Assembly (NCBI GenBank): GCA_937922045.1
Contig: CAKZXA010000042.1
Location: forward strand, 1-64,000
Direction: 5' to 3'
Length of the DNA stretch: 64,000 nucleotides
From: an uncultured Acidimicrobiales bacterium
GTDB taxonomy: Bacteria > Actinomycetota > Acidimicrobiia > Acidimicrobiales > SZUA-35
Shown here piece after piece: positions 1-64,000 of this stretch. The translations under genes and the position numbers were made by a program. The notes beneath the pieces were generated by a model. That model was not told the DNA's origin and did not search any database. It saw only the letters and a program-made list of their open reading frames with translations. The stretch's first letter is position 1. Every line of letters begins with the position of its first letter.

Positions 1-1871
1 ACATCAACGCCGGCGGGATCACCCAGGGCGGGTCGACCATCACCCAGCAGCTGGTGAAGATCTCGATCCTGTCGTCGGAGCAGAACTTCTCCCGAAAGAG
101 CACCGAGGCGTTCTACGCTCTCCGGCTCGAGCGCCAGATGACGAAGGACGAGATCCTCGAGCGCTACCTGAACACGGTGTATTTCGGGGCCGGCGCCTAC
201 GGGGTTCAGGCGGCAGCCGAGACCTACTGGGGTTACGACAACGCTGATCAGCTCGGCTGGGCCGAAGCAGCAATGTTGGCAGGCATAATTCGCAACCCGA
301 CGCTTTACGATCCAACCCTCTTCCCCGAGGAGGCGAGAGCACGACGGAGCGTCGCCCTCGATCGTCTCGTCGCTACCGAGCACATCTCGGAGGAAGAGGC
401 CGAGACCTACGGCTTCGCTGTGTTGCCGGCGGAGCGCCAGACGCCTTACGACATCAAGCCAACCGACTATTTCATCGAGGAAGCGCTCCAGGCCCTTCTC
501 AATGATCCTCGCTATCTCGGCGGCGACCGCTCGTCTCGCTACGCCGCCATCTACCGGGCAGGTCTCAAGGTTTGGACAACGTTCGACCCGGCCATGCAAG
601 CCGTAGCCCTCGCCACCCGTGATGAGAACCTGCCGGAAGGAACTCACGGCTACACGATGGCGATCGCGACGGTGGACAACCGCCCGGAGACAGCGGGCGC
701 AGTCCGCGCTGTCGTCGGCGGCCGCGAGTTCGAGCGGAACAAGTTCAACGCTGCTACACAGGCTGACCGTTCACCCGGTTCGACGATGAAGACCTTCGTG
801 CTCGGCGCCCTTTTCGAGGCTGGGTATGGACCGAGCGATCGGGTTCGTCGGGACACCTTCATCGGTCGGACCGCCTCTGGCGATGTCTACGAGGTCGAGT
901 GTGGCGGTTTCGGCTACGAGTCGATCGCTGCAGTTACTCGCTCTTCGAATAACTGTGCCTTCGTCCGCCTAGGTCAGGTGATCAGCACCGAAAACGTGGC
1001 CAACGTGGCTCGGCGCTTGGGTGTTGATGTGTCCGAGATTAACGCTCAGGTAATGTCGCTTCCGTTGGGAACGATTGGTACGAATGCGATGGAGATGGCT
1101 GGCGCCTACGCTGGCATCTATAACGACGGCAAGTACAACGAGCCGTGGTATATCGAGCGCATCGAGGATCGCGACGGCAACGTGATCTATGAGCATCGGG
1201 CCGACTGGACCCGAGCGATCAGCCAGCAGAGTGCACGCCTCATCACCGATGTGTTGGAGAGCAATGTGCAGCGCGGGACGGGAACCCGGGCCCGAGTCGA
1301 GGGGCACGCAGCGGCGGGCAAGACCGGTACGAACAACAAGTTTCGAGATGCCTGGTTCGTCGGCTACACCGGCCACTACTCCACAGCGATCTGGCTTGGA
1401 GATCTGACCGAGGAACGAACCATCGTGTTGCCAGGCTGGGGCACCGTCTTCGGCGGTGAGCTGCCAGCTCAGACGTGGGGCCAATATATGACCGCGATCC
1501 ACGAAGGTTTAGAGCCGATCGACTTCGAAGAGCCCGACTCCTACCGTGGTGGACAGCGTCTCAAGGTTGAGGGTGAGATCGACTACTGCGAGTCCTCGGA
1601 GTTCGAAGGCGCTACCAGAGTCACCGAACTCATCGACAGCAACAACGATGGTCGCATCGATTGTTTCCGGCCGGTGGCGTCGACGACCACCTCTGAGGTG
1701 GACGGCGATGGTGACGGTGACGGTGACGGTGACGGTGACGATGATGGTGCCCAGGGAACGACGACGCTCCCACCGACGACCTTCCCGCCAACGACGCCCC
1801 CTCCCACGGTGCCGCCGCCAACCACGCAGCCTCAGACCACACTTTTGCCGACGACGAGCGAACAACCCTAA
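1..1871 (+). CDS. Class A penicillin-binding protein (PBP1A-like), 5'-truncated by the window edge
   Basis: Bifunctional peptidoglycan synthase: glycan polymerisation (GT51) plus DD-transpeptidation, outside the cytoplasmic membrane. The reading frame is open to base 3, so the start and the membrane anchor lie outside the window. The visible part opens with the GT51 motif QGGSTITQQLVK and RYLNTVYFG. The transpeptidase has SPGSTMKTF (catalytic Ser codon 780-782), SSNN at about 946-957 and KTGT near 1321. The C-terminus is odd: an Asp-Gly run encoded by a hexanucleotide repeat (1701-1748), followed by a Thr/Pro-rich tail, probably a cell-wall-spanning or extracellular linker. About 620 residues are visible. 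Family assignment is firm; the exact paralogue (PonA1/PonA2-like) is not. Confidence 0.93.
   Translation, partial: INAGGITQGGSTITQQLVKISILSSEQNFSRKSTEAFYALRLERQMTKDEILERYLNTVYFGAGAYGVQAAAETYWGYDNADQLGWAEAAMLAGIIRNPTLYDPTLFPEEARARRSVALDRLVATEHISEEEAETYGFAVLPAERQTPYDIKPTDYFIEEALQALLNDPRYLGGDRSSRYAAIYRAGLKVWTTFDPAMQAVALATRDENLPEGTHGYTMAIATVDNRPETAGAVRAVVGGREFERNKFNAATQADRSPGSTMKTFVLGALFEAGYGPSDRVRRDTFIGRTASGDVYEVECGGFGYESIAAVTRSSNNCAFVRLGQVISTENVANVARRLGVDVSEINAQVMSLPLGTIGTNAMEMAGAYAGIYNDGKYNEPWYIERIEDRDGNVIYEHRADWTRAISQQSARLITDVLESNVQRGTGTRARVEGHAAAGKTGTNNKFRDAWFVGYTGHYSTAIWLGDLTEERTIVLPGWGTVFGGELPAQTWGQYMTAIHEGLEPIDFEEPDSYRGGQRLKVEGEIDYCESSEFEGATRVTELIDSNNDGRIDCFRPVASTTTSEVDGDGDGDGDGDGDDDGAQGTTTLPPTTFPPTTPPPTVPPPTTQPQTTLLPTTSEQP
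1701..1748 (+). repeat. Hexanucleotide tandem repeat (GACGGT-type) inside the PBP gene
   Basis: Eight consecutive 6-base units of the form GAYGGY encode alternating Asp and Gly near the PBP C-terminus. The central four units are identical. Because the unit is six bases, copy-number slippage changes linker length without shifting frame. Confidence 0.9.
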
Positions 1872-1949
1872 CCGCTGACGATTAGGCCTGTCCGTCGGCT
1901 AGAAGGTCGGCTAGCATCGCCAGAGTCCAACCAAGCGAGAGGAACAAGT

Positions 1950-2669
1950 GTGGCCTCACCCGCGTACGAACAGATCCTGGCTATTCAGGCCTTCGATCTG
2001 TCTCTACGACAGCTAGCGCATCGCGTTCGCACCCATCCGGCGCGCCAGAAGTTGGCCGACGGAGCCGATCGCCTTGCTGAACTCCAGGCACAGCGAACCG
2101 AGATCGAGGAGCGAAAGCACGACCTTGAACGTCAGCAAAAGCGTTGCCAGGACGAGGTGGCGACGATAGCGGCGAGACGCGGCGATATAGAGAGCAAGCT
2201 CTATGGTGGCGAGGTCACGGCAACGAAGGAGCTGCTGGCCCTCCAAGAGGAATCGGCCAACCTTCTCGAACGCCAGGGCGGCATCGAGGATGGTGAGTTG
2301 GAGCTGATGGAACAACTCGACGACATCGCAGGTGAGCTTGCCGCGGTCGATGAACAGCGGGCTGCGACCGATGCGGAGAACGCTGCGGCAGAGGTCGAGC
2401 TGGCGGAAGCCTTGGTCGAGTTGGATGGTGAGATCAAGGCGACCACATCACAACGGAGCGAGGCTGCTGTTCCAGCCAACGCCGAGTTGCTCGCAAGCTA
2501 TGAAGAGCTCAGAGACCTCTTCGATGGGGTAGCAGTGGCTCGACTGGTCGATGGCTCCTGCGATGGCTGCCACATACATTTGTCAGCCATGGCGGTTGAT
2601 CGGATCGGCAAAATGCCCGAAGACGCGGTGGTGACGTGTGAAGAATGTGGCCGGCTGCTGGTTCGCTAG
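1950..2669 (+). CDS. Coiled-coil protein with C-terminal C4 zinc ribbon (DUF164-type)
   Basis: 239 residues. Residues about 10-180 are a charged, heptad-rich coiled coil with many Glu, Gln and Arg. The C-terminal ribbon has two Cys pairs, CDGC (C204, C207) and CEEC (C230, C233), expected to hold one zinc ion. This architecture matches the widespread C4-type zinc-ribbon family (COG1579), for which a nucleic-acid-associated role is often assumed; the molecular function is not established from sequence. GTG start preceded by GAGAGGA at a suitable distance. It follows the PBP by 78 bases on the same strand. Confidence 0.85.
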   Translation: MASPAYEQILAIQAFDLSLRQLAHRVRTHPARQKLADGADRLAELQAQRTEIEERKHDLERQQKRCQDEVATIAARRGDIESKLYGGEVTATKELLALQEESANLLERQGGIEDGELELMEQLDDIAGELAAVDEQRAATDAENAAAEVELAEALVELDGEIKATTSQRSEAAVPANAELLASYEELRDLFDGVAVARLVDGSCDGCHIHLSAMAVDRIGKMPEDAVVTCEECGRLLVR

Positions 2670-2717
2670 CCGACAGATTGGCGCCGACAAGCCGCCAGCT
2701 GCGATAGCTTCGACCAG

Positions 2718-3218
2718 GTGCTGATCTGGTTCATCATCATGGCTCCGGTTCTCGTGGCCGAGGTGTTTAAGAGTCCGATGGTCGATTATCGCGTCGTGGC
2801 GCTCGGCGCCGTGCTGCCACTCGTGGAAGTTGCTGTCGGCCGACCGTGGATGCTGCATAGCCTGGCTGGTTCGGTGCTGGCGCTGGCTCTGGTCATGCTG
2901 ACAACGATCAATCGTCGTCTGGTGAGACGTCGGCTGCTTGGCCTACCGATCGGGATGTTTCTCCACCTTGTCTTGGACGGGGCGTGGAGTGGAGCCGATC
3001 TCTTCTGGTGGCCGCTCTTCGGAAGCACGCTTGAGGGGCAAGGTTTGCCGGAGGCTGGGTTGATCCCGCTTCGCCTCCTCCTCGAGGTGGCTGCGGTCGG
3101 GGTCGGGATCTGGGCTATGCGGAGGTATGGGTTGAATACCCCCGAGGCTCGTGCCCGCCTCTTGCGGACCGGCCATCTCACGCGTTCGGCCCTGCCTGGT
3201 TACACGCCACAGAGCTAG
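2718..3218 (+). CDS. Integral membrane protein, DUF457/YdjM-like metal-dependent hydrolase family
   Basis: 166 residues with three to four predicted membrane segments, at about residues 1-15, 28-62 and 78-95, and a final hydrophobic stretch near 120-138. It contains HLVLDGAW near residue 85, resembling the His/Asp motif of inner-membrane metal-dependent hydrolase-like proteins. No biochemical function can be assigned with confidence. The GTG start at 2718 has only a weak ribosome site; ATG 2739 is an alternative. It ends 11 bases before the histidine phosphatase gene. Confidence 0.6.
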   Translation: MLIWFIIMAPVLVAEVFKSPMVDYRVVALGAVLPLVEVAVGRPWMLHSLAGSVLALALVMLTTINRRLVRRRLLGLPIGMFLHLVLDGAWSGADLFWWPLFGSTLEGQGLPEAGLIPLRLLLEVAAVGVGIWAMRRYGLNTPEARARLLRTGHLTRSALPGYTPQS

Positions 3219-3229
3219 AGTCGCGAGCC

Positions 3230-3811
3230 ATGGTGTTGCATATTGTTAGACACGGCCGAACGACCGCTAATGCATCCGGCCTCTTGCTCGGACGCGCCGA
3301 CCCGGCGCTCGATGATGTCGGACGAGCGCAGGCTGCGACGATTGCGGCTGCAATCGCCGCTCCCGCCCGCATCATCTCAAGCCCGCTAGCGCGTTGTGTG
3401 GAGACGGCTGAAGCGTTCGACCAAACGGTGGAGATCGATGAACGACTGATCGAGCTCGACTACGGCCAATTCGACCTGACCCCGGTCGCCGACGTCTCTA
3501 CCGAAACGTGGGCGGCTTGGCGAAGCAACCCCGACTTCCGCCCACCGGATGGTGAAACGCTTGGCGAGCTGGCCACAAGAGTCGGCCAAGCGCTCGACGA
3601 CCTTTGGAGCGACGCCATCAAGGGCGATGGTGACACGGTTGTGGTTATCCATGTCTCACCGGTGAAGGCTGCTCTGGCCTGGGCTCTTGGGGTCTCGATC
3701 GAGGTTTCGTGGCACTCATTCGTGAGCCAAGCTTCGATCTCGAGGATCGGGAGAGGCGCTGGAGATACACCATCGCTGCACCTCTTCAACAGCACGGCGC
3801 ATTTGACCTAG
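3230..3811 (+). CDS. Histidine phosphatase family protein (phosphoglycerate mutase-like)
   Basis: 193 residues. The N-terminal motif IVRHGRTTAN gives the catalytic RHG triplet at residues 7-9 (His8 phospho-acceptor), and the second conserved His lies in VVIHVSPVKAAL near residue 141. The family hydrolyses phosphate esters of sugars, nucleotides or other small molecules; the substrate cannot be read from sequence. The length suits a small cofactor-independent branch-1 phosphatase rather than glycolytic GpmA. It closes a short plus-strand run (zinc ribbon, membrane protein, phosphatase) and faces rnpB tail to tail. Confidence 0.87.
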   Translation: MVLHIVRHGRTTANASGLLLGRADPALDDVGRAQAATIAAAIAAPARIISSPLARCVETAEAFDQTVEIDERLIELDYGQFDLTPVADVSTETWAAWRSNPDFRPPDGETLGELATRVGQALDDLWSDAIKGDGDTVVVIHVSPVKAALAWALGVSIEVSWHSFVSQASISRIGRGAGDTPSLHLFNSTAHLT

Positions 3812-3858
3812 GCGGCGGGAGCTGTTTAGGAGGTAGTGATCGGACCAGGCGACTGGTT

Positions 3859-4226
<368 letters not shown>

Positions 4227-4297
4227 GAGATCTACCGTAGCTGAAAGAGGGTCCATGTTTGTGTGGTGGATAGGGTTCGATGCAGTGGAGGAGTGGT

Positions 4298-5407
4298 ATG
4301 AGCAAGCATGGAGAAGAGAACAAGAGAACCGGTGCAGGGGCGGAAGTTGCCGTCCTTGAGCAACGGTTTCACGACGCTGGAGGATGGGCCGAGGTCTTGT
4401 CTCGCATCGTTTCAGGTAGTGGACTCGATCGGTCATTGGCCGAGGCCACGATGTCGGAGGTGCTGCATGGGCGGGCAACCGAGGCCCAGCTCGGCGGGCT
4501 TCTGGTCGGCCTTGGCACGAAGGGCGAAACGGTCGAGGAGATCGTCGGCTTTGTGAGCGCCATGCAGGCCGCGGCCGAGCCGCTTCAGGGCGTGCCTGGA
4601 GCGATTGACATCGTCGGTACGGGCGGATCACCTCACCGTCGTCGTCATGCCCTAAACATCTCTACTATGGCTTCGTTTGTCGCTGCAGGTTGTGGAGCGG
4701 CTGTCTGCAAGCATGGGAATCGGCGAGCCTCGTCGACATCGGGTTCCTTTGACTTTCTCGAAGCGCTCGGTGTCGCTATCGATCTTTCTCCCGCCCAACT
4801 TCAGGAGTGCATCGAGGCGACGGGTGTCGGGTTTCTTTTCGCCCGTTCATTCCATCCCGCTATGCGTTTCGCTGGCCCGGCGCGGTCGGAGCTCTCGATC
4901 CCTACGGTGTTCAATATTCTGGGTCCAATCGCCAATCCGGCACGGGTTTCGCGCCAGGTCGTTGGCACCGCGACGGTTGAGCGGGCGGAAGCCTTGGCCA
5001 GGGTTCTCGCTGAGCGCAACGCCGAGTTTGCCTGGGTGGTCTCTGGCGATGGTGGCTTAGACGAGCTCTCGACCACCGGAGCATCGACCATCTTTCAGGT
5101 GATCGATGGGGGTGTTGAACGTATGGAAGTTCGACCGGAGAACGTGGGCCTGAGCACAGTGGTCCCTGAGGCAATTCAGGGCGGTGACCCGGCCCGCAAT
5201 GTCGAAATTTTCACGTCGATCCTTGAAGGGGCGGAATCGCCGCAAGCCGAAATCGTGCTGTTGAATGCCGCCGCTGGCCTAGTGGTCGGCGGACTAGCCA
5301 CAGACTTGTCAGCGGGTATTGATCTCGCTCGCGATGCTTTGGCATCGGGCCGGGTTGGCGAGAAAGTGGCACAGGTGCGGCAGGTCTCGACTCAGCTTGT
5401 GCGCTGA
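4298..5407 (+). CDS. trpD: Anthranilate phosphoribosyltransferase
   Basis: Second step of tryptophan synthesis: anthranilate plus PRPP gives N-phosphoribosyl-anthranilate. The PRPP-binding GTGG motif, NIST, the KHGNR motif followed by an SSTSG, and FLFAR/HPAMRF/GPIANPA blocks are all present. The loop after GTGG is unusual: GTGGSPHRRRHALNIST carries Ser and a longer basic insert where most TrpD have GTGGDGxxTxNIST. The ATG at 4298 is chosen because GGAGGAG sits at 4287-4293; the in-frame ATG at 4280 lacks a ribosome site. There are no other trp genes nearby, so it is a stand-alone trpD, 369 residues. Confidence 0.93.
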   Translation: MSKHGEENKRTGAGAEVAVLEQRFHDAGGWAEVLSRIVSGSGLDRSLAEATMSEVLHGRATEAQLGGLLVGLGTKGETVEEIVGFVSAMQAAAEPLQGVPGAIDIVGTGGSPHRRRHALNISTMASFVAAGCGAAVCKHGNRRASSTSGSFDFLEALGVAIDLSPAQLQECIEATGVGFLFARSFHPAMRFAGPARSELSIPTVFNILGPIANPARVSRQVVGTATVERAEALARVLAERNAEFAWVVSGDGGLDELSTTGASTIFQVIDGGVERMEVRPENVGLSTVVPEAIQGGDPARNVEIFTSILEGAESPQAEIVLLNAAAGLVVGGLATDLSAGIDLARDALASGRVGEKVAQVRQVSTQLVR

Positions 5408-5607
5408 TGTTTTGATCAACGAGGCGACCGACCGGCAAAAACAAGTCGTTTTGGTTACGATTCGAGACCATCGTTGGGTCGATCGGCGAATTCTTAACAG
5501 TTGTCCAGGACTATCCGATCACAAGACTGTCAAGGTAGCCTGTGCTGGCGTGACACAGAGTCGCTACCGTTGTGTTTCCTGCTTGAAGTTGACAAGGTTG
5601 TAATGTA
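5408..5607. other. Intergenic stretch between trpD and the coiled-coil locus
   Basis: About 200 bases (342 if the small ORF at 5608 is not real). I see no convincing gene, RNA fold or terminator. TTGACA occurs at 5589-5594, but no -10 box is correctly spaced from it. Confidence 0.5.
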
Positions 5608-5760
5608 ATGATGGTGGCTTTCAGGTGCAGAAGAGAGACGGACGTCGTAGCGGCGACAGGGTTCGAGGCGGAGATGTTCGATCCCGTCGTAGGCCTGGAG
5701 TTAGCTCTGCATGAGGCGAAGCGCATGGTAGGCCAAGAGGAGTTTTGCGATGGGATCTGA
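5608..5760 (+). CDS. Possible 50-residue ORF translationally coupled to the coiled-coil/NYN gene
   Basis: An ATG at 5608 (followed by a second ATG) opens a 50-codon frame whose TGA (5758-5760) lies 11 bases inside the next gene, so the two frames overlap around ATGGGATCTGA. The product is mixed-charge, with FDPVVGLELALHEAKRMV predicted as a helix. The GAGGAG used by the downstream gene lies within this frame. Codon use is less biased than in neighbours (two AGA codons) and I recognise no family. It could be a coupled leader peptide, a small protein or chance. Confidence 0.33.
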   Translation: MMVAFRCRRETDVVAATGFEAEMFDPVVGLELALHEAKRMVGQEEFCDGI

Positions 5761-8700
5761 GGCACTTCTGCAAGAGGCCTGTGAACTTGCTTTTGCTGTT
5801 GCCAGGGAGGACGCTGAGGCGGAGCCGGCAATCGAACCACCTGGTGACATGCGAAGCTTTCTCTACCTCGCTCGACTTCCCCGTCGTGCGATTGCGGTCG
5901 CTCAGCAAGCGATTGAAGACAATGGAGATTTCCGGTCGCGAGTAGCATCTCGTGCTTCGGAAGATGCGGTAGGGCGTGCTGGGTACCTATGGTTGCATCG
6001 GCCTATTGGCTGGGCACCCGAGTTTGAGGAGTTAACTCGCTTGGCGGAAGAAGATCAAACCACAGAACCCGTGGAGGACGACGATCCTTCAGGCGAGATT
6101 CGGATCGCGACGGTGAGCCCGATCCGGGGCACCCTCGATGACGAGACACCTCCTGAGCCACCGGCTGTCTTTAAGGCTGGCTCGCTCGGTCTGGCGCCGG
6201 TAGGTGGCGACCAAGAAGAGGTAGGCGAACCTGATGTCGACGTCGCTGACCTCGATTCTGAGGCCGATGCCATCGAAACTGAGCTGACGAGCCTGCGCGG
6301 GCTCGTCGACCGTCTGGCCGGGGAACGCGAGCTGGTGCTTGCGAGTCCATCCGGCGAGGAAGTCACGTCTTCGATCAACAATGAGGATGAAATCTTCGCC
6401 TTGCGATCCGACGTCGAGAGCTTCAAGCATGAGCTGGCCATCGCCCAAAGCGATCTGGCCGTAGCTCGCCAGGAGCGCGAGGAGGCTCAGCGCCAGCAGT
6501 CTGATGCGCTGAGGAAGCAGGTCGAACTCGAGCGTGAGCTGTCAGGGGTACGCGAAGAGCGGGCGTCCATAGAGAATGAGTCCTCAGAAGCCCAAGTTTC
6601 GTTGATTGCGCTCGAAGATCGGTTGAAACGGGCCACCGGGTCGATCGACGATCTTCAGCGTGAGCGCGATATCGCTCAGTCACACCTTGAAACGATGACC
6701 ACGGAGCGAAACCAGCTCCGTGAGGATCGTTCGGCAATGAAGGCCGAGCGAGATGATCTGTCGCTGCGACTGGAAGAGGTTCGCGAGAAAACGGGTGGCG
6801 TTGATGTTGGGGAACTGACGTCGTCCAATCGATCGCTCACCCAAGAGCTAGAGGCAACCAGCCGCGAGCTGGCTCGCATGATCGCTCAGGTCGAGAACTA
6901 TGAGGAGCAGATCCGGGTCACGACATCGCGTGCCGACACACTCAAGACTGAAAAGATTGAACTGTCGTCGAGGCTGGCTGATGCCGAGCTCTCGCTTGAC
7001 ACAACCCGCACCCAGCACGAGGCGCTTAAGAGCGACAGCGAACGTCTGGCCGCCGAAGTCGGCACGCTACGGGCCGAACGCGACAGCCTCCAAACGCAGC
7101 TCACCGAGCTCCAAGAGTCGTTGTCTGACGTTCTAGGTGAACAGGCCGAGAGCCGAGCTCGCAACGATGCAGACCGCAAGTCGCTGAACGAGCTGCGGGT
7201 CGAGCGTGATGTTCTCCTCGCCCGAATGAATGACATCGAGCAGGCCGACCGCAACTTTGAGACCCGTATCCAATCGCTGAACAAGGAACGCGATGATCTC
7301 GTCGCCATCCGCGACGATCTGATCAACGAGCGCGGTCAGCTGAGAGGCGAAGCAGCGGCGGCAGGATCCGCTCGAACCCAGATGCAGTCCAAGATCGACG
7401 AGCTCGAGGGCCGCCTCGGCCCGATGGAGACCGAGCTACAGGCTGAGCGCCGTCAACGAGAAGAATTGGCCAACCGCCTCCTCGAACTTGATGACATGGC
7501 CGCCACCAACGAAAAAGAGCTTGAGCGTATCGGCGTCGAGCGAGACGAACTTCGTACGACGGTCGAGCGCCTCCAAGACGAGCGGGTCGACGCGAACCAG
7601 CTCCGAGTAGACCGGGACAACTTGAAAGAGCAGCTGCGGGTTGCTGAGCGTCGTCTCGAAGAAGAGTCGGGCCGTCATAAGATGTCGAGCAACGAGCTGA
7701 GCGAACGCCTGGCCACGCTTGAGACTGAGCGAACAACACTCGAGCAAAATTACGCAGAAGCTCAGGGCGAGCTCGATTCGGTACGTAAAGAGGCCGAAGA
7801 GGCGAGTCGAGAGCTGGCTCGTCTACGGGTCGAGCTAGACAAAGACAAGGCTGAACGTGAAGGTTCGCTGGCCGAAGCCGACCGCCAGCGTTCTGAGCTT
7901 GATGAACGGCTGGCTAGCCTCGAACAGGAACGTGCGGAACTCAAAGAAAAGCTGTCTGAAGCTGACCGCTTGCGAGGCGAGGCCGAGAGGCTTCGCTCAG
8001 AGTCCGATCGTCAGCGAGAGCAGACCGAGGAGCAGCGCATCGATGCCGAGCGTCGTCGGGCCGAAGCAGAGTCTGCGGCCGCCCTCGCAAACGATGCGAA
8101 GCGGCGGGCCGAAGATCGAGCCAACCGTCTTGCGAGCTCAGAATCAATGGCATCGTTTGTCGCTCCAGCAGCCGCTGATCAGACGTTGCAGGTTCCCAGC
8201 CTTCTCGGGGATCTCGACGTTGATGACGGCGGCTTCTCAACCGATGCTGACGAGGTAGCGGTTGATGCAGACCTGGCCGAATCACCCTTGATCGGTCCCG
8301 ACGAGGAAGTGATGGAGAGCGATTCTCTCGATACCGCAGCCGATGTTGTCGACATGGATGAGCGCCGCTCCTTCAATGGCGGCGAGGTCGACGAAGTAGT
8401 AGAGGAAGCCGAGCCCGAGGAAGATGAGCTCGACGAGATTAGCAAGCTGATCTCTGAAACTGTTACCGGCTTTGATGATTCAGGCGCACCTCTGGATTCG
8501 GGTAGTAGTGCGGTGCCAGCGGCGCTGGTTGGTTCAGGCATCGGCCTGGCCCCGCCCAGCGTGTTCGCCGATGGCAATGGCAGCGCCGACCTCACCGAGG
8601 CTGGAAACCGGCGACGGATCGAAATCCCCGCTGATGTGTACGACGATGAGATGGCGATGGCTCAGTTTGTGGTGTCGTCGCCGGATGTCGTCTTGCTCGT

Positions 8701-9058
8701 CGATGGTGATTCGGTAGCCAAGCTGGGTTGGCCGAGCCTGCCTGTATCGCAACAGCGAGATGCTCTGGTTACCTATCTAGCAGATCTGGCTAGCTCCAGT
8801 GGCGCCAATCCCGACGTTGTGTTCGACGGCCGTCTTGGTGATGCCGATTCTCTGCCAGCGTCGCGGGCGGTACGGATCCGCCTGAGCACGCCGCCAACGG
8901 AGCCCACGGCGGCGCTTGATGAGTTGGTGTCTGCATACCCCGAGCAGTGGCCGATCGCCCTGGTTACCGATGATCAGGATCTCGCCACCTCAGCTCTTAC
9001 GAGGGGAGCGACCGTGCTCAACAACGGCCAGCTCTTGGATCTCTTCATCGCTCAATAG
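5750..9058 (+). CDS. Giant coiled-coil protein with C-terminal YacP-like NYN (PIN-fold) domain
   Basis: 1102 residues. Residues 1-100 form a compact helical region with conserved-looking aromatic turns (SFLYLARLPRRA, GYLWLHRPIGWAP). About 170-795 is an uninterrupted, highly charged coiled coil rich in Arg, Glu, Leu and Gln. About 795-950 is an acidic, low-complexity linker. About 953-1102 resembles the NYN/PIN nuclease fold: VVLLVDGDSVAK (D985, D987), DVVFDGRLG and IALVTDDQDLATSA (D1074, D1075, D1077), matching the acidic-residue pattern of YacP/NYN RNases. Start supported by AAGAGGAG eight bases upstream. Suggested role: an RNA-processing nuclease on a long rod-like scaffold; that is inference. 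The N-terminal region is unrecognised. Confidence 0.8.
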   Translation: MGSEALLQEACELAFAVAREDAEAEPAIEPPGDMRSFLYLARLPRRAIAVAQQAIEDNGDFRSRVASRASEDAVGRAGYLWLHRPIGWAPEFEELTRLAEEDQTTEPVEDDDPSGEIRIATVSPIRGTLDDETPPEPPAVFKAGSLGLAPVGGDQEEVGEPDVDVADLDSEADAIETELTSLRGLVDRLAGERELVLASPSGEEVTSSINNEDEIFALRSDVESFKHELAIAQSDLAVARQEREEAQRQQSDALRKQVELERELSGVREERASIENESSEAQVSLIALEDRLKRATGSIDDLQRERDIAQSHLETMTTERNQLREDRSAMKAERDDLSLRLEEVREKTGGVDVGELTSSNRSLTQELEATSRELARMIAQVENYEEQIRVTTSRADTLKTEKIELSSRLADAELSLDTTRTQHEALKSDSERLAAEVGTLRAERDSLQTQLTELQESLSDVLGEQAESRARNDADRKSLNELRVERDVLLARMNDIEQADRNFETRIQSLNKERDDLVAIRDDLINERGQLRGEAAAAGSARTQMQSKIDELEGRLGPMETELQAERRQREELANRLLELDDMAATNEKELERIGVERDELRTTVERLQDERVDANQLRVDRDNLKEQLRVAERRLEEESGRHKMSSNELSERLATLETERTTLEQNYAEAQGELDSVRKEAEEASRELARLRVELDKDKAEREGSLAEADRQRSELDERLASLEQERAELKEKLSEADRLRGEAERLRSESDRQREQTEEQRIDAERRRAEAESAAALANDAKRRAEDRANRLASSESMASFVAPAAADQTLQVPSLLGDLDVDDGGFSTDADEVAVDADLAESPLIGPDEEVMESDSLDTAADVVDMDERRSFNGGEVDEVVEEAEPEEDELDEISKLISETVTGFDDSGAPLDSGSSAVPAALVGSGIGLAPPSVFADGNGSADLTEAGNRRRIEIPADVYDDEMAMAQFVVSSPDVVLLVDGDSVAKLGWPSLPVSQQRDALVTYLADLASSSGANPDVVFDGRLGDADSLPASRAVRIRLSTPPTEPTAALDELVSAYPEQWPIALVTDDQDLATSALTRGATVLNNGQLLDLFIAQ

Positions 9059-9100
9059 CAGGCGCACTACATCGGCCTGCTAGCACACGAGGTGTTCTAC

Positions 9101-9145
9101 AACGAAGAAGGCCACCTGCTCGATGAGCGGGTGGCCTTCGTCGTT
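9101..9145. terminator. Bidirectional terminator-like hairpin between convergent genes
   Basis: GAAGGCCACC (9107-9116) pairs perfectly with GGTGGCCTTC (9130-9139). The stem continues inward as GCTC/GAGC around a GAT loop and outward as AACGA/TCGTT with one mismatch. It sits between the convergent coiled-coil and DUF937 genes. There is no clear U-tract, as is usual in high-GC actinobacteria. Confidence 0.75.
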
Positions 9146-9182
9146 CTTCGAGCTGGCGAGACGGTCTGAGCCGCCGGCGAGC

Positions 9183-9749
9183 CTACTTTCCGGTCAAACC
9201 ACCGATGATGTCGTCGATGATCGAGCCATCGCCGTCACCATCGAGGATGGCGGCGAGGCCTCCGAGACCAGGCTGTCGTTGTTCGACCTGCTGACGTTCG
9301 GCCTTCAATACACCACCCAGACCGCTGGAGTCGAGGCTTTGAGAAGCCTTCTGCTTCGACAGGTAGCCCATCACGAGCGGGGCGAGGATCGGCAGCAACT
9401 TCATGATTGTGTCGATGGGCAAGCCCGACTGCTGTGAGAGATTCTGCTCGACCTGTGGTCGACTGTTTCCGAGCACGTGGCCGAGAATCTTGGCTCCGTC
9501 GCCACCTCCGGCGCTGATCAAGGGCCCTAGCTGATCGAAGATCGAGGGTGAGTGATCGTTCAGTGCGTTCGAAAGCGATTCAGCGCCCTGAGGGTTCGAC
9601 GCATTCTTGGCCAAACCAGCGATGATGGCAGGCAAGGCTGCTGACACAGCTGAAGTGACAAGACTTTCGTCCGCCCCAAGAGAGCCTGCGATTTCGCGTG
9701 CTCCGGCTGGCCCGAGCTGGGCCAGTATTCCTTCGATAAGTCCCGACAT
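9183..9749 (-). CDS. DUF937 domain protein
   Basis: 188 residues. The N-terminal half shows the DUF937 pattern: small, alanine-rich helices with repeated LGADESLVTSAVSAALPAII-like units followed by GAESLSNALNDH. The middle contains QSGLPIDTIMKLLPILAPLVMGYL, and the C-terminus is Gly/Asp-rich (GDGDGSIIDDIIGGLTG). The family is widespread and of unknown function (E. coli YidB belongs to a related group); no enzymatic residues are evident. It is monocistronic in appearance and convergent with the coiled-coil/NYN gene. Confidence 0.8.
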   Translation of the reverse strand: MSGLIEGILAQLGPAGAREIAGSLGADESLVTSAVSAALPAIIAGLAKNASNPQGAESLSNALNDHSPSIFDQLGPLISAGGGDGAKILGHVLGNSRPQVEQNLSQQSGLPIDTIMKLLPILAPLVMGYLSKQKASQSLDSSGLGGVLKAERQQVEQRQPGLGGLAAILDGDGDGSIIDDIIGGLTGK

Positions 9750-9850
9750 GGTGGACCCCTTTCCGAAGGGTGCATATTGTGTGCGTCGCCCTTCTGGGCT
9801 TAACCATAGCGGCTCACAGCCGCTCGGTGCGGCGTCTGGTGGGCCTTGCG

Positions 9851-11014
9851 CTACCTGAGGTCGAAACAGACCTTGATCGAGCCTCGTGAGCCTGCGCTGG
9901 CGGCGTGGGCCAAGGCGTCTTCGAAGGCCTCAAGACGGTAACAGGCTGACACAAGACGATCGAGCCCAGCAGCGGCGACAAGCTCTTGGGCGAGGTCGAA
10001 GGTTCGACGGGTGCTGCCATCGGCGAGCTGTTCCGTACCGTAGGTGTAGGCCCCAACCAGCTCGGTCTCTCGATGCCAGAGAGCGGTGAGATCGATGCCT
10101 ACCTTGCCGGGCATTCCGAGCAGGACGACCCTGCCCCGAGGTCGAGTTGTGCCGATGGCGAGATCGATCGAGTCGCTGGATCCAACAGCGTCGATGACGA
10201 TGTCAGCGCCGCCCGAGAGGTCGTCGCCGATGAGGAAGCTTCCGCTGGTTCGACGCACCGCCCGTTGGAGCTCGTTCGGGGCCACAACGATGTCGGCTCC
10301 CAGCTCTGTGGCCAGGCTCCGCTGCTCCGGGTACTTGGCGCCGATGATAATGGTCTCCACATCGGTGAAGCGACGCAAGGCGGCCACGGTCGTAAGGCCC
10401 ATTGTTCCCGCGCCGATGATGGCGACCGTCGAGCCCTTAGCCGGGTTTGCTTTGAAAGCGCCGTGCACACCAACAGCGGTGGGTTCGATCATGACGGCGC
10501 CTTCGTCGCTCAACGACTCGTCGACGGCGTGGAGCTGGGACTTATGGGCGACGAAGGTCGATGACCAGCCGCCTCCCGTCGAGGCGCAGTAGCCGGTTTG
10601 GATGCCGGCTTCAAGTGATCCAGAGACGAGATGGCGATAGTCGTCGCCGTCTCCAGGTGCGGCGTTGGGGTGGGGTGCGTCAAAGCCTCGCGCCTCGTGT
10701 CCGAGCACGGGTTCGAGGACGACACGGCGTCCGTCATCAAGGTTGCCGACGACCTCATGACCCGGGACAAAGGGAAACGAAACCCATGGCTCGAAATAAC
10801 GCGATGACTTGCCGTCGACCGTGGCTAGGTCGGAGCCGCAGATGCCGGTGAGCCGAGTGTGTACCCGATGCCATCCGTCGCCGGGAAGCTCCGGTGCGTC
10901 GATCTCCACGAACTCGAGTGGGCCAATCCCAGCGCCGCTGCCGGGTCGTAGACGCGAGCTGACGGCGGCGGCAACAAACCTCGCCTCGTTACGGCTGTAT
11001 CGAAGTGCCTTCAC
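9851..11014 (-). CDS. Zinc-type medium-chain dehydrogenase/reductase lacking structural-zinc cysteines
   Basis: 387 residues, NAD(P)-dependent alcohol/polyol dehydrogenase fold. The catalytic zinc site is visible as GICGSD near residue 58 and PGHEVVG near 83. The Rossmann motif is IIGAGTMGL near residue 200. The loop that normally holds four structural-zinc Cys (CxxCxxCxxxxxxxC) is here Cys-free, running from EPVLGHEARG through a Gly/Asp-rich stretch. Such loss is known in some MDR families, so activity is plausible, but substrate is unknown. GTG start; TACCGT about eight bases upstream suggests a leaderless transcript. Confidence 0.85.
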   Translation of the reverse strand: MKALRYSRNEARFVAAAVSSRLRPGSGAGIGPLEFVEIDAPELPGDGWHRVHTRLTGICGSDLATVDGKSSRYFEPWVSFPFVPGHEVVGNLDDGRRVVLEPVLGHEARGFDAPHPNAAPGDGDDYRHLVSGSLEAGIQTGYCASTGGGWSSTFVAHKSQLHAVDESLSDEGAVMIEPTAVGVHGAFKANPAKGSTVAIIGAGTMGLTTVAALRRFTDVETIIIGAKYPEQRSLATELGADIVVAPNELQRAVRRTSGSFLIGDDLSGGADIVIDAVGSSDSIDLAIGTTRPRGRVVLLGMPGKVGIDLTALWHRETELVGAYTYGTEQLADGSTRRTFDLAQELVAAAGLDRLVSACYRLEAFEDALAHAASAGSRGSIKVCFDLR

Positions 11015-11126
11015 GTCGGCCTACGGTACCAGCTCGGCCACCCACCATGCCCTGTCGTAAACGCTGTTCACCGTCACACCACTCCCTGTGGCACTGCTCG
11101 CTGAGTTCCTAACTGGAGTCAAGGGT

Positions 11127-12518
11127 TCAGGCGGCTTTTGTAGGCTGGGGTTGGGGTGGGCTGGTGACCGGAGCGCTTTGCGACTTCTTTTTGTCCCGGC
11201 CCGCCCTTTTCAGTCTGGTCGCTGTGGTCGGGTTGCGGCGGGCGGCTCGGGTAGCGGGATCGATCCGGTAGCGTTCAGCACAGATTTGGCGTCCTTCCTC
11301 GACGGTGATGAGTCGACCGTCGATATCACGTAGTTCGTAGTGTTGCCCGTTGCGCCAGCACGCCGCGATCCGGGTGATTAATACCGCGGCGAGGGTGCAG
11401 ATCGCTGAGTTGTGGTGTTTGCCTTGGTCGAGGTAGAGCCGGTGATAGCGGGCAGCGAGGGTTGGGTCGACCTTGCGGGCTAGCTCAGCGGCGAGGAACA
11501 GGGTTTGGCGCAGGCCGGGGTCGCCGTGTTTGGTTGGTCCTTTGTTGTGGTCCTCGATGCCGGATTGATCGATCTTGGGGACCAGCCCGGTGAAGGCTCG
11601 GACACCGGCGAGACTTGCGAACCTGTTCAGGTCCCCGGTGCGTCCCAAGATCCCGGCGGCTGAGGTGACCGCGATGCCTGGCGCTGAAGCGATGATCCCA
11701 GCGGGATCGGCTTGTTCGTAGAGTGCTTCGATACGGTCATCTAGCGCTGCGATCTCAGCGTCGAGGAGCTTGATGAGGCGGATCTCGACGGCGATGTCGT
11801 CGGCCAGTTCGTCAAAATCGAGGCCACCGGCTGCCCATAATTCAAGGGTCTCGTCTGCGGCGGCGAGGATCTCGTCGGCTTTGTCTTCCCGGAAACTCCC
11901 ACGGCTGGAACGGATCAACAGTTTGGTCAGCCGGCTTCGCCCGAGTTTCCGCAGAGCGTGCGGGTTGGCGTATCGTTCCAGCACGGCCACGGCGGCCTTG
12001 CCGTAGGAGATGGTGCCGAACAGATCAAGCCAACCAGGCCCGAGAAGCTCCAGCAGAGCATCACAACGCATCGCGCATGCGGTCCGTCGTTTTTGGATAC
12101 TGCTGCGATGCCGGACCGCACGCTTCAAGGGTTCGGCCGGGCCGAGATGATCAACCGTGCGCAGCCCTTCAGGATGCAGCATTGGCATACGAGCCAACAT
12201 CTTCGAATCCAGCCGGTCGGTCTTGGTGTGCTTGTTGTAGTAGTCCCGCAGATCAGCCGACTGCTCCGGTGGTACCACCGACACGACAGCTCCTTTCGCT
12301 TGAAGCCACGCGGCGAGAGGAACCCAGGCGTTGCGGGTTGGTTCCATCACCACCACAACCCGAACATCGTCAGGGATCTTGGCCCACAACGTTTCCAGGT
12401 CAGTGGTGGTGGTCCGGAACTTCCAGCCCTGCCACAAGAACCGGCCAGTCTCATCAGCCAATGACGCCTGATGAGCAGCCCGGCAGGCCACATCGATTCC
12501 AACGCGGACCTCGTTCAT
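11127..12518 (-). CDS. IS110-family DEDD transposase
   Basis: 463 residues, apparently complete. The N-terminal RuvC-like DEDD domain shows VGIDVACRAA (Asp), VVMEPTRNAW (Glu) and TKTDRLDSKMLA (Asp pair). The C-terminal transposase_20 domain shows SAPGIAVTSAAGILG and FASLAGVRAFTGLVPKI, with the Ser region thought to act as nucleophile in this family, and a basic C-terminus. No stop codon or frameshift interrupts it, so the element may be active. ATG 12518 follows GAGAGGAG; the adjacent GTG at 12521 is an alternative. Confidence 0.95.
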   Translation of the reverse strand: MNEVRVGIDVACRAAHQASLADETGRFLWQGWKFRTTTTDLETLWAKIPDDVRVVVVMEPTRNAWVPLAAWLQAKGAVVSVVPPEQSADLRDYYNKHTKTDRLDSKMLARMPMLHPEGLRTVDHLGPAEPLKRAVRHRSSIQKRRTACAMRCDALLELLGPGWLDLFGTISYGKAAVAVLERYANPHALRKLGRSRLTKLLIRSSRGSFREDKADEILAAADETLELWAAGGLDFDELADDIAVEIRLIKLLDAEIAALDDRIEALYEQADPAGIIASAPGIAVTSAAGILGRTGDLNRFASLAGVRAFTGLVPKIDQSGIEDHNKGPTKHGDPGLRQTLFLAAELARKVDPTLAARYHRLYLDQGKHHNSAICTLAAVLITRIAACWRNGQHYELRDIDGRLITVEEGRQICAERYRIDPATRAARRNPTTATRLKRAGRDKKKSQSAPVTSPPQPQPTKAA

Positions 12519-12815
12519 CACATTCTCCTCTCAGTCATCATCTACTGGGCCCGGTCGCTTGTTGCCGGCACGGGGTAGCTCGTTCCGAAAAGGGGTGTGA
12601 AGAATCGGACATCACGAAACAGAGGTCCAACACAAACGGTTGGCCGTCGAGTTCCCAACAGGTGTTCACGAGCGTTGTGGTGTTCGCCTGGACGACGATC
12701 AGCGGTCAGGAGTCGGACAAATCCGCTCCGGTCACAGTTCCGAGTCGAACCAAACAAACCGGGCACAACGCACCCTATAAACGAACCCACCAACCAGTGG
12801 TGGACCCTAAAGCCG
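12519..12815 (-). ncRNA. Candidate IS110 bridge-RNA region (5' non-coding end of the element)
   Basis: Members of the IS110 group encode a structured bridge RNA upstream of the transposase that specifies target and donor DNA. This 300-base stretch has no credible gene and contains strong hairpins: CCACCA/TGGTGG with a 5-base loop (12787-12803), and GGAG-CGGA/TCCG-CTCC with one bulge (12709-12729). GGTGTTC occurs twice, 18 bases apart (12661 and 12679). Location and structure fit; exact RNA ends and guide loops are not determined. Confidence 0.45.
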
Positions 12816-12851
12816 ACCTTAGATGTCACAGGGCATACCTACGATGCGGTC

Positions 12852-13079
12852 ATGTCACTAACGATTGATTGTGGGACGTGCTCCCTGCAGGACACCCCTG
12901 CCTGTGGAGACTGCGTTGTCAACTTCATCCTGTCGCGGCCTGACGAATCAGAGCAGACAGCGTCGAAAGATGATGCTGTCGTCGTCGAGGCTGCGGAATA
13001 TTTCGCCTTGCGGCGTCTACAGAACGCTGGCCTCGTGCCGGAGCTTCGCTATGAAGAAGAGGCTGCCGAAACAGCTTGA
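12852..13079 (+). CDS. Small Cys-containing protein of unknown function, upstream of queG
   Basis: 75 residues beginning MSLTIDCGTCSLQ. Four Cys in the first 25 residues (pattern C-x2-C-x7-C-x2-C) suggest a small metal or Fe-S site. The rest is acidic and helical (VEAAEYFALRRLQNAGLVPEL). TACGAT six bases before the ATG suggests leaderless transcription. It lies 42 bases before queG on the same strand, so co-expression is likely. I do not recognise the family. The in-frame extension further upstream runs into the IS element and is not part of the gene. Confidence 0.6.
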   Translation: MSLTIDCGTCSLQDTPACGDCVVNFILSRPDESEQTASKDDAVVVEAAEYFALRRLQNAGLVPELRYEEEAAETA

Positions 13080-13121
13080 TGCCGGCGAGTCTGAGCCTGT
13101 CGCCCGCACCATACTGGGGGA

Positions 13122-14288
13122 GTGCAAGAACCGTCCGTTCCGACAAGCTCAGTCCTGGTTGGCCTTGGCTACCGTCACGGGTTGAGCGCGGTTGGCGTCT
13201 GCGACGCTGAGATATTGGAGCCAGCGCGGTCGGTGCTTCATCTGCGAAAGTCCAAGGGCCTGGCAGGCTCAATGCAGTTCACCTACCGAAACCCTGACCG
13301 CTCAACCGACCCCAACACAGCGCTCGATGGCGCCAGATCATGGGTTGTGGCCGCATTGGGCTATCCGGGTGCCGAGGTCCAAGACACACCGGATGCGGGT
13401 GGGCGACCTTCGGGGGAGATCGCTCGCTACGCACGACGGGACTACTACTCGGTGCTGAAGGAGAAACTCACGCCGATCGCTGAGAGCCTGCGGGCGGCCG
13501 GTTACCGAGCCGAGATCGTGGCTGACACCAACAAGCTGGTCGACCGCAATGTTGCTTGGCGGGCCGGCATCGGTTGGTACGGGAAAAACTCAAATCTGCT
13601 CCTTCCCGATGCAGGGAGCTGGTTTGTTCTCGGCATCATTGCGACCGACGCTCCGCTCGAATCGACGGGAAGGCCACTAGCCGATGGTTGTGGCCGATGC
13701 ACCCGATGCATCGAAGGATGTCCAACCGATGCCATCATCGCTCCTGGCATCGTGGATGCCACCGCGTGTATCGCTTGGCTGGTCCAAGGTCCTGGCGAGA
13801 TTCCCGTCCAGTACCGGGAGGCAGTAGGCAATCGAATCTATGGGTGCGATGAGTGCCAAATCGTTTGCCCTCCGAATCGTACCGAAGCGACGGCAGGTGG
13901 GGTCGATGCAAGCGATGTTGATCGTGGCGAGGTCGACATCCTGGCGCTGCTCTCCCTGAGCGACGAGGAGATTGAGGCTGACTACGGCCGTTGGTACATA
14001 GCTGGTCGTGACATGAACGTCATCCGTCGCACCGCCCTCGTCGTACTCGGTAACACGGCAACGCCGGCTAGCTACGGAGCCGAGACGCTGATGACTTTGC
14101 GCCGCTACCTGGCGCTCGACCGGCCGCTCTTGCGAGCTCACGCGGTTTGGGCCTGCCGCCGCCTGGGCCTTGCCTCCGTGGCGACAATGAGCCGCACCGA
14201 CACCGACGACGCTGTTCGCAGGGAATGGGAGGGCGAGATCGAGGCTCGCTTCGAACCTTCAGATTGGGAAGGTCTTATCGATGGCTAG
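13122..14288 (+). CDS. queG: Epoxyqueuosine reductase (QueG family)
   Basis: Cobalamin-dependent iron-sulfur enzyme that reduces epoxyqueuosine to queuosine in tRNA anticodon position 34. 388 residues. Typical blocks are seen: YARRDYYSVLKEKL, DTNKLVDRNVAWRAGIGWYGKNSNLL, and two 4Fe-4S sets, CGRCTRCIEGCP near residue 188 and CDECQIVCP near 244. The C-terminal part resembles the HEAT-like repeats of longer QueG proteins. GTG start. No other queuosine genes are in the window, so either the pathway is encoded elsewhere or precursor is salvaged. Its last bases overlap the next gene. Confidence 0.9.
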   Translation: MQEPSVPTSSVLVGLGYRHGLSAVGVCDAEILEPARSVLHLRKSKGLAGSMQFTYRNPDRSTDPNTALDGARSWVVAALGYPGAEVQDTPDAGGRPSGEIARYARRDYYSVLKEKLTPIAESLRAAGYRAEIVADTNKLVDRNVAWRAGIGWYGKNSNLLLPDAGSWFVLGIIATDAPLESTGRPLADGCGRCTRCIEGCPTDAIIAPGIVDATACIAWLVQGPGEIPVQYREAVGNRIYGCDECQIVCPPNRTEATAGGVDASDVDRGEVDILALLSLSDEEIEADYGRWYIAGRDMNVIRRTALVVLGNTATPASYGAETLMTLRRYLALDRPLLRAHAVWACRRLGLASVATMSRTDTDDAVRREWEGEIEARFEPSDWEGLIDG

Positions 14289-15468
14289 GACCGGTGACAA
14301 ATCAGAAGGTCTGCTCGACCAGCCGACGCGCCGCCACCTGCTGGTGACCAACGATTTTCCGCCGAAGATCGGCGGCATCCAGAACTACCTTTGGGAACTT
14401 TGGCGTCGACTCCCACCTGAAACCACCCATGTCTACACGACCCCCTATCCGGAGGCTGCTCGCTTCGACGCCGAGCAACCGTTTGGTGTCACCCGGTCGC
14501 CCGAGCCCGTATTGCTGCCCTACCCGTGGCTGCCGAACCGGATTCGCAGCCTCGCTCGCCGCACCGAGACCGACCTAGTCGTCATCGATCCGGCCCTGCC
14601 CCTCGGTGCGTTCGCACCCATGCTGGGTGTGCCATATGCGGTCGTTCTTCATGGAGCCGAGATGACGATCCCCGGCCGGGTCCCAGCTCTCTCACAACTG
14701 ATGGCGAAGGTCCTCAAGGACGCTTCGTTGGTGGTTGCCGCCGGGCAGTACCCGTTGACCGAGGCCAACCGATGCGCAGGTCGCGAGTTGCCGTCGGTGG
14801 TCGTTCCGCCCGGTGTCGATACCACTCGCTTCGTGCCGCCGAGTCGGCAACACAAGGCACGTCTGCGAGCTGATCTTGGCCTTGGCCACGACGATGTCTT
14901 GCTGGCGACGGTTAGTCGGCTCGTACCCCGCAAAGGCATGGAAACACTGATCGAGGCCGCCGCAGAAGTCCAGCGACGGCGGGCTGGGCGAGGTCCTCGG
15001 CTCGATGTTCGCATCGGGGGGACTGGGCGTCAAGAACCGCAGCTGCGGCGCCTAATCGAGCGCAGTGGAGCGCCGGTCCGGCTGCTCGGTCGCCTCGCCG
15101 ACGACGAGGTTGTCGATCTCTATGGGGCCGCTGACCTGATGGCGATGCTTTGCAACGAGCGCTGGTTCGGACTTGAACAGGAAGGTTTCGGGATTGTGTT
15201 TCTCGAAGCCGCAGCGTGCGGGGTTCCCCAAATCGGTGGACGCTCCGGGGGCGCCCACGAGGCGGTCGAGGACGGTGTATCCGGCCTTGTCATCGATGAG
15301 CCACGCAACGTGGCTCTGGTGGCCGATGCGATCGAGAAGATGCTCGATGAGCCCGAGTTGCGCGTCAAGATGGGAGCTGCTGGGCGTCAACGGGTCATGG
15401 CGGAGTTCAGCTATGACCATCTCGCTCAACGGCTTCACCGCTCGCTACAAGATGTCGTGCTGACGTAA
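14281..15468 (+). CDS. GT4 glycosyltransferase, PimB-like phosphatidylinositol mannoside mannosyltransferase
   Basis: 395 residues, GT-B fold. N-terminal VTNDFPPKIGGIQNYLWEL matches the characteristic start of PimB-type mannosyltransferases. The C-terminal half has VSRLVPRKGMETLIEA and the EGFGIVFLEAAACGVPQIGG motif with the E-x7-E pair that binds the GDP-sugar. PimB adds the second mannose to PIM1 on the cytoplasmic membrane face. Overlaps queG by 8 bases. The following SRPBCC and ROK glucokinase genes recur near pimB-like genes in other actinobacteria, supporting the call; donor and acceptor are still inference. Confidence 0.75.
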   Translation: MARTGDKSEGLLDQPTRRHLLVTNDFPPKIGGIQNYLWELWRRLPPETTHVYTTPYPEAARFDAEQPFGVTRSPEPVLLPYPWLPNRIRSLARRTETDLVVIDPALPLGAFAPMLGVPYAVVLHGAEMTIPGRVPALSQLMAKVLKDASLVVAAGQYPLTEANRCAGRELPSVVVPPGVDTTRFVPPSRQHKARLRADLGLGHDDVLLATVSRLVPRKGMETLIEAAAEVQRRRAGRGPRLDVRIGGTGRQEPQLRRLIERSGAPVRLLGRLADDEVVDLYGAADLMAMLCNERWFGLEQEGFGIVFLEAAACGVPQIGGRSGGAHEAVEDGVSGLVIDEPRNVALVADAIEKMLDEPELRVKMGAAGRQRVMAEFSYDHLAQRLHRSLQDVVLT

Positions 15469-15531
15469 CTTTGTTGCTGATTGATGGCCAGGCTCGTCAA
15501 GGTGGCGTTGGGCGCCTACTATCACCTGTCA

Positions 15532-16023
15532 ATGAGCGCACCAGATGCTAACTCGATCCAACGGGCCACTGCGACGACATCGGTGCAGGCCACCGTCGAC
15601 CAGTGCTATGCCGTTGTCATCGACCTCGAAAACTACCCTGCGTGGGTCGAAGGTATCGCCTCTGTGGTGGTCGAGTCTCGGGATGACCAAGATCGACCGT
15701 TGAACGTGCGGTTCGAGGCGGAAGGTCTAGGCCGAAAGGCCAGCTATACCCTGCGCTATGACCTATCCGAAGCGCCTCACATCGTGGCCTGGTCGCTCGT
15801 GGCCGGTGATCTGGCCCGGGTGATCGAAGGTCGCTATGTCCTAGCAGATGATATCGACACCAATGATGTCGATACCCCGGCAACCGCGGTTGACTACGAA
15901 CTGACAATCGATTTGGCCGTGCCTTTGCCTGGCTTTGTCAAGCGCCGAGCCGAAGACAAGATCGTCGATGCGGCTCTTCGGCGATTCAAGAATCGGGTTG
16001 AGGAGATCTCTTCCTTGAGTTGA
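15532..16023 (+). CDS. SRPBCC (START-like, polyketide cyclase/dehydrase-type) protein
   Basis: 163 residues with a lipid/hydrophobic ligand-binding helix-grip fold: TTSVQATVDQCYAVVIDLENYPAWVEG is the typical first strand and helix, and the C-terminal helix is VDAALRRFKNRVEEI. Actinobacterial homologues of this type sit next to PimB-like and glucokinase genes; lipid binding or transfer is possible but unproven. The start at ATG 15532 is preferred over TTG/ATG codons near 15481, because the TACTAT at 15518-15523 would give a near-leaderless message and homologous proteins start close to this point. Confidence 0.75.
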   Translation: MSAPDANSIQRATATTSVQATVDQCYAVVIDLENYPAWVEGIASVVVESRDDQDRPLNVRFEAEGLGRKASYTLRYDLSEAPHIVAWSLVAGDLARVIEGRYVLADDIDTNDVDTPATAVDYELTIDLAVPLPGFVKRRAEDKIVDAALRRFKNRVEEISSLS

Positions 16024-16049
16024 AGACTTTTCGAGTCGATGAGGACCAC

Positions 16050-17759
16050 ATGCGGTTACTTCGACTTGACTTTGGGGACGACCTTTACAGTCTCGATCTG
16101 CACCCGTTGGTGAGCGTCGTCTCAGGACTTTCGGCGCAACACCAACTGCAGCTCTTCGAGGCTGTGCGGCGGCTGTCACAAGGCCTTACAGCGGGTGTGC
16201 GAGGCCTTATCCAACACCAGGGCCTTCTGATCGAGCTCGACGGGCAGCTGACTGACCCGCTCGATGAACTCTCGACAACCGCTGACCCGATCATCTATAT
16301 CGACGGTGGGTCTGACGCGGCCCGACTTATCGGGTTGCAGGCAGAAATCGATCAATGGGCTCGCCAAGCCGACATCGACTCGGTGGCGGTCGAAGAGATC
16401 CGGGCTGATCTGGACCCATCGATAAAGGCCAAGGTGGCCGGACTGCGGCGGATCCTCGATCCGCATGCTGGTGTGGACGGTGAGTCGAGCGGATCATCGG
16501 TTCAACGACTGCGCTACGTCTCAATTCGCAAAGCCTACGACGCGGCGAGTGGTGAGGATCGCTTCGTGGATGTCGTCGATCCTGGTGTCGCAAGCCTCCT
16601 CCAACGCTGGCATTCGTATAGCGAACTGCTGGATGAGAACACATCTCGTCTCTCGGCCTTCTCCAACGGTGTGAGCCGGGCGAGCTCGGCTGTTGAAGAA
16701 GCTGAAGAACGACTGGCAGCGGCGAAACAGGCGGCGGTCCCCGTGACCCTGTCCAGCGCTGAAGAGACCCGGCTGGAAGAACTTTCGGATGCCGAAAGCG
16801 ATTCGCGTCGCGGCCTTTTCAAGAAATCATTGTCGCCAGGTGAGGAGAGCGAGCGCCAGGAATTGCTCAACAAGGTCGGCGCCAACAGCTGGACCGAATA
16901 CTCCATGATGCGTATGTCGCCGACCGTACCTCCAGAGCGTCAGCGCGCCGTCGATGATGCCAACTCTGATCTTTCAAAAGCTCGCGAGGAGCTTGAGCGA
17001 GCGACCGAAGCCGTTGCCAGCGATCGGATTTCGGTTGAGCTCTCAAACGAGCACGAGGCGATCAAGGCCGAGGCCAGAGTCCACCTAGGGGCCTTGGTCC
17101 CGTCCGACATCGGTGAGGCTCTCACTCAACTGGTCGATCAGACCGAGAACCCCACCTGGATGTCGGCATTCAACGAGCTGCGCGATGTTCTGGCCAGCAA
17201 CGACCTCCGTCCTCCTTACGGTCATGAACCCGATGAGGTGTTGGCCTGGACGAAGGCCTGGTTGAGGGCCGAAGAAAACATTCAGGGCGCCGATGCTGAC
17301 TCTATGCGTCCCCAATCGGAAGCTGAAACCGAGAAGATCCGACACGATCTCGCCGACGCCGAACGGTACCTGATTCGCCACCGTCGAGCCCTGGCCCGAA
17401 TCGAACGAGCTGAGCTCGCAGCGGTCGCCTCTGCCGAACGTCTAGCCAGGCTCGAACAGCAGATGGAAGAACGATCATCGGCGAAATCTCCGCGATCAGC
17501 TGAGGATGTTCTGAAACAGATCCGGCCGCTCACCGATCGTGCCCACAATGAGATCGGTGGACCGATTCCGTTCGTAATCGCCGGCGAGGTGTCGGAGCTG
17601 CCCGGACCGGAAATAGAAGAGCTGATGGCTGGTCTCGAGAAGCTTTCTGACCAGGTCCAGGTAATTGTGGCGACGACGCGACCGGAGGCTTCTGGCTGGG
17701 CCAATGAGGTCGGTTTGAAGCGGGCCGGGTTGTCGGCTGGGGTCAAGGCGGCACTGTAG
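16050..17759 (+). CDS. SMC/RecN-like coiled-coil protein with degenerate ATPase motifs
   Basis: 569 residues. The N-terminus mimics an SMC head (HPLVSVVSGLSAQHQLQLFEAVRRLSQG lies where PxxxIxGxNGSGKS would be), but no Walker A Gly-Lys-Ser/Thr is present. A long coiled coil spans about residues 180-470. The C-terminus looks like a degenerate Walker B/signature lobe (PFVIAGEVSELPGPEIEELMAGLEKL, then QVIVATT), lacking the DE pair. This suggests a pseudo-ATPase or structural protein related to SMC-type heads. ATG 16050 is preferred since GAGGA precedes it; TTG 16020 overlaps the upstream gene. Conserved position next to pimB-like/SRPBCC suggests envelope or chromosome organisation; function unknown. 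Confidence 0.65.
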   Translation: MRLLRLDFGDDLYSLDLHPLVSVVSGLSAQHQLQLFEAVRRLSQGLTAGVRGLIQHQGLLIELDGQLTDPLDELSTTADPIIYIDGGSDAARLIGLQAEIDQWARQADIDSVAVEEIRADLDPSIKAKVAGLRRILDPHAGVDGESSGSSVQRLRYVSIRKAYDAASGEDRFVDVVDPGVASLLQRWHSYSELLDENTSRLSAFSNGVSRASSAVEEAEERLAAAKQAAVPVTLSSAEETRLEELSDAESDSRRGLFKKSLSPGEESERQELLNKVGANSWTEYSMMRMSPTVPPERQRAVDDANSDLSKAREELERATEAVASDRISVELSNEHEAIKAEARVHLGALVPSDIGEALTQLVDQTENPTWMSAFNELRDVLASNDLRPPYGHEPDEVLAWTKAWLRAEENIQGADADSMRPQSEAETEKIRHDLADAERYLIRHRRALARIERAELAAVASAERLARLEQQMEERSSAKSPRSAEDVLKQIRPLTDRAHNEIGGPIPFVIAGEVSELPGPEIEELMAGLEKLSDQVQVIVATTRPEASGWANEVGLKRAGLSAGVKAAL

Positions 17760-17831
17760 CCCAAGAGATCCTGGCCGCCTCCGAATCGCCAACCAGGGCG
17801 AACCGGTGGTGGGGGATATGCTTGTGTTGCT

Positions 17832-18854
17832 ATGAAGGTGCGCAAAAGTCGTCGGCTAGGACGCGTAGGTGGACGTGACACCGCCACGGCACCGTCTCGA
17901 GATTCTCGGTTCATCGGAATTGATGTGGGTGGGACCAAGATCCTCGGCATCGTAACCGACGGCGTCACGGCCAATGTGATCACATCGGAGCGCATGCCGA
18001 CGCCGAAAGATCCCGATAAGTTCGCGGATGGCATCCTGGCCGTCGTCGAGACCCTACTCGCACGGGAACCAGGGGTGAAAGGTATTGGTGTTGGTGTCCC
18101 CGGTCTCGTCGACTATAACGGGGTCCTCCACTACGGCCCGAACGTTCAGGGGGTCCTCGGTCTCGACATCGCTGGCGACCTCAGCGAACGATTCGCTCTT
18201 CCAGCGGTGGCCGAGAACGACGGCTATCTCACCGCCCTAACCGAGCATCGCCTGGGCGCAGCTCGCGGTCATGATCACGCCATCATCGTGACCCAAGGAA
18301 CCGGTATCGGCGGCGGTCTCGTCGTGGGTGGACAGGTGCTACGGGGAGCCAACGGCTTCGCCGGTGAGCCAGGCCATATGCTCGTCAATCGATTCGGTCA
18401 CGTGTGCGCCTGCGGCCAACGCGGATGTTGGGAATCGGTCTCTTCTGGCGCTGGTTTGGCCAACATCGCTCGGGAGCTTGTGGAGGAAGGTCGGGGGCAG
18501 GGAATCCTGGCAGCCGCAGGTGGGGACCCGACCAAGATACGCGGTGAGCACGTATCGTCGGCCAACGACGCTGGTGACGCCGATGGCCAGGAAGTGCTCG
18601 ATCGATTCTCTTGGTGGGTAGCCCAGGGCATCGCCAGCCTGATCGCCTTGCTCGATCCCAGCATCGTCGTACTCGGCGGTGGCCTCTCAGCTATCAGCGA
18701 GGGCTTCATCAGCGCGGTGGCAAGTCAGGTCCCCGAAGCCGTGGTTGGCGGTGAGTACCGCCCTGCCGTTCCGATTGCGGCCGCTGAGTTTGGTGCCGAA
18801 GCCGGCGCTGTTGGCGCCGCCCTCAGGGCACGCGACTATGTCATCAACGGCTGA
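17832..18854 (+). CDS. glk: ROK-family glucokinase
   Basis: ATP-dependent glucose phosphorylation. 340 residues including a basic N-terminal extension of about 28. The phosphate-binding motif FIGIDVGGTKILG opens the fold. VAENDGYLTALTEHRLGAARG includes the catalytic Asp in END, and GEPGHMLV plus the zinc motif CACGQRGCWE identify a genuine ROK kinase. The C-terminal VVLGGGLS motif completes it. It resembles the GlkA-type glucokinases of actinobacteria. Other ROK sugars cannot be excluded. Confidence 0.87.
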   Translation: MKVRKSRRLGRVGGRDTATAPSRDSRFIGIDVGGTKILGIVTDGVTANVITSERMPTPKDPDKFADGILAVVETLLAREPGVKGIGVGVPGLVDYNGVLHYGPNVQGVLGLDIAGDLSERFALPAVAENDGYLTALTEHRLGAARGHDHAIIVTQGTGIGGGLVVGGQVLRGANGFAGEPGHMLVNRFGHVCACGQRGCWESVSSGAGLANIARELVEEGRGQGILAAAGGDPTKIRGEHVSSANDAGDADGQEVLDRFSWWVAQGIASLIALLDPSIVVLGGGLSAISEGFISAVASQVPEAVVGGEYRPAVPIAAAEFGAEAGAVGAALRARDYVING

Positions 18855-18878
18855 AGGATCCATCCAGCCTGCGTCGGC

Positions 18879-19469
18879 TTATCCCCGAAGGCCGTCGAGG
18901 CAGAACCGGACGGCCAGGTCGACGAGTTCGTCAGCGTCGACCGTTTCATCCTGATGGAAGGTACGCCCCAGCTCGTCGGTGACACCATGCACCGCTGTGG
19001 CCAGGACCGTGGCCGATCCGGGATGAATCTGGCCCGCATCGATGGCTTTCTGGATGATGGCCGCAGTGTCGGCCACGATAATGTCTCGCCCCCGCAGCAG
19101 GGCGGTTGAGAAGGGTTCCTCCGACCAGCCGAAGCTGGTAATACGCAGAATGTCGGGGTTGGCCGCAGACCAATGCAGGGAGGACCGAATGCCAGCCTCG
19201 AGCATGTCGAGAGGAGTCTCGCAGCCGGCGAGAGCCTGCCCCTGGGTGGTGCGCAGCTCATGGAGAGCGTCGCGCAAGATCTCGCGGAGCAGCGCTTCCT
19301 TAGAATCGAAGTACCAATAGAACACGCCCTTGCCCACACCGACACCGTCGACGATGTCAGACACCGACGTTGGATGATAGCCAGCGTCGGCGAAGGCTCG
19401 GGCAGCATAGAAAATGAGGGCCTGGCGGCGTTCCTTGCCCCGTTCGGTCAAACGGCGTTCCTCAGTCAT
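18879..19469 (-). CDS. TetR-family transcriptional regulator
   Basis: 196 residues. N-terminal helix-turn-helix: ERRQALIFYAARAFADAGYHPTSVSDI, then GVGKGVFYWYFDSKEALLREIL, the canonical TetR recognition region. The ligand-binding C-terminal domain is divergent. Transcribed 12 bases after glpK on the same strand, so it is likely cotranscribed with the kinase and could regulate it or a linked pathway. Ligand unknown. Confidence 0.88.
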   Translation of the reverse strand: MTEERRLTERGKERRQALIFYAARAFADAGYHPTSVSDIVDGVGVGKGVFYWYFDSKEALLREILRDALHELRTTQGQALAGCETPLDMLEAGIRSSLHWSAANPDILRITSFGWSEEPFSTALLRGRDIIVADTAAIIQKAIDAGQIHPGSATVLATAVHGVTDELGRTFHQDETVDADELVDLAVRFCLDGLRG

Positions 19470-19481
19470 CAGGTGGGTGGC

Positions 19482-20960
19482 TCAGCTCGTGGCCCAGCCC
19501 CGCGAGCGATCGACGGCAAGTTTCCAACGCTCATACAAAGTGTCTGCCTGGGTGCGGTCGGCCGTTGGTTGCACGGTCGCGTCTGCCCGCCAGCGGTCGG
19601 CGACGTCGGTCGGCGAGTTCCAGATCGATTCGGCGATACCAGCGAGATACGCAGCGCCGAGAGCGGTCGACTCTTGGCTGGAGGGTCGAGTGACCGGGAC
19701 GCCGAGCTGATCGGCCTGCAAGTGCAGCAAAAGCTCCATCGCCGAGGCGCCGCCGTCGACCCGAAGCTCTGCCGGCGGTTGCCCCGACCCAGCGGCCATG
19801 GCTTCCACCACGTCTCTGGTTTGGTAAGCCATAGCTTCAACGACGGCCCGAGCCATCTCGGCCCGGCCGGTTCCCCGGGTTAGACCAACAATGGTTCCCC
19901 GGGCGTAGGGATCCCACCAGGGGCTCCCCAGGCCGGTGAAGGCCGGTACAAGGTAGACATCGCCGGTCGACTCGACCGATGCAGCCAATGGCCCGACCTC
20001 AGCGGCCTCCTCGATAATGCCGAGACCGTCACGAAGCCATTGGATAGCAGCGCCGGTAACGAAGATGGCGCCTTCATAGGCATAGGTCATCGGGCCGTTC
20101 TCTTCGAGCTGCCAACCGATGGTGGTCAGCAGACCTTCAACCGGTTCAGGGCAGGTCGTGCCAACGTTCATGAGCAGAAAGCTTCCGGTGCCGTAGGTGT
20201 TCTTTGTCATGCCCGGTTCGAAACAAGCCTGGCCGAACAGCGCCGCCTGCTGATCGCCGGCGACCCCCGAAATCGGTATGCCGGCACCGAGAGCTGTGGT
20301 ATCGGCGGTGAGGCCGAAGCGGCCACTCGAAGGGCGGACCTCAGCCAGCGCCTCGATTGGCACACCGAGCATCGAGCACAGCTCCTCGGACCACTGCCCA
20401 CGGCGAATGTCGTAGAGCATGGTGCGAGAGGCGTTTGATGGTTCGGTGGCATGCACGGCGCCGTCGGTCAACTTCCACATCAGCCAGGTGTCGATCGTTC
20501 CCAAGGCGAGGTGCTCGTCGGCGACGACCCCGCCTTCGTTCAACATCCACGCGAATTTGGTTCCCGAGAAGTAAGGATCGAGGACGAGCCCGGATTGGGA
20601 CCGAACGAGATCGAGATGCCCAGCCTCGGTCAGCTGTTCGCAAAACTCGGCGGTCCGTCTGTCTTGCCAGACGATGCCTCGGTGGCGGGGCTCTCCATCT
20701 CGACGATCCCAGGCCGCAACCGTTTCCCGCTGGTTGGTAATACCGATAGCGGCGACAGGTTCGTCGACAACGTCCATCAGATCTGCAATGACGGACTGGA
20801 TAGCTTCCCAGATCTCGGTGAGATCATGCTCTACCCAGCCTGGCTGAGGGAAGAACTGGGTGAACTCCTGATAGCGGAAATCACGTATGGTGCCCGCCTC
20901 ATCGACGGCAAGAGCTCGGACCCCAGTTGTGCCCGCATCGAGCGATACAACGATACTCAT
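19482..20960 (-). CDS. glpK: Glycerol kinase
   Basis: ATP-dependent phosphorylation of glycerol, FGGY carbohydrate kinase family. 492 residues, close to the family's usual ~500. Visible blocks are SLDAGTTGVRALAVDE (phosphate 1), ITNQRETVAAWDR, IVWQDRRT with the Arg-Arg-Thr of glycerol kinases, GVAGDQQAALFGQ, and the C-terminal LRVDGGASAMELLLHLQADQLGVPV. ATG 20960 is preferred over GTG 20969 because homologues begin at this point. Together with phosphofructokinase it forms a divergent pair. FGGY relatives with other substrates (xylulose) are less likely given INQRE/WQDRRT. Confidence 0.88.
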   Translation of the reverse strand: MSIVVSLDAGTTGVRALAVDEAGTIRDFRYQEFTQFFPQPGWVEHDLTEIWEAIQSVIADLMDVVDEPVAAIGITNQRETVAAWDRRDGEPRHRGIVWQDRRTAEFCEQLTEAGHLDLVRSQSGLVLDPYFSGTKFAWMLNEGGVVADEHLALGTIDTWLMWKLTDGAVHATEPSNASRTMLYDIRRGQWSEELCSMLGVPIEALAEVRPSSGRFGLTADTTALGAGIPISGVAGDQQAALFGQACFEPGMTKNTYGTGSFLLMNVGTTCPEPVEGLLTTIGWQLEENGPMTYAYEGAIFVTGAAIQWLRDGLGIIEEAAEVGPLAASVESTGDVYLVPAFTGLGSPWWDPYARGTIVGLTRGTGRAEMARAVVEAMAYQTRDVVEAMAAGSGQPPAELRVDGGASAMELLLHLQADQLGVPVTRPSSQESTALGAAYLAGIAESIWNSPTDVADRWRADATVQPTADRTQADTLYERWKLAVDRSRGWATS

Positions 20961-21034
20961 GCAATGCACTCTACTGTCTCGACTGTCTCGCTCTTGCTGT
21001 CCCCGTCGCTCGCTCTTGCCTGTAGTCTTGGCTC
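20961..21034 (+). promoter_or_regulatory. Divergent glpK/pfkA control region with short direct repeats and leaderless -10
   Basis: CTGTCTCG occurs twice in tandem (near 20974-20990) and TCGCTCTTG occurs twice (near 20988 and 21008), giving paired direct repeats in only 74 bases. TGTAGTCT, an extended -10, ends seven bases before the pfkA GTG, so pfkA is probably leaderless. The repeats could be a regulator site; no regulator is identified. Confidence 0.4.
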
Positions 21035-22063
21035 GTGCGACTAGGTGTACTCACAGGTGGTGGTGACTGTCCGGGACTCAACGCAGTCATCCGTGCGGTT
21101 GTTCGTAAGGCGAAGCGTCATTACGGCGACGAGGTGCTCGGTTTTCATGACGGGTATCGAGGCCTGCTTGAGAACGACTTCGAGCTACTCGACGTCAATC
21201 GGCTTCAGCACACGCTGCCTCTTGGTGGAACCATCCTCGGCACGAGCCGGGTCAACCCCTTCAAGCTGACCGACGGCGTGGCCACGGTTCTCGAAACCGT
21301 CAAAGCCAACGAACTCGACGGCCTGATCGCCATTGGGGGAGAGGGCACCCTGTCGTGTAGCCACGCACTCTTCGAGCGCGGCCTCAAGGTAGTAGGCGTC
21401 CCGAAAACAATCGACAACGACATCGGGGCCACCGAACGAACCTTTGGTTTCGACACGGCAGTGTCGATCGCAACCGAGGCAATCGACCGGCTGAGAACGA
21501 CAGCCGAGAGCCACAACCGCATCATGGTGGTTGAAGTAATGGGTCGTCATGTTGGCCACATCGCCACGTGGGCTGGGCTGGCCGGGGGAGCCACTCGCAC
21601 CCTCATCCCGGAGGAGCCATTCGACATCGCCGAGGTCTGCGAAAGCTTGGCCCGACGACACGAGGGTGGCCGTTACGCGTCGGTGGTGGTGGTTGCCGAA
21701 GGGGCAAAGCCGGTTGAAGGCAGCATGGAGATTCCGGTCGAGACATTCGACGATTTCGGCCACGTGCGGTTGGGTGGCATCAGCTATCACATCGCGGCCG
21801 AGATTGAGAAGCGAACCGGCTACGAAACTCGTGTCACCGTGCTTGGCCACGTCCAGCGCGGCGGCACGCCGACCGCTTTCGACCGGGTGCTGTCAACCCG
21901 ATTCGGCATAGCGGCGATAGATGCCGTTCACGACGAGAATTGGGGTGACATGGTCGCTTTGGTGAACGATCGGATCGTCGTCGTTCCGCTGGCCGACGCG
22001 GTGGCTGATCTCAAGCATGTTTCTCCTGAGCTGTGGGATACCGCTCGCCAGTTCTTCGCCTGA
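21035..22063 (+). CDS. pfkA: 6-phosphofructokinase (PfkA family, predicted ATP-dependent)
   Basis: Phosphorylates fructose 6-phosphate at the committing step of glycolysis. 342 residues. The N-terminal GVLTGGGDCPGLNAVIR, the catalytic PKTIDNDI, MGRHVGHIA and the fructose-6-phosphate-binding LGHVQRGG are intact. In the phosphate-donor signature the motif is GGEGT, i.e. Gly at the position where PPi-dependent enzymes have Asp, with Lys in PKTIDND. This Gly/Lys combination occurs in ATP-dependent actinobacterial enzymes, so ATP rather than pyrophosphate is predicted. GTG start. Ends tail to tail with the lipoprotein gene. Confidence 0.9.
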   Translation: MRLGVLTGGGDCPGLNAVIRAVVRKAKRHYGDEVLGFHDGYRGLLENDFELLDVNRLQHTLPLGGTILGTSRVNPFKLTDGVATVLETVKANELDGLIAIGGEGTLSCSHALFERGLKVVGVPKTIDNDIGATERTFGFDTAVSIATEAIDRLRTTAESHNRIMVVEVMGRHVGHIATWAGLAGGATRTLIPEEPFDIAEVCESLARRHEGGRYASVVVVAEGAKPVEGSMEIPVETFDDFGHVRLGGISYHIAAEIEKRTGYETRVTVLGHVQRGGTPTAFDRVLSTRFGIAAIDAVHDENWGDMVALVNDRIVVVPLADAVADLKHVSPELWDTARQFFA

Positions 22064-22081
22064 GGGGTTCCTCGGTGGGCT

Positions 22082-22834
22082 CTAACCGTCGGTCGGTTCA
22101 GACGTGGCGGAAGAGGAGTTGAGCTGCTCTTCTCGCATCTCTGTTCCCGTCTTGCAGCCATCGAAATGCACCGGCATGATCGGCCCGTCGATCGGGGTGA
22201 CCGAAAGGTCGGTCACGGTGATCGGCTCGGCGTCGTCAGCTGCACTGTCGAACAACTCGATGCCCGTTACCTCGACCGCCCCAGCATCGCTGGCGCCGTC
22301 GAGTTCGAGAGGCAGGCCCACCATGGTGCAGGCGATCTGGCCGGCGATGAGGCGGGCCAGCTCGGCATCATCAATCGCCAGCTGACGGAACCCAACCTCG
22401 GGATTGAGCAAAATTGGGTAAACCAGCGTCTCTCGGTCGATCTCCAAGGGTGAAGGGTTCAGCCCATCGGATAGCTCGGTTCCCAACCGATTATCGAACA
22501 GGGCCGCCTCATCATCCAGCGGCGGTTTGGCGATGGCCTCTAAGACATCGCCGACATTGGGCCGCTGGGAGAAAGGTCGTTCAACCTTCTCGAGGCTCCC
22601 ATCGGCCACGAAATAGAGCTCGATGGTTCTGACCTGGTCGTCCTCATCGGGAACCGCTGATGTTGTTGTTGTCGTTGCTGCGAAAATTTCCGGGTAGTCC
22701 TCAGCGACGAGGTTTTCCACCTGGTCGCTGACCGGTAGCGAGCATGCGGCCGCAACGGCGGCGAAGGCGACCAGTGCGCAAAGTGTTCGCGTCCGGCGGG
22801 AGAAGGTGCCCGGATGTGTTGGGAGCAAGCTCAT
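22082..22834 (-). CDS. Lipoprotein with GerMN domain, short LpqB-like partner of the two-component system
   Basis: 250 residues. A basic N-terminus and hydrophobic stretch end in a lipobox (VAAAC, Cys31), so the protein is lipid-anchored outside the membrane. A Thr-rich linker follows. Then a GerMN-type domain begins at TIELYFVADGSLEKVERPF. It overlaps the kinase gene by four bases (ATGA), in the order regulator-kinase-lipoprotein found in mtrA-mtrB-lpqB. Mycobacterial LpqB is far longer, with a beta-propeller; here only the GerMN part is present. Confidence 0.75.
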   Translation of the reverse strand: MSLLPTHPGTFSRRTRTLCALVAFAAVAAACSLPVSDQVENLVAEDYPEIFAATTTTTSAVPDEDDQVRTIELYFVADGSLEKVERPFSQRPNVGDVLEAIAKPPLDDEAALFDNRLGTELSDGLNPSPLEIDRETLVYPILLNPEVGFRQLAIDDAELARLIAGQIACTMVGLPLELDGASDAGAVEVTGIELFDSAADDAEPITVTDLSVTPIDGPIMPVHFDGCKTGTEMREEQLNSSSATSEPTDG

Positions 22835-24282
22835 ATCGCCATCTCCTCATCCGCGTCGTCATCTTCGCCTTCGGGCAGTTCGATGACAAAGCGGGCGCCC
22901 TGACGGCCGTCGAGGCGATCGGTAACCCAAACCCGACCATCGTGGAGGCGGACGTGTTCGGCGACGAGCGATAGGCCGAGCCCGACGCCTGAGTCTGAGG
23001 AGCGTCGCCCCGCATCACTGCTGATGCGGCTGAAGCGGTCAAAGATTTTGGTGCGTTCGGACTCCGGCACACCGGGTCCTTCATCTTCCACCGTGATTTG
23101 CACCACGTCACCGATGCGTTTGAACGTGATCTCCGTCGCCCCGCCGCCATATTTGTTTGCATTGGTGATCAGGTTGGTGATCACCTGGGCCAGCCGTCGT
23201 TTGTCGGCGGTGACCCTGAGATCACGATTTCGTTCCGAGTGTTCGAGCCTGATCTGAGGGCTGTGAGACTGGGTGATGACGTTGATAAGAAACTCCCCCA
23301 AGCCGAAGGTGCTCAGCTGAAGCTGAACAGCGCCTGCATCCATGCGCGAGATCTCAAGCAGGTCTTCAACGAGTCGCTCGAAACGGGTGAGATCGTCGCG
23401 GAGTAGGTGAACGGCACGCTGGGCAACTTCAGGCAAGGACACGATACGCCGCTCAAGCACCTCCAGAGAGGCGGTAAGCGTCATGAGGGGCGAGCGGAGT
23501 TCGTGACTGACATCGGACGCGAATCGCTCATCCCGCTCGATACGGGCCCCTAGAGCGTCGACCATGCCGTTGAACGATTGACTGAGCACAGCGAGATCGG
23601 GGTCGACTTGAAGATCGAGCCGGGTCTTGAAGTCTCCGGCTGCAATGGCCTGCGCTGCTCCCGAGATTCTGGTCACAGGGGCCAGAGCTCGGCGGGCTGA
23701 GTAGTAGCCGAGACCAGCACCGGCCAGACTGGCCGCGGCTGCCGCCGCAAGCAGGATGCGCAGAAGGTCGTTGAGGGTGCTCTCAAGATCGGCAAGGCCA
23801 CGGATTTCGTAGTATTCGGCGCCGAAATCTGCCAGCCCTACGCCTACCGCGTAGAAGGTCTCGATTTCCTGTTCATCGTTCATCTGCCGATACCGAAACT
23901 CGGCGATCTCGTTGGCGCCAACGACGGTGCGGAGATCGTCTGGGATCTCGTCGCGGCTCAAGGTGCCGTGCGACTCGCCGCTAGGTGAAACCAGCAGCGG
24001 GATACTGCCGTTGGAACGTCGGGAACCCTCGACAGCCTCACCATATTTGGTACGCCGAACCTCGGCGTCACTATCGGCGGGGAGGGCGGCCAGCTTGCGG
24101 CGAACCTCGCGGGCGTTGCTAACGAAGAGACTGCGAGCGCTGGATTCTTCCTCGGTGAGAAGGCGGGTACGAGTGGTCGCATAGCTCGTCACAACCACGA
24201 TGGCCGACAGTAGGAGCGCGCCAACCATGTAGGCGAACGTGACCCGTGCGAGTAGGCCCCGCCACCATTGCCCTTTTGGCAT
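22831..24282 (-). CDS. Sensor histidine kinase (MtrB-like)
   Basis: 483 residues. An N-terminal membrane helix (about residues 10-32), an extracytoplasmic sensor region, a second helix near 165-195, a HAMP linker (ALAPVTRISGAAQAIAAGDFKTRL), the dimerisation/phospho-acceptor helix FASDVSHELRSPLMTL (His in SHELRSP) and an HATPase domain with NANKYGGG, EDEGPGVPE and GVGLGLSLV. It follows its regulator by three bases and overlaps the lipoprotein gene. In relatives MtrB senses cell-wall or osmotic state and controls division genes; the stimulus here is unknown. Confidence 0.88.
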   Translation of the reverse strand: MPKGQWWRGLLARVTFAYMVGALLLSAIVVVTSYATTRTRLLTEEESSARSLFVSNAREVRRKLAALPADSDAEVRRTKYGEAVEGSRRSNGSIPLLVSPSGESHGTLSRDEIPDDLRTVVGANEIAEFRYRQMNDEQEIETFYAVGVGLADFGAEYYEIRGLADLESTLNDLLRILLAAAAAASLAGAGLGYYSARRALAPVTRISGAAQAIAAGDFKTRLDLQVDPDLAVLSQSFNGMVDALGARIERDERFASDVSHELRSPLMTLTASLEVLERRIVSLPEVAQRAVHLLRDDLTRFERLVEDLLEISRMDAGAVQLQLSTFGLGEFLINVITQSHSPQIRLEHSERNRDLRVTADKRRLAQVITNLITNANKYGGGATEITFKRIGDVVQITVEDEGPGVPESERTKIFDRFSRISSDAGRRSSDSGVGLGLSLVAEHVRLHDGRVWVTDRLDGRQGARFVIELPEGEDDDADEEMAI

Positions 24283-24285
24283 CGA

Positions 24286-24969
24286 CTAGGGCTGGAGCTT
24301 GTATCCGAGTCCGCGGGAGGTTACTACATAGCGTGGGCTGGCCGGGTCGTCTTCGACCTTCGTCCGCAGCCGTCGAACGTGAACGTCGACCAAGCGACCG
24401 TCGCCGAAGTAGTCGTAGCCCCACACCCGTTCGAGGAGCACCTCGCGGCTGAATACCTTTCCAGGTTGCGACGCCAACTCGACCAGCAGCTTGAACTCAG
24501 TCTTGGTGAGATGAAGCTCCTCACCGTTCTTCAGAACTAGCCCTTCCTCCGGGCTTATCTCAAGCTCGCCGACGCCGATGCGCTCCAGGTCGCCTGGCTC
24601 TGAGCTTCGGGCTCGCCGTAGCATGGCTCGGATTCGGGCCGAGAGTTCTTTAGGGGCAAAGGGTTTCGTGAGGTAGTCGTCTGCGCCGGCTTCAAGTCCG
24701 GCGACAACATCGTGGGTGTCAGCTCGGGCGGTGACCATGATGATGGGCACATCGCTGGCCCGGCGGATCGAACGGCAAACCTCGAATCCATCGATCCCGG
24801 GCAGCATGATGTCGATGAGGACGACGTCGGCCGGGTCGGTCGAAAACGAATCGAGCGCAACCTCACCATTGGCCGCCTCGGTGACATCCCATCCCTCTTC
24901 TTCCAATGCCATGGTGACAGCCTGTCGGATTCGCTCATCGTCCTCGACAGTAAGAATTCGTGTTCCCAC
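24286..24969 (-). CDS. OmpR-family response regulator (MtrA-like)
   Basis: 227 residues. The receiver domain has the acidic pair VEDDER, phospho-acceptor Asp in VVLIDIMLPGIDG (near residue 53), Thr/Ala in VTARA and Lys in LTKPFAPKEL. The C-terminal winged helix shows LTKTEFKLLVELAS, VFSREVLLERVWGYDYFGDGRLVDVHVRRLRTKV and RGLGYKL. The strong resemblance to MtrA and the conserved mtrA-mtrB-lpqB order support the call. First gene of the three-gene minus-strand operon; a 166-base spacer lies upstream. Confidence 0.87.
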   Translation of the reverse strand: MGTRILTVEDDERIRQAVTMALEEEGWDVTEAANGEVALDSFSTDPADVVLIDIMLPGIDGFEVCRSIRRASDVPIIMVTARADTHDVVAGLEAGADDYLTKPFAPKELSARIRAMLRRARSSEPGDLERIGVGELEISPEEGLVLKNGEELHLTKTEFKLLVELASQPGKVFSREVLLERVWGYDYFGDGRLVDVHVRRLRTKVEDDPASPRYVVTSRGLGYKLQP

Positions 24970-25135
24970 AGTTACCCCTGGGCTCGGATGGAGATCGATT
25001 GTTCCATCATGGTAGTTGCTACGAACAAGTCGCCAGTGACGACCTGCACTATTGGAGCCACTCTATAGTGGCCACGTCCGGGCCTGAAACACTGGTTTGC
25101 AGACCTGTTCGGGGCACCCCTTGGCTCTCCTCACG
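24970..25135 (-). promoter_or_regulatory. Promoter region of the MtrA-like operon with an inverted repeat
   Basis: GCCACT-CTAT-AGTGGC, a 6-base inverted repeat with 4-base spacer, lies at 25057-25072. On the minus strand its centre contains TATAGA, a possible -10 box. It could be an operator for the response regulator or a weak terminator for the upstream phosphatase gene. No clear -35 is visible. Confidence 0.35.
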
Positions 25136-25954
25136 CTAGCCGCTGTTGTCGGCCAACTGAAGTACCTCCAGAAGGGACGCCATGATTGCGGGTGTGGCCA
25201 CGATCAGCGACTCCGGACCGGGATCGGTCTGATGGAGGCCAGAGGAAGAGGCGCCTGCCTCTTCGGCGATAAGCAATCCAGCCGCATAGTCCCAACGGTT
25301 CAGCCCGTCTTCGTAGTAGGCATCGACGCGGCCAGCAGCGACCGAGCACAGATCGAGAGCGGCCGAGCCGAACCGGCGGATGTCTCGGATCTGGCCGAGC
25401 AGCTGAGCGACGGTGGCCGCTTGGCTTGCACGCCGCTCGGCGTGGTAACTGAAACCGGTGGCGATAAGGGCTAGAGCTAGATCGTCTGTTTCTGTAACGG
25501 CTAGAGCCGACTCGTTGAGGAAGGCGCCGCCTCCGAGCGTCGCCGTGAACATTTCGTCGGTCGAGGGGTTGTAGACCGCGCCGGCGACTACGACATCGTG
25601 GTAGGCGACAGCGACCGACACCGAGAAGGCGGGCAGCCCGTAGACAAAGTTGGTGGTGCCGTCGATCGGATCGACGTGCCAGTCGTAGCCCGAAGTCCCC
25701 GTTCGGTTGGCACCTTCCTCGCCCATGATTCCATCGTTGGGGCGGTCGGCCGACAATCCCTCCACGATGAGTTCCTCAGCCCGCTGATCAGCGATGGTCA
25801 CCGGGTCGGTCGGCGAAGACTTTGTTACCGCGGTCTGGGGTGCTGTAGTGCCAAGGGCGAGAATTTCTCGACCGGCCTGTCGACATAGATCGACGGCAAC
25901 AGCGAGGAGAACGGCGGGGTCGTCAGGGCCGGGGGCGATGGATGCGGTGGTCAT
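25136..25954 (-). CDS. Inositol monophosphatase family protein
   Basis: 272 residues. Lithium-sensitive phosphatase fold: GEEGANRTG gives the first metal ligand Glu, HVDPIDGTTNFVYGLP is the metal-binding DPIDGTT, and RRFGSAALDLCSVAAGRVDAYYE plus WDYAAGLLIAEEAG give the C-terminal WD motif. Members dephosphorylate inositol-1-phosphate, histidinol phosphate or similar. With PimB-like genes present, a phosphatidylinositol precursor role is attractive but not shown. Its ATG overlaps the stop of the preceding membrane-protein gene by four bases. Confidence 0.85.
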   Translation of the reverse strand: MTTASIAPGPDDPAVLLAVAVDLCRQAGREILALGTTAPQTAVTKSSPTDPVTIADQRAEELIVEGLSADRPNDGIMGEEGANRTGTSGYDWHVDPIDGTTNFVYGLPAFSVSVAVAYHDVVVAGAVYNPSTDEMFTATLGGGAFLNESALAVTETDDLALALIATGFSYHAERRASQAATVAQLLGQIRDIRRFGSAALDLCSVAAGRVDAYYEDGLNRWDYAAGLLIAEEAGASSSGLHQTDPGPESLIVATPAIMASLLEVLQLADNSG

Positions 25955-26313
25955 GAAGAGTTAGCCTCGCCAGCTTCGGGATGGTGTACGGCTTTCCACT
26001 CGGCCATGGCCTGAAGCGTGAGATTCGAAAGGATGCCAACACCGACGGCGCCGACGACGGCACCGATCAGGCCACCGATCGCGGCCCAGAGCTGAGAACC
26101 ACCGAGCAGCTCACCGACTCCATAGCCGATGAGTGCGCTAAGCAAGCCGCCAGCGAGCGTCAGGCCGAAGCCGAGTAGACGGGCCCGCGTGGGCGGTGAG
26201 GCGACGGCAGGACTGGGCGCGTTCAGGTCTTGGAACGGGGTGATTTTGGCGTTGGCCGCAGCGACCTCGATCTCGGCGGAGATGGAGGCGTCGGCATCGG
26301 GTTCGGTTCCCAC
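25951..26313 (-). CDS. Small membrane protein with glycine-zipper helices
   Basis: 120 residues. Acidic, disordered N-terminus of about 40 residues, then two glycine-rich membrane segments (about residues 46-66 and 72-97) with GxxxG spacing, and a short polar tail. It overlaps the phosphatase start and is probably translationally coupled to it. No family recognised; two GxxxG helices suggest oligomerisation in the membrane. Confidence 0.65.
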   Translation of the reverse strand: MGTEPDADASISAEIEVAAANAKITPFQDLNAPSPAVASPPTRARLLGFGLTLAGGLLSALIGYGVGELLGGSQLWAAIGGLIGAVVGAVGVGILSNLTLQAMAEWKAVHHPEAGEANSS

Positions 26314-26457
26314 AGCTCCCAGGGTATCTGCCAGGTCTGACCGGCCGATCGCTCGGGGTGTTGGCGTGGCGGTTCGACTACATTAGGACTTGTCAGGTCC
26401 GAGCTGGTTGCATCATCTGCGTAACCCCGGGCACGAGCGAGATCGGGAGGTAGCCGA

Positions 26458-27000
26458 ATGTCAGCCCAAGCGCCTCTACCGCCCAAAGGCCCCGATGGGC
26501 TTCGACACTGGATGGTCGCGGGCGGTGTTATCGCCGATGATCGCGGCGTTCTGATGGTCAAGAACCGGCGAAAGAACGGTGACACCGACTGGACGACGCC
26601 GGGCGGCGTGGTGGACCCTGGTGAGTCGCCGCTCGACGGCCTCACCCGCGAGGTCAACGAGGAGACGGGCCTCATCGTCGCACAGTGGTCCGAGGTTCTC
26701 TATCGCGTCGAGGTGACGGCTCCCGATATGGGCTTCTATCTCCGAGTACAGGCTCATCGTGCTCGTCGCTTTTCCGGCCAGATCAGTCTCAACGATCCAG
26801 ATGAGATCGTAGTGGAAGCTGAATTTCTGGCCCTGGACGCTGCGCTCGAGAGGATGAGCACGGCACAACCTTGGGTGGTTGAGCCCATGTCTGCTCACCT
26901 ACGTCACGGTGTTGATGACGGGCGGCTGTTCTCCTACCGGGTTGATGGGGCGCGGGGGAGCGAACGGAAGGTAACCCGACTTCACGACCACAGTGATTGA
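26458..27000 (+). CDS. NUDIX hydrolase
   Basis: 180 residues. The Nudix box is complete: GGVVDPGESPLDGLTREVNEETGL (first 20 residues contain G-x5-E and the REVNEE core), preceded by VAGGVIADDRGVLMVKNRRK. The family cleaves nucleoside diphosphates linked to another group; substrate not predictable. A very good ribosome site, GGGAGGT, sits six bases upstream of ATG 26458. Its stop codon lies inside the first unit of a 12-base tandem repeat that bridges to dinB. Confidence 0.87.
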   Translation: MSAQAPLPPKGPDGLRHWMVAGGVIADDRGVLMVKNRRKNGDTDWTTPGGVVDPGESPLDGLTREVNEETGLIVAQWSEVLYRVEVTAPDMGFYLRVQAHRARRFSGQISLNDPDEIVVEAEFLALDAALERMSTAQPWVVEPMSAHLRHGVDDGRLFSYRVDGARGSERKVTRLHDHSD

Positions 27001-27064
27001 ACCAGTGATTGACGCACTGATTGAATCAGTAATTTACGCCGTGGTCGAGATCGTGATTGAGAAG
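26992..27064 (+). repeat. Degenerate 12-base tandem repeat between NUDIX and dinB
   Basis: Units AGTGATTGAACC, AGTGATTGACGC, ACTGATTGAATC and AGTAATTTACGC follow one another exactly every 12 bases from 26992. A 13-base spacer unit then leads to GTGATTGAGAAG. In the frame starting GTG 26993 it would encode VIEPVIDALIESVIYAVVEI, a frame not shared with either neighbour. The copies suggest recent slippage duplication. Confidence 0.8.
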
Positions 27065-27066
27065 CC

Positions 27067-28371
27067 GTGACCGGGCCGAGGATTCTCCATGTTGACATGG
27101 ACGCCTTCTACGTCTCGGTTGAGGTTCGGGAAGATCCGTCTCTGGCGGGCAAGCCCGTCGTTGTCGGCGGCACGGGACAGCGCGGTGTCGTGGCAGCCGC
27201 ATCGTACGAGGCTCGCGTCTATGGTGTCCGCTCCGCGATGCCGTCAACGCAAGCTCGCCGGCTCTGCCCCAATGCCATCTTTCTGCCCGGAAACCACGAT
27301 CTGTACCGACAGGTGAGCTCTCGGATCATGAACCTCTTCGAGTCGGTGACGCCCTTGGTCGAACCGCTTTCACTCGACGAGGCGTTTCTCGATGTTGGTG
27401 GAGCTGAACGGCTCCTCGGCGAGCCGGTCGCAATCGCCTGGTCGTTGCGCGACCAGATCTATCAAAATGAACGGCTGACGGCTTCTGTTGGCGTCGCCGC
27501 CAACAAGCTGATGGCCAAGCTTGCTTCCGAAGCAGCGAAGCCGAGTGCCCAGAGCGGCAAGGTGGTTCCCGGTCTTGGGGTGAAAGTTATCGATCTCGGA
27601 GCCGAGCGAGCATTTCTCCGTCCGTTGCCGGTCCGGGCCATGTGGGGAGTAGGACCGAAGACCGCCGAGAAGTTGGCGAGGGTCGGTATTCAGAAGGTTG
27701 GCGATCTGGCCGACCTACCACAACAGACTCTGGTGACGATGCTTGGTGAGGCCAACGGCATGCATTTGCATCGTGTCGCCAACGGGCTCGACGATCGGGT
27801 GGTCGAGCCGAACCGTCCTACGAAGTCGATCAGTCACGAGGAAACCTTCTCTCGTGACCTCCACGACCGCAACGACGTGCAGGTCCATCTGGTGCGCATG
27901 GCCGATGCGGTGGCCAGCAGACTACGCAAAGCCGGTCTGCGAGGCCGGACCGTTCAGCTCAAGGTCCGACTACCTCCCTTCGAAACTCTGTCGCGATCGG
28001 AGACCTTGACGAGGCCAACCGACGGCGGTGTGGAGATCGCTTCTGTCGCAACGCGGCTTTTCGATGTGCTCGTCGCCGATCGCGACGTCCTCACACCTGG
28101 AATCAGGCTTGTAGGGGTTGGTATGGCTGGTTTGAGTGCGGAGGTATCCGATCAGCTCTCGTTCGACGATCTTCTCGGAGACGACGGCAGCCTGCGGGGC
28201 ACCGATCGCCGAACGTCGACGAGGGCAACTGATGAAGCGATCGACGCCATCCGTAATCGGTATGGGGCAGATGCCATCGGCCCCGCACGGGTTCTTAAGG
28301 AACGCAGCCCTCCGCCAGGGTCAGGTAATCCCTGGGGTCCTGATAGCGACTTGCAGAACTCCTCGGAGTAG
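27067..28371 (+). CDS. dinB: DNA polymerase IV (Y-family translesion polymerase)
   Basis: 434 residues. The catalytic palm motifs are [12 protein letters not shown] (metal Asp pair) and SLDEAFLDV (third acidic residues), with the steric-gate/finger region [13 protein letters not shown]. The helix-hairpin-helix is [11 protein letters not shown], and the little-finger domain starts at [13 protein letters not shown] sliding-clamp-binding-like QLSFDDL is near residue 370. Extends and bypasses damaged DNA with low fidelity. GTG start directly after the tandem repeat; no LexA box is evident upstream. Confidence 0.93.
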
Positions 28372-28543
28372 TCTCTATAAAGAACTTCGAGGTTTCAGCC
28401 GTCCTGCATTGTACGGAGTCCAGTCTTGCGCGACACTGGTAGCCACGGCCGTAGGTTGTCCACCCTGAAGTAGGGCTCTACCATCGGCCATGGATCATCT
28501 GTGGAGTAAGCTGCCAGCCCGAAGGCAAAGGGAAAATATACGG

Positions 28544-28906
28544 ATGCCATTGTCAGAAGACGAGCAAAGGATTCTCGCAGAGATCGAGAAGAACCTCCAC
28601 GAGTCTGACCCGCGCCTGGCCCGAGAGGTGAGTGAAACCACCATCTACCGTCACGCGTTGGGATCGCTCAAGTGGTCGGTGTTGTGGATCATCATCGGTC
28701 TCGGCCTCGAGATCGTGCTTCTTCAGATCCATTTTCTTGCTGCCTTCGTAGGCGCACTGCTTATGTTTGCTGGGGCCTTTGGCCTTGAACGCAATATGAA
28801 GATGATGGGCCGCGCTGGTATCAACCAGTTCTCACGGGCGTTTCGCAACGCCTATCCTGCGGGCGAGAGACCAAGCGATCGCACCGACGAGCCCGACTTC
28901 GAATAG
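28544..28906 (+). CDS. DUF3040 membrane protein
   Basis: 120 residues. Begins MPLSEDEQRILAEIEKNL, the hallmark start of the actinobacterial DUF3040 family, which is why ATG 28544 is chosen over the ATG at 28490. Two membrane helices follow (about residues 45-65 and 67-85). In other actinobacteria DUF3040 genes lie close to mraZ; here one is about 9.5 kb away from it. Function unknown. Convergent with the transglutaminase gene, with only six bases between. Confidence 0.85.
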   Translation: MPLSEDEQRILAEIEKNLHESDPRLAREVSETTIYRHALGSLKWSVLWIIIGLGLEIVLLQIHFLAAFVGALLMFAGAFGLERNMKMMGRAGINQFSRAFRNAYPAGERPSDRTDEPDFE

Positions 28907-28912
28907 CCAGCC

Positions 28913-31243
28913 CTAGTGGTTTACGAGTTCGCGGTCAGAAGTCTCCACAGCCGTCTCGTGGGCGGGAAGCACAAGTGCGCCTGCTGACGGACTCGACTGT
29001 CGTGATCGGCTGACGCCGGGAACGGTGAAGGGGCTGAGCTCCTTGAAATATCTGGCGTAGCCTGGAACTCGGTCATGTACCGCTTGTTCGATTTGTTTCG
29101 CTAGGCCGTCGGCTCGATCGACTGCCGTTGCATCGATCCCAGAGGGATAGAACCGGGCAACGGTTGCCAACGTGGCCAGCTCAGCCATCTGATCAGCGCC
29201 GACAGAACGTCCATTCCGTAGTCGCTCAGCGAATTCGGTTCGCGTCTCAGCCGGACTGCGGCGTAGCTCGACGCCGAGGTCTAGAGCTTCTGCTGCCTCA
29301 TCCCACGCCACCTCGACCTGGGGCGCTCCCTGACCGGCTTGAGATCGTCGCCGGAGACGCATCAGCCTGCGTAGTAGTGGCATGCCCACCAGGTAGAAGA
29401 CAAGAGCGAGCAGAGGGAGAACGGTGCGCCATGGAATGCTGAAACCCTCATCCTCGCCAAGCCCCACCGGAGCGATGTCCTCGAACTCGGGTTCAGGAAT
29501 CTCTTGCTGACTGGGCAGACTCGGAGCGGGGCTTGCTAGATCTTCTGGTGTCTCAGTCGGCGTTTCCTCGTCCTGAGCCATCTCGTAGCCGGTGTAGGCA
29601 GCGTCCGGAATGCCTCGACCCGGTGTTGGCTCGAAAGGCACCCAGCCCAGTCCGCTGAAGTAGACCTCGGGCCAGGCGTGGGTTTGGGCGCCGGTCACGC
29701 TGTAAATGGGGCGCCCCGCTTCGCTGGTGCCGATCCTGTTGCCCCAGGTAAAGCCGGTGGCGACGCGAGCCGGTGCTCCGAGTTCTCGGGCCATGAGGGC
29801 GAAGGTGCCAGCGAACTGCTGACAGAACCCTTGACGCTCCGTCAGGAACTGGCTTATTGGATCTCCCAGAGCCGGGCCGAGTTTTACCTCGTAGGTGAAC
29901 TTGGTCTGAAAGAAATCTTGAAGGGCGCGCATCTGGTCATAACGGGTAGCCGAACCGGCCGTGACCTCCCGGGCGGTTTCAGACAAGACGGAGGGTAAGG
30001 CCGGAAGGTCGAGATAGCGTTCGGCGATCTCGGGGGAGACCACATCGGGCGCGGCCCGTAGCGCCTCAGCTGAGAAGGTACCGACCGACGATGTCACCGT
30101 GTAGCTCACACCATCACCGTTGGGGGTTTTGCCGTCCACGGTCAACGAGCTGGTGTCGGCGTGCCAGGTCATGTCGGCGGTGGTTTCAACGATCTCGGTT
30201 GGGGGGAAGGCGGCCGGAAGCCAGATGGCGGCGAGAGACTTGATTTCGAAGGTCTGTTCCAACTCGGTGCGCTCGCCTCCCAACTCGGTGGTGGCCGGCA
30301 ACTCGCCGTCCTCGCGTGAGAAATCGCCTGCGAGCTTCCAGATGTTCTGCTCGTAGCTGTCGAGACCAGCGATACGCCAGTAGGAGGGTCGATCAGCCTC
30401 GACCGTAAACAGCTCCTGATCTGTCTGCTCAACGAGCCTGCTGTAAAGCTTGACGTAGGGGCTGACGACGAGCCGCGTCGAGTCTTCGCGGTTGGCGAAG
30501 CTGTAGACGGCCTCAGCGTCGGCACCGGGGATGCGTCCACCGGTGTAGGCCCCAGCAGCCACAGCCAGGGCGGCGATCACCACGCCAGCCTGAGCGAGGG
30601 AGACGGGGCCGCGCTGCCGGTCGTTGGCGAGCCACACGCCGCGTTCTCGCATTGCATTGATGCGCTGGGCAACGGCCCAGAAGGCGATGGCCGAGGCAAA
30701 GGCCACGGTGGCCAAGATCCGATTCTGGCCAGCGCTAACCGGAGGAATCGATGTAAAGACAAAAAGGAGAGCACTCGGTAGAACCGGCTCGAAGGCGAGA
30801 CGGAGCCGCATAGCGCCCCAGTCGGTCAGGAAGGCCATGATCCAGGCGCCGACCATGGCGGCAGCGACGAACGGCTCGAGGGCGGGAACAGGGGTTTGTA
30901 GCTCTTGGAAATTTCGTACCAGCTCATCGAACTGTTTCGTAAGCTCTGTGGTCGTTTCCCCAGTTGGCAGGATGCCGAGCTGAGCAGTTCCTGGGGCATA
31001 ACGGTTCATGATCAGCGCCGCCAGCAGCAGAGCCGAAATTGGAGCGGTGAGCAAGAGGGGGACAGCCAGGCGTCGACACAGTACGGAAACCGCGGTTGAG
31101 AGCAGAGCGGCCCCGATGATCGGGAGGAGGGGAGCGAGCCCGTCAAAGACGCGCGCAAAGCCCATGACGGCAGCGGGCACGAGGGCGGCGGCGGCGAGTT
31201 CGAGCCAGACTGGTGGCTGCGTTTCAGCGGTCATTCGACGCAC
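28913..31243 (-). CDS. Transglutaminase-like membrane protein (TgpA family, DUF3488-transglutaminase-DUF4129)
   Basis: 776 residues. The N-terminus holds five to six membrane helices (about residues 1-215). The periplasmic part carries the transglutaminase-like core: RQGFCQQFAGTFALMARELGAPARV (catalytic Cys in GFCQ) and THAWPEVYF (His), followed by an Asp-like context in GWVPFEPTPG. A single helix near residue 605 and a cytoplasmic DUF4129-like end follow. Last gene of the MoxR-DUF58-transglutaminase set, a conserved trio; probable protease or cross-linking role at the cell surface is unproven. Confidence 0.88.
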   Translation of the reverse strand: MRRMTAETQPPVWLELAAAALVPAAVMGFARVFDGLAPLLPIIGAALLSTAVSVLCRRLAVPLLLTAPISALLLAALIMNRYAPGTAQLGILPTGETTTELTKQFDELVRNFQELQTPVPALEPFVAAAMVGAWIMAFLTDWGAMRLRLAFEPVLPSALLFVFTSIPPVSAGQNRILATVAFASAIAFWAVAQRINAMRERGVWLANDRQRGPVSLAQAGVVIAALAVAAGAYTGGRIPGADAEAVYSFANREDSTRLVVSPYVKLYSRLVEQTDQELFTVEADRPSYWRIAGLDSYEQNIWKLAGDFSREDGELPATTELGGERTELEQTFEIKSLAAIWLPAAFPPTEIVETTADMTWHADTSSLTVDGKTPNGDGVSYTVTSSVGTFSAEALRAAPDVVSPEIAERYLDLPALPSVLSETAREVTAGSATRYDQMRALQDFFQTKFTYEVKLGPALGDPISQFLTERQGFCQQFAGTFALMARELGAPARVATGFTWGNRIGTSEAGRPIYSVTGAQTHAWPEVYFSGLGWVPFEPTPGRGIPDAAYTGYEMAQDEETPTETPEDLASPAPSLPSQQEIPEPEFEDIAPVGLGEDEGFSIPWRTVLPLLALVFYLVGMPLLRRLMRLRRRSQAGQGAPQVEVAWDEAAEALDLGVELRRSPAETRTEFAERLRNGRSVGADQMAELATLATVARFYPSGIDATAVDRADGLAKQIEQAVHDRVPGYARYFKELSPFTVPGVSRSRQSSPSAGALVLPAHETAVETSDRELVNH

Positions 31244-31310
31244 GGTGCGATCCTAGGATTGTGCCCAAGGGCAGGAGGGGTACAGCTAGCTTGCTTGCCG
31301 GTTGAGAAAT

Positions 31311-32468
31311 TCAGCCGACCCTGGGGCGTTGGAGCGCCTGGGTCCAGATCGCTCGTAGGTCGGTGTTTCCATCGTAGACGCTTATCCAGTCGCTCGTCCG
31401 CTCGCGCTCCCCGTCGCAGGCAATGGTGATGGTCTGGCCGTAGGAACGCTGTGTGCGCTGGATGGCGACCTCAGCATCATGGGTGACACGACCGGTCAGG
31501 ATCACGATTGTGCCGCCGCGAGTAGCCCGTGTGAGTTCCTCCAGGCGGCCGATGAGCGAGGCATTCGACGTGGTTTGGATGAGGGCGAGCTGCTCATCGA
31601 TGGCCTCCAGCTCCGAGCGGGTCTTGATCTCGGTTGGCGTGGGGCTGGCGCTGGTCGTGAAACGGAGCGAGTCCCCACCACGAAAGGCCGCATAGAGCGC
31701 GCTGAGAGCGGCGGAGACCGCCCGTTCAAACCCTGGTTGGGAGTAGGTCTCGGTGCGAATGTCGAGGAGCACGGTGACCCGGCCTGTCTTGGGACGCTCC
31801 TCCTGGCGGACGACCAGATCGTCAAAGCGAGCCGATGCCCGCCAATGAACACGTCTGAGCTCGTCACCGACAACATAGGGCCGGAGTGCGAAGAACTCAT
31901 CACCCGAGCTGGCCAGGGCGCGGATCGGCTGCTGATCAGCGGTCGGATCGCTGCCAGCGACAGCGGTCAGCGGGTCGAGCTCGAAAAGCTGGGCGTGCAC
32001 CATCAGCCGCGTGCGGTCGGCGGCCTGAACCTTGGACTTTGAGAGGCCTAGGGGGTCGCCGAGCGTCAGATCGAGTGGTCCGACGAGCAGCTCCCCGCGC
32101 TCCTGTGCCGGCAGTCGGTAGGCGATGTCAGCAGACTGGTCCGGGCGTATTGGAGCGATAAGGACCGAGGCCCCGCGGCCATCTTGGAGATGATCCTGAG
32201 CCGAAAGAACCGGTGTGCGTCGGCGACCTCGGTTCCGAAGTACGACATCGATCCTGGCGGACATACCAGCTCGTAGACGGGCCGGCGTCGCGGTTCGAGT
32301 GACGACCAGGTCGAGGCGAGACGTAGCGGTGTAGAAGGCAGCGAGCAGGAGCCCGACTCCTAGCATCGCGGCCAGCAGGAAAAGCTCGAGCAGACCGAGG
32401 ATTCGGCCAGCCAAGAGCAGCCCGATGCAGGTGAAGATCAGACCCAGGCCCGCACGGGTCGGTCGCAT
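31311..32468 (-). CDS. DUF58 domain protein (MoxR-associated)
   Basis: 385 residues. Two N-terminal membrane helices (about 8-45). The DUF58 core is seen in LRPYVVGDELRRVHWRASARFDDLVVRQEE, with the RxxHWxASAR signature. A VWA-like C-terminal segment has VTVLLDIRTETY. DUF58 proteins are encoded with MoxR ATPases and transglutaminase-like proteins and are thought to act as an adaptor. Starts one base after the MoxR stop, so translation is probably coupled. Confidence 0.87.
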   Translation of the reverse strand: MRPTRAGLGLIFTCIGLLLAGRILGLLELFLLAAMLGVGLLLAAFYTATSRLDLVVTRTATPARLRAGMSARIDVVLRNRGRRRTPVLSAQDHLQDGRGASVLIAPIRPDQSADIAYRLPAQERGELLVGPLDLTLGDPLGLSKSKVQAADRTRLMVHAQLFELDPLTAVAGSDPTADQQPIRALASSGDEFFALRPYVVGDELRRVHWRASARFDDLVVRQEERPKTGRVTVLLDIRTETYSQPGFERAVSAALSALYAAFRGGDSLRFTTSASPTPTEIKTRSELEAIDEQLALIQTTSNASLIGRLEELTRATRGGTIVILTGRVTHDAEVAIQRTQRSYGQTITIACDGERERTSDWISVYDGNTDLRAIWTQALQRPRVG

Positions 32469-32469
32469 G

Positions 32470-33453
32470 TCAGACCCGATTGAAGGGTACGGGAACCGCG
32501 GACAAGATCTCCTGAATGATGGCGTGGGATGTGGTTCCCTGGATGACCGCCTCGGGTCGAAGGATCATACGGTGAGCGCAAACCTGAGCAGCGACGGCCT
32601 TGACATCATCATCGGTCACATAGATTCGGCCCAGCGAAGCGGCTCTCGCTCGCGCCACCCGTTGCAGGCTCAGCGTGCCACGGGGTGAGACCCCCAGGGC
32701 GACGGACGGATGCCGCCTCGACGCGTCGGCCAGATCGATCAGGTAGCCGCGCAACTCAGGCGCAATCTGGACCGCGGTGACCATATGGGTCATTGCCACG
32801 ATGTCTTGCAGGTTTGCCACCGGCGTCAAACGACCGACAAGGCCGTCGGTCTCATGCGTCTGAAGAATCATGAGTTCGTCGGCGCGACCGGGGTAGCCGA
32901 CGGAGATCTTCATCAGGAATCGGTCGAGCTGTGATTCGGGCAGCGGGTAGGTGCCTTCCTGCTCGATCGGGTTCTGGGTTGCCAAAACCATGAAGGGACG
33001 AGTGAGGGAATGGGTGATGCCGTCGACGGTGACCTGCGACTCGGCCATCGCCTCAAGAAGGGCAGACTGTGTTTTTGGCGAGGCACGGTTTATCTCGTCG
33101 GCGAGCACCAGCTCGGTGAAGATTGGCCCAGGGCGGAACTCGAATGCCGAGGTGTTGCGATTCCAAACGCTTACGCCGGTGACGTCGGCCGGAAGAAGGT
33201 CGGGGGTGAACTGGATACGACCGATCTTGGCCCCTATCGAAGCGCCGAGAGCCTTGGCCAGCAGTGTCTTGCCGACGCCAGGCACGTCCTCGACGAGGAG
33301 ATGGCCGCCGGAAAGCAGGCAGAGCAAGGCTTGTTCGATGACCTCCTGCTTGCCGCGGATGACCTGTTGAATATTGTCACGGATCGCATTGAATGCCGAC
33401 GCGAACTGATAGGCGCGCGTCTCGTCAAGCGGTGGGGCTTCTGTCGTGCTCAC
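32470..33453 (-). CDS. MoxR-family AAA+ ATPase
   Basis: 327 residues with the chosen start. Walker A is VEDVPGVGKTLLAKALG, Walker B ELVLADEINRASPKTQSALLEAM, sensor 1 LATQNPIEQEG. MoxR proteins act as chaperones that activate target complexes, here probably the DUF58/TgpA-like partners encoded downstream. GTG 33453 is preferred: GGAGG lies 11 bases upstream. The longer frame from 33519 would add 22 residues without a ribosome site. Confidence 0.9.
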   Translation of the reverse strand: MSTTEAPPLDETRAYQFASAFNAIRDNIQQVIRGKQEVIEQALLCLLSGGHLLVEDVPGVGKTLLAKALGASIGAKIGRIQFTPDLLPADVTGVSVWNRNTSAFEFRPGPIFTELVLADEINRASPKTQSALLEAMAESQVTVDGITHSLTRPFMVLATQNPIEQEGTYPLPESQLDRFLMKISVGYPGRADELMILQTHETDGLVGRLTPVANLQDIVAMTHMVTAVQIAPELRGYLIDLADASRRHPSVALGVSPRGTLSLQRVARARAASLGRIYVTDDDVKAVAAQVCAHRMILRPEAVIQGTTSHAIIQEILSAVPVPFNRV

Positions 33454-33610
33454 TACCGAACGGTCCTCCTGATGGCTTCCGTCTGAGGTTATCGCTCTTC
33501 GGAGTTGATGGGGAGTCATAAGAGGGCGCCGATGCCCGATTCGTCATGTGCAGCGGCGGCCGGTCTCACGGTCGAGATCTCGGGGAGCGTTGTGGAGGTA
33601 GCGTAGAGGT

Positions 33611-34492
33611 ATGAAACCAGCACTCGCGGTCGACATCGGAGGAACGAAGCTCGCTGCTGGTGTCGTCGACGATTCGGGACGACTCTTGCACCGAAAGGCC
33701 CAGCCAACCCCGGCCGGAGGCGATGGGGAAGCCCTCTTTCAAGCGGTTTGTGAACTCCTGGCCTCCTATGCCCCGTTCGACGACTACCTTGTATGCGGTG
33801 TCGGCTGTGGCGGTCCGATGACCTCGGGGGGTCATCTGGTTTCGCCGCTCAATATCCCGGCCTGGCGCAACTTTCCTCTCGTCCAGCGTCTCACCGAGTT
33901 GACCGGCCTTCCGACCGCCGTCGATAACGACGCAAAAGCCCTGGCGTTGGCCGAAGGCTGGATGGGGGTCGCCCGAGATGAGGAAAACTTCATGGGGATG
34001 GTGGTCTCCACCGGTGTCGGTGGTGGCATCGTGCTCAACGGCCGTCTCCTCGAAGGTGCCACAGGCAACGCTGGCCATGTCGGACAAATGATCGCGGCTC
34101 GACCTGGTCGGCCGCTCGCCTTGCACGTCACTGGTGTCCTCGAAGCTGAGGCTTCGGGTACCGCTATTGCCGCCCACACAGGACACCCGGCCTCTGAAGC
34201 CAACACGGCGGTCGTGGCCGAAACCGGGAAACTGGTCGGATGTGTCGCCGCCTCGGTGGTAAACCTGTTGGATCTGAGGTTGGTGGCCGTCGCCGGATCG
34301 GTTGCTCTTGGGTTTGGCGAGCCATTTTTCGCCGCCGCTCAGGCCGAGCTGGATCGTGTGTGCCAGCTCGACTACAGCCTCGGGGCCCGAATCGTGCCAG
34401 CCGGCTGCGGTGATGAGGGCCCCCTCATCGGAGCGGCCGCCGTCGGTCTACGGCATCTCGGCCAGCCGATGGGCGGGCGGATCTTTACCTGA
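33611..34492 (+). CDS. ROK-family protein without the zinc-binding Cys motif
   Basis: 293 residues. N-terminal ALAVDIGGTKLAAGVV and VDNDAKALALAEGWMG (catalytic Asp in DND), then VVSTGVGGGIVLNG are all typical of ROK kinases. After GNAGHVGQM the family's CxCGxxGCxE motif is absent; the stretch reads ARPGRPLALHVTGVLEAEASG, keeping the final EAxxSG only. Either a kinase with altered metal dependence or a regulator-type ROK. It has no DNA-binding domain. Second ROK gene in the window after 17832. Divergent from the MoxR operon. Confidence 0.82.
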   Translation: MKPALAVDIGGTKLAAGVVDDSGRLLHRKAQPTPAGGDGEALFQAVCELLASYAPFDDYLVCGVGCGGPMTSGGHLVSPLNIPAWRNFPLVQRLTELTGLPTAVDNDAKALALAEGWMGVARDEENFMGMVVSTGVGGGIVLNGRLLEGATGNAGHVGQMIAARPGRPLALHVTGVLEAEASGTAIAAHTGHPASEANTAVVAETGKLVGCVAASVVNLLDLRLVAVAGSVALGFGEPFFAAAQAELDRVCQLDYSLGARIVPAGCGDEGPLIGAAAVGLRHLGQPMGGRIFT

Positions 34493-34526
34493 TACCTGTT
34501 CGTGTACTTGATGCCTGGTCGGTCGG

Positions 34527-34847
34527 TCAGACCGGAAAGCGTTTGCGCCACTCCAGCCAGACGATGAGATCTCCGGCCCGCATTGGGGTTGTATCGCCAT
34601 CGAAGCGGCCATCGCCGCCGTAGGCGGTAACCAAACGGAAGTGCAGCCAGCGCTGATCAGGCAGGGGGAGAAAGGGCGAGCGTCGCCACCATCGTCGCGG
34701 AACAAGGCCGCCACCGGAGCGGAGGGCCGTGGTCCACAGGTCGGGTCGACGCAGCATCGCGCCCGCCACGGAGGACCCCACCTTCAACAGTGGAAGACGT
34801 TTGTTCACCCGTTTACTCACCGGTTTTACTTGGCGATTTCGTTCCAA
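34527..34847 (-). CDS. Small basic conserved protein overlapping acyl-CoA dehydrogenase gene
   Basis: 106 residues, strongly basic N-terminus followed by RRPDLWTTALRSGG, PRRWWRRSPFLPLPDQRWLHFRLVTAYGG. The Trp/Pro/Arg-rich motif resembles small actinobacterial proteins of unknown function. It overlaps the acyl-CoA dehydrogenase stop by 22 bases on the same strand, so coupling is likely. A shorter start inside is possible. No function assigned. Confidence 0.6.
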   Translation of the reverse strand: MERNRQVKPVSKRVNKRLPLLKVGSSVAGAMLRRPDLWTTALRSGGGLVPRRWWRRSPFLPLPDQRWLHFRLVTAYGGDGRFDGDTTPMRAGDLIVWLEWRKRFPV

Positions 34848-36103
34848 GGGCCACGATCAGCCCGTGGCTCTTTTGGAAGACCGAGCACTATCTCGCCGAT
34901 GATGTTGCGTTGCACCTGTGACGTTCCGGCGTAGATCGTGCCAGCCCGAGCGTTGAGGAAGGTACCGATCCATGAACCGGACTCGTTTTTGGCACCGGCC
35001 GAATCGGTCGAAAAGGCGCTGCTTGGCAGATTGCCGACGAGATGCATTCCATCGGCGCCCAGGATGTCGACCGCTAGTTCGGTGACCTTGCGGTGATACT
35101 CGGACCAGTACAACTTGAAGACCGAAGCATCGGCACCCGGGTGTTCCCCGGCCAGAAACTGGGTGAGCGTGCGCATGCCGAGGTAGCGCATGATCTCTAC
35201 CTTTGAATGGCACCACGCCAGCCGCTGGCGGATACGAGGATCGTCAGCGACGCCACGATGTTTGGCCAGCTCCATCAGACGGTCGAGTTCGCCGCGGAAG
35301 GCTACCGGTGTCGTTGCCGCCGCCTCTCCTCGTTCGAAGCCCAGAAGCGTCATGGCTACGGCCCAGCCGCCGTTGACCTCACCGATCACGTTTTCTTTTG
35401 GAACGCGAGCGTCGGTGAAGAAGACCTCATTGAACTCCGACTCACCCGAGATCATCTTGATCGGTCGGACTTCGACGCCAGGCTGATCCATCGGGCAGAG
35501 CAGGAAGGTTATGCCACGGTGCTTTGCCGCTTCAGAATCTGTGCGGGTTAGCACAAAGATCCAGTCGGCCAAGTGTCCGGCCGATGTCCAGATCTTCTGG
35601 CCATTGAGAACCCATTCATCGCCGTCGAGTTCGGCCCGGCACCCTATGTTGCCGAGATCGGAACCCGCGTTCGGTTCCGAGTAGCCCTGGCACCAGCGGT
35701 CTTCGCCCGAAATGATGCGTGGCAGGAAATGCTGCTTCTGTTCCTCGGTGCCCCAATGGATGATGGTATTGCCAACCATCTGGATGCCGAAGACATCGTT
35801 CGGCCCGCCGGTGGGAACGCCGGCTTTCTGAAACTCCTCGGCCATGATGACGCTCTCGAGCGCGCTCAGGCCAGCTCCCCCGTATTCGGTCGACCAGGTT
35901 GGTGCCAGCAGCTTGTTGTCTCGCAGGGTTGCTCGCCAGGACTCGGCGAAGGCGGCGGCATCTTCGCTATCGAGTGCGCCGATGCCAACCCAACCCTCTG
36001 GAAGGTTTTCACTCAAGAAGCTTTGGATCTTCTTGCGATAGTCGCTTGCTGATTCTGGGTAGACAGGTTTCACGTCGATCCTTCGATGCGTCTTTGTAGC
36101 CAC
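34826..36103 (-). CDS. Acyl-CoA dehydrogenase (FadE-type)
   Basis: 425 residues. FAD-dependent alpha,beta-dehydrogenation of acyl-CoA or a related thioester. Visible blocks: WCQGYSEPNAGSDLGNI and NGQKIWTSAGHLADWIFVLTRT (FAD/substrate), FFTDARVPKENVIGEVNGGW, and AGTIYAGTSQVQRNIIGEIVLG near the C-terminus. The catalytic-Glu position cannot be fixed by eye, so the substrate class (fatty acyl, steroid side chain) is open. Isolated from other beta-oxidation genes, with only the small basic gene following. Confidence 0.9.
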   Translation of the reverse strand: MATKTHRRIDVKPVYPESASDYRKKIQSFLSENLPEGWVGIGALDSEDAAAFAESWRATLRDNKLLAPTWSTEYGGAGLSALESVIMAEEFQKAGVPTGGPNDVFGIQMVGNTIIHWGTEEQKQHFLPRIISGEDRWCQGYSEPNAGSDLGNIGCRAELDGDEWVLNGQKIWTSAGHLADWIFVLTRTDSEAAKHRGITFLLCPMDQPGVEVRPIKMISGESEFNEVFFTDARVPKENVIGEVNGGWAVAMTLLGFERGEAAATTPVAFRGELDRLMELAKHRGVADDPRIRQRLAWCHSKVEIMRYLGMRTLTQFLAGEHPGADASVFKLYWSEYHRKVTELAVDILGADGMHLVGNLPSSAFSTDSAGAKNESGSWIGTFLNARAGTIYAGTSQVQRNIIGEIVLGLPKEPRADRGPWNEIAK

Positions 36104-36260
36104 TGTTGATCTCTGCCGCCCGGCTCGCTGGAAGCGCGGGCCAGGCGGAAGGGTACGAACGACCTACACCGTAGACCAGGCATTGCTCTCGGGGCGAGAT
36201 CGAGACCGCTGCCGCTTGTGGAAGGTCGTGGCCGTTCGGCACCCACGGTGTCGAGCTTGG

Positions 36261-36767
36261 TTACCGCTGCGGTTTATCGGGCTCCAGATAAAGATCCCAG
36301 GAGGTCGGGACGGGGCCAGCCGAAACACGGATCCAGATGTGGCGTGTCGGAGCGCGCGGTGTTGATCGAAGGCTCAACCTGGTCTCGTCGATCAGCCGGT
36401 CGGCCTTGTAGCTGTTGCACGACCGGCAGCAGGCCACCACATTGTCCCACTCGTGGGCGCCACCTTTGGAGCGAGGAATGACATGGTCGATGCTTTCGGC
36501 TTGCTGCCCACAGTATTGGCAGACGCCACCGTCGCGGGCGAACACCGACCGCCTGCTGAGGGGAGCGGTTCGCTCATAGGGCACCTTGACGTAGTACCGG
36601 AGCCGCACGACCGACGGTACCTCCAACTCGATGTGGGCTGAGACGAGGCGATGCTCGGAGCGCTCCAGCACATCAACTTTTTCGGCCAAGGCCAGAATGG
36701 CGGCGCGCCGCCCTGAGACAACGCCAATCGGTTCATACGTGGCGTTTAACACCAACGCCCGGTCCAT
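36261..36767 (-). CDS. HNH endonuclease family protein
   Basis: 168 residues. The C-terminal half has the full HNH/zinc core: ARDGGVCQYCGQQAESIDHVIPRSKGG (CxxC then D-H), WDNVVACCRSCNSYKADR (N, CxxC). The N-terminal half (ALVLNATYEPIGVVSGRRA) is the typical fused N-domain of chromosomal actinobacterial HNH proteins. It is not next to restriction or phage genes, so a housekeeping DNA-processing role is more likely than mobile-element origin. Confidence 0.88.
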   Translation of the reverse strand: MDRALVLNATYEPIGVVSGRRAAILALAEKVDVLERSEHRLVSAHIELEVPSVVRLRYYVKVPYERTAPLSRRSVFARDGGVCQYCGQQAESIDHVIPRSKGGAHEWDNVVACCRSCNSYKADRLIDETRLSLRSTPRAPTRHIWIRVSAGPVPTSWDLYLEPDKPQR

Positions 36768-36778
36768 GGCGACTAAAT

Positions 36779-37540
36779 CTACTCGATGCCCGCAGGGCGA
36801 ACGAGCTCATTCACCGTCGCTTCGATGAGAAGTTCAGCCGTTGGCACCTCTAGATAGGCGGGCAGTCCGGCGGCGACGACGTCGGTTCCTCCAGCCCCGC
36901 TGGTCAGGGGGCCATCGAAGCCATGGTTGGCGGCATTGACAGGGTCGATGTGCGAGGTAATAGGGGAGGGATCCCAGCGGGCGAGGAAGAGGGTCTGGAT
37001 CCGAGCAAACGAGCGGGTTCGACGCTGGGAGAGTCCAACGACCTTTCGGTCATCGACGATGACCTCCCCATGACCACGGTCGGCGAAGCAGACCAGCGGG
37101 CGTTTGTACCTTCGCTCGGGGCGGCCGACGACCTGGACGTCAGCATCGCTGGGCAGAAGCCGGTCGCTTAGCGCCCGGCGCCAGGCCTGGCCGACCCAGT
37201 GAAAGGATCGGCCGACATCTGGATCCCATCGCGGATGGCTGATGGGGAGGAAAATGTCGATCCAACAGTCGATCGCGGGGTTCAGAGCAACGACGCCTCC
37301 GCCTGATCGCCTTCTCGTCACCTCTTGTTGTTCATCACGATGTCGCTGGCTTGCAGGGAGCAGCAGCGACTCAGGTTGGGTGCTTCCGAGTACAAGTGCT
37401 GGCCCCGGCAGTGAGTGAATCCAGATCTCGCCCTTGTCAAGATCTGTCTCTGGCTCGAATCGATGAAAGTCGTTCGCGTTGCCGAACGAGCGGCGAAGTC
37501 GCCAGTGGGCGTCGTGTTCGGTGGTGCCGGTGACGTGCAC
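36779..37540 (-). CDS. Lipoate-protein ligase A family (BPL/LPL domain) protein
   Basis: 253 residues. EVTRRRSGGGVVAL matches the RRxSGGG lipoyl-AMP binding motif of LplA, and DDRKVVGLSQRRT fits the conserved Lys loop (gKKisGxAqrr). These suggest transfer of lipoate or octanoate to E2/GcvH domains or another acyl-ligase reaction. The sequence is divergent and lacks a clear C-terminal accessory domain. Followed by the HNH gene after 11 bases. Confidence 0.75.
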   Translation of the reverse strand: MHVTGTTEHDAHWRLRRSFGNANDFHRFEPETDLDKGEIWIHSLPGPALVLGSTQPESLLLPASQRHRDEQQEVTRRRSGGGVVALNPAIDCWIDIFLPISHPRWDPDVGRSFHWVGQAWRRALSDRLLPSDADVQVVGRPERRYKRPLVCFADRGHGEVIVDDRKVVGLSQRRTRSFARIQTLFLARWDPSPITSHIDPVNAANHGFDGPLTSGAGGTDVVAAGLPAYLEVPTAELLIEATVNELVRPAGIE

Positions 37541-37800
37541 ATCGTCATGCTACGTACCGGCGCGTTGTACTCCTGCCGGCGCGAGCCCGGTTTACGCCCC
37601 CCAGGCCCCCACTGCGCCCCACCGGCGATGGCGACCGTGGTGGCCTCGGTCATCCACCCAGCACCAGAGAGGGCGAAACCGGCGCCAATAGCCGAATAGC
37701 GGGCCGTTGGCGGTCGTTGTCGGTGCGAGGCGGATACGCCAAACTCGAACGATCGTTTGTACTCAGCGTGAGAACTTTCGCGCGGAAACGGACAAATTGT
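37541..37800. other. Non-coding stretch upstream of the mraZ control region
   Basis: About 260 bases between the divergent lipoate-ligase-like and mraZ genes. Open frames here lack ribosome sites and recognisable products. Nothing specific seen before the mraZ operator. Confidence 0.5.
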
Positions 37801-37801
37801 G

Positions 37802-37844
37802 TTGCTAAGGGGGGCGAAGTGGGTTAATGTGTCACGAAGTGGGA
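37802..37844 (+). promoter_or_regulatory. mraZ promoter with triple MraZ-type operator repeats
   Basis: TGGGT (37820), TGTCA (37830) and TGGGA (37840) lie exactly 10 bases apart, i.e. 5-base units with 5-base spacers, as in the TGGGN repeats bound by E. coli MraZ. The outer copies sit in identical CGAAGTGGG 9-mers (37815 and 37835). TTGCTA (37802-37807) and TAATGT (37825-37830), 17 bases apart, could be the promoter, overlapped by the repeats, which fits autorepression by MraZ. Confidence 0.6.
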
Positions 37845-38049
37845 CGAGCACCCATCGGGAAACCGGCAAGGTGCTTGCACCACGAACGTCGCTCTTGGCC
37901 GAAAAGCCAAGGCGCAGAGATTTGTTTGATTTGGCTCGTCGGAAACGGCTGGCCCCGACGGAAGTCGAAAGAGCGGCCCAGCAACCGGTGCGGAGCCGAA
38001 GGCCTACCAGCCAGAGGCAAAGCTAGAGGTTATGAGGTGAGGTGAAACG

Positions 38050-38475
38050 GTGTTTGTCGGCCAGTACGAGCATGCGGTCGATGAAAAAGGCCGTGTCGTC
38101 CTGCCCGCACCGTTCCGGGCCTTCGTGGCCGAACGTGGCTACATAACCCAGCTCGATGGATGTCTTGGATTGTGGAGTGCCGACGAGTTTCGACTCGTCG
38201 CAGAGAAATGGAAGGAAGAATCAGCAGCATCGAGAATCTCGATGAGGGTGTTCCGGAAACTGATGAACAGCGTGCGTGAGGTAAAGCTCGACGCAGCGGG
38301 ACGCATCACCCTCCCTCGAGAACTACTCGATCAGTTGAACTTCCAGTCGCAGGTTGTGGTCTGCGGCTTGTATGACCGAGTTGAGATCTGGCCAGCAGAA
38401 ACATATGCCGATGATCTCGATACTGATGAAGCGGCCGATGAGCTGGCTGAAGCGGTAGCCCGACTCGGGCTTTAA
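38050..38475 (+). CDS. mraZ: Transcriptional regulator MraZ
   Basis: 141 residues, two AbrB-like SpoVT domains: MFVGQYEHAVDEKGRVVLPAPFR and VREVKLDAAGRITLPRELLDQ, each with the DxxGRxxLP signature. MraZ binds DNA repeats upstream of its own operon and controls the dcw cluster. GTG start with AGGTGAGGTG a few bases upstream. First gene of the division/cell-wall cluster; the upstream triple repeat is its expected target. Confidence 0.95.
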   Translation: MFVGQYEHAVDEKGRVVLPAPFRAFVAERGYITQLDGCLGLWSADEFRLVAEKWKEESAASRISMRVFRKLMNSVREVKLDAAGRITLPRELLDQLNFQSQVVVCGLYDRVEIWPAETYADDLDTDEAADELAEAVARLGL

Positions 38476-38494
38476 TCAGCCAACAGTGGCCCGT

Positions 38495-38734
38495 ACGTAC
38501 CGATCGCTCCCGCCGGATTGATTGGAAGAGCTAGGAAGAAAGGAGCGTGGGCGACCCAAACCTATCGAAATCGTTCATCGATTACCTCCCGGGATGTGGA
38601 GAGGGGTGCTTCTGCCCCACGACTCCGCCCGCTACCCCTTTTAGTGCCACCCAGGAGATACAACCTGACGCACGTCGCAGTCCGGGGGGTTATCGATGGC
38701 CGATGCGTAGCTAGGGGAAGGCCCCGAACGAGCG
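38495..38734 (+). ncRNA. Candidate structured leader before rsmH (mraW-RNA-like position)
   Basis: The 259-base gap between mraZ and rsmH is long for this otherwise tightly packed cluster. It can form CGCTCC/GGAGCG (38505-38510 with 38542-38547), GGAG/CTCC plus GGGG/CCCC near 38600-38630, and AGGGG/CCCC just before the rsmH ATG. An actinobacterial mraW RNA motif is known at this position. I matched position and pairing potential, not the covariance model. Confidence 0.4.
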
Positions 38735-39721
38735 ATGGTTGCTTCTCAACCCGGCTCGGAGCCAGGGCCACCAGCATCAGGCAAGCCGACCGACGAGGTC
38801 GCGAGCGAAGCAGACGAGTTCGTTCACGACCCCGTCATGTGCGACGAGATCGTCGCATTGGCCGCGCCGGTTCCTTCTGGAACCTTTCTGGATGCAACGG
38901 TGGGTGGCGCCGGACACGCCGCTGCCCTTCTCGACGCACATCCCCACCTCGACATCCTCGGCATCGACCGTGACCCCGTTGCAGTCATGACGTCGACCGA
39001 ACGCCTGGCCCGGTTCGCTGGCCGCTACCGCATCGAGAGACTTCGATTCGATGAGTTTGATCAGCTCGGTTCGATACCGCTCTCCGGCTTTCTGTTCGAC
39101 CTTGGCGTGAGTTCTCCTCAGCTCGATCTTGGCGCCCGTGGCTTCAGCTTTCGTAACGATGGTCCGCTTGACATGCGAATGGATCCAGACATGCCTTTAA
39201 GCGCGTTCGAGGTCGTCAACAACTACGACGAGCGCGAGTTGGCGGCATTGATTCGGCGCTACGCCGATGAAAAGTTTGCCGGTCGAATTGCCGCTTCCAT
39301 CGTGGCCCGACGCCCACTGGCATCGACGAGCGAACTGGCCGAGGCGGTTGTGGCCGCGATCCCGGCGCCAGCCCGAAGAACCGGTGGCCACCCGGCGAAA
39401 CGAACCTTTCAGGCCATCCGGATCGAGGTCAACGACGAACTCAACATCCTGGCGCCCGCCCTCGAGTCGGCGCTGGATGCCCTCAGCGAGGGTGGCCGAG
39501 GCATGGTTTTGACCTACCACTCCGGCGAAGACCGCATCGTGAAGAGCGTGTTTCGCAATCGGACGGCGGTCGAGCAACCGCCCGGCCTGCCGGTCGAAGC
39601 TCCAACCCCGGACTACCGCATCGTGCGTCCGATGGCCCGCAGGCCTTCGGACGATGAGGTTGCGACCAACCGCCGATCGGCGAGCGCACGCCTCCGCACC
39701 ATCGAACGCCGAGCCGCTTGA
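38735..39721 (+). CDS. rsmH: 16S rRNA (cytosine(1402)-N(4))-methyltransferase
   Basis: 328 residues. SAM-dependent methylation of C1402 in 16S rRNA. The family blocks are VHDPVMCDEIV, GTFLDATVGGAGH (SAM motif I), GIDRDPVAV, GFLFDLGVSSPQLD, GPLDMRMD, HPAKRTFQAIRIEVNDEL and MVLTYHSGEDRIVK. The first ~33 residues are a Pro/Ser/Glu extension; no upstream in-frame start is possible because TAG (38708) closes the frame. The ribosome site is poor, in line with translational control by the leader. Confidence 0.95.
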   Translation: MVASQPGSEPGPPASGKPTDEVASEADEFVHDPVMCDEIVALAAPVPSGTFLDATVGGAGHAAALLDAHPHLDILGIDRDPVAVMTSTERLARFAGRYRIERLRFDEFDQLGSIPLSGFLFDLGVSSPQLDLGARGFSFRNDGPLDMRMDPDMPLSAFEVVNNYDERELAALIRRYADEKFAGRIAASIVARRPLASTSELAEAVVAAIPAPARRTGGHPAKRTFQAIRIEVNDELNILAPALESALDALSEGGRGMVLTYHSGEDRIVKSVFRNRTAVEQPPGLPVEAPTPDYRIVRPMARRPSDDEVATNRRSASARLRTIERRAA

Positions 39722-39789
39722 TGGCGCTTGTTCTTGTCGATCAATCGTAGAAATTTTATTCCCCGCAGAATCAACGAAAGGCCAATCCA

Positions 39790-40497
39790 ATGACCGCAGC
39801 AGTGGGCCGCCGCAGTTCCACCACTGTTAAAGCCAAAGCCGCTAAGGCGCCGCCTTCGGGTGGGCGTTCGCGCGGCCAACGTGGCCAACGCGGCCGTCGT
39901 TCGGACGGTCAGACCGCCCGGCAGCCAGGTCGTCGTACGTCAGAGTCTGCCGGTCAGTTCGGAGGGCTTCGTCTTTTTTCAAGGAGTGAACTCCGGGCTC
40001 GGGCTCGCTTGCGTGGCGGATTGGCCGCTCTTTGTCTTCTCATCGTTGGCGGATTCTTCTCCATCGCGTTTGTGCAAGCACAACTCGTTGCTGGCCAACA
40101 GGATCTCGACCAGATGCGAAGCCAGCTCGACGAGATCAAGAAGGAACGAGCCCAGCTGGCACAGGAGGTCGATCAGGCCTCGGCGCCCGAAGCTATTGTC
40201 GCCCGTGCTCACGAACTCGGCATGGTTCGAGCCACTGAGCCGATCTATCTCGCCGCTGTCTCACCAGCCCCGAAAATCTTGACGCCGGCATTTGTGGCCC
40301 CGGCCGACGACCGTGCCGAAGATCTTGTCGCGGCCCAGGTTTCCCCTCAACCGAGCATGTCGTCTGCCAATGCTGCGAAGAGTGACGAGGCAAAAGATGA
40401 GGCGAAGCCTGTCGTTGTGTTGACGGTGGACGACCCATCGACGGCCTCTCCGTTGGCGGGTTCAACAGCGGTAGTGGTTGGGCTTAGCGACGGATGA
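39790..40497 (+). CDS. FtsL/FtsB-like septum protein
   Basis: 235 residues. A basic, Gly/Arg-rich cytoplasmic tail (residues 1-~72), one membrane helix (GGLAALCLLIVGGFFSIAFVQ), then a short coiled coil (DLDQMRSQLDEIKKERAQLAQEV) and the AxELGMVRATEPIYL motif of septum initiator proteins. A Ser/Lys/Asp-rich periplasmic tail follows. Position between rsmH and ftsI, with the last 4 bases overlapping ftsI, identifies it as the FtsL equivalent, acting with FtsQ in the divisome. Low sequence conservation is normal for this family. Confidence 0.8.
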   Translation: MTAAVGRRSSTTVKAKAAKAPPSGGRSRGQRGQRGRRSDGQTARQPGRRTSESAGQFGGLRLFSRSELRARARLRGGLAALCLLIVGGFFSIAFVQAQLVAGQQDLDQMRSQLDEIKKERAQLAQEVDQASAPEAIVARAHELGMVRATEPIYLAAVSPAPKILTPAFVAPADDRAEDLVAAQVSPQPSMSSANAAKSDEAKDEAKPVVVLTVDDPSTASPLAGSTAVVVGLSDG

Positions 40498-42476
40498 CGA
40501 GGCGCCAGCCCCTCTCGCGGGATGAACGGCGGCGAGCGGACCGGCGGAAAGTTTTCCGGCGTACGACCGACCCGACCGATCCGCGGAGCCGGTTGTTCGC
40601 TGTTCTCCTGATGTTCTTCGTGTTCGGCGGGGTCTTGGCCGCCCAGCTGGTCAAGCTCCAGGCTGTTCGGCCCAACATTTACATCGAAGAGGGCGCCAAG
40701 CAGCGGGCTCGCGTCGAGCCACTCGCTGCGTATCGAGGGCAGATCGTCGATCGCAACGGCTTCGTTCTGGCCTCGTCGAGCGCAAGCTACCAGGTGATCG
40801 CAAACCCCAAAATGCTGGCCGAAGAAGACCCCTACCGAACCGCCGACCTATTGGCGCCGATTCTGAAACTTCCGGTTGAAGATGTGCTGGAAGCCGTTCT
40901 TCCTGCCAACGATGCCGACCAGTACGGGCTTGTAGCGCGAAGCGTCGATCAGGAAACAGCGCTCAAACTCGAGTCGCTTAGCCACGATGATGAGCTCGAC
41001 GATTTCATGATTGGCATCTTCATCGAGCCAGATGAGAAGCGGACCTACCCCGCAGGAGAGCTGGGCAAACCCCTCGTTGGGCGCGTCGATCCCGACGAGG
41101 TCGGCATCTTTGGCGTCGAGAAACAGTTCGACGACGTCATGACCGGGGTAGCAGGATTCGAACAGTTCGAAGGTGGTCGCTTCGGTTCCATAAGCTCAGG
41201 AGAGTGGCGGACGAACCCGGCCATCGCAGGCCTCGACGTCGTCCTCACCATCGATCATCGCATTCAGTTTGTGGTCGAAGAGGCGTTGAAAGCTCACTGT
41301 GAGGAGGTAGACGCCAATGGAGCGACTGCCGTTCTCACCGAGCCTGGGACCGGCAACGTACTGGCGATGGCCTCGGTCGTAGAGGGCGAAGATGGCGCTT
41401 GTTTCGTGCCGAACTACAACAAGGCGCTGGTCGAGTGGTTCGAACCCGGTTCTGTGTTGAAGACGGTCACCGCCGCGGCCGCCATCGAGGAGTTGGGCTA
41501 CACCCCCGACACCATGATCGAGGTTCCACCATCGATTTCGATCGGTGGCGCCACCTTTGCCGACGACCCCACCCACCCCGCCGCACCTTTTCCTCTTTCG
41601 CAGATCCTGTCTCGGTCTATGAACGTTGGAACGATCACGTTGGCGCAACGGCTTGGGGCAGGCGAGGTCTACAACTATCAGCGACGTTTCGGTCTCGGCC
41701 AACCGACCGGTCTCGACTGGCCAGGAGAGACGAGTGGTCGAGTCAAGGAACCAAACGAATGGTGGGGGAGCGATGCGGGTTCTATCCCCATCGGCCAAGG
41801 CATCGCCGTGACGGCGACCCAGCTCGTCGCCCTCTACAACTCCATTGCCAATGATGGGCATTATCGTTCAGTCCGGCTCGTCGAAGGGCTTCGCACCTCT
41901 GACGGGTCGACCATCCCGCTTGAGGTACCACCATCGAAGGCCGTGGTTAGCGAGCAAACGGCCGAGTACGTGACCCAACTCCTCGCCGGCGTCGTGAACG
42001 AGGGCACGGGGCGTTCCGCCTCGATCGACGGCTACCAGGTGGCGGGAAAGACAGGAACAGCCTGGAAGGTCTTTGACAATGGTTCAGGACAGCACACGTA
42101 TGGCACATACCTCGATCGTCGATATGTCGTGACGTTCGCCGGTTTCGTGCCATCGGAGAATCCGGCCTTGTCAATGGTGATCGTGGTCGATGAACCGAAA
42201 ACGGCAACCACCGCGTCGGCCGTGGCGGCGCCGATCTTTGCCGAGGTGGGTCTTTACGCACTGCAGATCCTCGGCATTGCTCCCCAACAGCCAAACACCG
42301 GCGGCTCCGAACGAGTCAGGGCCCCAACCGCTGGCGTGGAGGCGATGCCTCCGCTCGAAGAGCCAGCCCAAGAAACAGCCCAAGAAACAGCCGAGGACCA
42401 AGGATTGAACGGAGCGGCAGCCACCGCTGGAGCTAGCACCGAAAAACCTTCGAGTGATGGGACTGACGAGCCGTGA
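40494..42476 (+). CDS. ftsI: Septal penicillin-binding protein (FtsI/PbpB)
   Basis: 660 residues; division-specific DD-transpeptidase. A cytoplasmic basic stub, one membrane helix (about residues 38-58), then the dimerisation domain beginning YRGQIVDRNGFVLAS. The catalytic domain has EPGSVLKTVTAAAA (S-x-x-K), SRSMNVG (S-x-N) and VAGKTGTAWKV (K-T-G). The C-terminal tail is Ala/Glu/Thr-rich with a duplicated AQETAQET. It overlaps both neighbours by four bases, which indicates coupled translation. Confidence 0.95.
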   Translation: MTRRQPLSRDERRRADRRKVFRRTTDPTDPRSRLFAVLLMFFVFGGVLAAQLVKLQAVRPNIYIEEGAKQRARVEPLAAYRGQIVDRNGFVLASSSASYQVIANPKMLAEEDPYRTADLLAPILKLPVEDVLEAVLPANDADQYGLVARSVDQETALKLESLSHDDELDDFMIGIFIEPDEKRTYPAGELGKPLVGRVDPDEVGIFGVEKQFDDVMTGVAGFEQFEGGRFGSISSGEWRTNPAIAGLDVVLTIDHRIQFVVEEALKAHCEEVDANGATAVLTEPGTGNVLAMASVVEGEDGACFVPNYNKALVEWFEPGSVLKTVTAAAAIEELGYTPDTMIEVPPSISIGGATFADDPTHPAAPFPLSQILSRSMNVGTITLAQRLGAGEVYNYQRRFGLGQPTGLDWPGETSGRVKEPNEWWGSDAGSIPIGQGIAVTATQLVALYNSIANDGHYRSVRLVEGLRTSDGSTIPLEVPPSKAVVSEQTAEYVTQLLAGVVNEGTGRSASIDGYQVAGKTGTAWKVFDNGSGQHTYGTYLDRRYVVTFAGFVPSENPALSMVIVVDEPKTATTASAVAAPIFAEVGLYALQILGIAPQQPNTGGSERVRAPTAGVEAMPPLEEPAQETAQETAEDQGLNGAAATAGASTEKPSSDGTDEP

Positions 42477-43888
42477 GCGCGACGCTAGCTGAGATCCATC
42501 AGGCCGTTGGAGGCCAACTCGTTCAACTCGATTCCGGACAGCCGGCTGATGACGTTGTCATTGTCGATGCCACCCATGATTCGCGTCAGGCCACCGCCGG
42601 CTGGATGTTTTGCGCCGTGCCGGGAGCAGCTGTCGATGGCCATGATTTCGCAACCGTGGCGCTCGAAGCGGGTGCTAGCGCCCTCTTGGTCGAGCGAGAA
42701 CTCGACCTGAGCGTCCCCCAGTTGGTCGTTGATGACGCCCGGTTCGCCATGAGTCACGTAGCGTGCACCGTGCATCGATCTCCGTCGTCTGAGCTGATCG
42801 TTGTCGGCGTGACCGGAACCAATGGCAAGAGTTCCATCGTGCAACTCCTCGTCGACATCTGTGAGACCGATGGGCGCCCGAGCAAGATGGTCGGGACGTT
42901 GCAGGGTCCGAGGACGACACCAGAGTCAACGGATCTCCAACGTCTCCTACGCGAGTTTGCCGACGCTGGGGTACAGGTGGTGGCGATGGAGGTCTCCTCC
43001 CACGCCCTTGCACTCCATCGGGTCGCTGGCGTCGAGTTCGCTTGCGGCATTTTCACCAACCTCGGTCGTGATCATCTCGATTTTCACCACACGGTCGACA
43101 ACTACTTTGAGGCCAAGGCCCAACTCTTTGATGAGCCTCTGACTCGGCTGGGCATCGTCAACATCGACGACAGCTACGGCCGCCAGCTGGCTGATCGTAT
43201 GACGATCGACCTTGTTCCGTACAGTCTCGACGATGCCGGTGCCGTGGCCTACGACGGTGCTCGGTCAAGGTTCACCTGGCGAGGTCACGTCATATCCCTT
43301 GGCCTGGCCGGTGCGTACAATGTGTCGAATGCTCTCGGGGCAGCTACCGCTGCGGCCGCGATTGGTATCGCGGAAGACTCGATCGTTACCGCTCTAGGAC
43401 AGACCAGGCCGGTGCGGGGTCGGTTTGAAATGGTTGATGGGGGTCAACCCTTCATCGTCGCCGTCGACTACGCTCACACACCTGACGCCCTTGAAGCTGC
43501 ACTTGTTGCTGCTCGTCAGGTCGCAGGGAAGAGTCGCGTCCTTGTTGTTTTTGGCTGTGCGGGAGATCGAGATGCCCAGAAGCGACCTGAGATGGGCCAA
43601 GCTGCCGAGAAAGGTGCCGACGTGGTCGTTGTAACCTCAGACAATCCACGATCTGAGGATCCGGTTCAAATCATCGATGGGGTCCTGGCCGGATTCGATG
43701 CGCCAGAACGAGCCATCGTCCTCGCTGATCGACGGGACGCCATCGAGCGGGCTCTGTCGCTGGCCGAACCCCACGACGTCGTGCTGATCGCGGGCAAGGG
43801 TCACGAGACCTATCAGATAGTTGGAGACCAGACCCTCGATTTCGACGACCGCGCCGTCACCCTTGAACTGCTGGAGGCTGCCACATGA
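42473..43888 (+). CDS. murE: UDP-MurNAc-tripeptide synthetase, predicted meso-diaminopimelate-adding
   Basis: 471 residues. ATP-dependent addition of the third amino acid to UDP-MurNAc-L-Ala-D-Glu. The P-loop VGVTGTNGKSS, the carbamylated-Lys region and VDYAHTPDALEAAL (Mur ligase) are present, and TSDNPRSEDP is the DNPR motif linked to meso-diaminopimelate selection. GHETYQ closes the family pattern. It is directly followed (4-base overlap) by mraY; the murF gene that normally stands here is absent. Confidence 0.95.
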   Translation: MSATLAEIHQAVGGQLVQLDSGQPADDVVIVDATHDSRQATAGWMFCAVPGAAVDGHDFATVALEAGASALLVERELDLSVPQLVVDDARFAMSHVACTVHRSPSSELIVVGVTGTNGKSSIVQLLVDICETDGRPSKMVGTLQGPRTTPESTDLQRLLREFADAGVQVVAMEVSSHALALHRVAGVEFACGIFTNLGRDHLDFHHTVDNYFEAKAQLFDEPLTRLGIVNIDDSYGRQLADRMTIDLVPYSLDDAGAVAYDGARSRFTWRGHVISLGLAGAYNVSNALGAATAAAAIGIAEDSIVTALGQTRPVRGRFEMVDGGQPFIVAVDYAHTPDALEAALVAARQVAGKSRVLVVFGCAGDRDAQKRPEMGQAAEKGADVVVVTSDNPRSEDPVQIIDGVLAGFDAPERAIVLADRRDAIERALSLAEPHDVVLIAGKGHETYQIVGDQTLDFDDRAVTLELLEAAT

Positions 43889-44961
43889 TTCGACTGCTGC
43901 TCGGTGCGGGTATCTCCTTTGGGCTGGCTGCTCTCTTTACCCAACTGTTGATCGATCTGCTGCGACGTTCTCGAATCGGACAACCAATTCGTGAAGATGG
44001 CCCGCAGGGGCACATGGTGAAGGCCGGGACCCCGACAATGGGCGGCGTAGGCATCGTGCTTGGAGCGGCGATCGGCTACCTGTTTAGCCACCTGATTCTG
44101 ACGCTCACAACCTCGCGCGAGGGCACGTTCACGCGTTCGGGTTTGCTCGTGATGGGCACGATCTGCGCTGCAGCCTTTGTCGGTTTCATGGATGATTGGA
44201 TCAAGGTTTCTCGCGAGCGCAACCTTGGTCTCAACGCTCGCCTAAAAACGGCTGGTCTGCTCACGGTTGCCGTAGGGTTTTCGCTGCTCGCCCTTCAGTT
44301 CACCACCGTTGAGACTTCACTAGGGTTCCTTCGCCACGACTTTCTGGGAATCGAACTTGGGTCTGCTGGTTGGGTGCTTTGGTCGGTGCTGATGATCTAC
44401 GCAACGTCGAATGCGGTCAACCTCACCGACGGGCTCGATGGTCTTGCCGCCGGTTCTGGGATCTTCTCCTACGCCGCCTACACCTTGATCGGCTTCTGGA
44501 TCTTCCGTCAGCTCAGCGACGGAGACGATTTCAACGACATTTATGATGTGCCACACGCTCTCGACCTTTCGGTCGTGGCCGTTTGCATGTTGGCTGGTTG
44601 CGCGGGCTTTCTCTGGTTTAACGCAGCACCGGCCGACATCTTCATGGGTGACACCGGTTCGCTTGCGATCGGAACAGGTCTCGCCACACTGGCGCTTGTG
44701 ACCAACACTCACCTGCTGTTGCCCGTCATTGGTGGCATCTATGTGGTCGAGGCGGCCTCGGTCATGCTGCAGGTCGGCTACTTCAAGATCACCGGCGGCA
44801 AGCGCTTGTTTCGCATGGCTCCGATTCATCACCATTTCGAGCTCCGAGGATGGGCTGAGACCAAGGTCATCATCCGCTTCTGGCTGATCGGTGGTGCCCT
44901 GACACTGTTCGCACTTGGGATCTTCTACGCCGACTACGTAGCGGCTGTTCAGCTCGAATAG
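43885..44961 (+). CDS. mraY: Phospho-MurNAc-pentapeptide transferase (lipid I synthesis)
   Basis: 358 residues with ten membrane helices. MraY transfers phospho-MurNAc-pentapeptide to undecaprenyl phosphate at the inner membrane face. Hallmarks: GHMVKAGTPTMGGVGI, the double Asp FMDDWIKV, NLTDGLDGLAAGS, FMGDTGSLAIG and MAPIHHHFELRGW. ATG overlaps the murE stop. The 65 bases after its stop contain no murD, which is the usual next gene. Confidence 0.96.
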   Translation: MIRLLLGAGISFGLAALFTQLLIDLLRRSRIGQPIREDGPQGHMVKAGTPTMGGVGIVLGAAIGYLFSHLILTLTTSREGTFTRSGLLVMGTICAAAFVGFMDDWIKVSRERNLGLNARLKTAGLLTVAVGFSLLALQFTTVETSLGFLRHDFLGIELGSAGWVLWSVLMIYATSNAVNLTDGLDGLAAGSGIFSYAAYTLIGFWIFRQLSDGDDFNDIYDVPHALDLSVVAVCMLAGCAGFLWFNAAPADIFMGDTGSLAIGTGLATLALVTNTHLLLPVIGGIYVVEAASVMLQVGYFKITGGKRLFRMAPIHHHFELRGWAETKVIIRFWLIGGALTLFALGIFYADYVAAVQLE

Positions 44962-45026
44962 TACGAACAGTCACCTCGAACTACGAAAAATCAAGACAAC
45001 GACGACCGAAGAAAGGAGACGACGAG

Positions 45027-46790
45027 ATGAGTAGGCCACCACAACGTAGAAATGGAACGACGGCGACGAAACGAAGCTCCGCTCGTCGAACCTCCCAACC
45101 GTCTCGAGCTGGTTCCACGCAGCGTTCGACGAAGAAGACAGCCAAGAAGACTGCATCGCGTAAGCCTGTGGCCAAGAAGGCCACAGCTAAGCGGACCACA
45201 GCCAAGAAGACAGCAACCAAGAAGACAGCAACCAAGAAAACAGCATCGCGTAAGCCTGCGGCGAAAAGGTCGACTGCTCGAAAACCTGTCGCAAAGAAGG
45301 CGACGGCCAAGAGGACCACAGCCAAGAAGGCCGCATCGCGTAAGCCTTCGGCCAAGAAGGCGACGGCCAAGAAGTCGACTGCTCGGAAACCTGCTGCCCG
45401 GAAGGCCACGAGCCGTAGATCGACAGGTCGTAAAACAACAGGTAACAAATCAATTCAGGGCAAGACGAGCGCCCGCTCTGCGGCCGAACGTCGGCGCGCT
45501 GCGGAACGCGGTGAGCTCGTATCGGCGACCCCCGGGGTAATCGACGTGGCCCGCCGCAACGCTGTTGGACGATCGGTCGGCCGGAGTCGGCCTGCATCAC
45601 AGACACAGCGGACCCGAAAACCACGAGCGAAACCGAAGACCTCGTCGAACGAACGGTCGCGCCGAAAGCGATCGCTGCGCATTACCGAGGTCGGCGAACG
45701 CTACGCCGCCTACCTGTCGCTCACCTTCCTTGGGCTCAGCCTCTTTGGCCTTGTGATGGTGCTGTCGGCAGCGTCGGTAACAAGCCTCCATTCAGAGGCC
45801 GCCTCTCCCTTTTTCCAGTTCAAGTCGCAAGCCCAGTGGGCCGCGATCGGATTGATTGCTTTCGTGGTGGCGGCCAAGATCGACTATCGGCAGCTGCGCC
45901 GCTTCGCTGCGCCAGGGATGATTGTTACCTTTGCGCTTCTGGTCGTCGTATTGATCCCTGGTGTCGGGCGAGAGGTCAACGGGGCCCAGCGATGGATCGG
46001 CGTTGGATCCTTCGTCATCCAGCCCGGTGAGTTGGCGAAGCTTGCTCTCGTCATCTTTGCTGCCGATCTGTTGGCCCGACGCGAGCGCCGCATGGATCGA
46101 CCTGAGCTTACGGTTCGACCGATCATGCTGACGGTGCTGGGCCTCTCGGCCCTGATCCTGCTGCAACCCAAGCTCGGAACGCCGATTATCCTCGCTGCCG
46201 TCGCCCTCCTTCTGCTCTTCGTATCAGGGGCTCGCCTAACGTCCTTGGCCGGGTGGACGACCTTTCTTGTTATCGCTGCTGCTGGCGCTGCATGGATCGA
46301 TGAGGAACGGCGAAGCCGCCTGTTGTCGTTCCAGGATCCCTGGCAGTTCAAACAGGGCGATGGTTTCCAGCTGATCCAAAGCCAGATCGGCGTTGTCGAT
46401 GGTGGCCTCTTTGGTGTCGGACTTGGCGGCAGCAAGGCCAAATGGGGATTTCTGCCATTCGCCCACACCGACTTCATCTTCGCCATCGTGGCTGAGGAGC
46501 TTGGATTCATCGGCGCCGTCTCGCTGATTGCGGCCTTCGTTCTCGTGGCGTGGCTGGGTATTCGAGCCTCAGGCCGTGCACCAGACCGATTTGGCATGCT
46601 GCTCGCTGCAGGCATCACACTCTGGCTTGTCTTTCAGGCATTTCTCAACATCGGCATGGTGATTGGAGTCTTGCCGGTCACGGGTGAGACGTTGCCCTTC
46701 ATCTCCGCCGGAGGATCGAGCCTTGTGACGATGCTGACAGCAGCAGGACTTTTAACGAACGTGGCCCGGCGAGGAGTAGACGATGACTGA
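45027..46790 (+). CDS. ftsW: FtsW lipid II glycosyltransferase with N-terminal histone H1-like lysine-rich tail
   Basis: 587 residues. Residues 1-~225 are a Lys/Ala/Arg/Thr/Ser low-complexity domain of repeated KKATAKR, AKKTAT and SRKPxAKK units, like the C-terminal tails of histone H1 or HU/Hc1-type bacterial proteins. The membrane part starts near residue 225 (YAAYLSLTFLGLSLFGLVMV) and has the SEDS pattern: FQFKSQAQW, GAQRWI, QPGELAKLALVI, the GGSKAKWGFLPFAHTDFIFAI loop, and LPVTGETLPFISAGGSS. The ATG has a strong AAGGAG eight bases upstream, so the tail is part of the protein. FtsW polymerises septal glycan; the tail must be cytoplasmic, where it could contact nucleic acid. Confidence 0.93.
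   Translation: MSRPPQRRNGTTATKRSSARRTSQPSRAGSTQRSTKKTAKKTASRKPVAKKATAKRTTAKKTATKKTATKKTASRKPAAKRSTARKPVAKKATAKRTTAKKAASRKPSAKKATAKKSTARKPAARKATSRRSTGRKTTGNKSIQGKTSARSAAERRRAAERGELVSATPGVIDVARRNAVGRSVGRSRPASQTQRTRKPRAKPKTSSNERSRRKRSLRITEVGERYAAYLSLTFLGLSLFGLVMVLSAASVTSLHSEAASPFFQFKSQAQWAAIGLIAFVVAAKIDYRQLRRFAAPGMIVTFALLVVVLIPGVGREVNGAQRWIGVGSFVIQPGELAKLALVIFAADLLARRERRMDRPELTVRPIMLTVLGLSALILLQPKLGTPIILAAVALLLLFVSGARLTSLAGWTTFLVIAAAGAAWIDEERRSRLLSFQDPWQFKQGDGFQLIQSQIGVVDGGLFGVGLGGSKAKWGFLPFAHTDFIFAIVAEELGFIGAVSLIAAFVLVAWLGIRASGRAPDRFGMLLAAGITLWLVFQAFLNIGMVIGVLPVTGETLPFISAGGSSLVTMLTAAGLLTNVARRGVDDD
45120..45440 (+). repeat. Degenerate lysine-codon repeats in the ftsW 5' region
   Basis: Imperfect tandem units of roughly 9-42 bases built on GCCAAGAAG, ACAGCC and GCATCGCGTAAGCCT recur; the GCATCGCGTAAGCCT block appears at least three times (near 45151, 45243 and 45331). 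They encode the Lys/Ala-rich tail and are likely to vary in copy number by recombination or slippage. Confidence 0.85.
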
Positions 46791-48018
46791 TCTGACCGCT
46801 GATGTCCCGACCGACGCCAGCTTCATCATTACTGGAGGTGGCACCGCTGGACACACCAACCCCGGGATTGCGGTAGCTCAAGCGCTCGTCGCCCGCGGTG
46901 TGCCGCAACACCAGGTCCACTTTGTTGGAGCGAAACGAGGCAACGAGGGCAAGCTGGTGTCAGCGGCCGGCTTCTCGATCGATTTGCTTCCTGGACGCGG
47001 GGTGCAACGACGGCTGACCAGAGCCAACATCGGCGCGGTCACCGGGCTCATCGGCGGCATGTTCAAAGGTCTTGCCATCGTGGCAAAGCGGCGGCCCAAG
47101 GCCGTTCTTTGCCTTGGGGGGTATGCCGCATTTGCAGCTTCAGCTGCCGCTGTCGTGCTTCGTATTCCGCTCATCGTGACCGAACAAAACGCACGAGCCA
47201 GCGCAGTCAATCGCCTCTTCGGGCCCCGAGCCCGTCGCTGTGCACTGCCTTTCCCCGATACCGATTTGCCAAACGGTGAGCTCACCGGCAATCCGATTCG
47301 AGCTGAGGTCGTGACGTCGGTTCAGCAAGCGGACCGGCAACGATCCCGCACCGACATCGTGACCCGCTATCGCCAGGCCAACCCTGAAAGCGACGTGGCC
47401 GACACAGCCCTCGATGGCAGAGTGTTGCTGGCGGTGTGGGCAGGATCGCTGGGAGCCACCCGCGTCAACAATGGTGTCGCTGAGCTGGCGAAGGTCTGGG
47501 CTGACCGCAGCGATGTGGCGATCTATCACATTGTGGGCCGACGGGACTGGTCCCGATTCGAAGCACCACCAGCGACTGAGACCGATGGCCTGCTCTACCT
47601 CACGGTCGACTACGAAAACCACATGGCCGATGTGCTTGTTGGCGCAGATCTGGCGCTGTGCCGGGCCGGCGCCTCGACCGTGGCTGAACTGGCCGTTGCA
47701 GGATTGCCATCGCTTCTCGTCCCCCTGCCGAACGCTCCCCGAGATCATCAGCGGGCCAACACCGCCGAGCTCGAAGCCGCAGGGGGCGCTCATGTGCTCG
47801 ATGATGCTGATGTCTCTGCCGACCGGCTGGATCTCCTTCTTGCGCCGCTGCTAACCGATGCTCGGAAGCGGCAAACCATGGCCGAGGCGGCTGCATCCAC
47901 CGCTCGCCCTCAAGCTGCCGACGCCGTCGCCTGCCTCCTGCTGGAAGCTGCTGGCGCTACCGGCCTGATCACCTCGTCCAACGCCGAACCACCGTTTGAT
48001 TTTGAGAAGAGGATATGA
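46783..48018 (+). CDS. murG: UDP-GlcNAc:lipid I N-acetylglucosaminyltransferase
   Basis: 411 residues. Converts lipid I to lipid II at the cytoplasmic membrane face. IITGGGTAGHTNPGIAVAQAL carries the N-terminal glycine-rich loop (with Ala as in many actinobacteria), then VHFVGAKRGNE, GGYAAFAASAAAVVLRIPLIVTEQNA, LTGNPIR and the UDP-binding DLALCRAGASTVAELAVAGLPSLLVPLP. Start overlaps ftsW by 8 bases. About 25-50 residues longer than typical, mainly by an insertion around residues 180-205. Confidence 0.95.
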   Translation: MTDLTADVPTDASFIITGGGTAGHTNPGIAVAQALVARGVPQHQVHFVGAKRGNEGKLVSAAGFSIDLLPGRGVQRRLTRANIGAVTGLIGGMFKGLAIVAKRRPKAVLCLGGYAAFAASAAAVVLRIPLIVTEQNARASAVNRLFGPRARRCALPFPDTDLPNGELTGNPIRAEVVTSVQQADRQRSRTDIVTRYRQANPESDVADTALDGRVLLAVWAGSLGATRVNNGVAELAKVWADRSDVAIYHIVGRRDWSRFEAPPATETDGLLYLTVDYENHMADVLVGADLALCRAGASTVAELAVAGLPSLLVPLPNAPRDHQRANTAELEAAGGAHVLDDADVSADRLDLLLAPLLTDARKRQTMAEAAASTARPQAADAVACLLLEAAGATGLITSSNAEPPFDFEKRI

Positions 48019-48021
48019 CCC

Positions 48022-49440
48022 GTGGGTCTCCCCCCGAAGAACACTCCACCGGCGAACACTGTCGATCTGTCGACACCAACGACGGTTCACATCGTTGGCA
48101 TAGGGGGCGCTGGCATGAGTGCCATCGCTGAAATCCTCGTAGGTACAGGCCATGAGGTGAGCGGCTCAGACCTGAATGGATCAGCCGTCGTCGAGCGGCT
48201 ACGGGAGCGCGGAATCATGGTGGCTGTCGGCCACGATGCAGCGAACCTTGGAGATGCTGAAGTTGTGGCTCACTCGACCGCAATCCCGGCAACCAATCCC
48301 GAGCTCGTCGCCGCGGTCGAAGGCGGTCTACCGGTTCTAAGGCGAGCCGACATTTTGGCCGCCATCACCAGAACGTGGTCGACGGTCTCGGTCGCTGGCA
48401 CCCATGGCAAAACCACGACCTCAGCGATGCTGACGATCGCCTTGAAGGGATCGGGTTTCGACCCGGCCTACATCGTCGGCGGTGATCTCCGCGATCTCGA
48501 TAGGGGAGCGGCGGTCGGATCTGGGGAGCTGCTCGTCGTCGAGGCCGACGAGAGTGACGGCACCTTTGTCGAACTTGATTCTCATGCCGTCATCGTCACC
48601 AACGTCGAACCCGACCACCTGGAGCATTACGGCGGCTTCGAGCCGCTGCGAGAGGCCTTCGTCCGCTTCGTACGGCAGGCTACCGGCCCCAAGGTGCTGT
48701 GCGCCGACGACCCAGGCTCGGCGGCCTTGGCCGAGCTCTTGGAAGGCACTCCCTCGCTCATCACCTACGGCACCGACCCTTCGGCAACGTGGCGCATCGT
48801 CGAACCTGTGCCGACCCCTTCGGGCGTCAGTTTTAAGGTCGTTGGCCCAGGCGGCGAAGCCAAGCTGAACCTGGGTCAGCCCGGCATGCACAATGCGCGC
48901 AATGCCACCGCCGCTCTTGTGACCGCTATAGCTCTTGGGGCCGACCTGGCGCGTGCGGCCGACGCTCTGTCGAACTTCGGCGGGGTAGGCCGCCGCTTCG
49001 AGCATCGAGGTAAGGCGGCGGGCGTGACGTTAGTAGACGATTACGCCCACCTCCCGACCGAGGTTGAGGCCGCCTTGTCCGCGGCTCGTTCCCTGGGACC
49101 CGAGCGACTCGTCGTGGCCTTTCAGCCCCATCGTTACAGCCGGACCGAGCAGCTTTGGTCGACCTTCGGCGACTCCTTCGTCGATGCCGACGTCCTCTTC
49201 GTCACGGGGATCTACGCCTCTGGTGAGGCCCCTCGGGAGAACATCACCGGCGACCTGATAGCGAAGGTCGTCTCCGAAGCCCACCCCGATCAGGACGTAC
49301 GGTATGTCGAATTACTCGACGATCTTGTTCCTGCGCTCGCCGCCGAACTCGGGTCTGGCGATCTCTGTATGACCTTGGGAGCGGGAGACCTTACCCTTAT
49401 CCCTGATCGTGTCTTGGCCGCGCTGGAGACAAAGGCCTGA
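48022..49440 (+). CDS. murC: UDP-N-acetylmuramate-L-alanine ligase
   Basis: 472 residues. First amino-acid addition to UDP-MurNAc. VHIVGIGGAGMSAIAEIL (Rossmann-like UDP site), VAGTHGKTTTSAML (P-loop), VVEADESDGTF, NVEPDHLEHYGG, GMHNARNATAA, and DDYAHLPTEVEAAL are all typical. GTG start, with GAGGA nine bases upstream; murG stops four bases before. Gene order murG-murC is as in most bacteria. Confidence 0.95.
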   Translation: MGLPPKNTPPANTVDLSTPTTVHIVGIGGAGMSAIAEILVGTGHEVSGSDLNGSAVVERLRERGIMVAVGHDAANLGDAEVVAHSTAIPATNPELVAAVEGGLPVLRRADILAAITRTWSTVSVAGTHGKTTTSAMLTIALKGSGFDPAYIVGGDLRDLDRGAAVGSGELLVVEADESDGTFVELDSHAVIVTNVEPDHLEHYGGFEPLREAFVRFVRQATGPKVLCADDPGSAALAELLEGTPSLITYGTDPSATWRIVEPVPTPSGVSFKVVGPGGEAKLNLGQPGMHNARNATAALVTAIALGADLARAADALSNFGGVGRRFEHRGKAAGVTLVDDYAHLPTEVEAALSAARSLGPERLVVAFQPHRYSRTEQLWSTFGDSFVDADVLFVTGIYASGEAPRENITGDLIAKVVSEAHPDQDVRYVELLDDLVPALAAELGSGDLCMTLGAGDLTLIPDRVLAALETKA

Positions 49441-49441
49441 C

Positions 49442-50386
49442 GTGAACAGACTGGACGCCTTGGCGGACGCGATCGGGACAACCGTCCAACGAGATGTGGC
49501 GCTAGGACCGCTCTGCACCTACAAGGTAGGTGGAGCAGCCAGCGTCTTTGTCGAAGCCTCGTCGACCGCTGATCTCGAGGCCGTTCGCTCCGCTTTGCTC
49601 CACGTCTATCCCGATCCGGACAGCCAATGTCCGGTCCTGGTGATTGGGAAGGGATCGAATCTTCTGGTGGCCGATCGGGGTGTGGCTGGGCTGGTCGTCA
49701 CCCTGGGCGATGCCTTCGCCGAGATCGATATAGATGAGGGTCGCCAGCAGGTCAGGGCGGGGGCTGCTGCCTTCCTCCCTGTCGTCGCCCGTCGCAGTGC
49801 TGCTGCCTCGTTGACCGGGTTCGAATGGGCGGTGGGCGTTCCGGGCTCGATCGGTGGCGCCGTTCGTATGAACGCCGGTGGCCACGGCTCCGACATGGCG
49901 GCTTCGCTGGTGCGCGTGTCAGTCTTTGACCTACGAGAGGGTGGCCCGTCCGAACGTGAGACCGCCGAGCTCGAACTTGGGTATCGCCACTCCAACCTGG
50001 CGTCGCATCAGATCGTTCTCTTCGCCGAACTCCAGCTTCGATCCGGTGAGCGTTCGGAATCCGAAGCCGAGATCAGCGAGATTGTTCGCTGGCGTCGAAA
50101 GAATCAACCCGGTGGACAAAACGCCGGGAGTGTCTTTGCGAATCCTGAAGGGGATTCGGCGGGGCGCATCATCGATGGCCTGGGTCTCAAGGGGCTCAGG
50201 GTGGGGACGGCCTCGGTCTCCGATAAGCATGCCAATTTCATTCAGGCCGATCCCGCAGGGTCCGCCGACGACGTCTTCACCCTGGTGCGTGACGTTCAGC
50301 AAAGGGTTTTTGACCGCACCGGCATTGAGCTGCGGCCGGAAAACCTTCTGATCGGTTTTGACCCAGATGGCGGTGAGCACTCGTGA
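49442..50386 (+). CDS. murB: UDP-N-acetylenolpyruvoylglucosamine reductase
   Basis: 314 residues. FAD/NADPH-dependent reduction to UDP-MurNAc. TYKVGGAASVFVEA, VIGKGSNLLVADRGV, VPGSIGGAVRMNAGG (FAD site), YRHSNL and QPGGQNAGSVFANP with catalytic Ser, and SDKHANFI with Lys/His identify it. GTG 49442 starts one base after the murC stop; an earlier in-frame start (49409) would overlap murC by 32 bases. murB is often outside the cluster in actinobacteria, so its place between murC and ftsQ is worth noting. Confidence 0.94.
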   Translation: MNRLDALADAIGTTVQRDVALGPLCTYKVGGAASVFVEASSTADLEAVRSALLHVYPDPDSQCPVLVIGKGSNLLVADRGVAGLVVTLGDAFAEIDIDEGRQQVRAGAAAFLPVVARRSAAASLTGFEWAVGVPGSIGGAVRMNAGGHGSDMAASLVRVSVFDLREGGPSERETAELELGYRHSNLASHQIVLFAELQLRSGERSESEAEISEIVRWRRKNQPGGQNAGSVFANPEGDSAGRIIDGLGLKGLRVGTASVSDKHANFIQADPAGSADDVFTLVRDVQQRVFDRTGIELRPENLLIGFDPDGGEHS

Positions 50387-51366
50387 AACAGTCGGCCACC
50401 CGCCCGGACCGGATGCCCAAGTCCACCAAGAGCAGCCGTCCGTCGGCTCGCCCGAACCCTCCGTCTCGACCGCCTCGGGCCCGTACCGCTCCTAAGGGTC
50501 AGCGGCGAGCGATGGACGATCGCTTCAGCAGCCGCCGGATGGAGGCTGAACGCCAAGCAGGAGCCCGCCGTTTGCGAATAGTTGCTGCACTGAGTGCTCT
50601 GTCGACGCTGTTCATCATGGCGATCGGCTTCGTCAACAGCTCATGGTTCGCGGTCGATGAAGTTCTGGTTGTTGGTTCAGAGCGTTCCAACTCGCTCGAC
50701 ATCATTGAGGCCTCGGCCATCTCGGTTGGCCTGGGCCTTCTCGATGTGGATGCGGAAGCCGCAAGTCGCAGGGTGGAGCAGGTTCCCTGGGTTGGCACGG
50801 CCGACGTTCGACGCTCGTGGAATGGCCGTGTCGAAATTGCGATCGTGGAACGGGGCCCCGTCGCTGCTCTTCCGGCGCCCGGTGGCTACGCCATGGTCGA
50901 CCATTGGGGCCGTCAGCTCGAGGTTGTCGAGGCGCCAGGCGAGGGCTTCATCGCGATCAGTGGTGTGCAGGCGTCGGGAGTTCCTGGCGAGCTGGCTCCG
51001 GCCGAGTCGGCCCAGGTGATACACCTGGTTCAGGCTCTGGTGCCGTCGGTCGAGAGACAGATCGACGTTATCAGCCTGATCGACAACCAAGTGGTAGTAG
51101 ATTTGGCAGTGGGTGGGCAAGCGCGGTTCGGCGATGCAACCGACATCGAGCTCAAGGTTCAATCGCTGGAGACCCTACTCGAACGGGTAGATCTTCGGTG
51201 CTTGGCCATGATCGATGTCAGTGTGCCGTCCGCTCCTTCGGTCAGGAGAATCGATGAGAATACCTCAGCAGATGTCAGGCTCGGCGACGATGGTGAAGAG
51301 CCCGTTGGCGATAGCAGCGAAAATGATGGTGAACAAGAACCTAATGCCGCCATCAACGACTGCTAG
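50383..51366 (+). CDS. ftsQ: Cell division protein FtsQ
   Basis: 327 residues. A Pro/Arg/Ser-rich cytoplasmic tail of about 65 residues, one membrane helix (IVAALSALSTLFIMAIGFV), a POTRA domain starting WFAVDEVLVVGSERSNSLDI, and the FtsQ beta domain (WVGTADVRRSWNGRVEIAIVERGPVAAL). Binds FtsL/FtsB in the periplasm and links early and late divisome. An acidic C-terminal tail rich in Glu/Asp is present. Overlaps murB by 4 bases. Confidence 0.9.
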   Translation: MKQSATRPDRMPKSTKSSRPSARPNPPSRPPRARTAPKGQRRAMDDRFSSRRMEAERQAGARRLRIVAALSALSTLFIMAIGFVNSSWFAVDEVLVVGSERSNSLDIIEASAISVGLGLLDVDAEAASRRVEQVPWVGTADVRRSWNGRVEIAIVERGPVAALPAPGGYAMVDHWGRQLEVVEAPGEGFIAISGVQASGVPGELAPAESAQVIHLVQALVPSVERQIDVISLIDNQVVVDLAVGGQARFGDATDIELKVQSLETLLERVDLRCLAMIDVSVPSAPSVRRIDENTSADVRLGDDGEEPVGDSSENDGEQEPNAAINDC

Positions 51367-51378
51367 CCTGGGTAGTCA

Positions 51379-52512
51379 ATGAGCAGCCAGAACTATGTGG
51401 CCGTCGTCAAAGTCGTCGGTGTCGGCGGCGGCGGGTGCAACGCAGTAAATCGAATGATTGACGCCGGGTTGCGAGGCGTCGAATTCGTCGCGGTCAATAC
51501 CGATGCCCAGGCGCTGCTAATGAGCGACGCCGAGGTCAAGATCCATATCGGCCGGGAACTCACACGAGGTCTCGGGGCCGGTAGTGATCCTGCGGTCGGT
51601 GAGCAGGCGGCCGAAGAACACCGCGATGAGATCAGCGAAGCCCTCTCCGGGGCCGACATGGTCTTCATCACCGCGGGTGAGGGCGGAGGAACCGGAACCG
51701 GTGCTGCCCCGGTCATCGCTGAGATCGCCAAGAGCCAAGGGGCGCTAACGATCGCTGTGATCACTCGTCCCTTCAGGTTCGAGGGGCGCCGCCGAGCGGC
51801 CCAGGCCGATGACGGCATCAAGAAGCTCCGGGACAAGGTCGATACCCAGATCGTTATCCCGAACGACCGATTGCTCTCGATCGCCGATGATGATACTTCG
51901 ATGGTGGCCGCCTTCCGGATGGCCGACGAGATCCTTCTGCAGGGTGTCTCCGGTATCGCCGACCTGATCACCACACCTGGCCTGATCAACACCGACTTCG
52001 CCGATGTACGCATGATCATGCACGAGGCTGGCAGCGCCCTGATGGGGATCGGGCGAGCGCAGGGCGAGAACCGCTCTGTGGCTGCGGCTCGGGCCGCTAT
52101 CGCGAGCCCACTGCTGGAGGCATCGATCGAAGGCGCACGCGGCATCCTGTTGACGATTGCTGGGTCGAGCGAGCTCGGCCTGTTCGAAGTCAACGAGGCG
52201 GCGGAGATTATCCATGATGTCGCTCATCCCGATGCTAACATAATCTTCGGCACGGTTGTCGATGAAACATTGGATGATGAGATCCAAGTCACGGTTATCG
52301 CCGCTGGGTTCGACCGCTACGACGAGGACTCACCCCTGCTCGAATCTCAGGGTCCAGCCTTTACGACGAGGGAATCCTCGGAGCGTGAAGACCAGCAGCC
52401 TGCGGGCCGTTCTGGCCGCCAGGAGCCTCGACGCGAGTCTTTTGAACTCTTCGACGATGAGGATCTCGACGATCCTGATGACGAGTTCGACGTCCCATCG
52501 TTTCTGAGGTAG
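51379..52512 (+). CDS. ftsZ: Cell division GTPase FtsZ
   Basis: 377 residues. Tubulin-like GTPase forming the Z-ring. [16 protein letters not shown], the tubulin signature [19 protein letters not shown]7-loop [17 protein letters not shown], and [10 protein letters not shown] are intact. The C-terminal linker is acidic ([10 protein letters not shown]) and ends VPSFLR, the conserved peptide that binds SepF or other tethers. No ftsA precedes it, as usual for actinobacteria. ATG lies 12 bases after ftsQ. Confidence 0.97.
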
Positions 52513-52520
52513 CTCCAACG

Positions 52521-53201
52521 GTGGGAGATGACGGATTGACGGATCGGTCGCTGCCGTCGATCGAAGAATTGCAGAGCAGGCTCTTTGAGGTGCAAGACCG
52601 TATTTCGGCTGCCTCAACCGACGGAGCGACGGTTGCTATCGTCGGGGTGACCAAGACGTTTCCGGCTGTCTTGATACGACGCGCTCTGGCCGCCGGTCTG
52701 GTTCTTATCGGTGAGAACTACGGACAGGATCTCGAGGCGAAAGCGGCCGAGCTCGCCGGCCTTGATCCCGCCCCTCAATGGCATTTCATCGGGCAGCTTC
52801 AAAGGAACAAGATCAAGCGACTGGCAGGGATCGTTGACGTGTGGCATACCGTGGATCGGTCGTCGATCGTCTCTGAGCTGGAAAAGCGGGCGCCGGGAGC
52901 CCATATCTACGTCCAGGTCAATACAACTGACGAGCCGCAGAAAGCCGGTTGTTCAGAGGCCGAAAGCGCTCAGATCGTGGATGAGGCGAGAGCCGCTGGC
53001 CTTCAGATCGATGGATTGATGACGATTGGACCGACCTCAGGTGAAGACCCGCGACCGAGTTTTGAGCGTTTGAGGTCGCTGGCGGAGCAACATGGTGTCG
53101 GTGGGTTGTCGATGGGAATGAGCGGTGACTACGAGACAGCGGTTGCTTGCGGGGCGACGGTCGTTCGTCTCGGATCAGTACTGTTCGGCCCACGGGGTTA
53201 G
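52521..53201 (+). CDS. YggS/PROSC-family pyridoxal-phosphate-binding protein
   Basis: 226 residues, alanine-racemase-like barrel. GVTKTFPAVLIRRALAAG contains the PLP-binding Lys, GENYGQDLEAKAAEL, WHFIGQLQRNKIKR and the C-terminal SMGMSGDYETAVACGATVVRLGSVLFG are characteristic. It maintains PLP homeostasis; no enzymatic activity is established. In actinobacteria it often lies between ftsZ and sepF, here without the intervening YfiH/PgeF gene. GTG start, 8 bases after ftsZ. Confidence 0.92.
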   Translation: MGDDGLTDRSLPSIEELQSRLFEVQDRISAASTDGATVAIVGVTKTFPAVLIRRALAAGLVLIGENYGQDLEAKAAELAGLDPAPQWHFIGQLQRNKIKRLAGIVDVWHTVDRSSIVSELEKRAPGAHIYVQVNTTDEPQKAGCSEAESAQIVDEARAAGLQIDGLMTIGPTSGEDPRPSFERLRSLAEQHGVGGLSMGMSGDYETAVACGATVVRLGSVLFGPRG

Positions 53202-53290
53202 ATTGGCGACCGACCCGCTCGTACGAACTTGTGAACCATGAGCCATCCTTGCGGTGTCAGTAACTAGACTTCACAACAAGGAGAGTTGAG

Positions 53291-53989
53291 ATGTCGCTGT
53301 TGCGAGCGTTGCGCGCGTATGTGGGCCTCGGCCCTGATGATGGGTACGAAGGCGAGTATCTGCGCGACCTTGACCCGGCGGAACCGACCATCGATCTTAC
53401 GGAATCCTCTACCCCAACCTCGAGGTCAGGATCAGCTGGATCGTCTCGGCCGGGCAACAACGCCTACAAGGCGGCCTCAGCCGACGAGCTCGCTCGACTG
53501 GGGTTCGATCGCATCGAGAAGCCGTCCAATGGAGTGGGAAATGGTGCCCACGTAAAGCGAGCAGCCGACGCTCACCGTGCCGAAGAGCATCGAGCTGAAG
53601 CCACGGAGGCCGAGCTTCGTGCTGAATTCGCTGATGAGCAGCAGACCTCGGTAGATAACCAACAAGACGCGGACCAACAGCAAGGACACGCCGTGGTGCA
53701 CTCCCTCGATTCGATTCGAACCAAGCCCAAGACGATCGTTCCAGAAACGTTCTCTGACGCAAAGCTGGTGGCCGATGAGTTCAAATTGAACGTTCCGGTC
53801 GTCCTGAACCTTCAAGGTAGCGATCGTGAACTAGCCCGTCGCCTCATCGATTTCACGTCGGGGCTCTGTTACGCACTGGATGGGAGCATGGAGAAGATTG
53901 CCTCCCAAGTCTTCCTGGTTACTCCCGACGGCATTGCGATTGACGATGAGGACCGTGACAAGATTAAGCAGCGAGGGTATGCGCGATGA
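53291..53989 (+). CDS. sepF: Cell division protein SepF
   Basis: 232 residues. N-terminal MSLLRALRAYVGLGPDDGYE resembles the amphipathic membrane-targeting start. A long Ser/Thr/Glu/Gln-rich linker (residues ~35-150) follows, then the SepF core (PKTIVPETFSDAKLVADEF, VVLNLQGSDRELARRLIDFTSG, QVFLVTPDGI). SepF tethers and bundles FtsZ and replaces FtsA in actinobacteria. AAGGAG seven bases before ATG. Linker is longer than in most relatives. Confidence 0.94.
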   Translation: MSLLRALRAYVGLGPDDGYEGEYLRDLDPAEPTIDLTESSTPTSRSGSAGSSRPGNNAYKAASADELARLGFDRIEKPSNGVGNGAHVKRAADAHRAEEHRAEATEAELRAEFADEQQTSVDNQQDADQQQGHAVVHSLDSIRTKPKTIVPETFSDAKLVADEFKLNVPVVLNLQGSDRELARRLIDFTSGLCYALDGSMEKIASQVFLVTPDGIAIDDEDRDKIKQRGYAR

Positions 53990-54252
53990 CCGTGACCTAT
54001 GTACTGATTTTGCTGCTTCTGGTCTTCCAGACTTTCATGCTTCTCCGCCTCGTGTTGCCCCTGTTCCCGACGCCAGACGCTTCGCCGGTAACCGCCGTAA
54101 GATCGCTTTCTTTCCGGATAACTGACCCGGTCGTCGTGCCCCTGCGACGCTCACTTCCGCCCCTACCAGGCTCGGCGGGCGGCTTTGGCTTGGCCGAGCT
54201 GGTGGTGCTCATCGCCTTGTCGATCTTGCTGCGTATCCTCACCAGCATCTAG
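53986..54252 (+). CDS. YggT-family membrane protein
   Basis: 88 residues with two membrane helices (residues 3-23 and 68-87) separated by SFRITDPVVVPLRRSLPPLPG, the hallmark YggT loop. Found downstream of sepF in most Gram-positive clusters and linked to division and membrane organisation. Overlaps sepF by 4 bases. Confidence 0.9.
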   Translation: MTVTYVLILLLLVFQTFMLLRLVLPLFPTPDASPVTAVRSLSFRITDPVVVPLRRSLPPLPGSAGGFGLAELVVLIALSILLRILTSI

Positions 54253-54399
54253 CGACGGAGTCCAGCGGTCTGCCCGTTCTCGCCCAACGGTTTTCGCTAG
54301 GTAGATCATCGCAGAGCGCTGGGCCATTCGGACAGGTGCTCATGTCGCTGGTTGTTCCAAGCGGTGGGCGCTTCGGGATCTGTGGGTTAACCTAGGGCC

Positions 54400-55641
54400 A
54401 TGCCGTTGCAAAGCGAAAAGCTGCGCCTGCTCCGCAGGATTCCTGATATTCGTTTCGAAGAGGAAGCGCGAGGTTACAGCAAGGACCAGGTCGACCGTGT
54501 GTTGGCCAATCTTGCGCCTCTCGCCGACGAGATTGAACGCTTGCAAGCCCGTCTGTCGGAGGCGGAGACCCGAGCTGCGTCGGCTGAGGCCCGCCTCGTT
54601 GAGGCTCGCAGCCCGTCGGCGATGGGTGCTCCGGATATGCCTCCGGCCCCCCAGCCCGATTTTGACGAGACCTTGCGCAACACCCTTGTATCGGCACAGC
54701 GGCAAGCCGATACAACGGTGCGGGAGTCGAGGGAAGAAGCCGAACGGCTTCGCACCGAGGCTGAGTTCCAGTCCAACGCACTCCTGGCGGATGCTCGAGA
54801 TCAATCGGCTGAAATGACCACCGAGGCGGTGGCCTATCGCGAGCGCCTCATGGCCGAAGCGGCAGCCGAACGGGCCCGACTTCTCGAAGAGGCCTCGGGC
54901 GAGGCCCGCAGCCGGGTCGAGGCTGTCGAGTCTGAGCTGGCCGAGGCCCACGAGAAGGAACGCGGCGACCTCATCAGTCAGATCGCTGATCTGACCGACA
55001 AGCATCGCCTCCTCCAGGGTGATGTCGACCGCTTTGAGCAGCACCTCGCCAATCGCAGCGCCGAGGTGCGCAGTGCCTTGGCCGAGATCACTTCGGTACT
55101 CGACGATCCCAATCGACTCCGTCCTGAAGGCGGTATCGAACCGGCAGAACTCGATGAGTTCGAGCCGGAGGACTATCCCCCGATAGCGGTCGAAGTCGTT
55201 TCGCTGGTGGAGCTTGAGAACGAGTCCGAGGCAGCCAAGGTCACCGCAGCGCCTCTCAACGAGCCGATCGACGCAGCTGATCTCGACCTCACAGAAAGTG
55301 CGGCCACAGCCCAGGTAGCAGATGCCGAACTCGATCTGACCGATAACGGTCTTGCGGCGGTATCGGACGATTACGTCACCGACGATCCTCAGCTCGGCGT
55401 GCAGACGCAGATTGTTCCTCCTCCGCCGATTGCGGTTGAGGAAGAAGACGCCACCGGGGTGCTCGAAGGCGACGTGCAAACCGCCACCGATGTGAATGGC
55501 ACGGGCGATCCCTACGCCGAAGAGTTACTCCGAGCGACCACCGATGATGTTATGCCAGAGGACGAAGCCATTTCGGACTTTTTCGATGACAACGAAGGCC
55601 CGGAGCGCGGCGGAGGCGGCTGGTTCGGCCGACGCCGCTAG
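54400..55641 (+). CDS. DivIVA-domain (Wag31-like) polarity protein
   Basis: 413 residues. The N-terminus has the DivIVA membrane-binding pattern IRFEEEARGYSKDQVDRVLANL, followed by a coiled coil (to about residue 200, with many Ala/Glu/Arg) and a long acidic C-terminal half. DivIVA homologues localise to poles and septa and organise cell-wall growth. TAACCT six bases before the ATG suggests a leaderless promoter, so this gene may be transcribed separately from the dcw operon. Longer than typical Wag31 (about 260) through the acidic tail. Confidence 0.82.
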   Translation: MPLQSEKLRLLRRIPDIRFEEEARGYSKDQVDRVLANLAPLADEIERLQARLSEAETRAASAEARLVEARSPSAMGAPDMPPAPQPDFDETLRNTLVSAQRQADTTVRESREEAERLRTEAEFQSNALLADARDQSAEMTTEAVAYRERLMAEAAAERARLLEEASGEARSRVEAVESELAEAHEKERGDLISQIADLTDKHRLLQGDVDRFEQHLANRSAEVRSALAEITSVLDDPNRLRPEGGIEPAELDEFEPEDYPPIAVEVVSLVELENESEAAKVTAAPLNEPIDAADLDLTESAATAQVADAELDLTDNGLAAVSDDYVTDDPQLGVQTQIVPPPPIAVEEEDATGVLEGDVQTATDVNGTGDPYAEELLRATTDDVMPEDEAISDFFDDNEGPERGGGGWFGRRR

Positions 55642-55693
55642 CTAGGCCCCTTCGGGTGTCCCTGGCACCGATTGAACAACGAGCGATGAAGAT

Positions 55694-55726
55694 TCGAAGG
55701 CGGGGCCATCACGGCCCCGCCTTCGA
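55694..55726. terminator. Bidirectional hairpin terminator between divIVA-like and ileS
   Basis: TCGAAGGCGGGGCC (55694-55707) pairs perfectly with GGCCCCGCCTTCGA (55713-55726) around the loop ATCAC, a 14-base-pair stem. It lies between convergent genes. No clear U-run follows. Confidence 0.85.
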
Positions 55727-55735
55727 GCGTTCCGA

Positions 55736-58700
55736 TTACCCGACCACCGTGAAGTCGTAGCCGACCGGGTGCGATCCGATCGTAGCCGAATCGGCTAGGT
55801 CAGGTGTCTCGGTACTTGTGGTTTCCATGGCTTCGGCCAGTACCTGGCCAGCGATCCATGGCAGATGGGGATCGAGAGCCGATAGCAGGTCGCTCGGCGC
55901 AGCGATGGTCAGCCGGATCCGATCCGTCACCTTCAAGTCTCTGTCCTTACGGGCCTGCTGAATCATGCGCACCAGATCGCGGGCCTGGCCTTCGGCCTCA
56001 AGCTCTGGTGTCACGTGCTCATCGAGCACGATCACCGCATCGTTGCCCGGTAGAGCGGCGGCCGCGACCCCGTCGAAAGGTTGAAGATTCAGCGTGTACT
56101 CGTCGTGAGCGAGCACGTGGCCGGCAACGGTTACGGAGCCTCCCTCGTTGGTCGTCCAATCTCCGGCCTTGGCGGCCTTGATGACGGTCTGAACCTCTGG
56201 CCCAAGCCGAGGGCCGAGCACCCGGCCGTTGGGTTGGAGGTGGAACGAGCCGAAGGTGTCGACAGCGTCGGTAAAGGTGACCGCCTTGACGTTGATTTCG
56301 TCGGCGAGCAGGTCGGAGAATGGCTCGATGTCGGCAGCAGCAGAGCCAGCAACGGTTGCGGTTGCCAGCGGCAGGCGGATGCGAAGACCGCGGGCATCTC
56401 GCAGGGAGAGCGCGGCCGAGGCTGCCTCTCGAACGCGGTCCATTCGGCGCACAAGCTCTGGGTCGGCTGGCAGCTCGTCGACGGTCGGCCAGTCTTGGAG
56501 GTGAACGCTCGATTCACCGTCGGTCAGCCCGGTCCAGATCTCTTCGGCCACGAACGGCAAAAGCGGTGCCAGCGTCCTCGAGAGCGTTGTGAGCACGGTA
56601 TAGAGCGTGTCGAGGGCGTTGGTGTCGACCGTGGCCTCGTCGCCGCCGGCATTCCAGAACCGTTCGCGGCTACGCCTGATGTACCAATTTGTGAGGGCGT
56701 CGAGATATGCCTGAACCGACGCCGAGGCGTTGGCTAGGTCGTAGGCAGCGAGTTGGGCGGTAACAGCCTCGACAAGCTCTCGGGTCTTGGCCAAAATGTA
56801 GCGGTCGAGCAGGTCCGGCGAATCGACTCGATGCTGCGCCCGGTAGCCGTCGGCGTTCGAATACAGCGTGAAGAAGCTGTAGGTGTTCCAGATCGGGTTG
56901 AGGACCTGGCGCACGACCTCGCGCACGTCGGAACCATCTCGTTCGATACGAAGATCGAGGCCGCGCAAGATCGGTGAACTCATCAGGTACCAGCGCAAGG
57001 CATCCGACCCGGTCGTCTCGAACAGTTCGAGAGGATCTGGGTAGTTGCGGAGCTTTTTTGACAGCTTGCGGCCCTCTGCGTCGAGCACGACACCGTGGCA
57101 GATGACGTTGGCGAAAGCAGGCTTGTCGAACAAGGCAACGGACAGCACATGCATGGTGTAGAACCAGCCACGGGTTTGGGCCACGTATTCCACGATGAAG
57201 TCGGCTGGATTGTGATTCTCGAATCGCTCCGTGTTTTCGAACGGATAGTGAAGTTGGGCGTAGGGCATCGAGCCGGACTCGAACCAGCAGTCGAGGACCT
57301 CCGGGACACGCCGCATCATCGATTGGCCGGACGGGTCGTCGGGATTCGGGCGGACCAAATTATCGATAAAGGGGCGATGAAGATCGTCGGGACGGACGCC
57401 GAAGTCAGCCTCGAGCTCGTCGAGGCTGCCGTAGACATCGATGCGTGGGAAGGCCGGGTTGTCGCTCATCCAGATGGGGATAGGGGCTCCCCAGAACCGG
57501 TTGCGGCTGATCGACCAATCTCTAGCCCCCTCCAACCATTTACCGAACTGGCCGTCGCGGACATGGTCGGGGATCCAGTTGATCTTCTGGTTGGCGGCGA
57601 GGAGGCGATCCTGGATCGCGCTGACCTTCACGTACCAGGAGTTGATGGCACGGTAGATGATCGGTGTGTCGGTACGCCAGCAGTGTGGATAGTTGTGATC
57701 GTAGGTTTCGTGGCGAAGGACTCGTTGTTCGGCCTTCAAATGGCGTGCGATATCAGCGTTTGCATCGAAGACATTGACACCGGCATAGTCGGGGACTTCG
57801 TCGGTGAACTTTCCCTCGTCATCGACGGGGACGACCAGTTCGATACCTTCCGCTTCGCAAACCCGCTGGTCGTCTTCACCGAATCCCGGAGCCATATGCA
57901 CAACACCGGTTCCTTCGCTGGTGTCGACAAAGTCGGCGGCGAGCACTCGAAATGAATGCGCGTGGTCGGCGAAGTAGGGGAACAGTGGCTTGTACGTGCG
58001 TCCTTCGAGATCGGCGCCGGTCAAGGTGCCAACGATCGATGATTCGCCGAGTTCGGCTTCGTAGCGCTCCACGGCATCGGCGCCCATGACGACTAGGGGC
58101 CCGTCAGCTCGTTGGACGATGGCGTAGTCGACCGTCGGCCCAACAGCGAGGGCGAGGTTCGACGGCAGGGTCCAGGGGGTCGTGGTCCACGCCATGATCT
58201 GCAGCGGCCCGGGGTCGCCCTCTCGAGGCTCCAGATCGAAGGCCACGGTGAGGGCTGGGTCTTGGCGCGGCCGCGTTGCGTCGTCGAGGCGGATCTCAAA
58301 GTTCGACAGGGGTGTCTCGGCACCCCATGAGTAGGGCATGACCCGGTAGGCCTGATAGACGAGGTCTTGGTCCCAAAGCTGCTTGAAGGCCCAGATCACT
58401 GACTCCATGTAGTCGAGATCCATCGTCTTGTAGTCGTTGTCGAAATCCACCCAACGGGCTTGACGGGTAACATACTGCCGCCACTCTTTGGTGTAGCGAA
58501 GCACCGACGTCCGACACGCATCGTTGAAGCGGTCGATGCCGTAGTCGACGATGGCCCGTCGCCCACCGATCGAGAGCTCCTTCTCGGTCTCCATTTCGGC
58601 TGGCAGGCCGTGGCAATCCCAACCGAAGCGCCGCTCGACACGATTTCCTCGCATTGTCTGGAATCGCGGGATCACGTCCTTGACGTAGCCGGTGAGGAGA

Positions 58701-58906
58701 TGGCCGTAGTGGGGGAGGCCGTTGGCGAAGGGGGGTCCGTCGTTGAATACGAACTCGGAGCCGCCCTGGGTGTCGCCGGGGCGGGCATCGATCGAGGATT
58801 GGAATGTGTTTCCAGCCTCCCACTTTTCCAAAATGGCGCGTTCGATGGCAGGATAATCCGGGCGGGATGGAACCGATGGATAAGGTGTTGGCCTCGTTTC
58901 GCGCAT
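55736..58906 (-). CDS. ileS: Isoleucyl-tRNA synthetase, eukaryote-like (IleRS type 2)
   Basis: 1056 residues. Class I synthetase charging tRNA-Ile. HIGH signature is FANGLPHYGHLLTGYVKDV (HYGH at 66-69), KMSKS is replaced by KLSKK in GRKLSKKLRNYPDP near residue 615, and the CP1 editing domain contains WTTTPWTLPSNLA. The KLSKKLRNYPDP form and C-terminal architecture mark the eukaryote-type enzyme, which in bacteria usually replaces IleRS1 and is often less sensitive to mupirocin. No T-box element is visible upstream. ATG 58906 chosen; TATCGT precedes it. Confidence 0.94.
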   Translation of the reverse strand: MRETRPTPYPSVPSRPDYPAIERAILEKWEAGNTFQSSIDARPGDTQGGSEFVFNDGPPFANGLPHYGHLLTGYVKDVIPRFQTMRGNRVERRFGWDCHGLPAEMETEKELSIGGRRAIVDYGIDRFNDACRTSVLRYTKEWRQYVTRQARWVDFDNDYKTMDLDYMESVIWAFKQLWDQDLVYQAYRVMPYSWGAETPLSNFEIRLDDATRPRQDPALTVAFDLEPREGDPGPLQIMAWTTTPWTLPSNLALAVGPTVDYAIVQRADGPLVVMGADAVERYEAELGESSIVGTLTGADLEGRTYKPLFPYFADHAHSFRVLAADFVDTSEGTGVVHMAPGFGEDDQRVCEAEGIELVVPVDDEGKFTDEVPDYAGVNVFDANADIARHLKAEQRVLRHETYDHNYPHCWRTDTPIIYRAINSWYVKVSAIQDRLLAANQKINWIPDHVRDGQFGKWLEGARDWSISRNRFWGAPIPIWMSDNPAFPRIDVYGSLDELEADFGVRPDDLHRPFIDNLVRPNPDDPSGQSMMRRVPEVLDCWFESGSMPYAQLHYPFENTERFENHNPADFIVEYVAQTRGWFYTMHVLSVALFDKPAFANVICHGVVLDAEGRKLSKKLRNYPDPLELFETTGSDALRWYLMSSPILRGLDLRIERDGSDVREVVRQVLNPIWNTYSFFTLYSNADGYRAQHRVDSPDLLDRYILAKTRELVEAVTAQLAAYDLANASASVQAYLDALTNWYIRRSRERFWNAGGDEATVDTNALDTLYTVLTTLSRTLAPLLPFVAEEIWTGLTDGESSVHLQDWPTVDELPADPELVRRMDRVREAASAALSLRDARGLRIRLPLATATVAGSAAADIEPFSDLLADEINVKAVTFTDAVDTFGSFHLQPNGRVLGPRLGPEVQTVIKAAKAGDWTTNEGGSVTVAGHVLAHDEYTLNLQPFDGVAAAALPGNDAVIVLDEHVTPELEAEGQARDLVRMIQQARKDRDLKVTDRIRLTIAAPSDLLSALDPHLPWIAGQVLAEAMETTSTETPDLADSATIGSHPVGYDFTVVG

Positions 58907-59027
58907 TCGGCCACGATACCTTCAATAGGGTCGGTCAGAGGGGCGATTTTCGGGTGGCGGAGACGTTTTGCGTTGCGGTACGATGTCCCTAGCTGTTGGC
59001 GCGAGGAAACCAACTGCTCACGAATTG

Positions 59028-59056
59028 TTGTAACCGGTGTGAGAGCGCCCTACACT
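59028..59056 (+). promoter_or_regulatory. Sigma-70-type promoter for the tailed DksA-like gene
   Basis: TTGTAA (59028-59033) and TACACT (59051-59056) are separated by exactly 17 bases, giving a good vegetative promoter about 90 bases before ATG 59155. A GTTTCGCG/CGCGAGAC hairpin lies in the leader near 59081-59098. Confidence 0.55.
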
Positions 59057-59154
59057 ACGCCGACCTTTGGCCCACGCGGTTTCGCGTCCGCGAGACGGCC
59101 TAGGGCATCTATTCGTAGGTCAAGTACCAACACAAAGGCACGGTGAAGTACGAA

Positions 59155-59751
59155 ATGGCCGCCAAAAAATCAACCACAAAAAAGTCGGCTGCCAAGTCGG
59201 TCAAGAAGACGACCAAGAAGGCACCAGCCAAGAAGGCTGCGGCAAAGACGACCAAGAAGGCAGCGGCTAAGAAGGCCCCATCCGCTGAAACGGCAGCGCC
59301 AGCAAGGAAATCGAGCGGCTACAGGTCGGCGAACACAAAGATCACGCCGCCATCCGAACGCGTAATCCCCAAGTCAGCCAAGTTCCTCTTCGACAAAAAG
59401 TGGTTGGCCGACCAGAAGGCATCGCTGGAGCGCGAGCGTGAGAACTACACCAACAGCGCTGAACGGTTGGCCGCCGAGGCCGCGGCCTTGATGGCCGATC
59501 GCGAACCCGGCGACGTGCAGTTCGACGAGGAGTCAGGCGAGGGCGACACGATCGCCGTTGAACGCGATCGAGATCTCGCCCTGTCGGCGGCTGCTTTGCA
59601 GTCGGTGGCAGAGATCGACGCTGCCCTCGAACGGCTGGAGAAGAACACCTACGGTCTTTGCGTTGCTGGTGATGACGTGATCCCCAAGGAACGGCTTGAG
59701 GCGATTCCTGAGGCCTCGGTCTGCGTCCAACACAAGACATCGATGTTCTAG
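59155..59751 (+). CDS. DksA/TraR-like protein with lysine/alanine tail and degenerate zinc finger
   Basis: 198 residues. Residues 1-~45 are a KKSAAKS/KKAAAKTTKK-type basic tail. Residues ~75-170 form the coiled-coil hairpin of TraR/DksA proteins (WLADQKASLERERENY, ALQSVAEIDAALERLEKNTYG). The C-terminal end matches the DksA zinc-finger frame (TYGLCVAGDDVIPKERLEAIP, ASVCVQH) but the second Cys of each CxxC pair is missing, so zinc binding is doubtful. Start at ATG 59155 uses GGTGA eight bases upstream; GTG 59143 is an alternative. Divergent from ileS and followed by lspA. May modulate RNA polymerase or bind DNA; unproven. Confidence 0.8.
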   Translation: MAAKKSTTKKSAAKSVKKTTKKAPAKKAAAKTTKKAAAKKAPSAETAAPARKSSGYRSANTKITPPSERVIPKSAKFLFDKKWLADQKASLERERENYTNSAERLAAEAAALMADREPGDVQFDEESGEGDTIAVERDRDLALSAAALQSVAEIDAALERLEKNTYGLCVAGDDVIPKERLEAIPEASVCVQHKTSMF

Positions 59752-59765
59752 GTCGACGAAGTCAT

Positions 59766-60341
59766 ATGCCAGCCGTATCCCGTCGAGGACGACTTTTTGC
59801 CGCCGCTGTAGCGATAGTCGTTTTCGTGCTGGACCAGGTGACGAAGCGATGGGCGGTGACGAACCTGACATCGCGCTGCGGCGGAGCAGAGGATTCGTGC
59901 GTCGATCTTCCTGGCGTCACGCTGCGTCTGGTCTTCAACACCGGTGCCGCCTTTGCCAAGGGGACAGGCTTTGGCCCCGTTCTTGGGCTTCTCGCCATCG
60001 GAATCTGCCTCTTCCTCGTTGTGATGGTGTGGCGAACCACCGATCGGCTGCAGGCTGTTCTACTCGGCGGTGTGATTGGTGGAGCGTTTGGAAACGTCTT
60101 TGATCGCCTGACGAGGGCCGATGAGGGCCTGCTCTCCGGAGCGGTGATCGATTTCATCGACCTCGGTTGGTGGCCGGTCTTCAACATCGCCGACGCCGCG
60201 ATCGTTGGTGGCGTTGCCGGCCTCATGGCGGTAGCCCTGTTTGCGGACGACGCGGTGCAAGCCGACGACATCATCGTCGAGGGGCAGGATCCGTCGTCAT
60301 CGATGACCTCTTCTTCACTCGACGGTGAAACCAGAGCCTGA
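59766..60341 (+). CDS. lspA: Lipoprotein signal peptidase (signal peptidase II)
   Basis: 191 residues, four membrane helices. Removes signal peptides from diacylated prolipoproteins. The aspartate pair is visible in GNVFDRL (near residue 115) and FNIADAAIV (near 140), with FNTGAAF in the middle. N-terminal VFVLDQVTKRWAV fits the family. ATG 14 bases after the DksA-like stop. At least one lipoprotein gene (22082) is in the window. Confidence 0.92.
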   Translation: MPAVSRRGRLFAAAVAIVVFVLDQVTKRWAVTNLTSRCGGAEDSCVDLPGVTLRLVFNTGAAFAKGTGFGPVLGLLAIGICLFLVVMVWRTTDRLQAVLLGGVIGGAFGNVFDRLTRADEGLLSGAVIDFIDLGWWPVFNIADAAIVGGVAGLMAVALFADDAVQADDIIVEGQDPSSSMTSSSLDGETRA

Positions 60342-60347
60342 GGGTAC

Positions 60348-61316
60348 GTGGGCCCCAAACCGCTGAGCCAGGCCAATTCGGCTGGCGATGACCCCGAAGA
60401 CCAGGATCTCGTTCGTGAGGTCGTGCCTGCTGTCCTGGCCGGTGAACGCATCGACCGACTCGTCTCGCTTGTGGCCGACATTTCGCGAAGTGAAGCGGCT
60501 GAACTTCTAGCCGAGGGTCGAGTCCGCGTAAACGGTTCGGTTCCGTCGAAGTCATCGCAACGGGTGGGCGAGGGCGACCACGTTGAGGTCATGGTCCCGA
60601 TCCGCTCGACCGCTCTAACCCCTGATGTCAAGATCGAGGTCAGCATCGTTCATGAGGACGATCACGTTCTCGTGGTCGACAAGCCAGCCCAGCTCATCGT
60701 GCATCCTGGATCGGGTGTCGATAGCGGCACCCTGGTTCACGGCCTGCTGGCTCGGTATCCGGATCTGGTCGGTGTAGGGGAGCCGGAGCGCCCCGGCATC
60801 GTGCATCGCCTCGACAAGGGAACCTCGGGTCTGCTGATGGTGGCCCGTACGACTGCCGCCTATGACGACCTCACCGCCCAGCTCGTTGCCCGCACCGTCG
60901 GCCGTCGGTACAGCACACTCGTTGCGGGGTCGGTGGATTCCGAGGAAGGCGTCGTCGACGCTCCGCTCGGGCGTTCGCCCCGGCAAGCGACGCTCCGCGC
61001 TGTTGTGGCCGATGGTCGCCCCGCTCGCACCCATTATCGGGTCATGGCCCGATTTCCGGATGCTGACTGTTGCCTCGTCGAGTGCCGCCTAGAGACCGGT
61101 CGGACCCATCAGATTCGGGTACACATGTCTGCCATCGGTCATCCGGTTATCGGCGATCACCGCTACGGCGCTCCGACCGAAAGCTTTGGCCTCAAGCGAC
61201 CGTTCCTGCATGCGAAAAGCCTCGGTTTCCGTCACCCATCGACGGGCGACGAGATGGAGTTCAAGTCGCCCTTGCCCGATGACCTGAGTGGCGTGCTCGA
61301 CGGTTTGAACACCTAG
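60348..61316 (+). CDS. RluD-family 23S rRNA pseudouridine synthase
   Basis: 322 residues. N-terminal S4 RNA-binding domain (AGERIDRLVSLVADISRSEAAELLAEGRV) and the PseudoU synthase core with HRLDKGTSGLLMVA carrying the catalytic Asp, RRYSTLVAG, and the C-terminal TGRTHQIRVHMSAIGHPVIGD. Probably modifies 23S rRNA (RluD-type) but RluC substrates cannot be excluded. Order lspA-rluD is common. GTG start, six bases after lspA. Confidence 0.92.
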   Translation: MGPKPLSQANSAGDDPEDQDLVREVVPAVLAGERIDRLVSLVADISRSEAAELLAEGRVRVNGSVPSKSSQRVGEGDHVEVMVPIRSTALTPDVKIEVSIVHEDDHVLVVDKPAQLIVHPGSGVDSGTLVHGLLARYPDLVGVGEPERPGIVHRLDKGTSGLLMVARTTAAYDDLTAQLVARTVGRRYSTLVAGSVDSEEGVVDAPLGRSPRQATLRAVVADGRPARTHYRVMARFPDADCCLVECRLETGRTHQIRVHMSAIGHPVIGDHRYGAPTESFGLKRPFLHAKSLGFRHPSTGDEMEFKSPLPDDLSGVLDGLNT

Positions 61317-61391
61317 CGTCGCTCACCTAACGCCTGATCAGGTTGTAGCTTCGCAGCCTTGCGAGCAGGGCCGGTCGAAGCAGCGTGGTGC

Positions 61392-62003
61392 CTAGTCGAT
61401 GTTCGGCGGTCGCACCGTGATCTCGTTGATTGGGCGTCGGGGTCTTGCCACTGATCGGCCGGGCTCGTCGGCTTCAGGCCGAGGAATGCCAAGCGCGATG
61501 GTGGCCGCGATTCGACGGTCGTCAGGAAGGGCGAACGTCTTGGCCAGCGCTGGCTCGTGGTCGAACGGTCCAAAGAGGCATGCCCCCCAGCCACGGTCGA
61601 CTGCGAGCAGGAGTAGATTTTGGGCCACTGCGCCAGCGTCGACCCACCAGTAGGGGACCGGCCAGGACTCAGCGGCCTGGCCCAGACCGGTTGAAGCCTT
61701 GTCCTGCTCCCCGTAGCGCCGAACGTACTCATCGGGCGAGACGGTAATGAGCACGAGAGCTGGGGCCTTGAGTAATCCTTGCCAGCGAAAGCCAGAACGC
61801 CGTTCTACCGGCATGGTTATGTTCCAGTAGCGAGCGACCTCGTCGGCTCCGTGGAGCAGAACGAAGCCGACCCCCTGACTGTTGCCAGCTGATGGCGCCC
61901 TGCGGGCGAGGTCGAGCACGTCGAGCAGCTCGCTTTCAGGCAAGGCCTGGTGGGTAAACGACCGCACCATCTTTCGGCCACGGAGGGCAGATGTCAGTTC
62001 CAC
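61392..62003 (-). CDS. Nitroreductase-family FMN oxidoreductase
   Basis: 203 residues. The FMN-binding N-terminus has RGRKMVRSFTHQALPESEL and LDLARRAPSAGNSQGVGFV (typical RxSxRxF-like and SAGNxQ motifs). The central VDAGAVAQNLLLLAVDRGWGACLFGPF is the family's dimer and cofactor region. The substrate is unknown. It lies 19 bases downstream of the Rrf2 gene on the same strand, so it is probably in its operon and regulon. Confidence 0.88.
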   Translation of the reverse strand: MELTSALRGRKMVRSFTHQALPESELLDVLDLARRAPSAGNSQGVGFVLLHGADEVARYWNITMPVERRSGFRWQGLLKAPALVLITVSPDEYVRRYGEQDKASTGLGQAAESWPVPYWWVDAGAVAQNLLLLAVDRGWGACLFGPFDHEPALAKTFALPDDRRIAATIALGIPRPEADEPGRSVARPRRPINEITVRPPNID

Positions 62004-62022
62004 GGTGATGGAGCGCCTTCGG

Positions 62023-62469
62023 CTAGGACAATGCCTCTGGCCACGGCTTGTTGCCGTTGGCCATCAGGGACAGGTCGGCGAGGTTGAAGTTTTCAAGACG
62101 TTCGCGCATCTCATCGCCGACCTTGCTCCAGATCGACAATAAAACGCATTGGCCCTCGTGGTCGCAGGCGCCATCGGTATGCGGTTCCCCGAAGTCGCCG
62201 AGCGAGATCGGCCCGTCCACCGCTCGAACGATTTGAGCGAGACTGATGTCGGCGGGCGAGTGGGCGAGAACGTAACCGCCGCCCACACCTCGTTTGGAGC
62301 GGACGATGCCAGCGCTCTTTAGCAGCAGCAAGATTTGTTCGAGATAGGGCTGCGGCAGCCCTGTACGTTCGGCGAGGTCGCGAACGGTCGTTGGCCCCGT
62401 CGCGTCGCCGTGCAGAGCCAATGAGAGGAGAGCTCTACTCGCATAGTCTCCTCTGGTAGACACCTTCAC
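62023..62469 (-). CDS. Rrf2-family transcriptional regulator
   Basis: 148 residues with the chosen GTG start (MKVSTRGDYASRALLSLAL). The winged helix shows TTVRDLAERTGLPQPYLEQILLLLKSAGIVRSKRGVGGGYVLA. Two Cys are in ACDHEGQCVLLSIW (C-x5-C); the third Cys of classical [Fe-S] Rrf2 proteins is not evident. Could sense Fe-S or redox state or another ligand. The longer frame from 62619 is unlikely: its first 50 residues are not family-like. Divergent from the phosphodiesterase gene. Confidence 0.85.
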   Translation of the reverse strand: MKVSTRGDYASRALLSLALHGDATGPTTVRDLAERTGLPQPYLEQILLLLKSAGIVRSKRGVGGGYVLAHSPADISLAQIVRAVDGPISLGDFGEPHTDGACDHEGQCVLLSIWSKVGDEMRERLENFNLADLSLMANGNKPWPEALS

Positions 62470-62676
62470 ACGCCCAACGGTAGCGGATCCGATGTTCGGG
62501 CGGATCTTCCTCGCCGATGATGACCCGTGGCTTCGTGAATCATCGGTGGAGAGAGAGATGAGGGTAGCTATCATCCTGGGCGACGGTTGATGGCGACGCT
62601 GCATTGGCTGGTCACCCAACTGTTACCCCGATCCGAATGAGGACACGATGGGACGCTCACCGTTCCATTTCCACTG

Positions 62677-63798
62677 ATGGACATCCAGACCACGCCAGAA
62701 TCCGACTTAGCCTTCGACTTTGTTCTCCCGGCGTATGGCCGCGGATGCATTACCGATCTCCTTGGTGCAGCCCTCGGTCTTGATCCGGGCAATCAGCTAC
62801 CAGCGCAGTTTGGGTCAGGACCCCGTGTGTTGTTGGTGCTCGATGGCTTGGGCTGGCACCAGCTGCAGCGGTTTAGCGACCTGATGCCGGTGGTGTCGAC
62901 GTTCGAAGGTTCATCGATCACCACCGTTGCTCCTTCGACAACAGCGGCGGCACTCACGTCGATAACGACCGCTCTGCCGCCCGGTGAGCATGGCATCGTC
63001 GGGTATCGCATGCTGGTAGACGATGACATCTTCAACTGCCTTCGATGGGGCACCTCGGACCGCCCGGATTGTCGACGCACGATCCCGCCTCAGCTGATCC
63101 AGCCCTACCAGCCGTTCATGGGTCGTGGCATCAGTCTTGTGACCAAGGCTGACTTCCGCTCGTCGGGTTTCTCACAAGCCCACTTGCGTGGCGGTAACCT
63201 CGTTGGCTATCGAACGACCGCAGTGCTTGTGCACGAGGTCGCTCGGCTGATCGAAGAAGGCGAAGAGATCGTCTACGCCTACTACGACGGCATTGACAAG
63301 GTGGCCCACGAATACGGCCTACGCAGCGAGTACTGCAGTGAATTGCGGTTTGTGGATCGCTTGGTGGAGGATCTTTTGGAAAGCCTTCCATCGGGAACGT
63401 CGGTTATGGTTACCGCCGACCATGGCCAGGTCGATTGTGGTGTTGGCAATGTGTCGCTTCACCCTGATGTCATGGCGATGACGGATCGACTGTCGGGCGA
63501 GGCTCGTTTCCGATGGCTGCATAGTGAGGCCGACCAAGACGAGCTGATCGCTACGACCAAGCATTATCACGGGTCGCAAGCCTGGGTCGTCGGTCGCGAG
63601 CAGATGATTGAAGAGAAGTGGTTCGGCCCCGTTGTTTCGGCCGAAGCCGAGCGACGCCTTGGCGACGTTGCGCTCCTGTCGAACGACACCGGAGGGTTTG
63701 CCGACCCGGCTGACACCGGTCCATTCGAGCTTATTGGTCGTCACGGTTCGCTGACGGCCGAAGAGATGTTGGTACCGTGCATCGTAGCGACGGTGTGA
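62677..63798 (+). CDS. Alkaline-phosphatase-superfamily nucleotide pyrophosphatase/phosphodiesterase
   Basis: 373 residues. Metal-binding pattern: VLLVLDGLGW (Asp), PSTTAAALTSITTALPPGEHG (catalytic Thr), YYDGIDKVAHEYG (Asp, His), TADHGQVD (Asp-His), and a later His in TKHYHGSQ. These match type I phosphodiesterase/nucleotide pyrophosphatase proteins. No signal peptide, so cytoplasmic. Substrate unknown. ATG 62677; ends 43 bases before bpa. Confidence 0.87.
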   Translation: MDIQTTPESDLAFDFVLPAYGRGCITDLLGAALGLDPGNQLPAQFGSGPRVLLVLDGLGWHQLQRFSDLMPVVSTFEGSSITTVAPSTTAAALTSITTALPPGEHGIVGYRMLVDDDIFNCLRWGTSDRPDCRRTIPPQLIQPYQPFMGRGISLVTKADFRSSGFSQAHLRGGNLVGYRTTAVLVHEVARLIEEGEEIVYAYYDGIDKVAHEYGLRSEYCSELRFVDRLVEDLLESLPSGTSVMVTADHGQVDCGVGNVSLHPDVMAMTDRLSGEARFRWLHSEADQDELIATTKHYHGSQAWVVGREQMIEEKWFGPVVSAEAERRLGDVALLSNDTGGFADPADTGPFELIGRHGSLTAEEMLVPCIVATV

Positions 63799-63841
63799 TC
63801 CGAGCTAGACGTAGACCCACGAGGAAGGTGGCGAAAATCCT

Positions 63842-64000
63842 ATGACCGATCAACCTGTTCCTGAAACGCCTGAAATAGTAGACCCACCAGCTGCTGAGTC
63901 CGAACCCGCGGAGATGCAACCGGGAAGTGTTTCCGAACCGGCGAAGGTTATGCGCATCGGAACGATGATTAAGCAGCTTCTCGAAGAGGTGAAGGCGACC
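63842..64000 (+). CDS. bpa: Bacterial proteasome activator, N-terminal fragment
   Basis: First 53 codons only; the gene runs off the window. The acidic/Pro-rich start is followed by EPAKVMRIGTMIKQLLEEVK, which is almost identical to the segment that opens the conserved core of mycobacterial Bpa (PafE), the ATP-independent ring activator of the 20S proteasome. This implies that the organism has a proteasome. AGGAAGGTGG lies upstream of the ATG. Confidence 0.85.
   Translation, partial: MTDQPVPETPEIVDPPAAESEPAEMQPGSVSEPAKVMRIGTMIKQLLEEVKAT

Follow-up and report, generated by a model that had tools for sequence, protein, structure and literature searches.

The FtsW encoded in the dcw cluster of the window (the whole stretch of 64,000 nucleotides that was analysed here) carries a basic N-terminal tail of 225 residues ahead of its membrane core. 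Basic cytoplasmic tails are often present on FtsW of Actinomycetota, and judged by sequence comparison this one appears to be their Acidimicrobiia version. A role as a DNA sensor is less likely for it than one as a sticky tether that holds FtsW to the division ring or the membrane. The gene comprises the following features:

45013..45018, + strand: AAGGAG ribosome-binding site, 8 nt 5′ of the ATG, read from the sequence
45027..46790, + strand: ftsW with basic N-terminal tail, 587 aa
45027..45701, + strand: N-terminal tail of 225 aa with a net charge of +69; its AF2 pLDDT stays near 40 for the most part
45132..45434, + strand: H1/HC2-like stretch, residues 36–136; of its 21 dibasic pairs, 20 follow a strict five-residue register (counted by eye)
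45474..45506, + strand: short predicted helix in the tail, residues 150–160 (AF2, low to moderate confidence)
45675..45701, + strand: juxtamembrane motif LRITEVGER, with G223 invariant and T220 and R225 at ≥90% in 12 aligned orthologues
45702..46787, + strand: SEDS glycosyltransferase core, with D482 aligned to D275 of Pseudomonas aeruginosa FtsW

The identification as the FtsW of a dcw cluster, already proposed from the sequence alone, is borne out by the NCBIfam model ftsW (TIGR02614), which matched residues 230–582 with 367.1 bits (cut-off 337.5), and by the position of the gene between mraY and murG, its ATG sitting 65 nt past the mraY stop. The gene order of the cluster is mraZ, rsmH, ftsL, ftsI, murE, mraY, ftsW, murG, murC, murB, ftsQ, ftsZ, yggS-like and sepF, where we take mraZ, rsmH, mraY, murC, murB, ftsZ and yggS to be what their translations suggest. 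The HTDF motif aligns between the window FtsW and the solved P. aeruginosa FtsW and places D482, invariant in all 12 aligned orthologues, at D275, presumably the catalytic aspartate. The genes murD and murF are absent from the cluster (window 38050–52512) and have their best matches on other contigs, murD at G000:C104:25311 (210.4 bits, slightly below the cut-off of 211.95) and murF at G000:C19:59843 (365.5 bits, above the cut-off).

The sequence-only reading had also noted a strong ribosome site, and the AAGGAG motif before the ATG confirms this. No ribosome motif was found at the internal GTG codons at positions -178 and -52 of the window tail, and in several relatives, G009 and G006 among them, the start of the tail is the sole in-frame ATG, GTG or TTG ahead of the first helix. 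Taken together, the ribosome site, the synonymous codon pattern described below and the relatives lacking internal in-frame starts argue against a wrong start or an artefact, and they provide good, albeit indirect, sequence evidence that the window tail is translated and selected.

Residues 1–225 contain 37 Lys and 39 Arg, but only 6 Glu and 1 Asp (76 K + R versus 7 D + E), no aromatic residue and 14 large hydrophobic residues. The exact five-residue spacing of the 20 dibasic pairs begins at residue 40, and the K/R autocorrelation at lag 5 amounts to 0.85 over residues 31–140, a value reached by none of 2000 shuffles. While the initial description of a 225-residue tail holds, the KKATAKR-type repeats that it assigned to the entire tail are confined, as far as their KK part is concerned, to residues 36–136. 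By the topology of FtsW, the tail is presumably cytoplasmic, as are both ends of the protein. The AF2 model, built from an alignment of 12 sequences and with a mean pLDDT of 64.0, exceeds a pLDDT of 70 for much of the membrane core, residues 441–482 being poorly modelled, and the low pLDDT of the tail suggests together with its composition that the tail is disordered. Being membrane-proximal, positive and of low predicted order, the tail resembles the basic disordered tails of actinobacterial divisome proteins. The C-tail of the window FtsW has 8 aa and a net charge of -1, and is hence no long basic C-terminal tail.

The Pfam family HC2 (PF07382) was matched with 51.6 bits by the whole protein and with 90.6 bits by the tail alone (cut-off 40), whereas no Pfam family was matched by any of the five shuffled copies of the tail which were scanned, out of six generated. 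As the tail matches HC2 and the shuffles do not, the order of the residues matters as well as their composition, which excludes a pure composition effect. The NCBIfam HC2 model yielded 45.7 bits, far below its cut-off of 135. Pentamers of chlamydial Hc2 are described as consisting of two basic and three other residues, chiefly Ala but also Val, Thr and Pro (PMC2848022), and pentamers of this type, with two basic and three small residues, are present in the window tail. Pfam match and pentamer plan together bear out the H1-like character initially ascribed to the tail. The repeat is, however, in one frame with a polytopic membrane enzyme, so that the protein is not a free soluble nucleoid protein.

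On the DNA level, 21 pairs of identical hexapeptides were found in residues 31–150, of which just one is also identical in its DNA, 50 of 126 codons being different. Repeat pairs seeded on DNA differ 108, 71 and 213 times at codon positions one, two and three, respectively, with the highest number at position three, and the offsets of the DNA-level repeats were divisible by three in 169 of 169 overlapping segment pairs. The same peptides thus occur with different codons, and most of the repeat is maintained as a peptide and not as fresh DNA. Two short 15-nt arrays (2.9 and 2.1 copies, 93–96% matches) are near-identical, which shows that some local slippage is recent.

For a comparison with relatives, 61 genomes were searched with the FtsW core, 37 from the GTDB family of the window and 24 from other families of the order. 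An FtsW locus was obtained from 36 of the 37 family genomes, the remaining one (G036) containing only a paralogue of 38% identity, and 21 of the 24 other genomes were used, as G037, G057 and G060 gave only weak, RodA-like matches. For the comparison of the termini, the family loci L010 and L034 were dropped and L062, with a partial core, was not taken. The choice of start codons followed a rule (a ribosome motif first, then ATG or GTG) and was made by hand in 14 cases, which leaves a corresponding uncertainty in all tail lengths. A basic N-tail with net positive charge was present in 33 of 33 measurable family FtsW, its length extending about tenfold from roughly 29 residues (G014) to roughly 326 (G013, R-rich, masked stretch included). 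The tail is therefore not absent in close relatives, an outcome that would have counted against the initial claim. A one-off fusion with a histone gene was rejected on the basis of these relatives with basic tails and of an HC2 search of the genome, which beyond FtsW gave only two weak matches below the cut-off, in larger genes. The closest named matches (53–69% identity) were mostly titled Acidimicrobiales, Acidimicrobiia or Acidimicrobiaceae, and a few only Actinobacteria, Actinomycetota or Actinomycetes.

Upstream open regions with at least 15 Lys occurred at 9 of 36 family loci, with the Lys count of L010, located at a contig end, being a lower bound; none was found at 21 loci from other families of the order, 70 loci from the phylum and 20 RodA loci. 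The RodA paralogue had no tail in 20 of 20 family RodA, and a general SEDS feature is excluded by this result and by the short N-tails outside the phylum. When 44 FtsW cores were placed on a tree, being Lys-rich required at least seven changes and a length of ≥120 required six; these counts are rough, because support is poor for 15 of the 41 inner branches. Many family tails start with MTxT (by eye). The repeat unit comprises five residues in G009 and the window genome (G000), six in G021 and, by eye, 17 in G023; relative L062 exhibits four near-perfect 17-residue copies (also by eye). Many other family tails are rich in Arg, Ser and Thr and lack the pentamer, and HC2 was matched by only two of the eight other family FtsW tails scanned, both below the cut-off. 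The presence in 33 of 33 proteins, the conserved motif before helix 1 and the MTxT starts suggest that the common ancestor of the family probably had a basic tail already, whose middle then grew repeatedly with different repeats.

As both ends of FtsW are presumably cytoplasmic, both were compared. In the family (n = 33), the N-tail has a median length of 80 aa and a net charge of +19, the C-tail 6 aa and +3, and the N-tail is the more basic one in all 33 proteins. In other families of the order (n = 21), the values are 47 aa and +9 for the N-tail and 15 aa and +3 for the C-tail, with the N-tail being more basic in 18. In the phylum sample (n = 65), the N-tail has 31 aa and +5 and the C-tail 40 aa and +7, the C-tail being more basic in 41 and the N-tail in 21. 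This sample was gathered with the ftsW model as 70 loci, one each from 70 of 119 genomes, from which L196, L234, L245, L246 and L251 were dropped; as most of the loci were taken from among the better-scoring matches, with G076 added from further down the list, the sample leans to typical FtsW. A summed net tail charge of at least +5 was found in 33 of 33 family, 19 of 21 order and 59 of 65 phylum proteins, and in 13 of 25 FtsW placed outside the phylum by their record titles, where the sum has a median of +5 and a maximum of +11 and the N-tail a median of 9 aa and +2. Set against this maximum, the summed charges suggest that Actinomycetota frequently have a basic cytoplasmic tail on FtsW, with a stronger charge than elsewhere, and that the family of the window has it at the N-terminus and lets it grow.

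The charges of N- and C-tail are anticorrelated over all genomes (rho -0.37). As no such correlation exists within any group, a small number of events at the level of lineages may account for the use of a different terminus. At least 10 Lys were counted in eight C-tails of the phylum sample (99–133 aa). Seven loci of family f47 (L188, L191, L199, L200, L206, L211 and L213) encode FtsW C-tails of 99–126 residues with 14–21 Lys, and these are the C-terminal counterpart of the window tail.

Other divisome proteins of the window exhibit charged terminal regions as well:

39790..40014, + strand: basic N-tail of FtsL, 75 aa, net +17
40494..40598, + strand: basic N-tail of FtsI, 35 aa, net +8
50383..50562, + strand: basic N-region of FtsQ, 60 aa, if the start is the GTG at 50383 (the start rule picked a shorter, neutral form of 17 aa)
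52435..52509, + strand: acidic C-end of FtsZ, last 25 aa, net -11, ending in an 11-residue sequence (letters not shown); proposed partner
53291..53725, + strand: N-terminal region of SepF together with its linker (145 aa, net -10), which may be a partner

In a survey of the window and the 25 named clusters closest to it, with each gene counted where it was on the contig, net positive N-tails were found in 15 of 15 FtsL, 16 of 16 FtsI, 20 of 22 FtsQ and 26 of 26 FtsW, and the N-region of SepF was net negative in 18 of 19. MurG, intended as a control, was net positive in 10 of 16 and negative in two of 16 cases, and in 7 of 16 the charge close to the core was at least +3, so that there is nothing special about a mildly positive N-region as such. 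The last 25 residues of FtsZ have charges from -5 to -11 and are negative in 32 of 32 proteins with a complete end motif, which was used to pick them and itself contains one or two acidic residues. The charges of FtsW tail and FtsZ end correlate weakly (rho -0.40, p 0.034, n = 28, uncorrected for kinship; L064, L080, L090 and L094 of the 32 omitted for doubtful starts or masking). Within the family, rho is -0.39 (p 0.14, n = 16), and over the last 60 FtsZ residues the family correlation is gone (rho 0.01). Lysine-repeat N-tails are also present on FtsQ of L082 (92 aa; HC2 32.5 bits, below the cut-off) and L081 (61 aa) and, in less strict form, on FtsI of L079, and in FtsK of the window genome, whose start position is provisional, a basic stretch precedes the first helix.

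Similar lysine repeats occur elsewhere in the window genome. When codons for KK[AT][AT][AT]K were searched for, 16 sites were obtained (none in the reversed control). One of them is out of frame with the overlying ORF, and the other 15 are distributed over FtsW, an NYN-S1-like nuclease, a DksA-like protein and a WS/DGAT-like acyltransferase; such repeats on the C-tail of topoisomerase I and the N-tail of a ParE/GyrB-type subunit came from other searches. By their translations, four of the six repeat-bearing genes found look like enzymes acting on nucleic acids or a factor of the RNA-polymerase type, where the names topoisomerase I, NYN-S1, WS/DGAT and ParE/GyrB are our reading of these sequences and not model matches. 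The DksA/TraR-like gene (window 59143–59751) has a lysine-repeat N-tail and a weak Pfam zinc-finger match below the cut-off and is located 5′ of an lspA-like gene. The putative nuclease (L146, G000:C69, complement 1516–3060 of the locus) combines an NYN-type nuclease and an S1 domain with a Lys/Ala-rich, H1-like C-tail of about 130 residues. The WS/DGAT-like acyltransferase (L183, G000:C50, complement 1485–3281 of the locus), by its apparent family a lipid enzyme, has a lysine-rich C-tail of K/R period six and is an odd place for an H1-like repeat. The single HU found in the genome (92 aa) has no lysine-repeat tail. The FtsW tail may or may not have been copied from another lysine-repeat gene of the genome: its DNA shares only short similar stretches with these genes, the best being 79% over 56 nt at the topoisomerase I locus, which could be explained by shared codons.

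With chances that we consider nearly even, the tail tethers FtsW electrostatically to the acidic Z-ring (the FtsZ C-end and perhaps SepF) and/or to the anionic septal membrane. Its evenly spaced Lys/Arg pairs would engage acidic partners where the cell divides in a loose and multivalent complex, first the Asp/Glu-rich C-end of FtsZ and perhaps also the SepF linker, and second anionic septal lipids. Such a complex would keep the septal glycosyltransferase at the Z-ring, along with FtsL, FtsI and FtsQ and their smaller basic tails, and if binding were set by charge density and not by sequence, the length of the tail would be free to drift. We infer this binding and tether function from the 33 of 33 basic N-tails combined with stub C-tails, the RodA without tails, the positive tails of FtsL, FtsI and FtsQ and the acidic ends of FtsZ. 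In M. tuberculosis, C-terminal aspartates of FtsZ are required for FtsW binding (PMC3989709) and the C-end of FtsW is the partner of FtsZ (PMC4285798). The basic cytoplasmic N-region of M. tuberculosis FtsQ binds acidic membranes and the GTPase domain of FtsZ, not its C-tail (PMC10036325), and by analogy this preference may speak against the tether. So do the weak charge correlation between FtsW tails and FtsZ ends and the N/C anticorrelation that is missing within groups, with a terminus difference that may go back to very few events. Moreover, positive N-regions are not strictly divisome-specific, as seen for MurG, summed tail charges of +5 were also reached in 13 of 25 FtsW outside the phylum, though none exceeded +11, and the strict pentamer period exceeds what a charge tether needs.

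It appears somewhat unlikely that anionic lipids such as cardiolipin and phosphatidic acid are all that the tail binds, in which case it would confine FtsW to the negatively curved septal membrane with FtsZ being no direct partner. Such lipid binding fits with the N-extension of mycobacterial FtsK, positive and disordered, which is reported to bind both lipids and to constrain diffusion (PMC13277299), with the tail directly abutting the first helix and with the presence of a similar repeat on the putative acyltransferase. However, with its lack of aromatic and few large hydrophobic residues the tail would bind by charge only, and lipid binding alone leaves the tail-free RodA unexplained. That the tail instead binds DNA or RNA as Hc2/H1 tails do, thereby coupling nucleoid position to septal synthesis as initially proposed, seems rather unlikely, even though the HC2 match exceeds the Pfam cut-off, the tail follows Hc2 in combining two basic with three small residues (PMC2848022) and similar repeats are carried by the apparent topoisomerase I, the ParE/GyrB-type subunit, the NYN-S1 nuclease and the DksA-like factor; the lysine repeats of actinobacterial TopA are described as stabilising the TopA-DNA complex (PMC7398561). 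Against nucleic acids stand the just two sub-cut-off HC2 matches among eight other FtsW tails, the many Arg/Ser/Thr-rich family tails without pentamer, the basic tails on FtsL, FtsI and FtsQ, the more frequent location of the basic tail at the C-end in the phylum sample and the FtsK N-extension, for which no detectable DNA shift is reported (PMC13277299). The more far-reaching proposal of a nucleoid-tethered FtsW, whose Hc2-type tail binds chromosomal DNA so that septal wall synthesis waits for or is placed by the chromosome, a nucleoid occlusion by a membrane enzyme which a single family would have evolved as its ancestral basic tail grew time and again, is quite unlikely.

It is very doubtful that the tail is a near-neutral low-complexity sequence, lengthened by slippage and positive only via the positive-inside rule. 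Although the tenfold variation in tail length, the near-perfect copies in L062 and the two 15-nt arrays of the window tail agree with such drift, the peptide repeat is kept over most of the window tail with differing codons, and the charge is positive in 33 of 33 proteins while RodA of the same genomes is tail-free. Polyphosphate or another polyanion is a most improbable partner; the H1-like AlgP with its tail of KPAA repeats associates with polyphosphate granules (PMC9239181), but no link of FtsW or its location to polyphosphate was found in this analysis. The TopA lysine repeats and AlgP are the reason for keeping DNA and polyanions as possible partners beside those of the electrostatic tether, the reading preferred here.

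Among the open-licence PubMed Central papers listed for this subject, no report of an FtsW with an N-terminal extension, an H1-like sequence or a disordered or cytoplasmic tail was found. The initial statement that no FtsW of this kind had been described stands for the H1-like N-tail within this literature; it does not extend to basic FtsW tails as such, which are not unique. An FtsW whose tail is built from Hc2-like pentamers thus appears undescribed in the searched literature, as does the N-terminal placement of this tail in Acidimicrobiia, whereas basic disordered divisome tails are already known. Such tails are a young topic, with the studies found concerning mycobacteria. The family of the window offers a natural series for the function of the tail (FtsZ, membrane or DNA), with its approximately tenfold length range, differing repeats, FtsL/FtsI/FtsQ companions and tail-free RodA, and because much of the phylum uses the other terminus, the idea of an FtsW-FtsZ tether is directly testable.

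Compared with known systems, the window tail shares with Hc2/HctB (PF07382) the variation in repeat number and the five-residue unit, in which two residues are basic and three small. Hc2 is, however, a free chromatin protein, whereas the window repeat is part of a membrane enzyme, and unlike the Hc2-type tail of the window, six of the eight other family FtsW tails scanned lack an HC2 match. Actinobacterial TopA (PMC7398561) is a housekeeping enzyme with a lysine-repeat appendage from the same phylum, but its repeats are C-terminal, belong to a DNA enzyme and raise processivity. The FtsQ N-region (PMC10036325) and ChiZ (PMC7355643) of M. tuberculosis are largely disordered, charged and cytoplasmic parts of the actinobacterial divisome like the tail; yet FtsQ forms an Arg/Ala helix, and Lys pentamers are reported for neither protein in the available text, unlike for the window tail. 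The N-extension of mycobacterial FtsK (nFtsK, PMC13277299) is similarly long, positive, disordered and lineage-specific, is part of a divisome membrane protein and varies in length between species, but it belongs to another protein, is Arg-rich, measures about 95 and 121 aa in two species and is reported as non-DNA-binding. FtsW of mycobacteria and other Actinomycetota agrees with the window in being a SEDS septal glycosyltransferase with a basic cytoplasmic tail and an acidic, Asp-rich FtsZ C-end at its side, with the difference that the tail is more often C-terminal there, while in the window it is N-terminal and built from H1-like pentamers.
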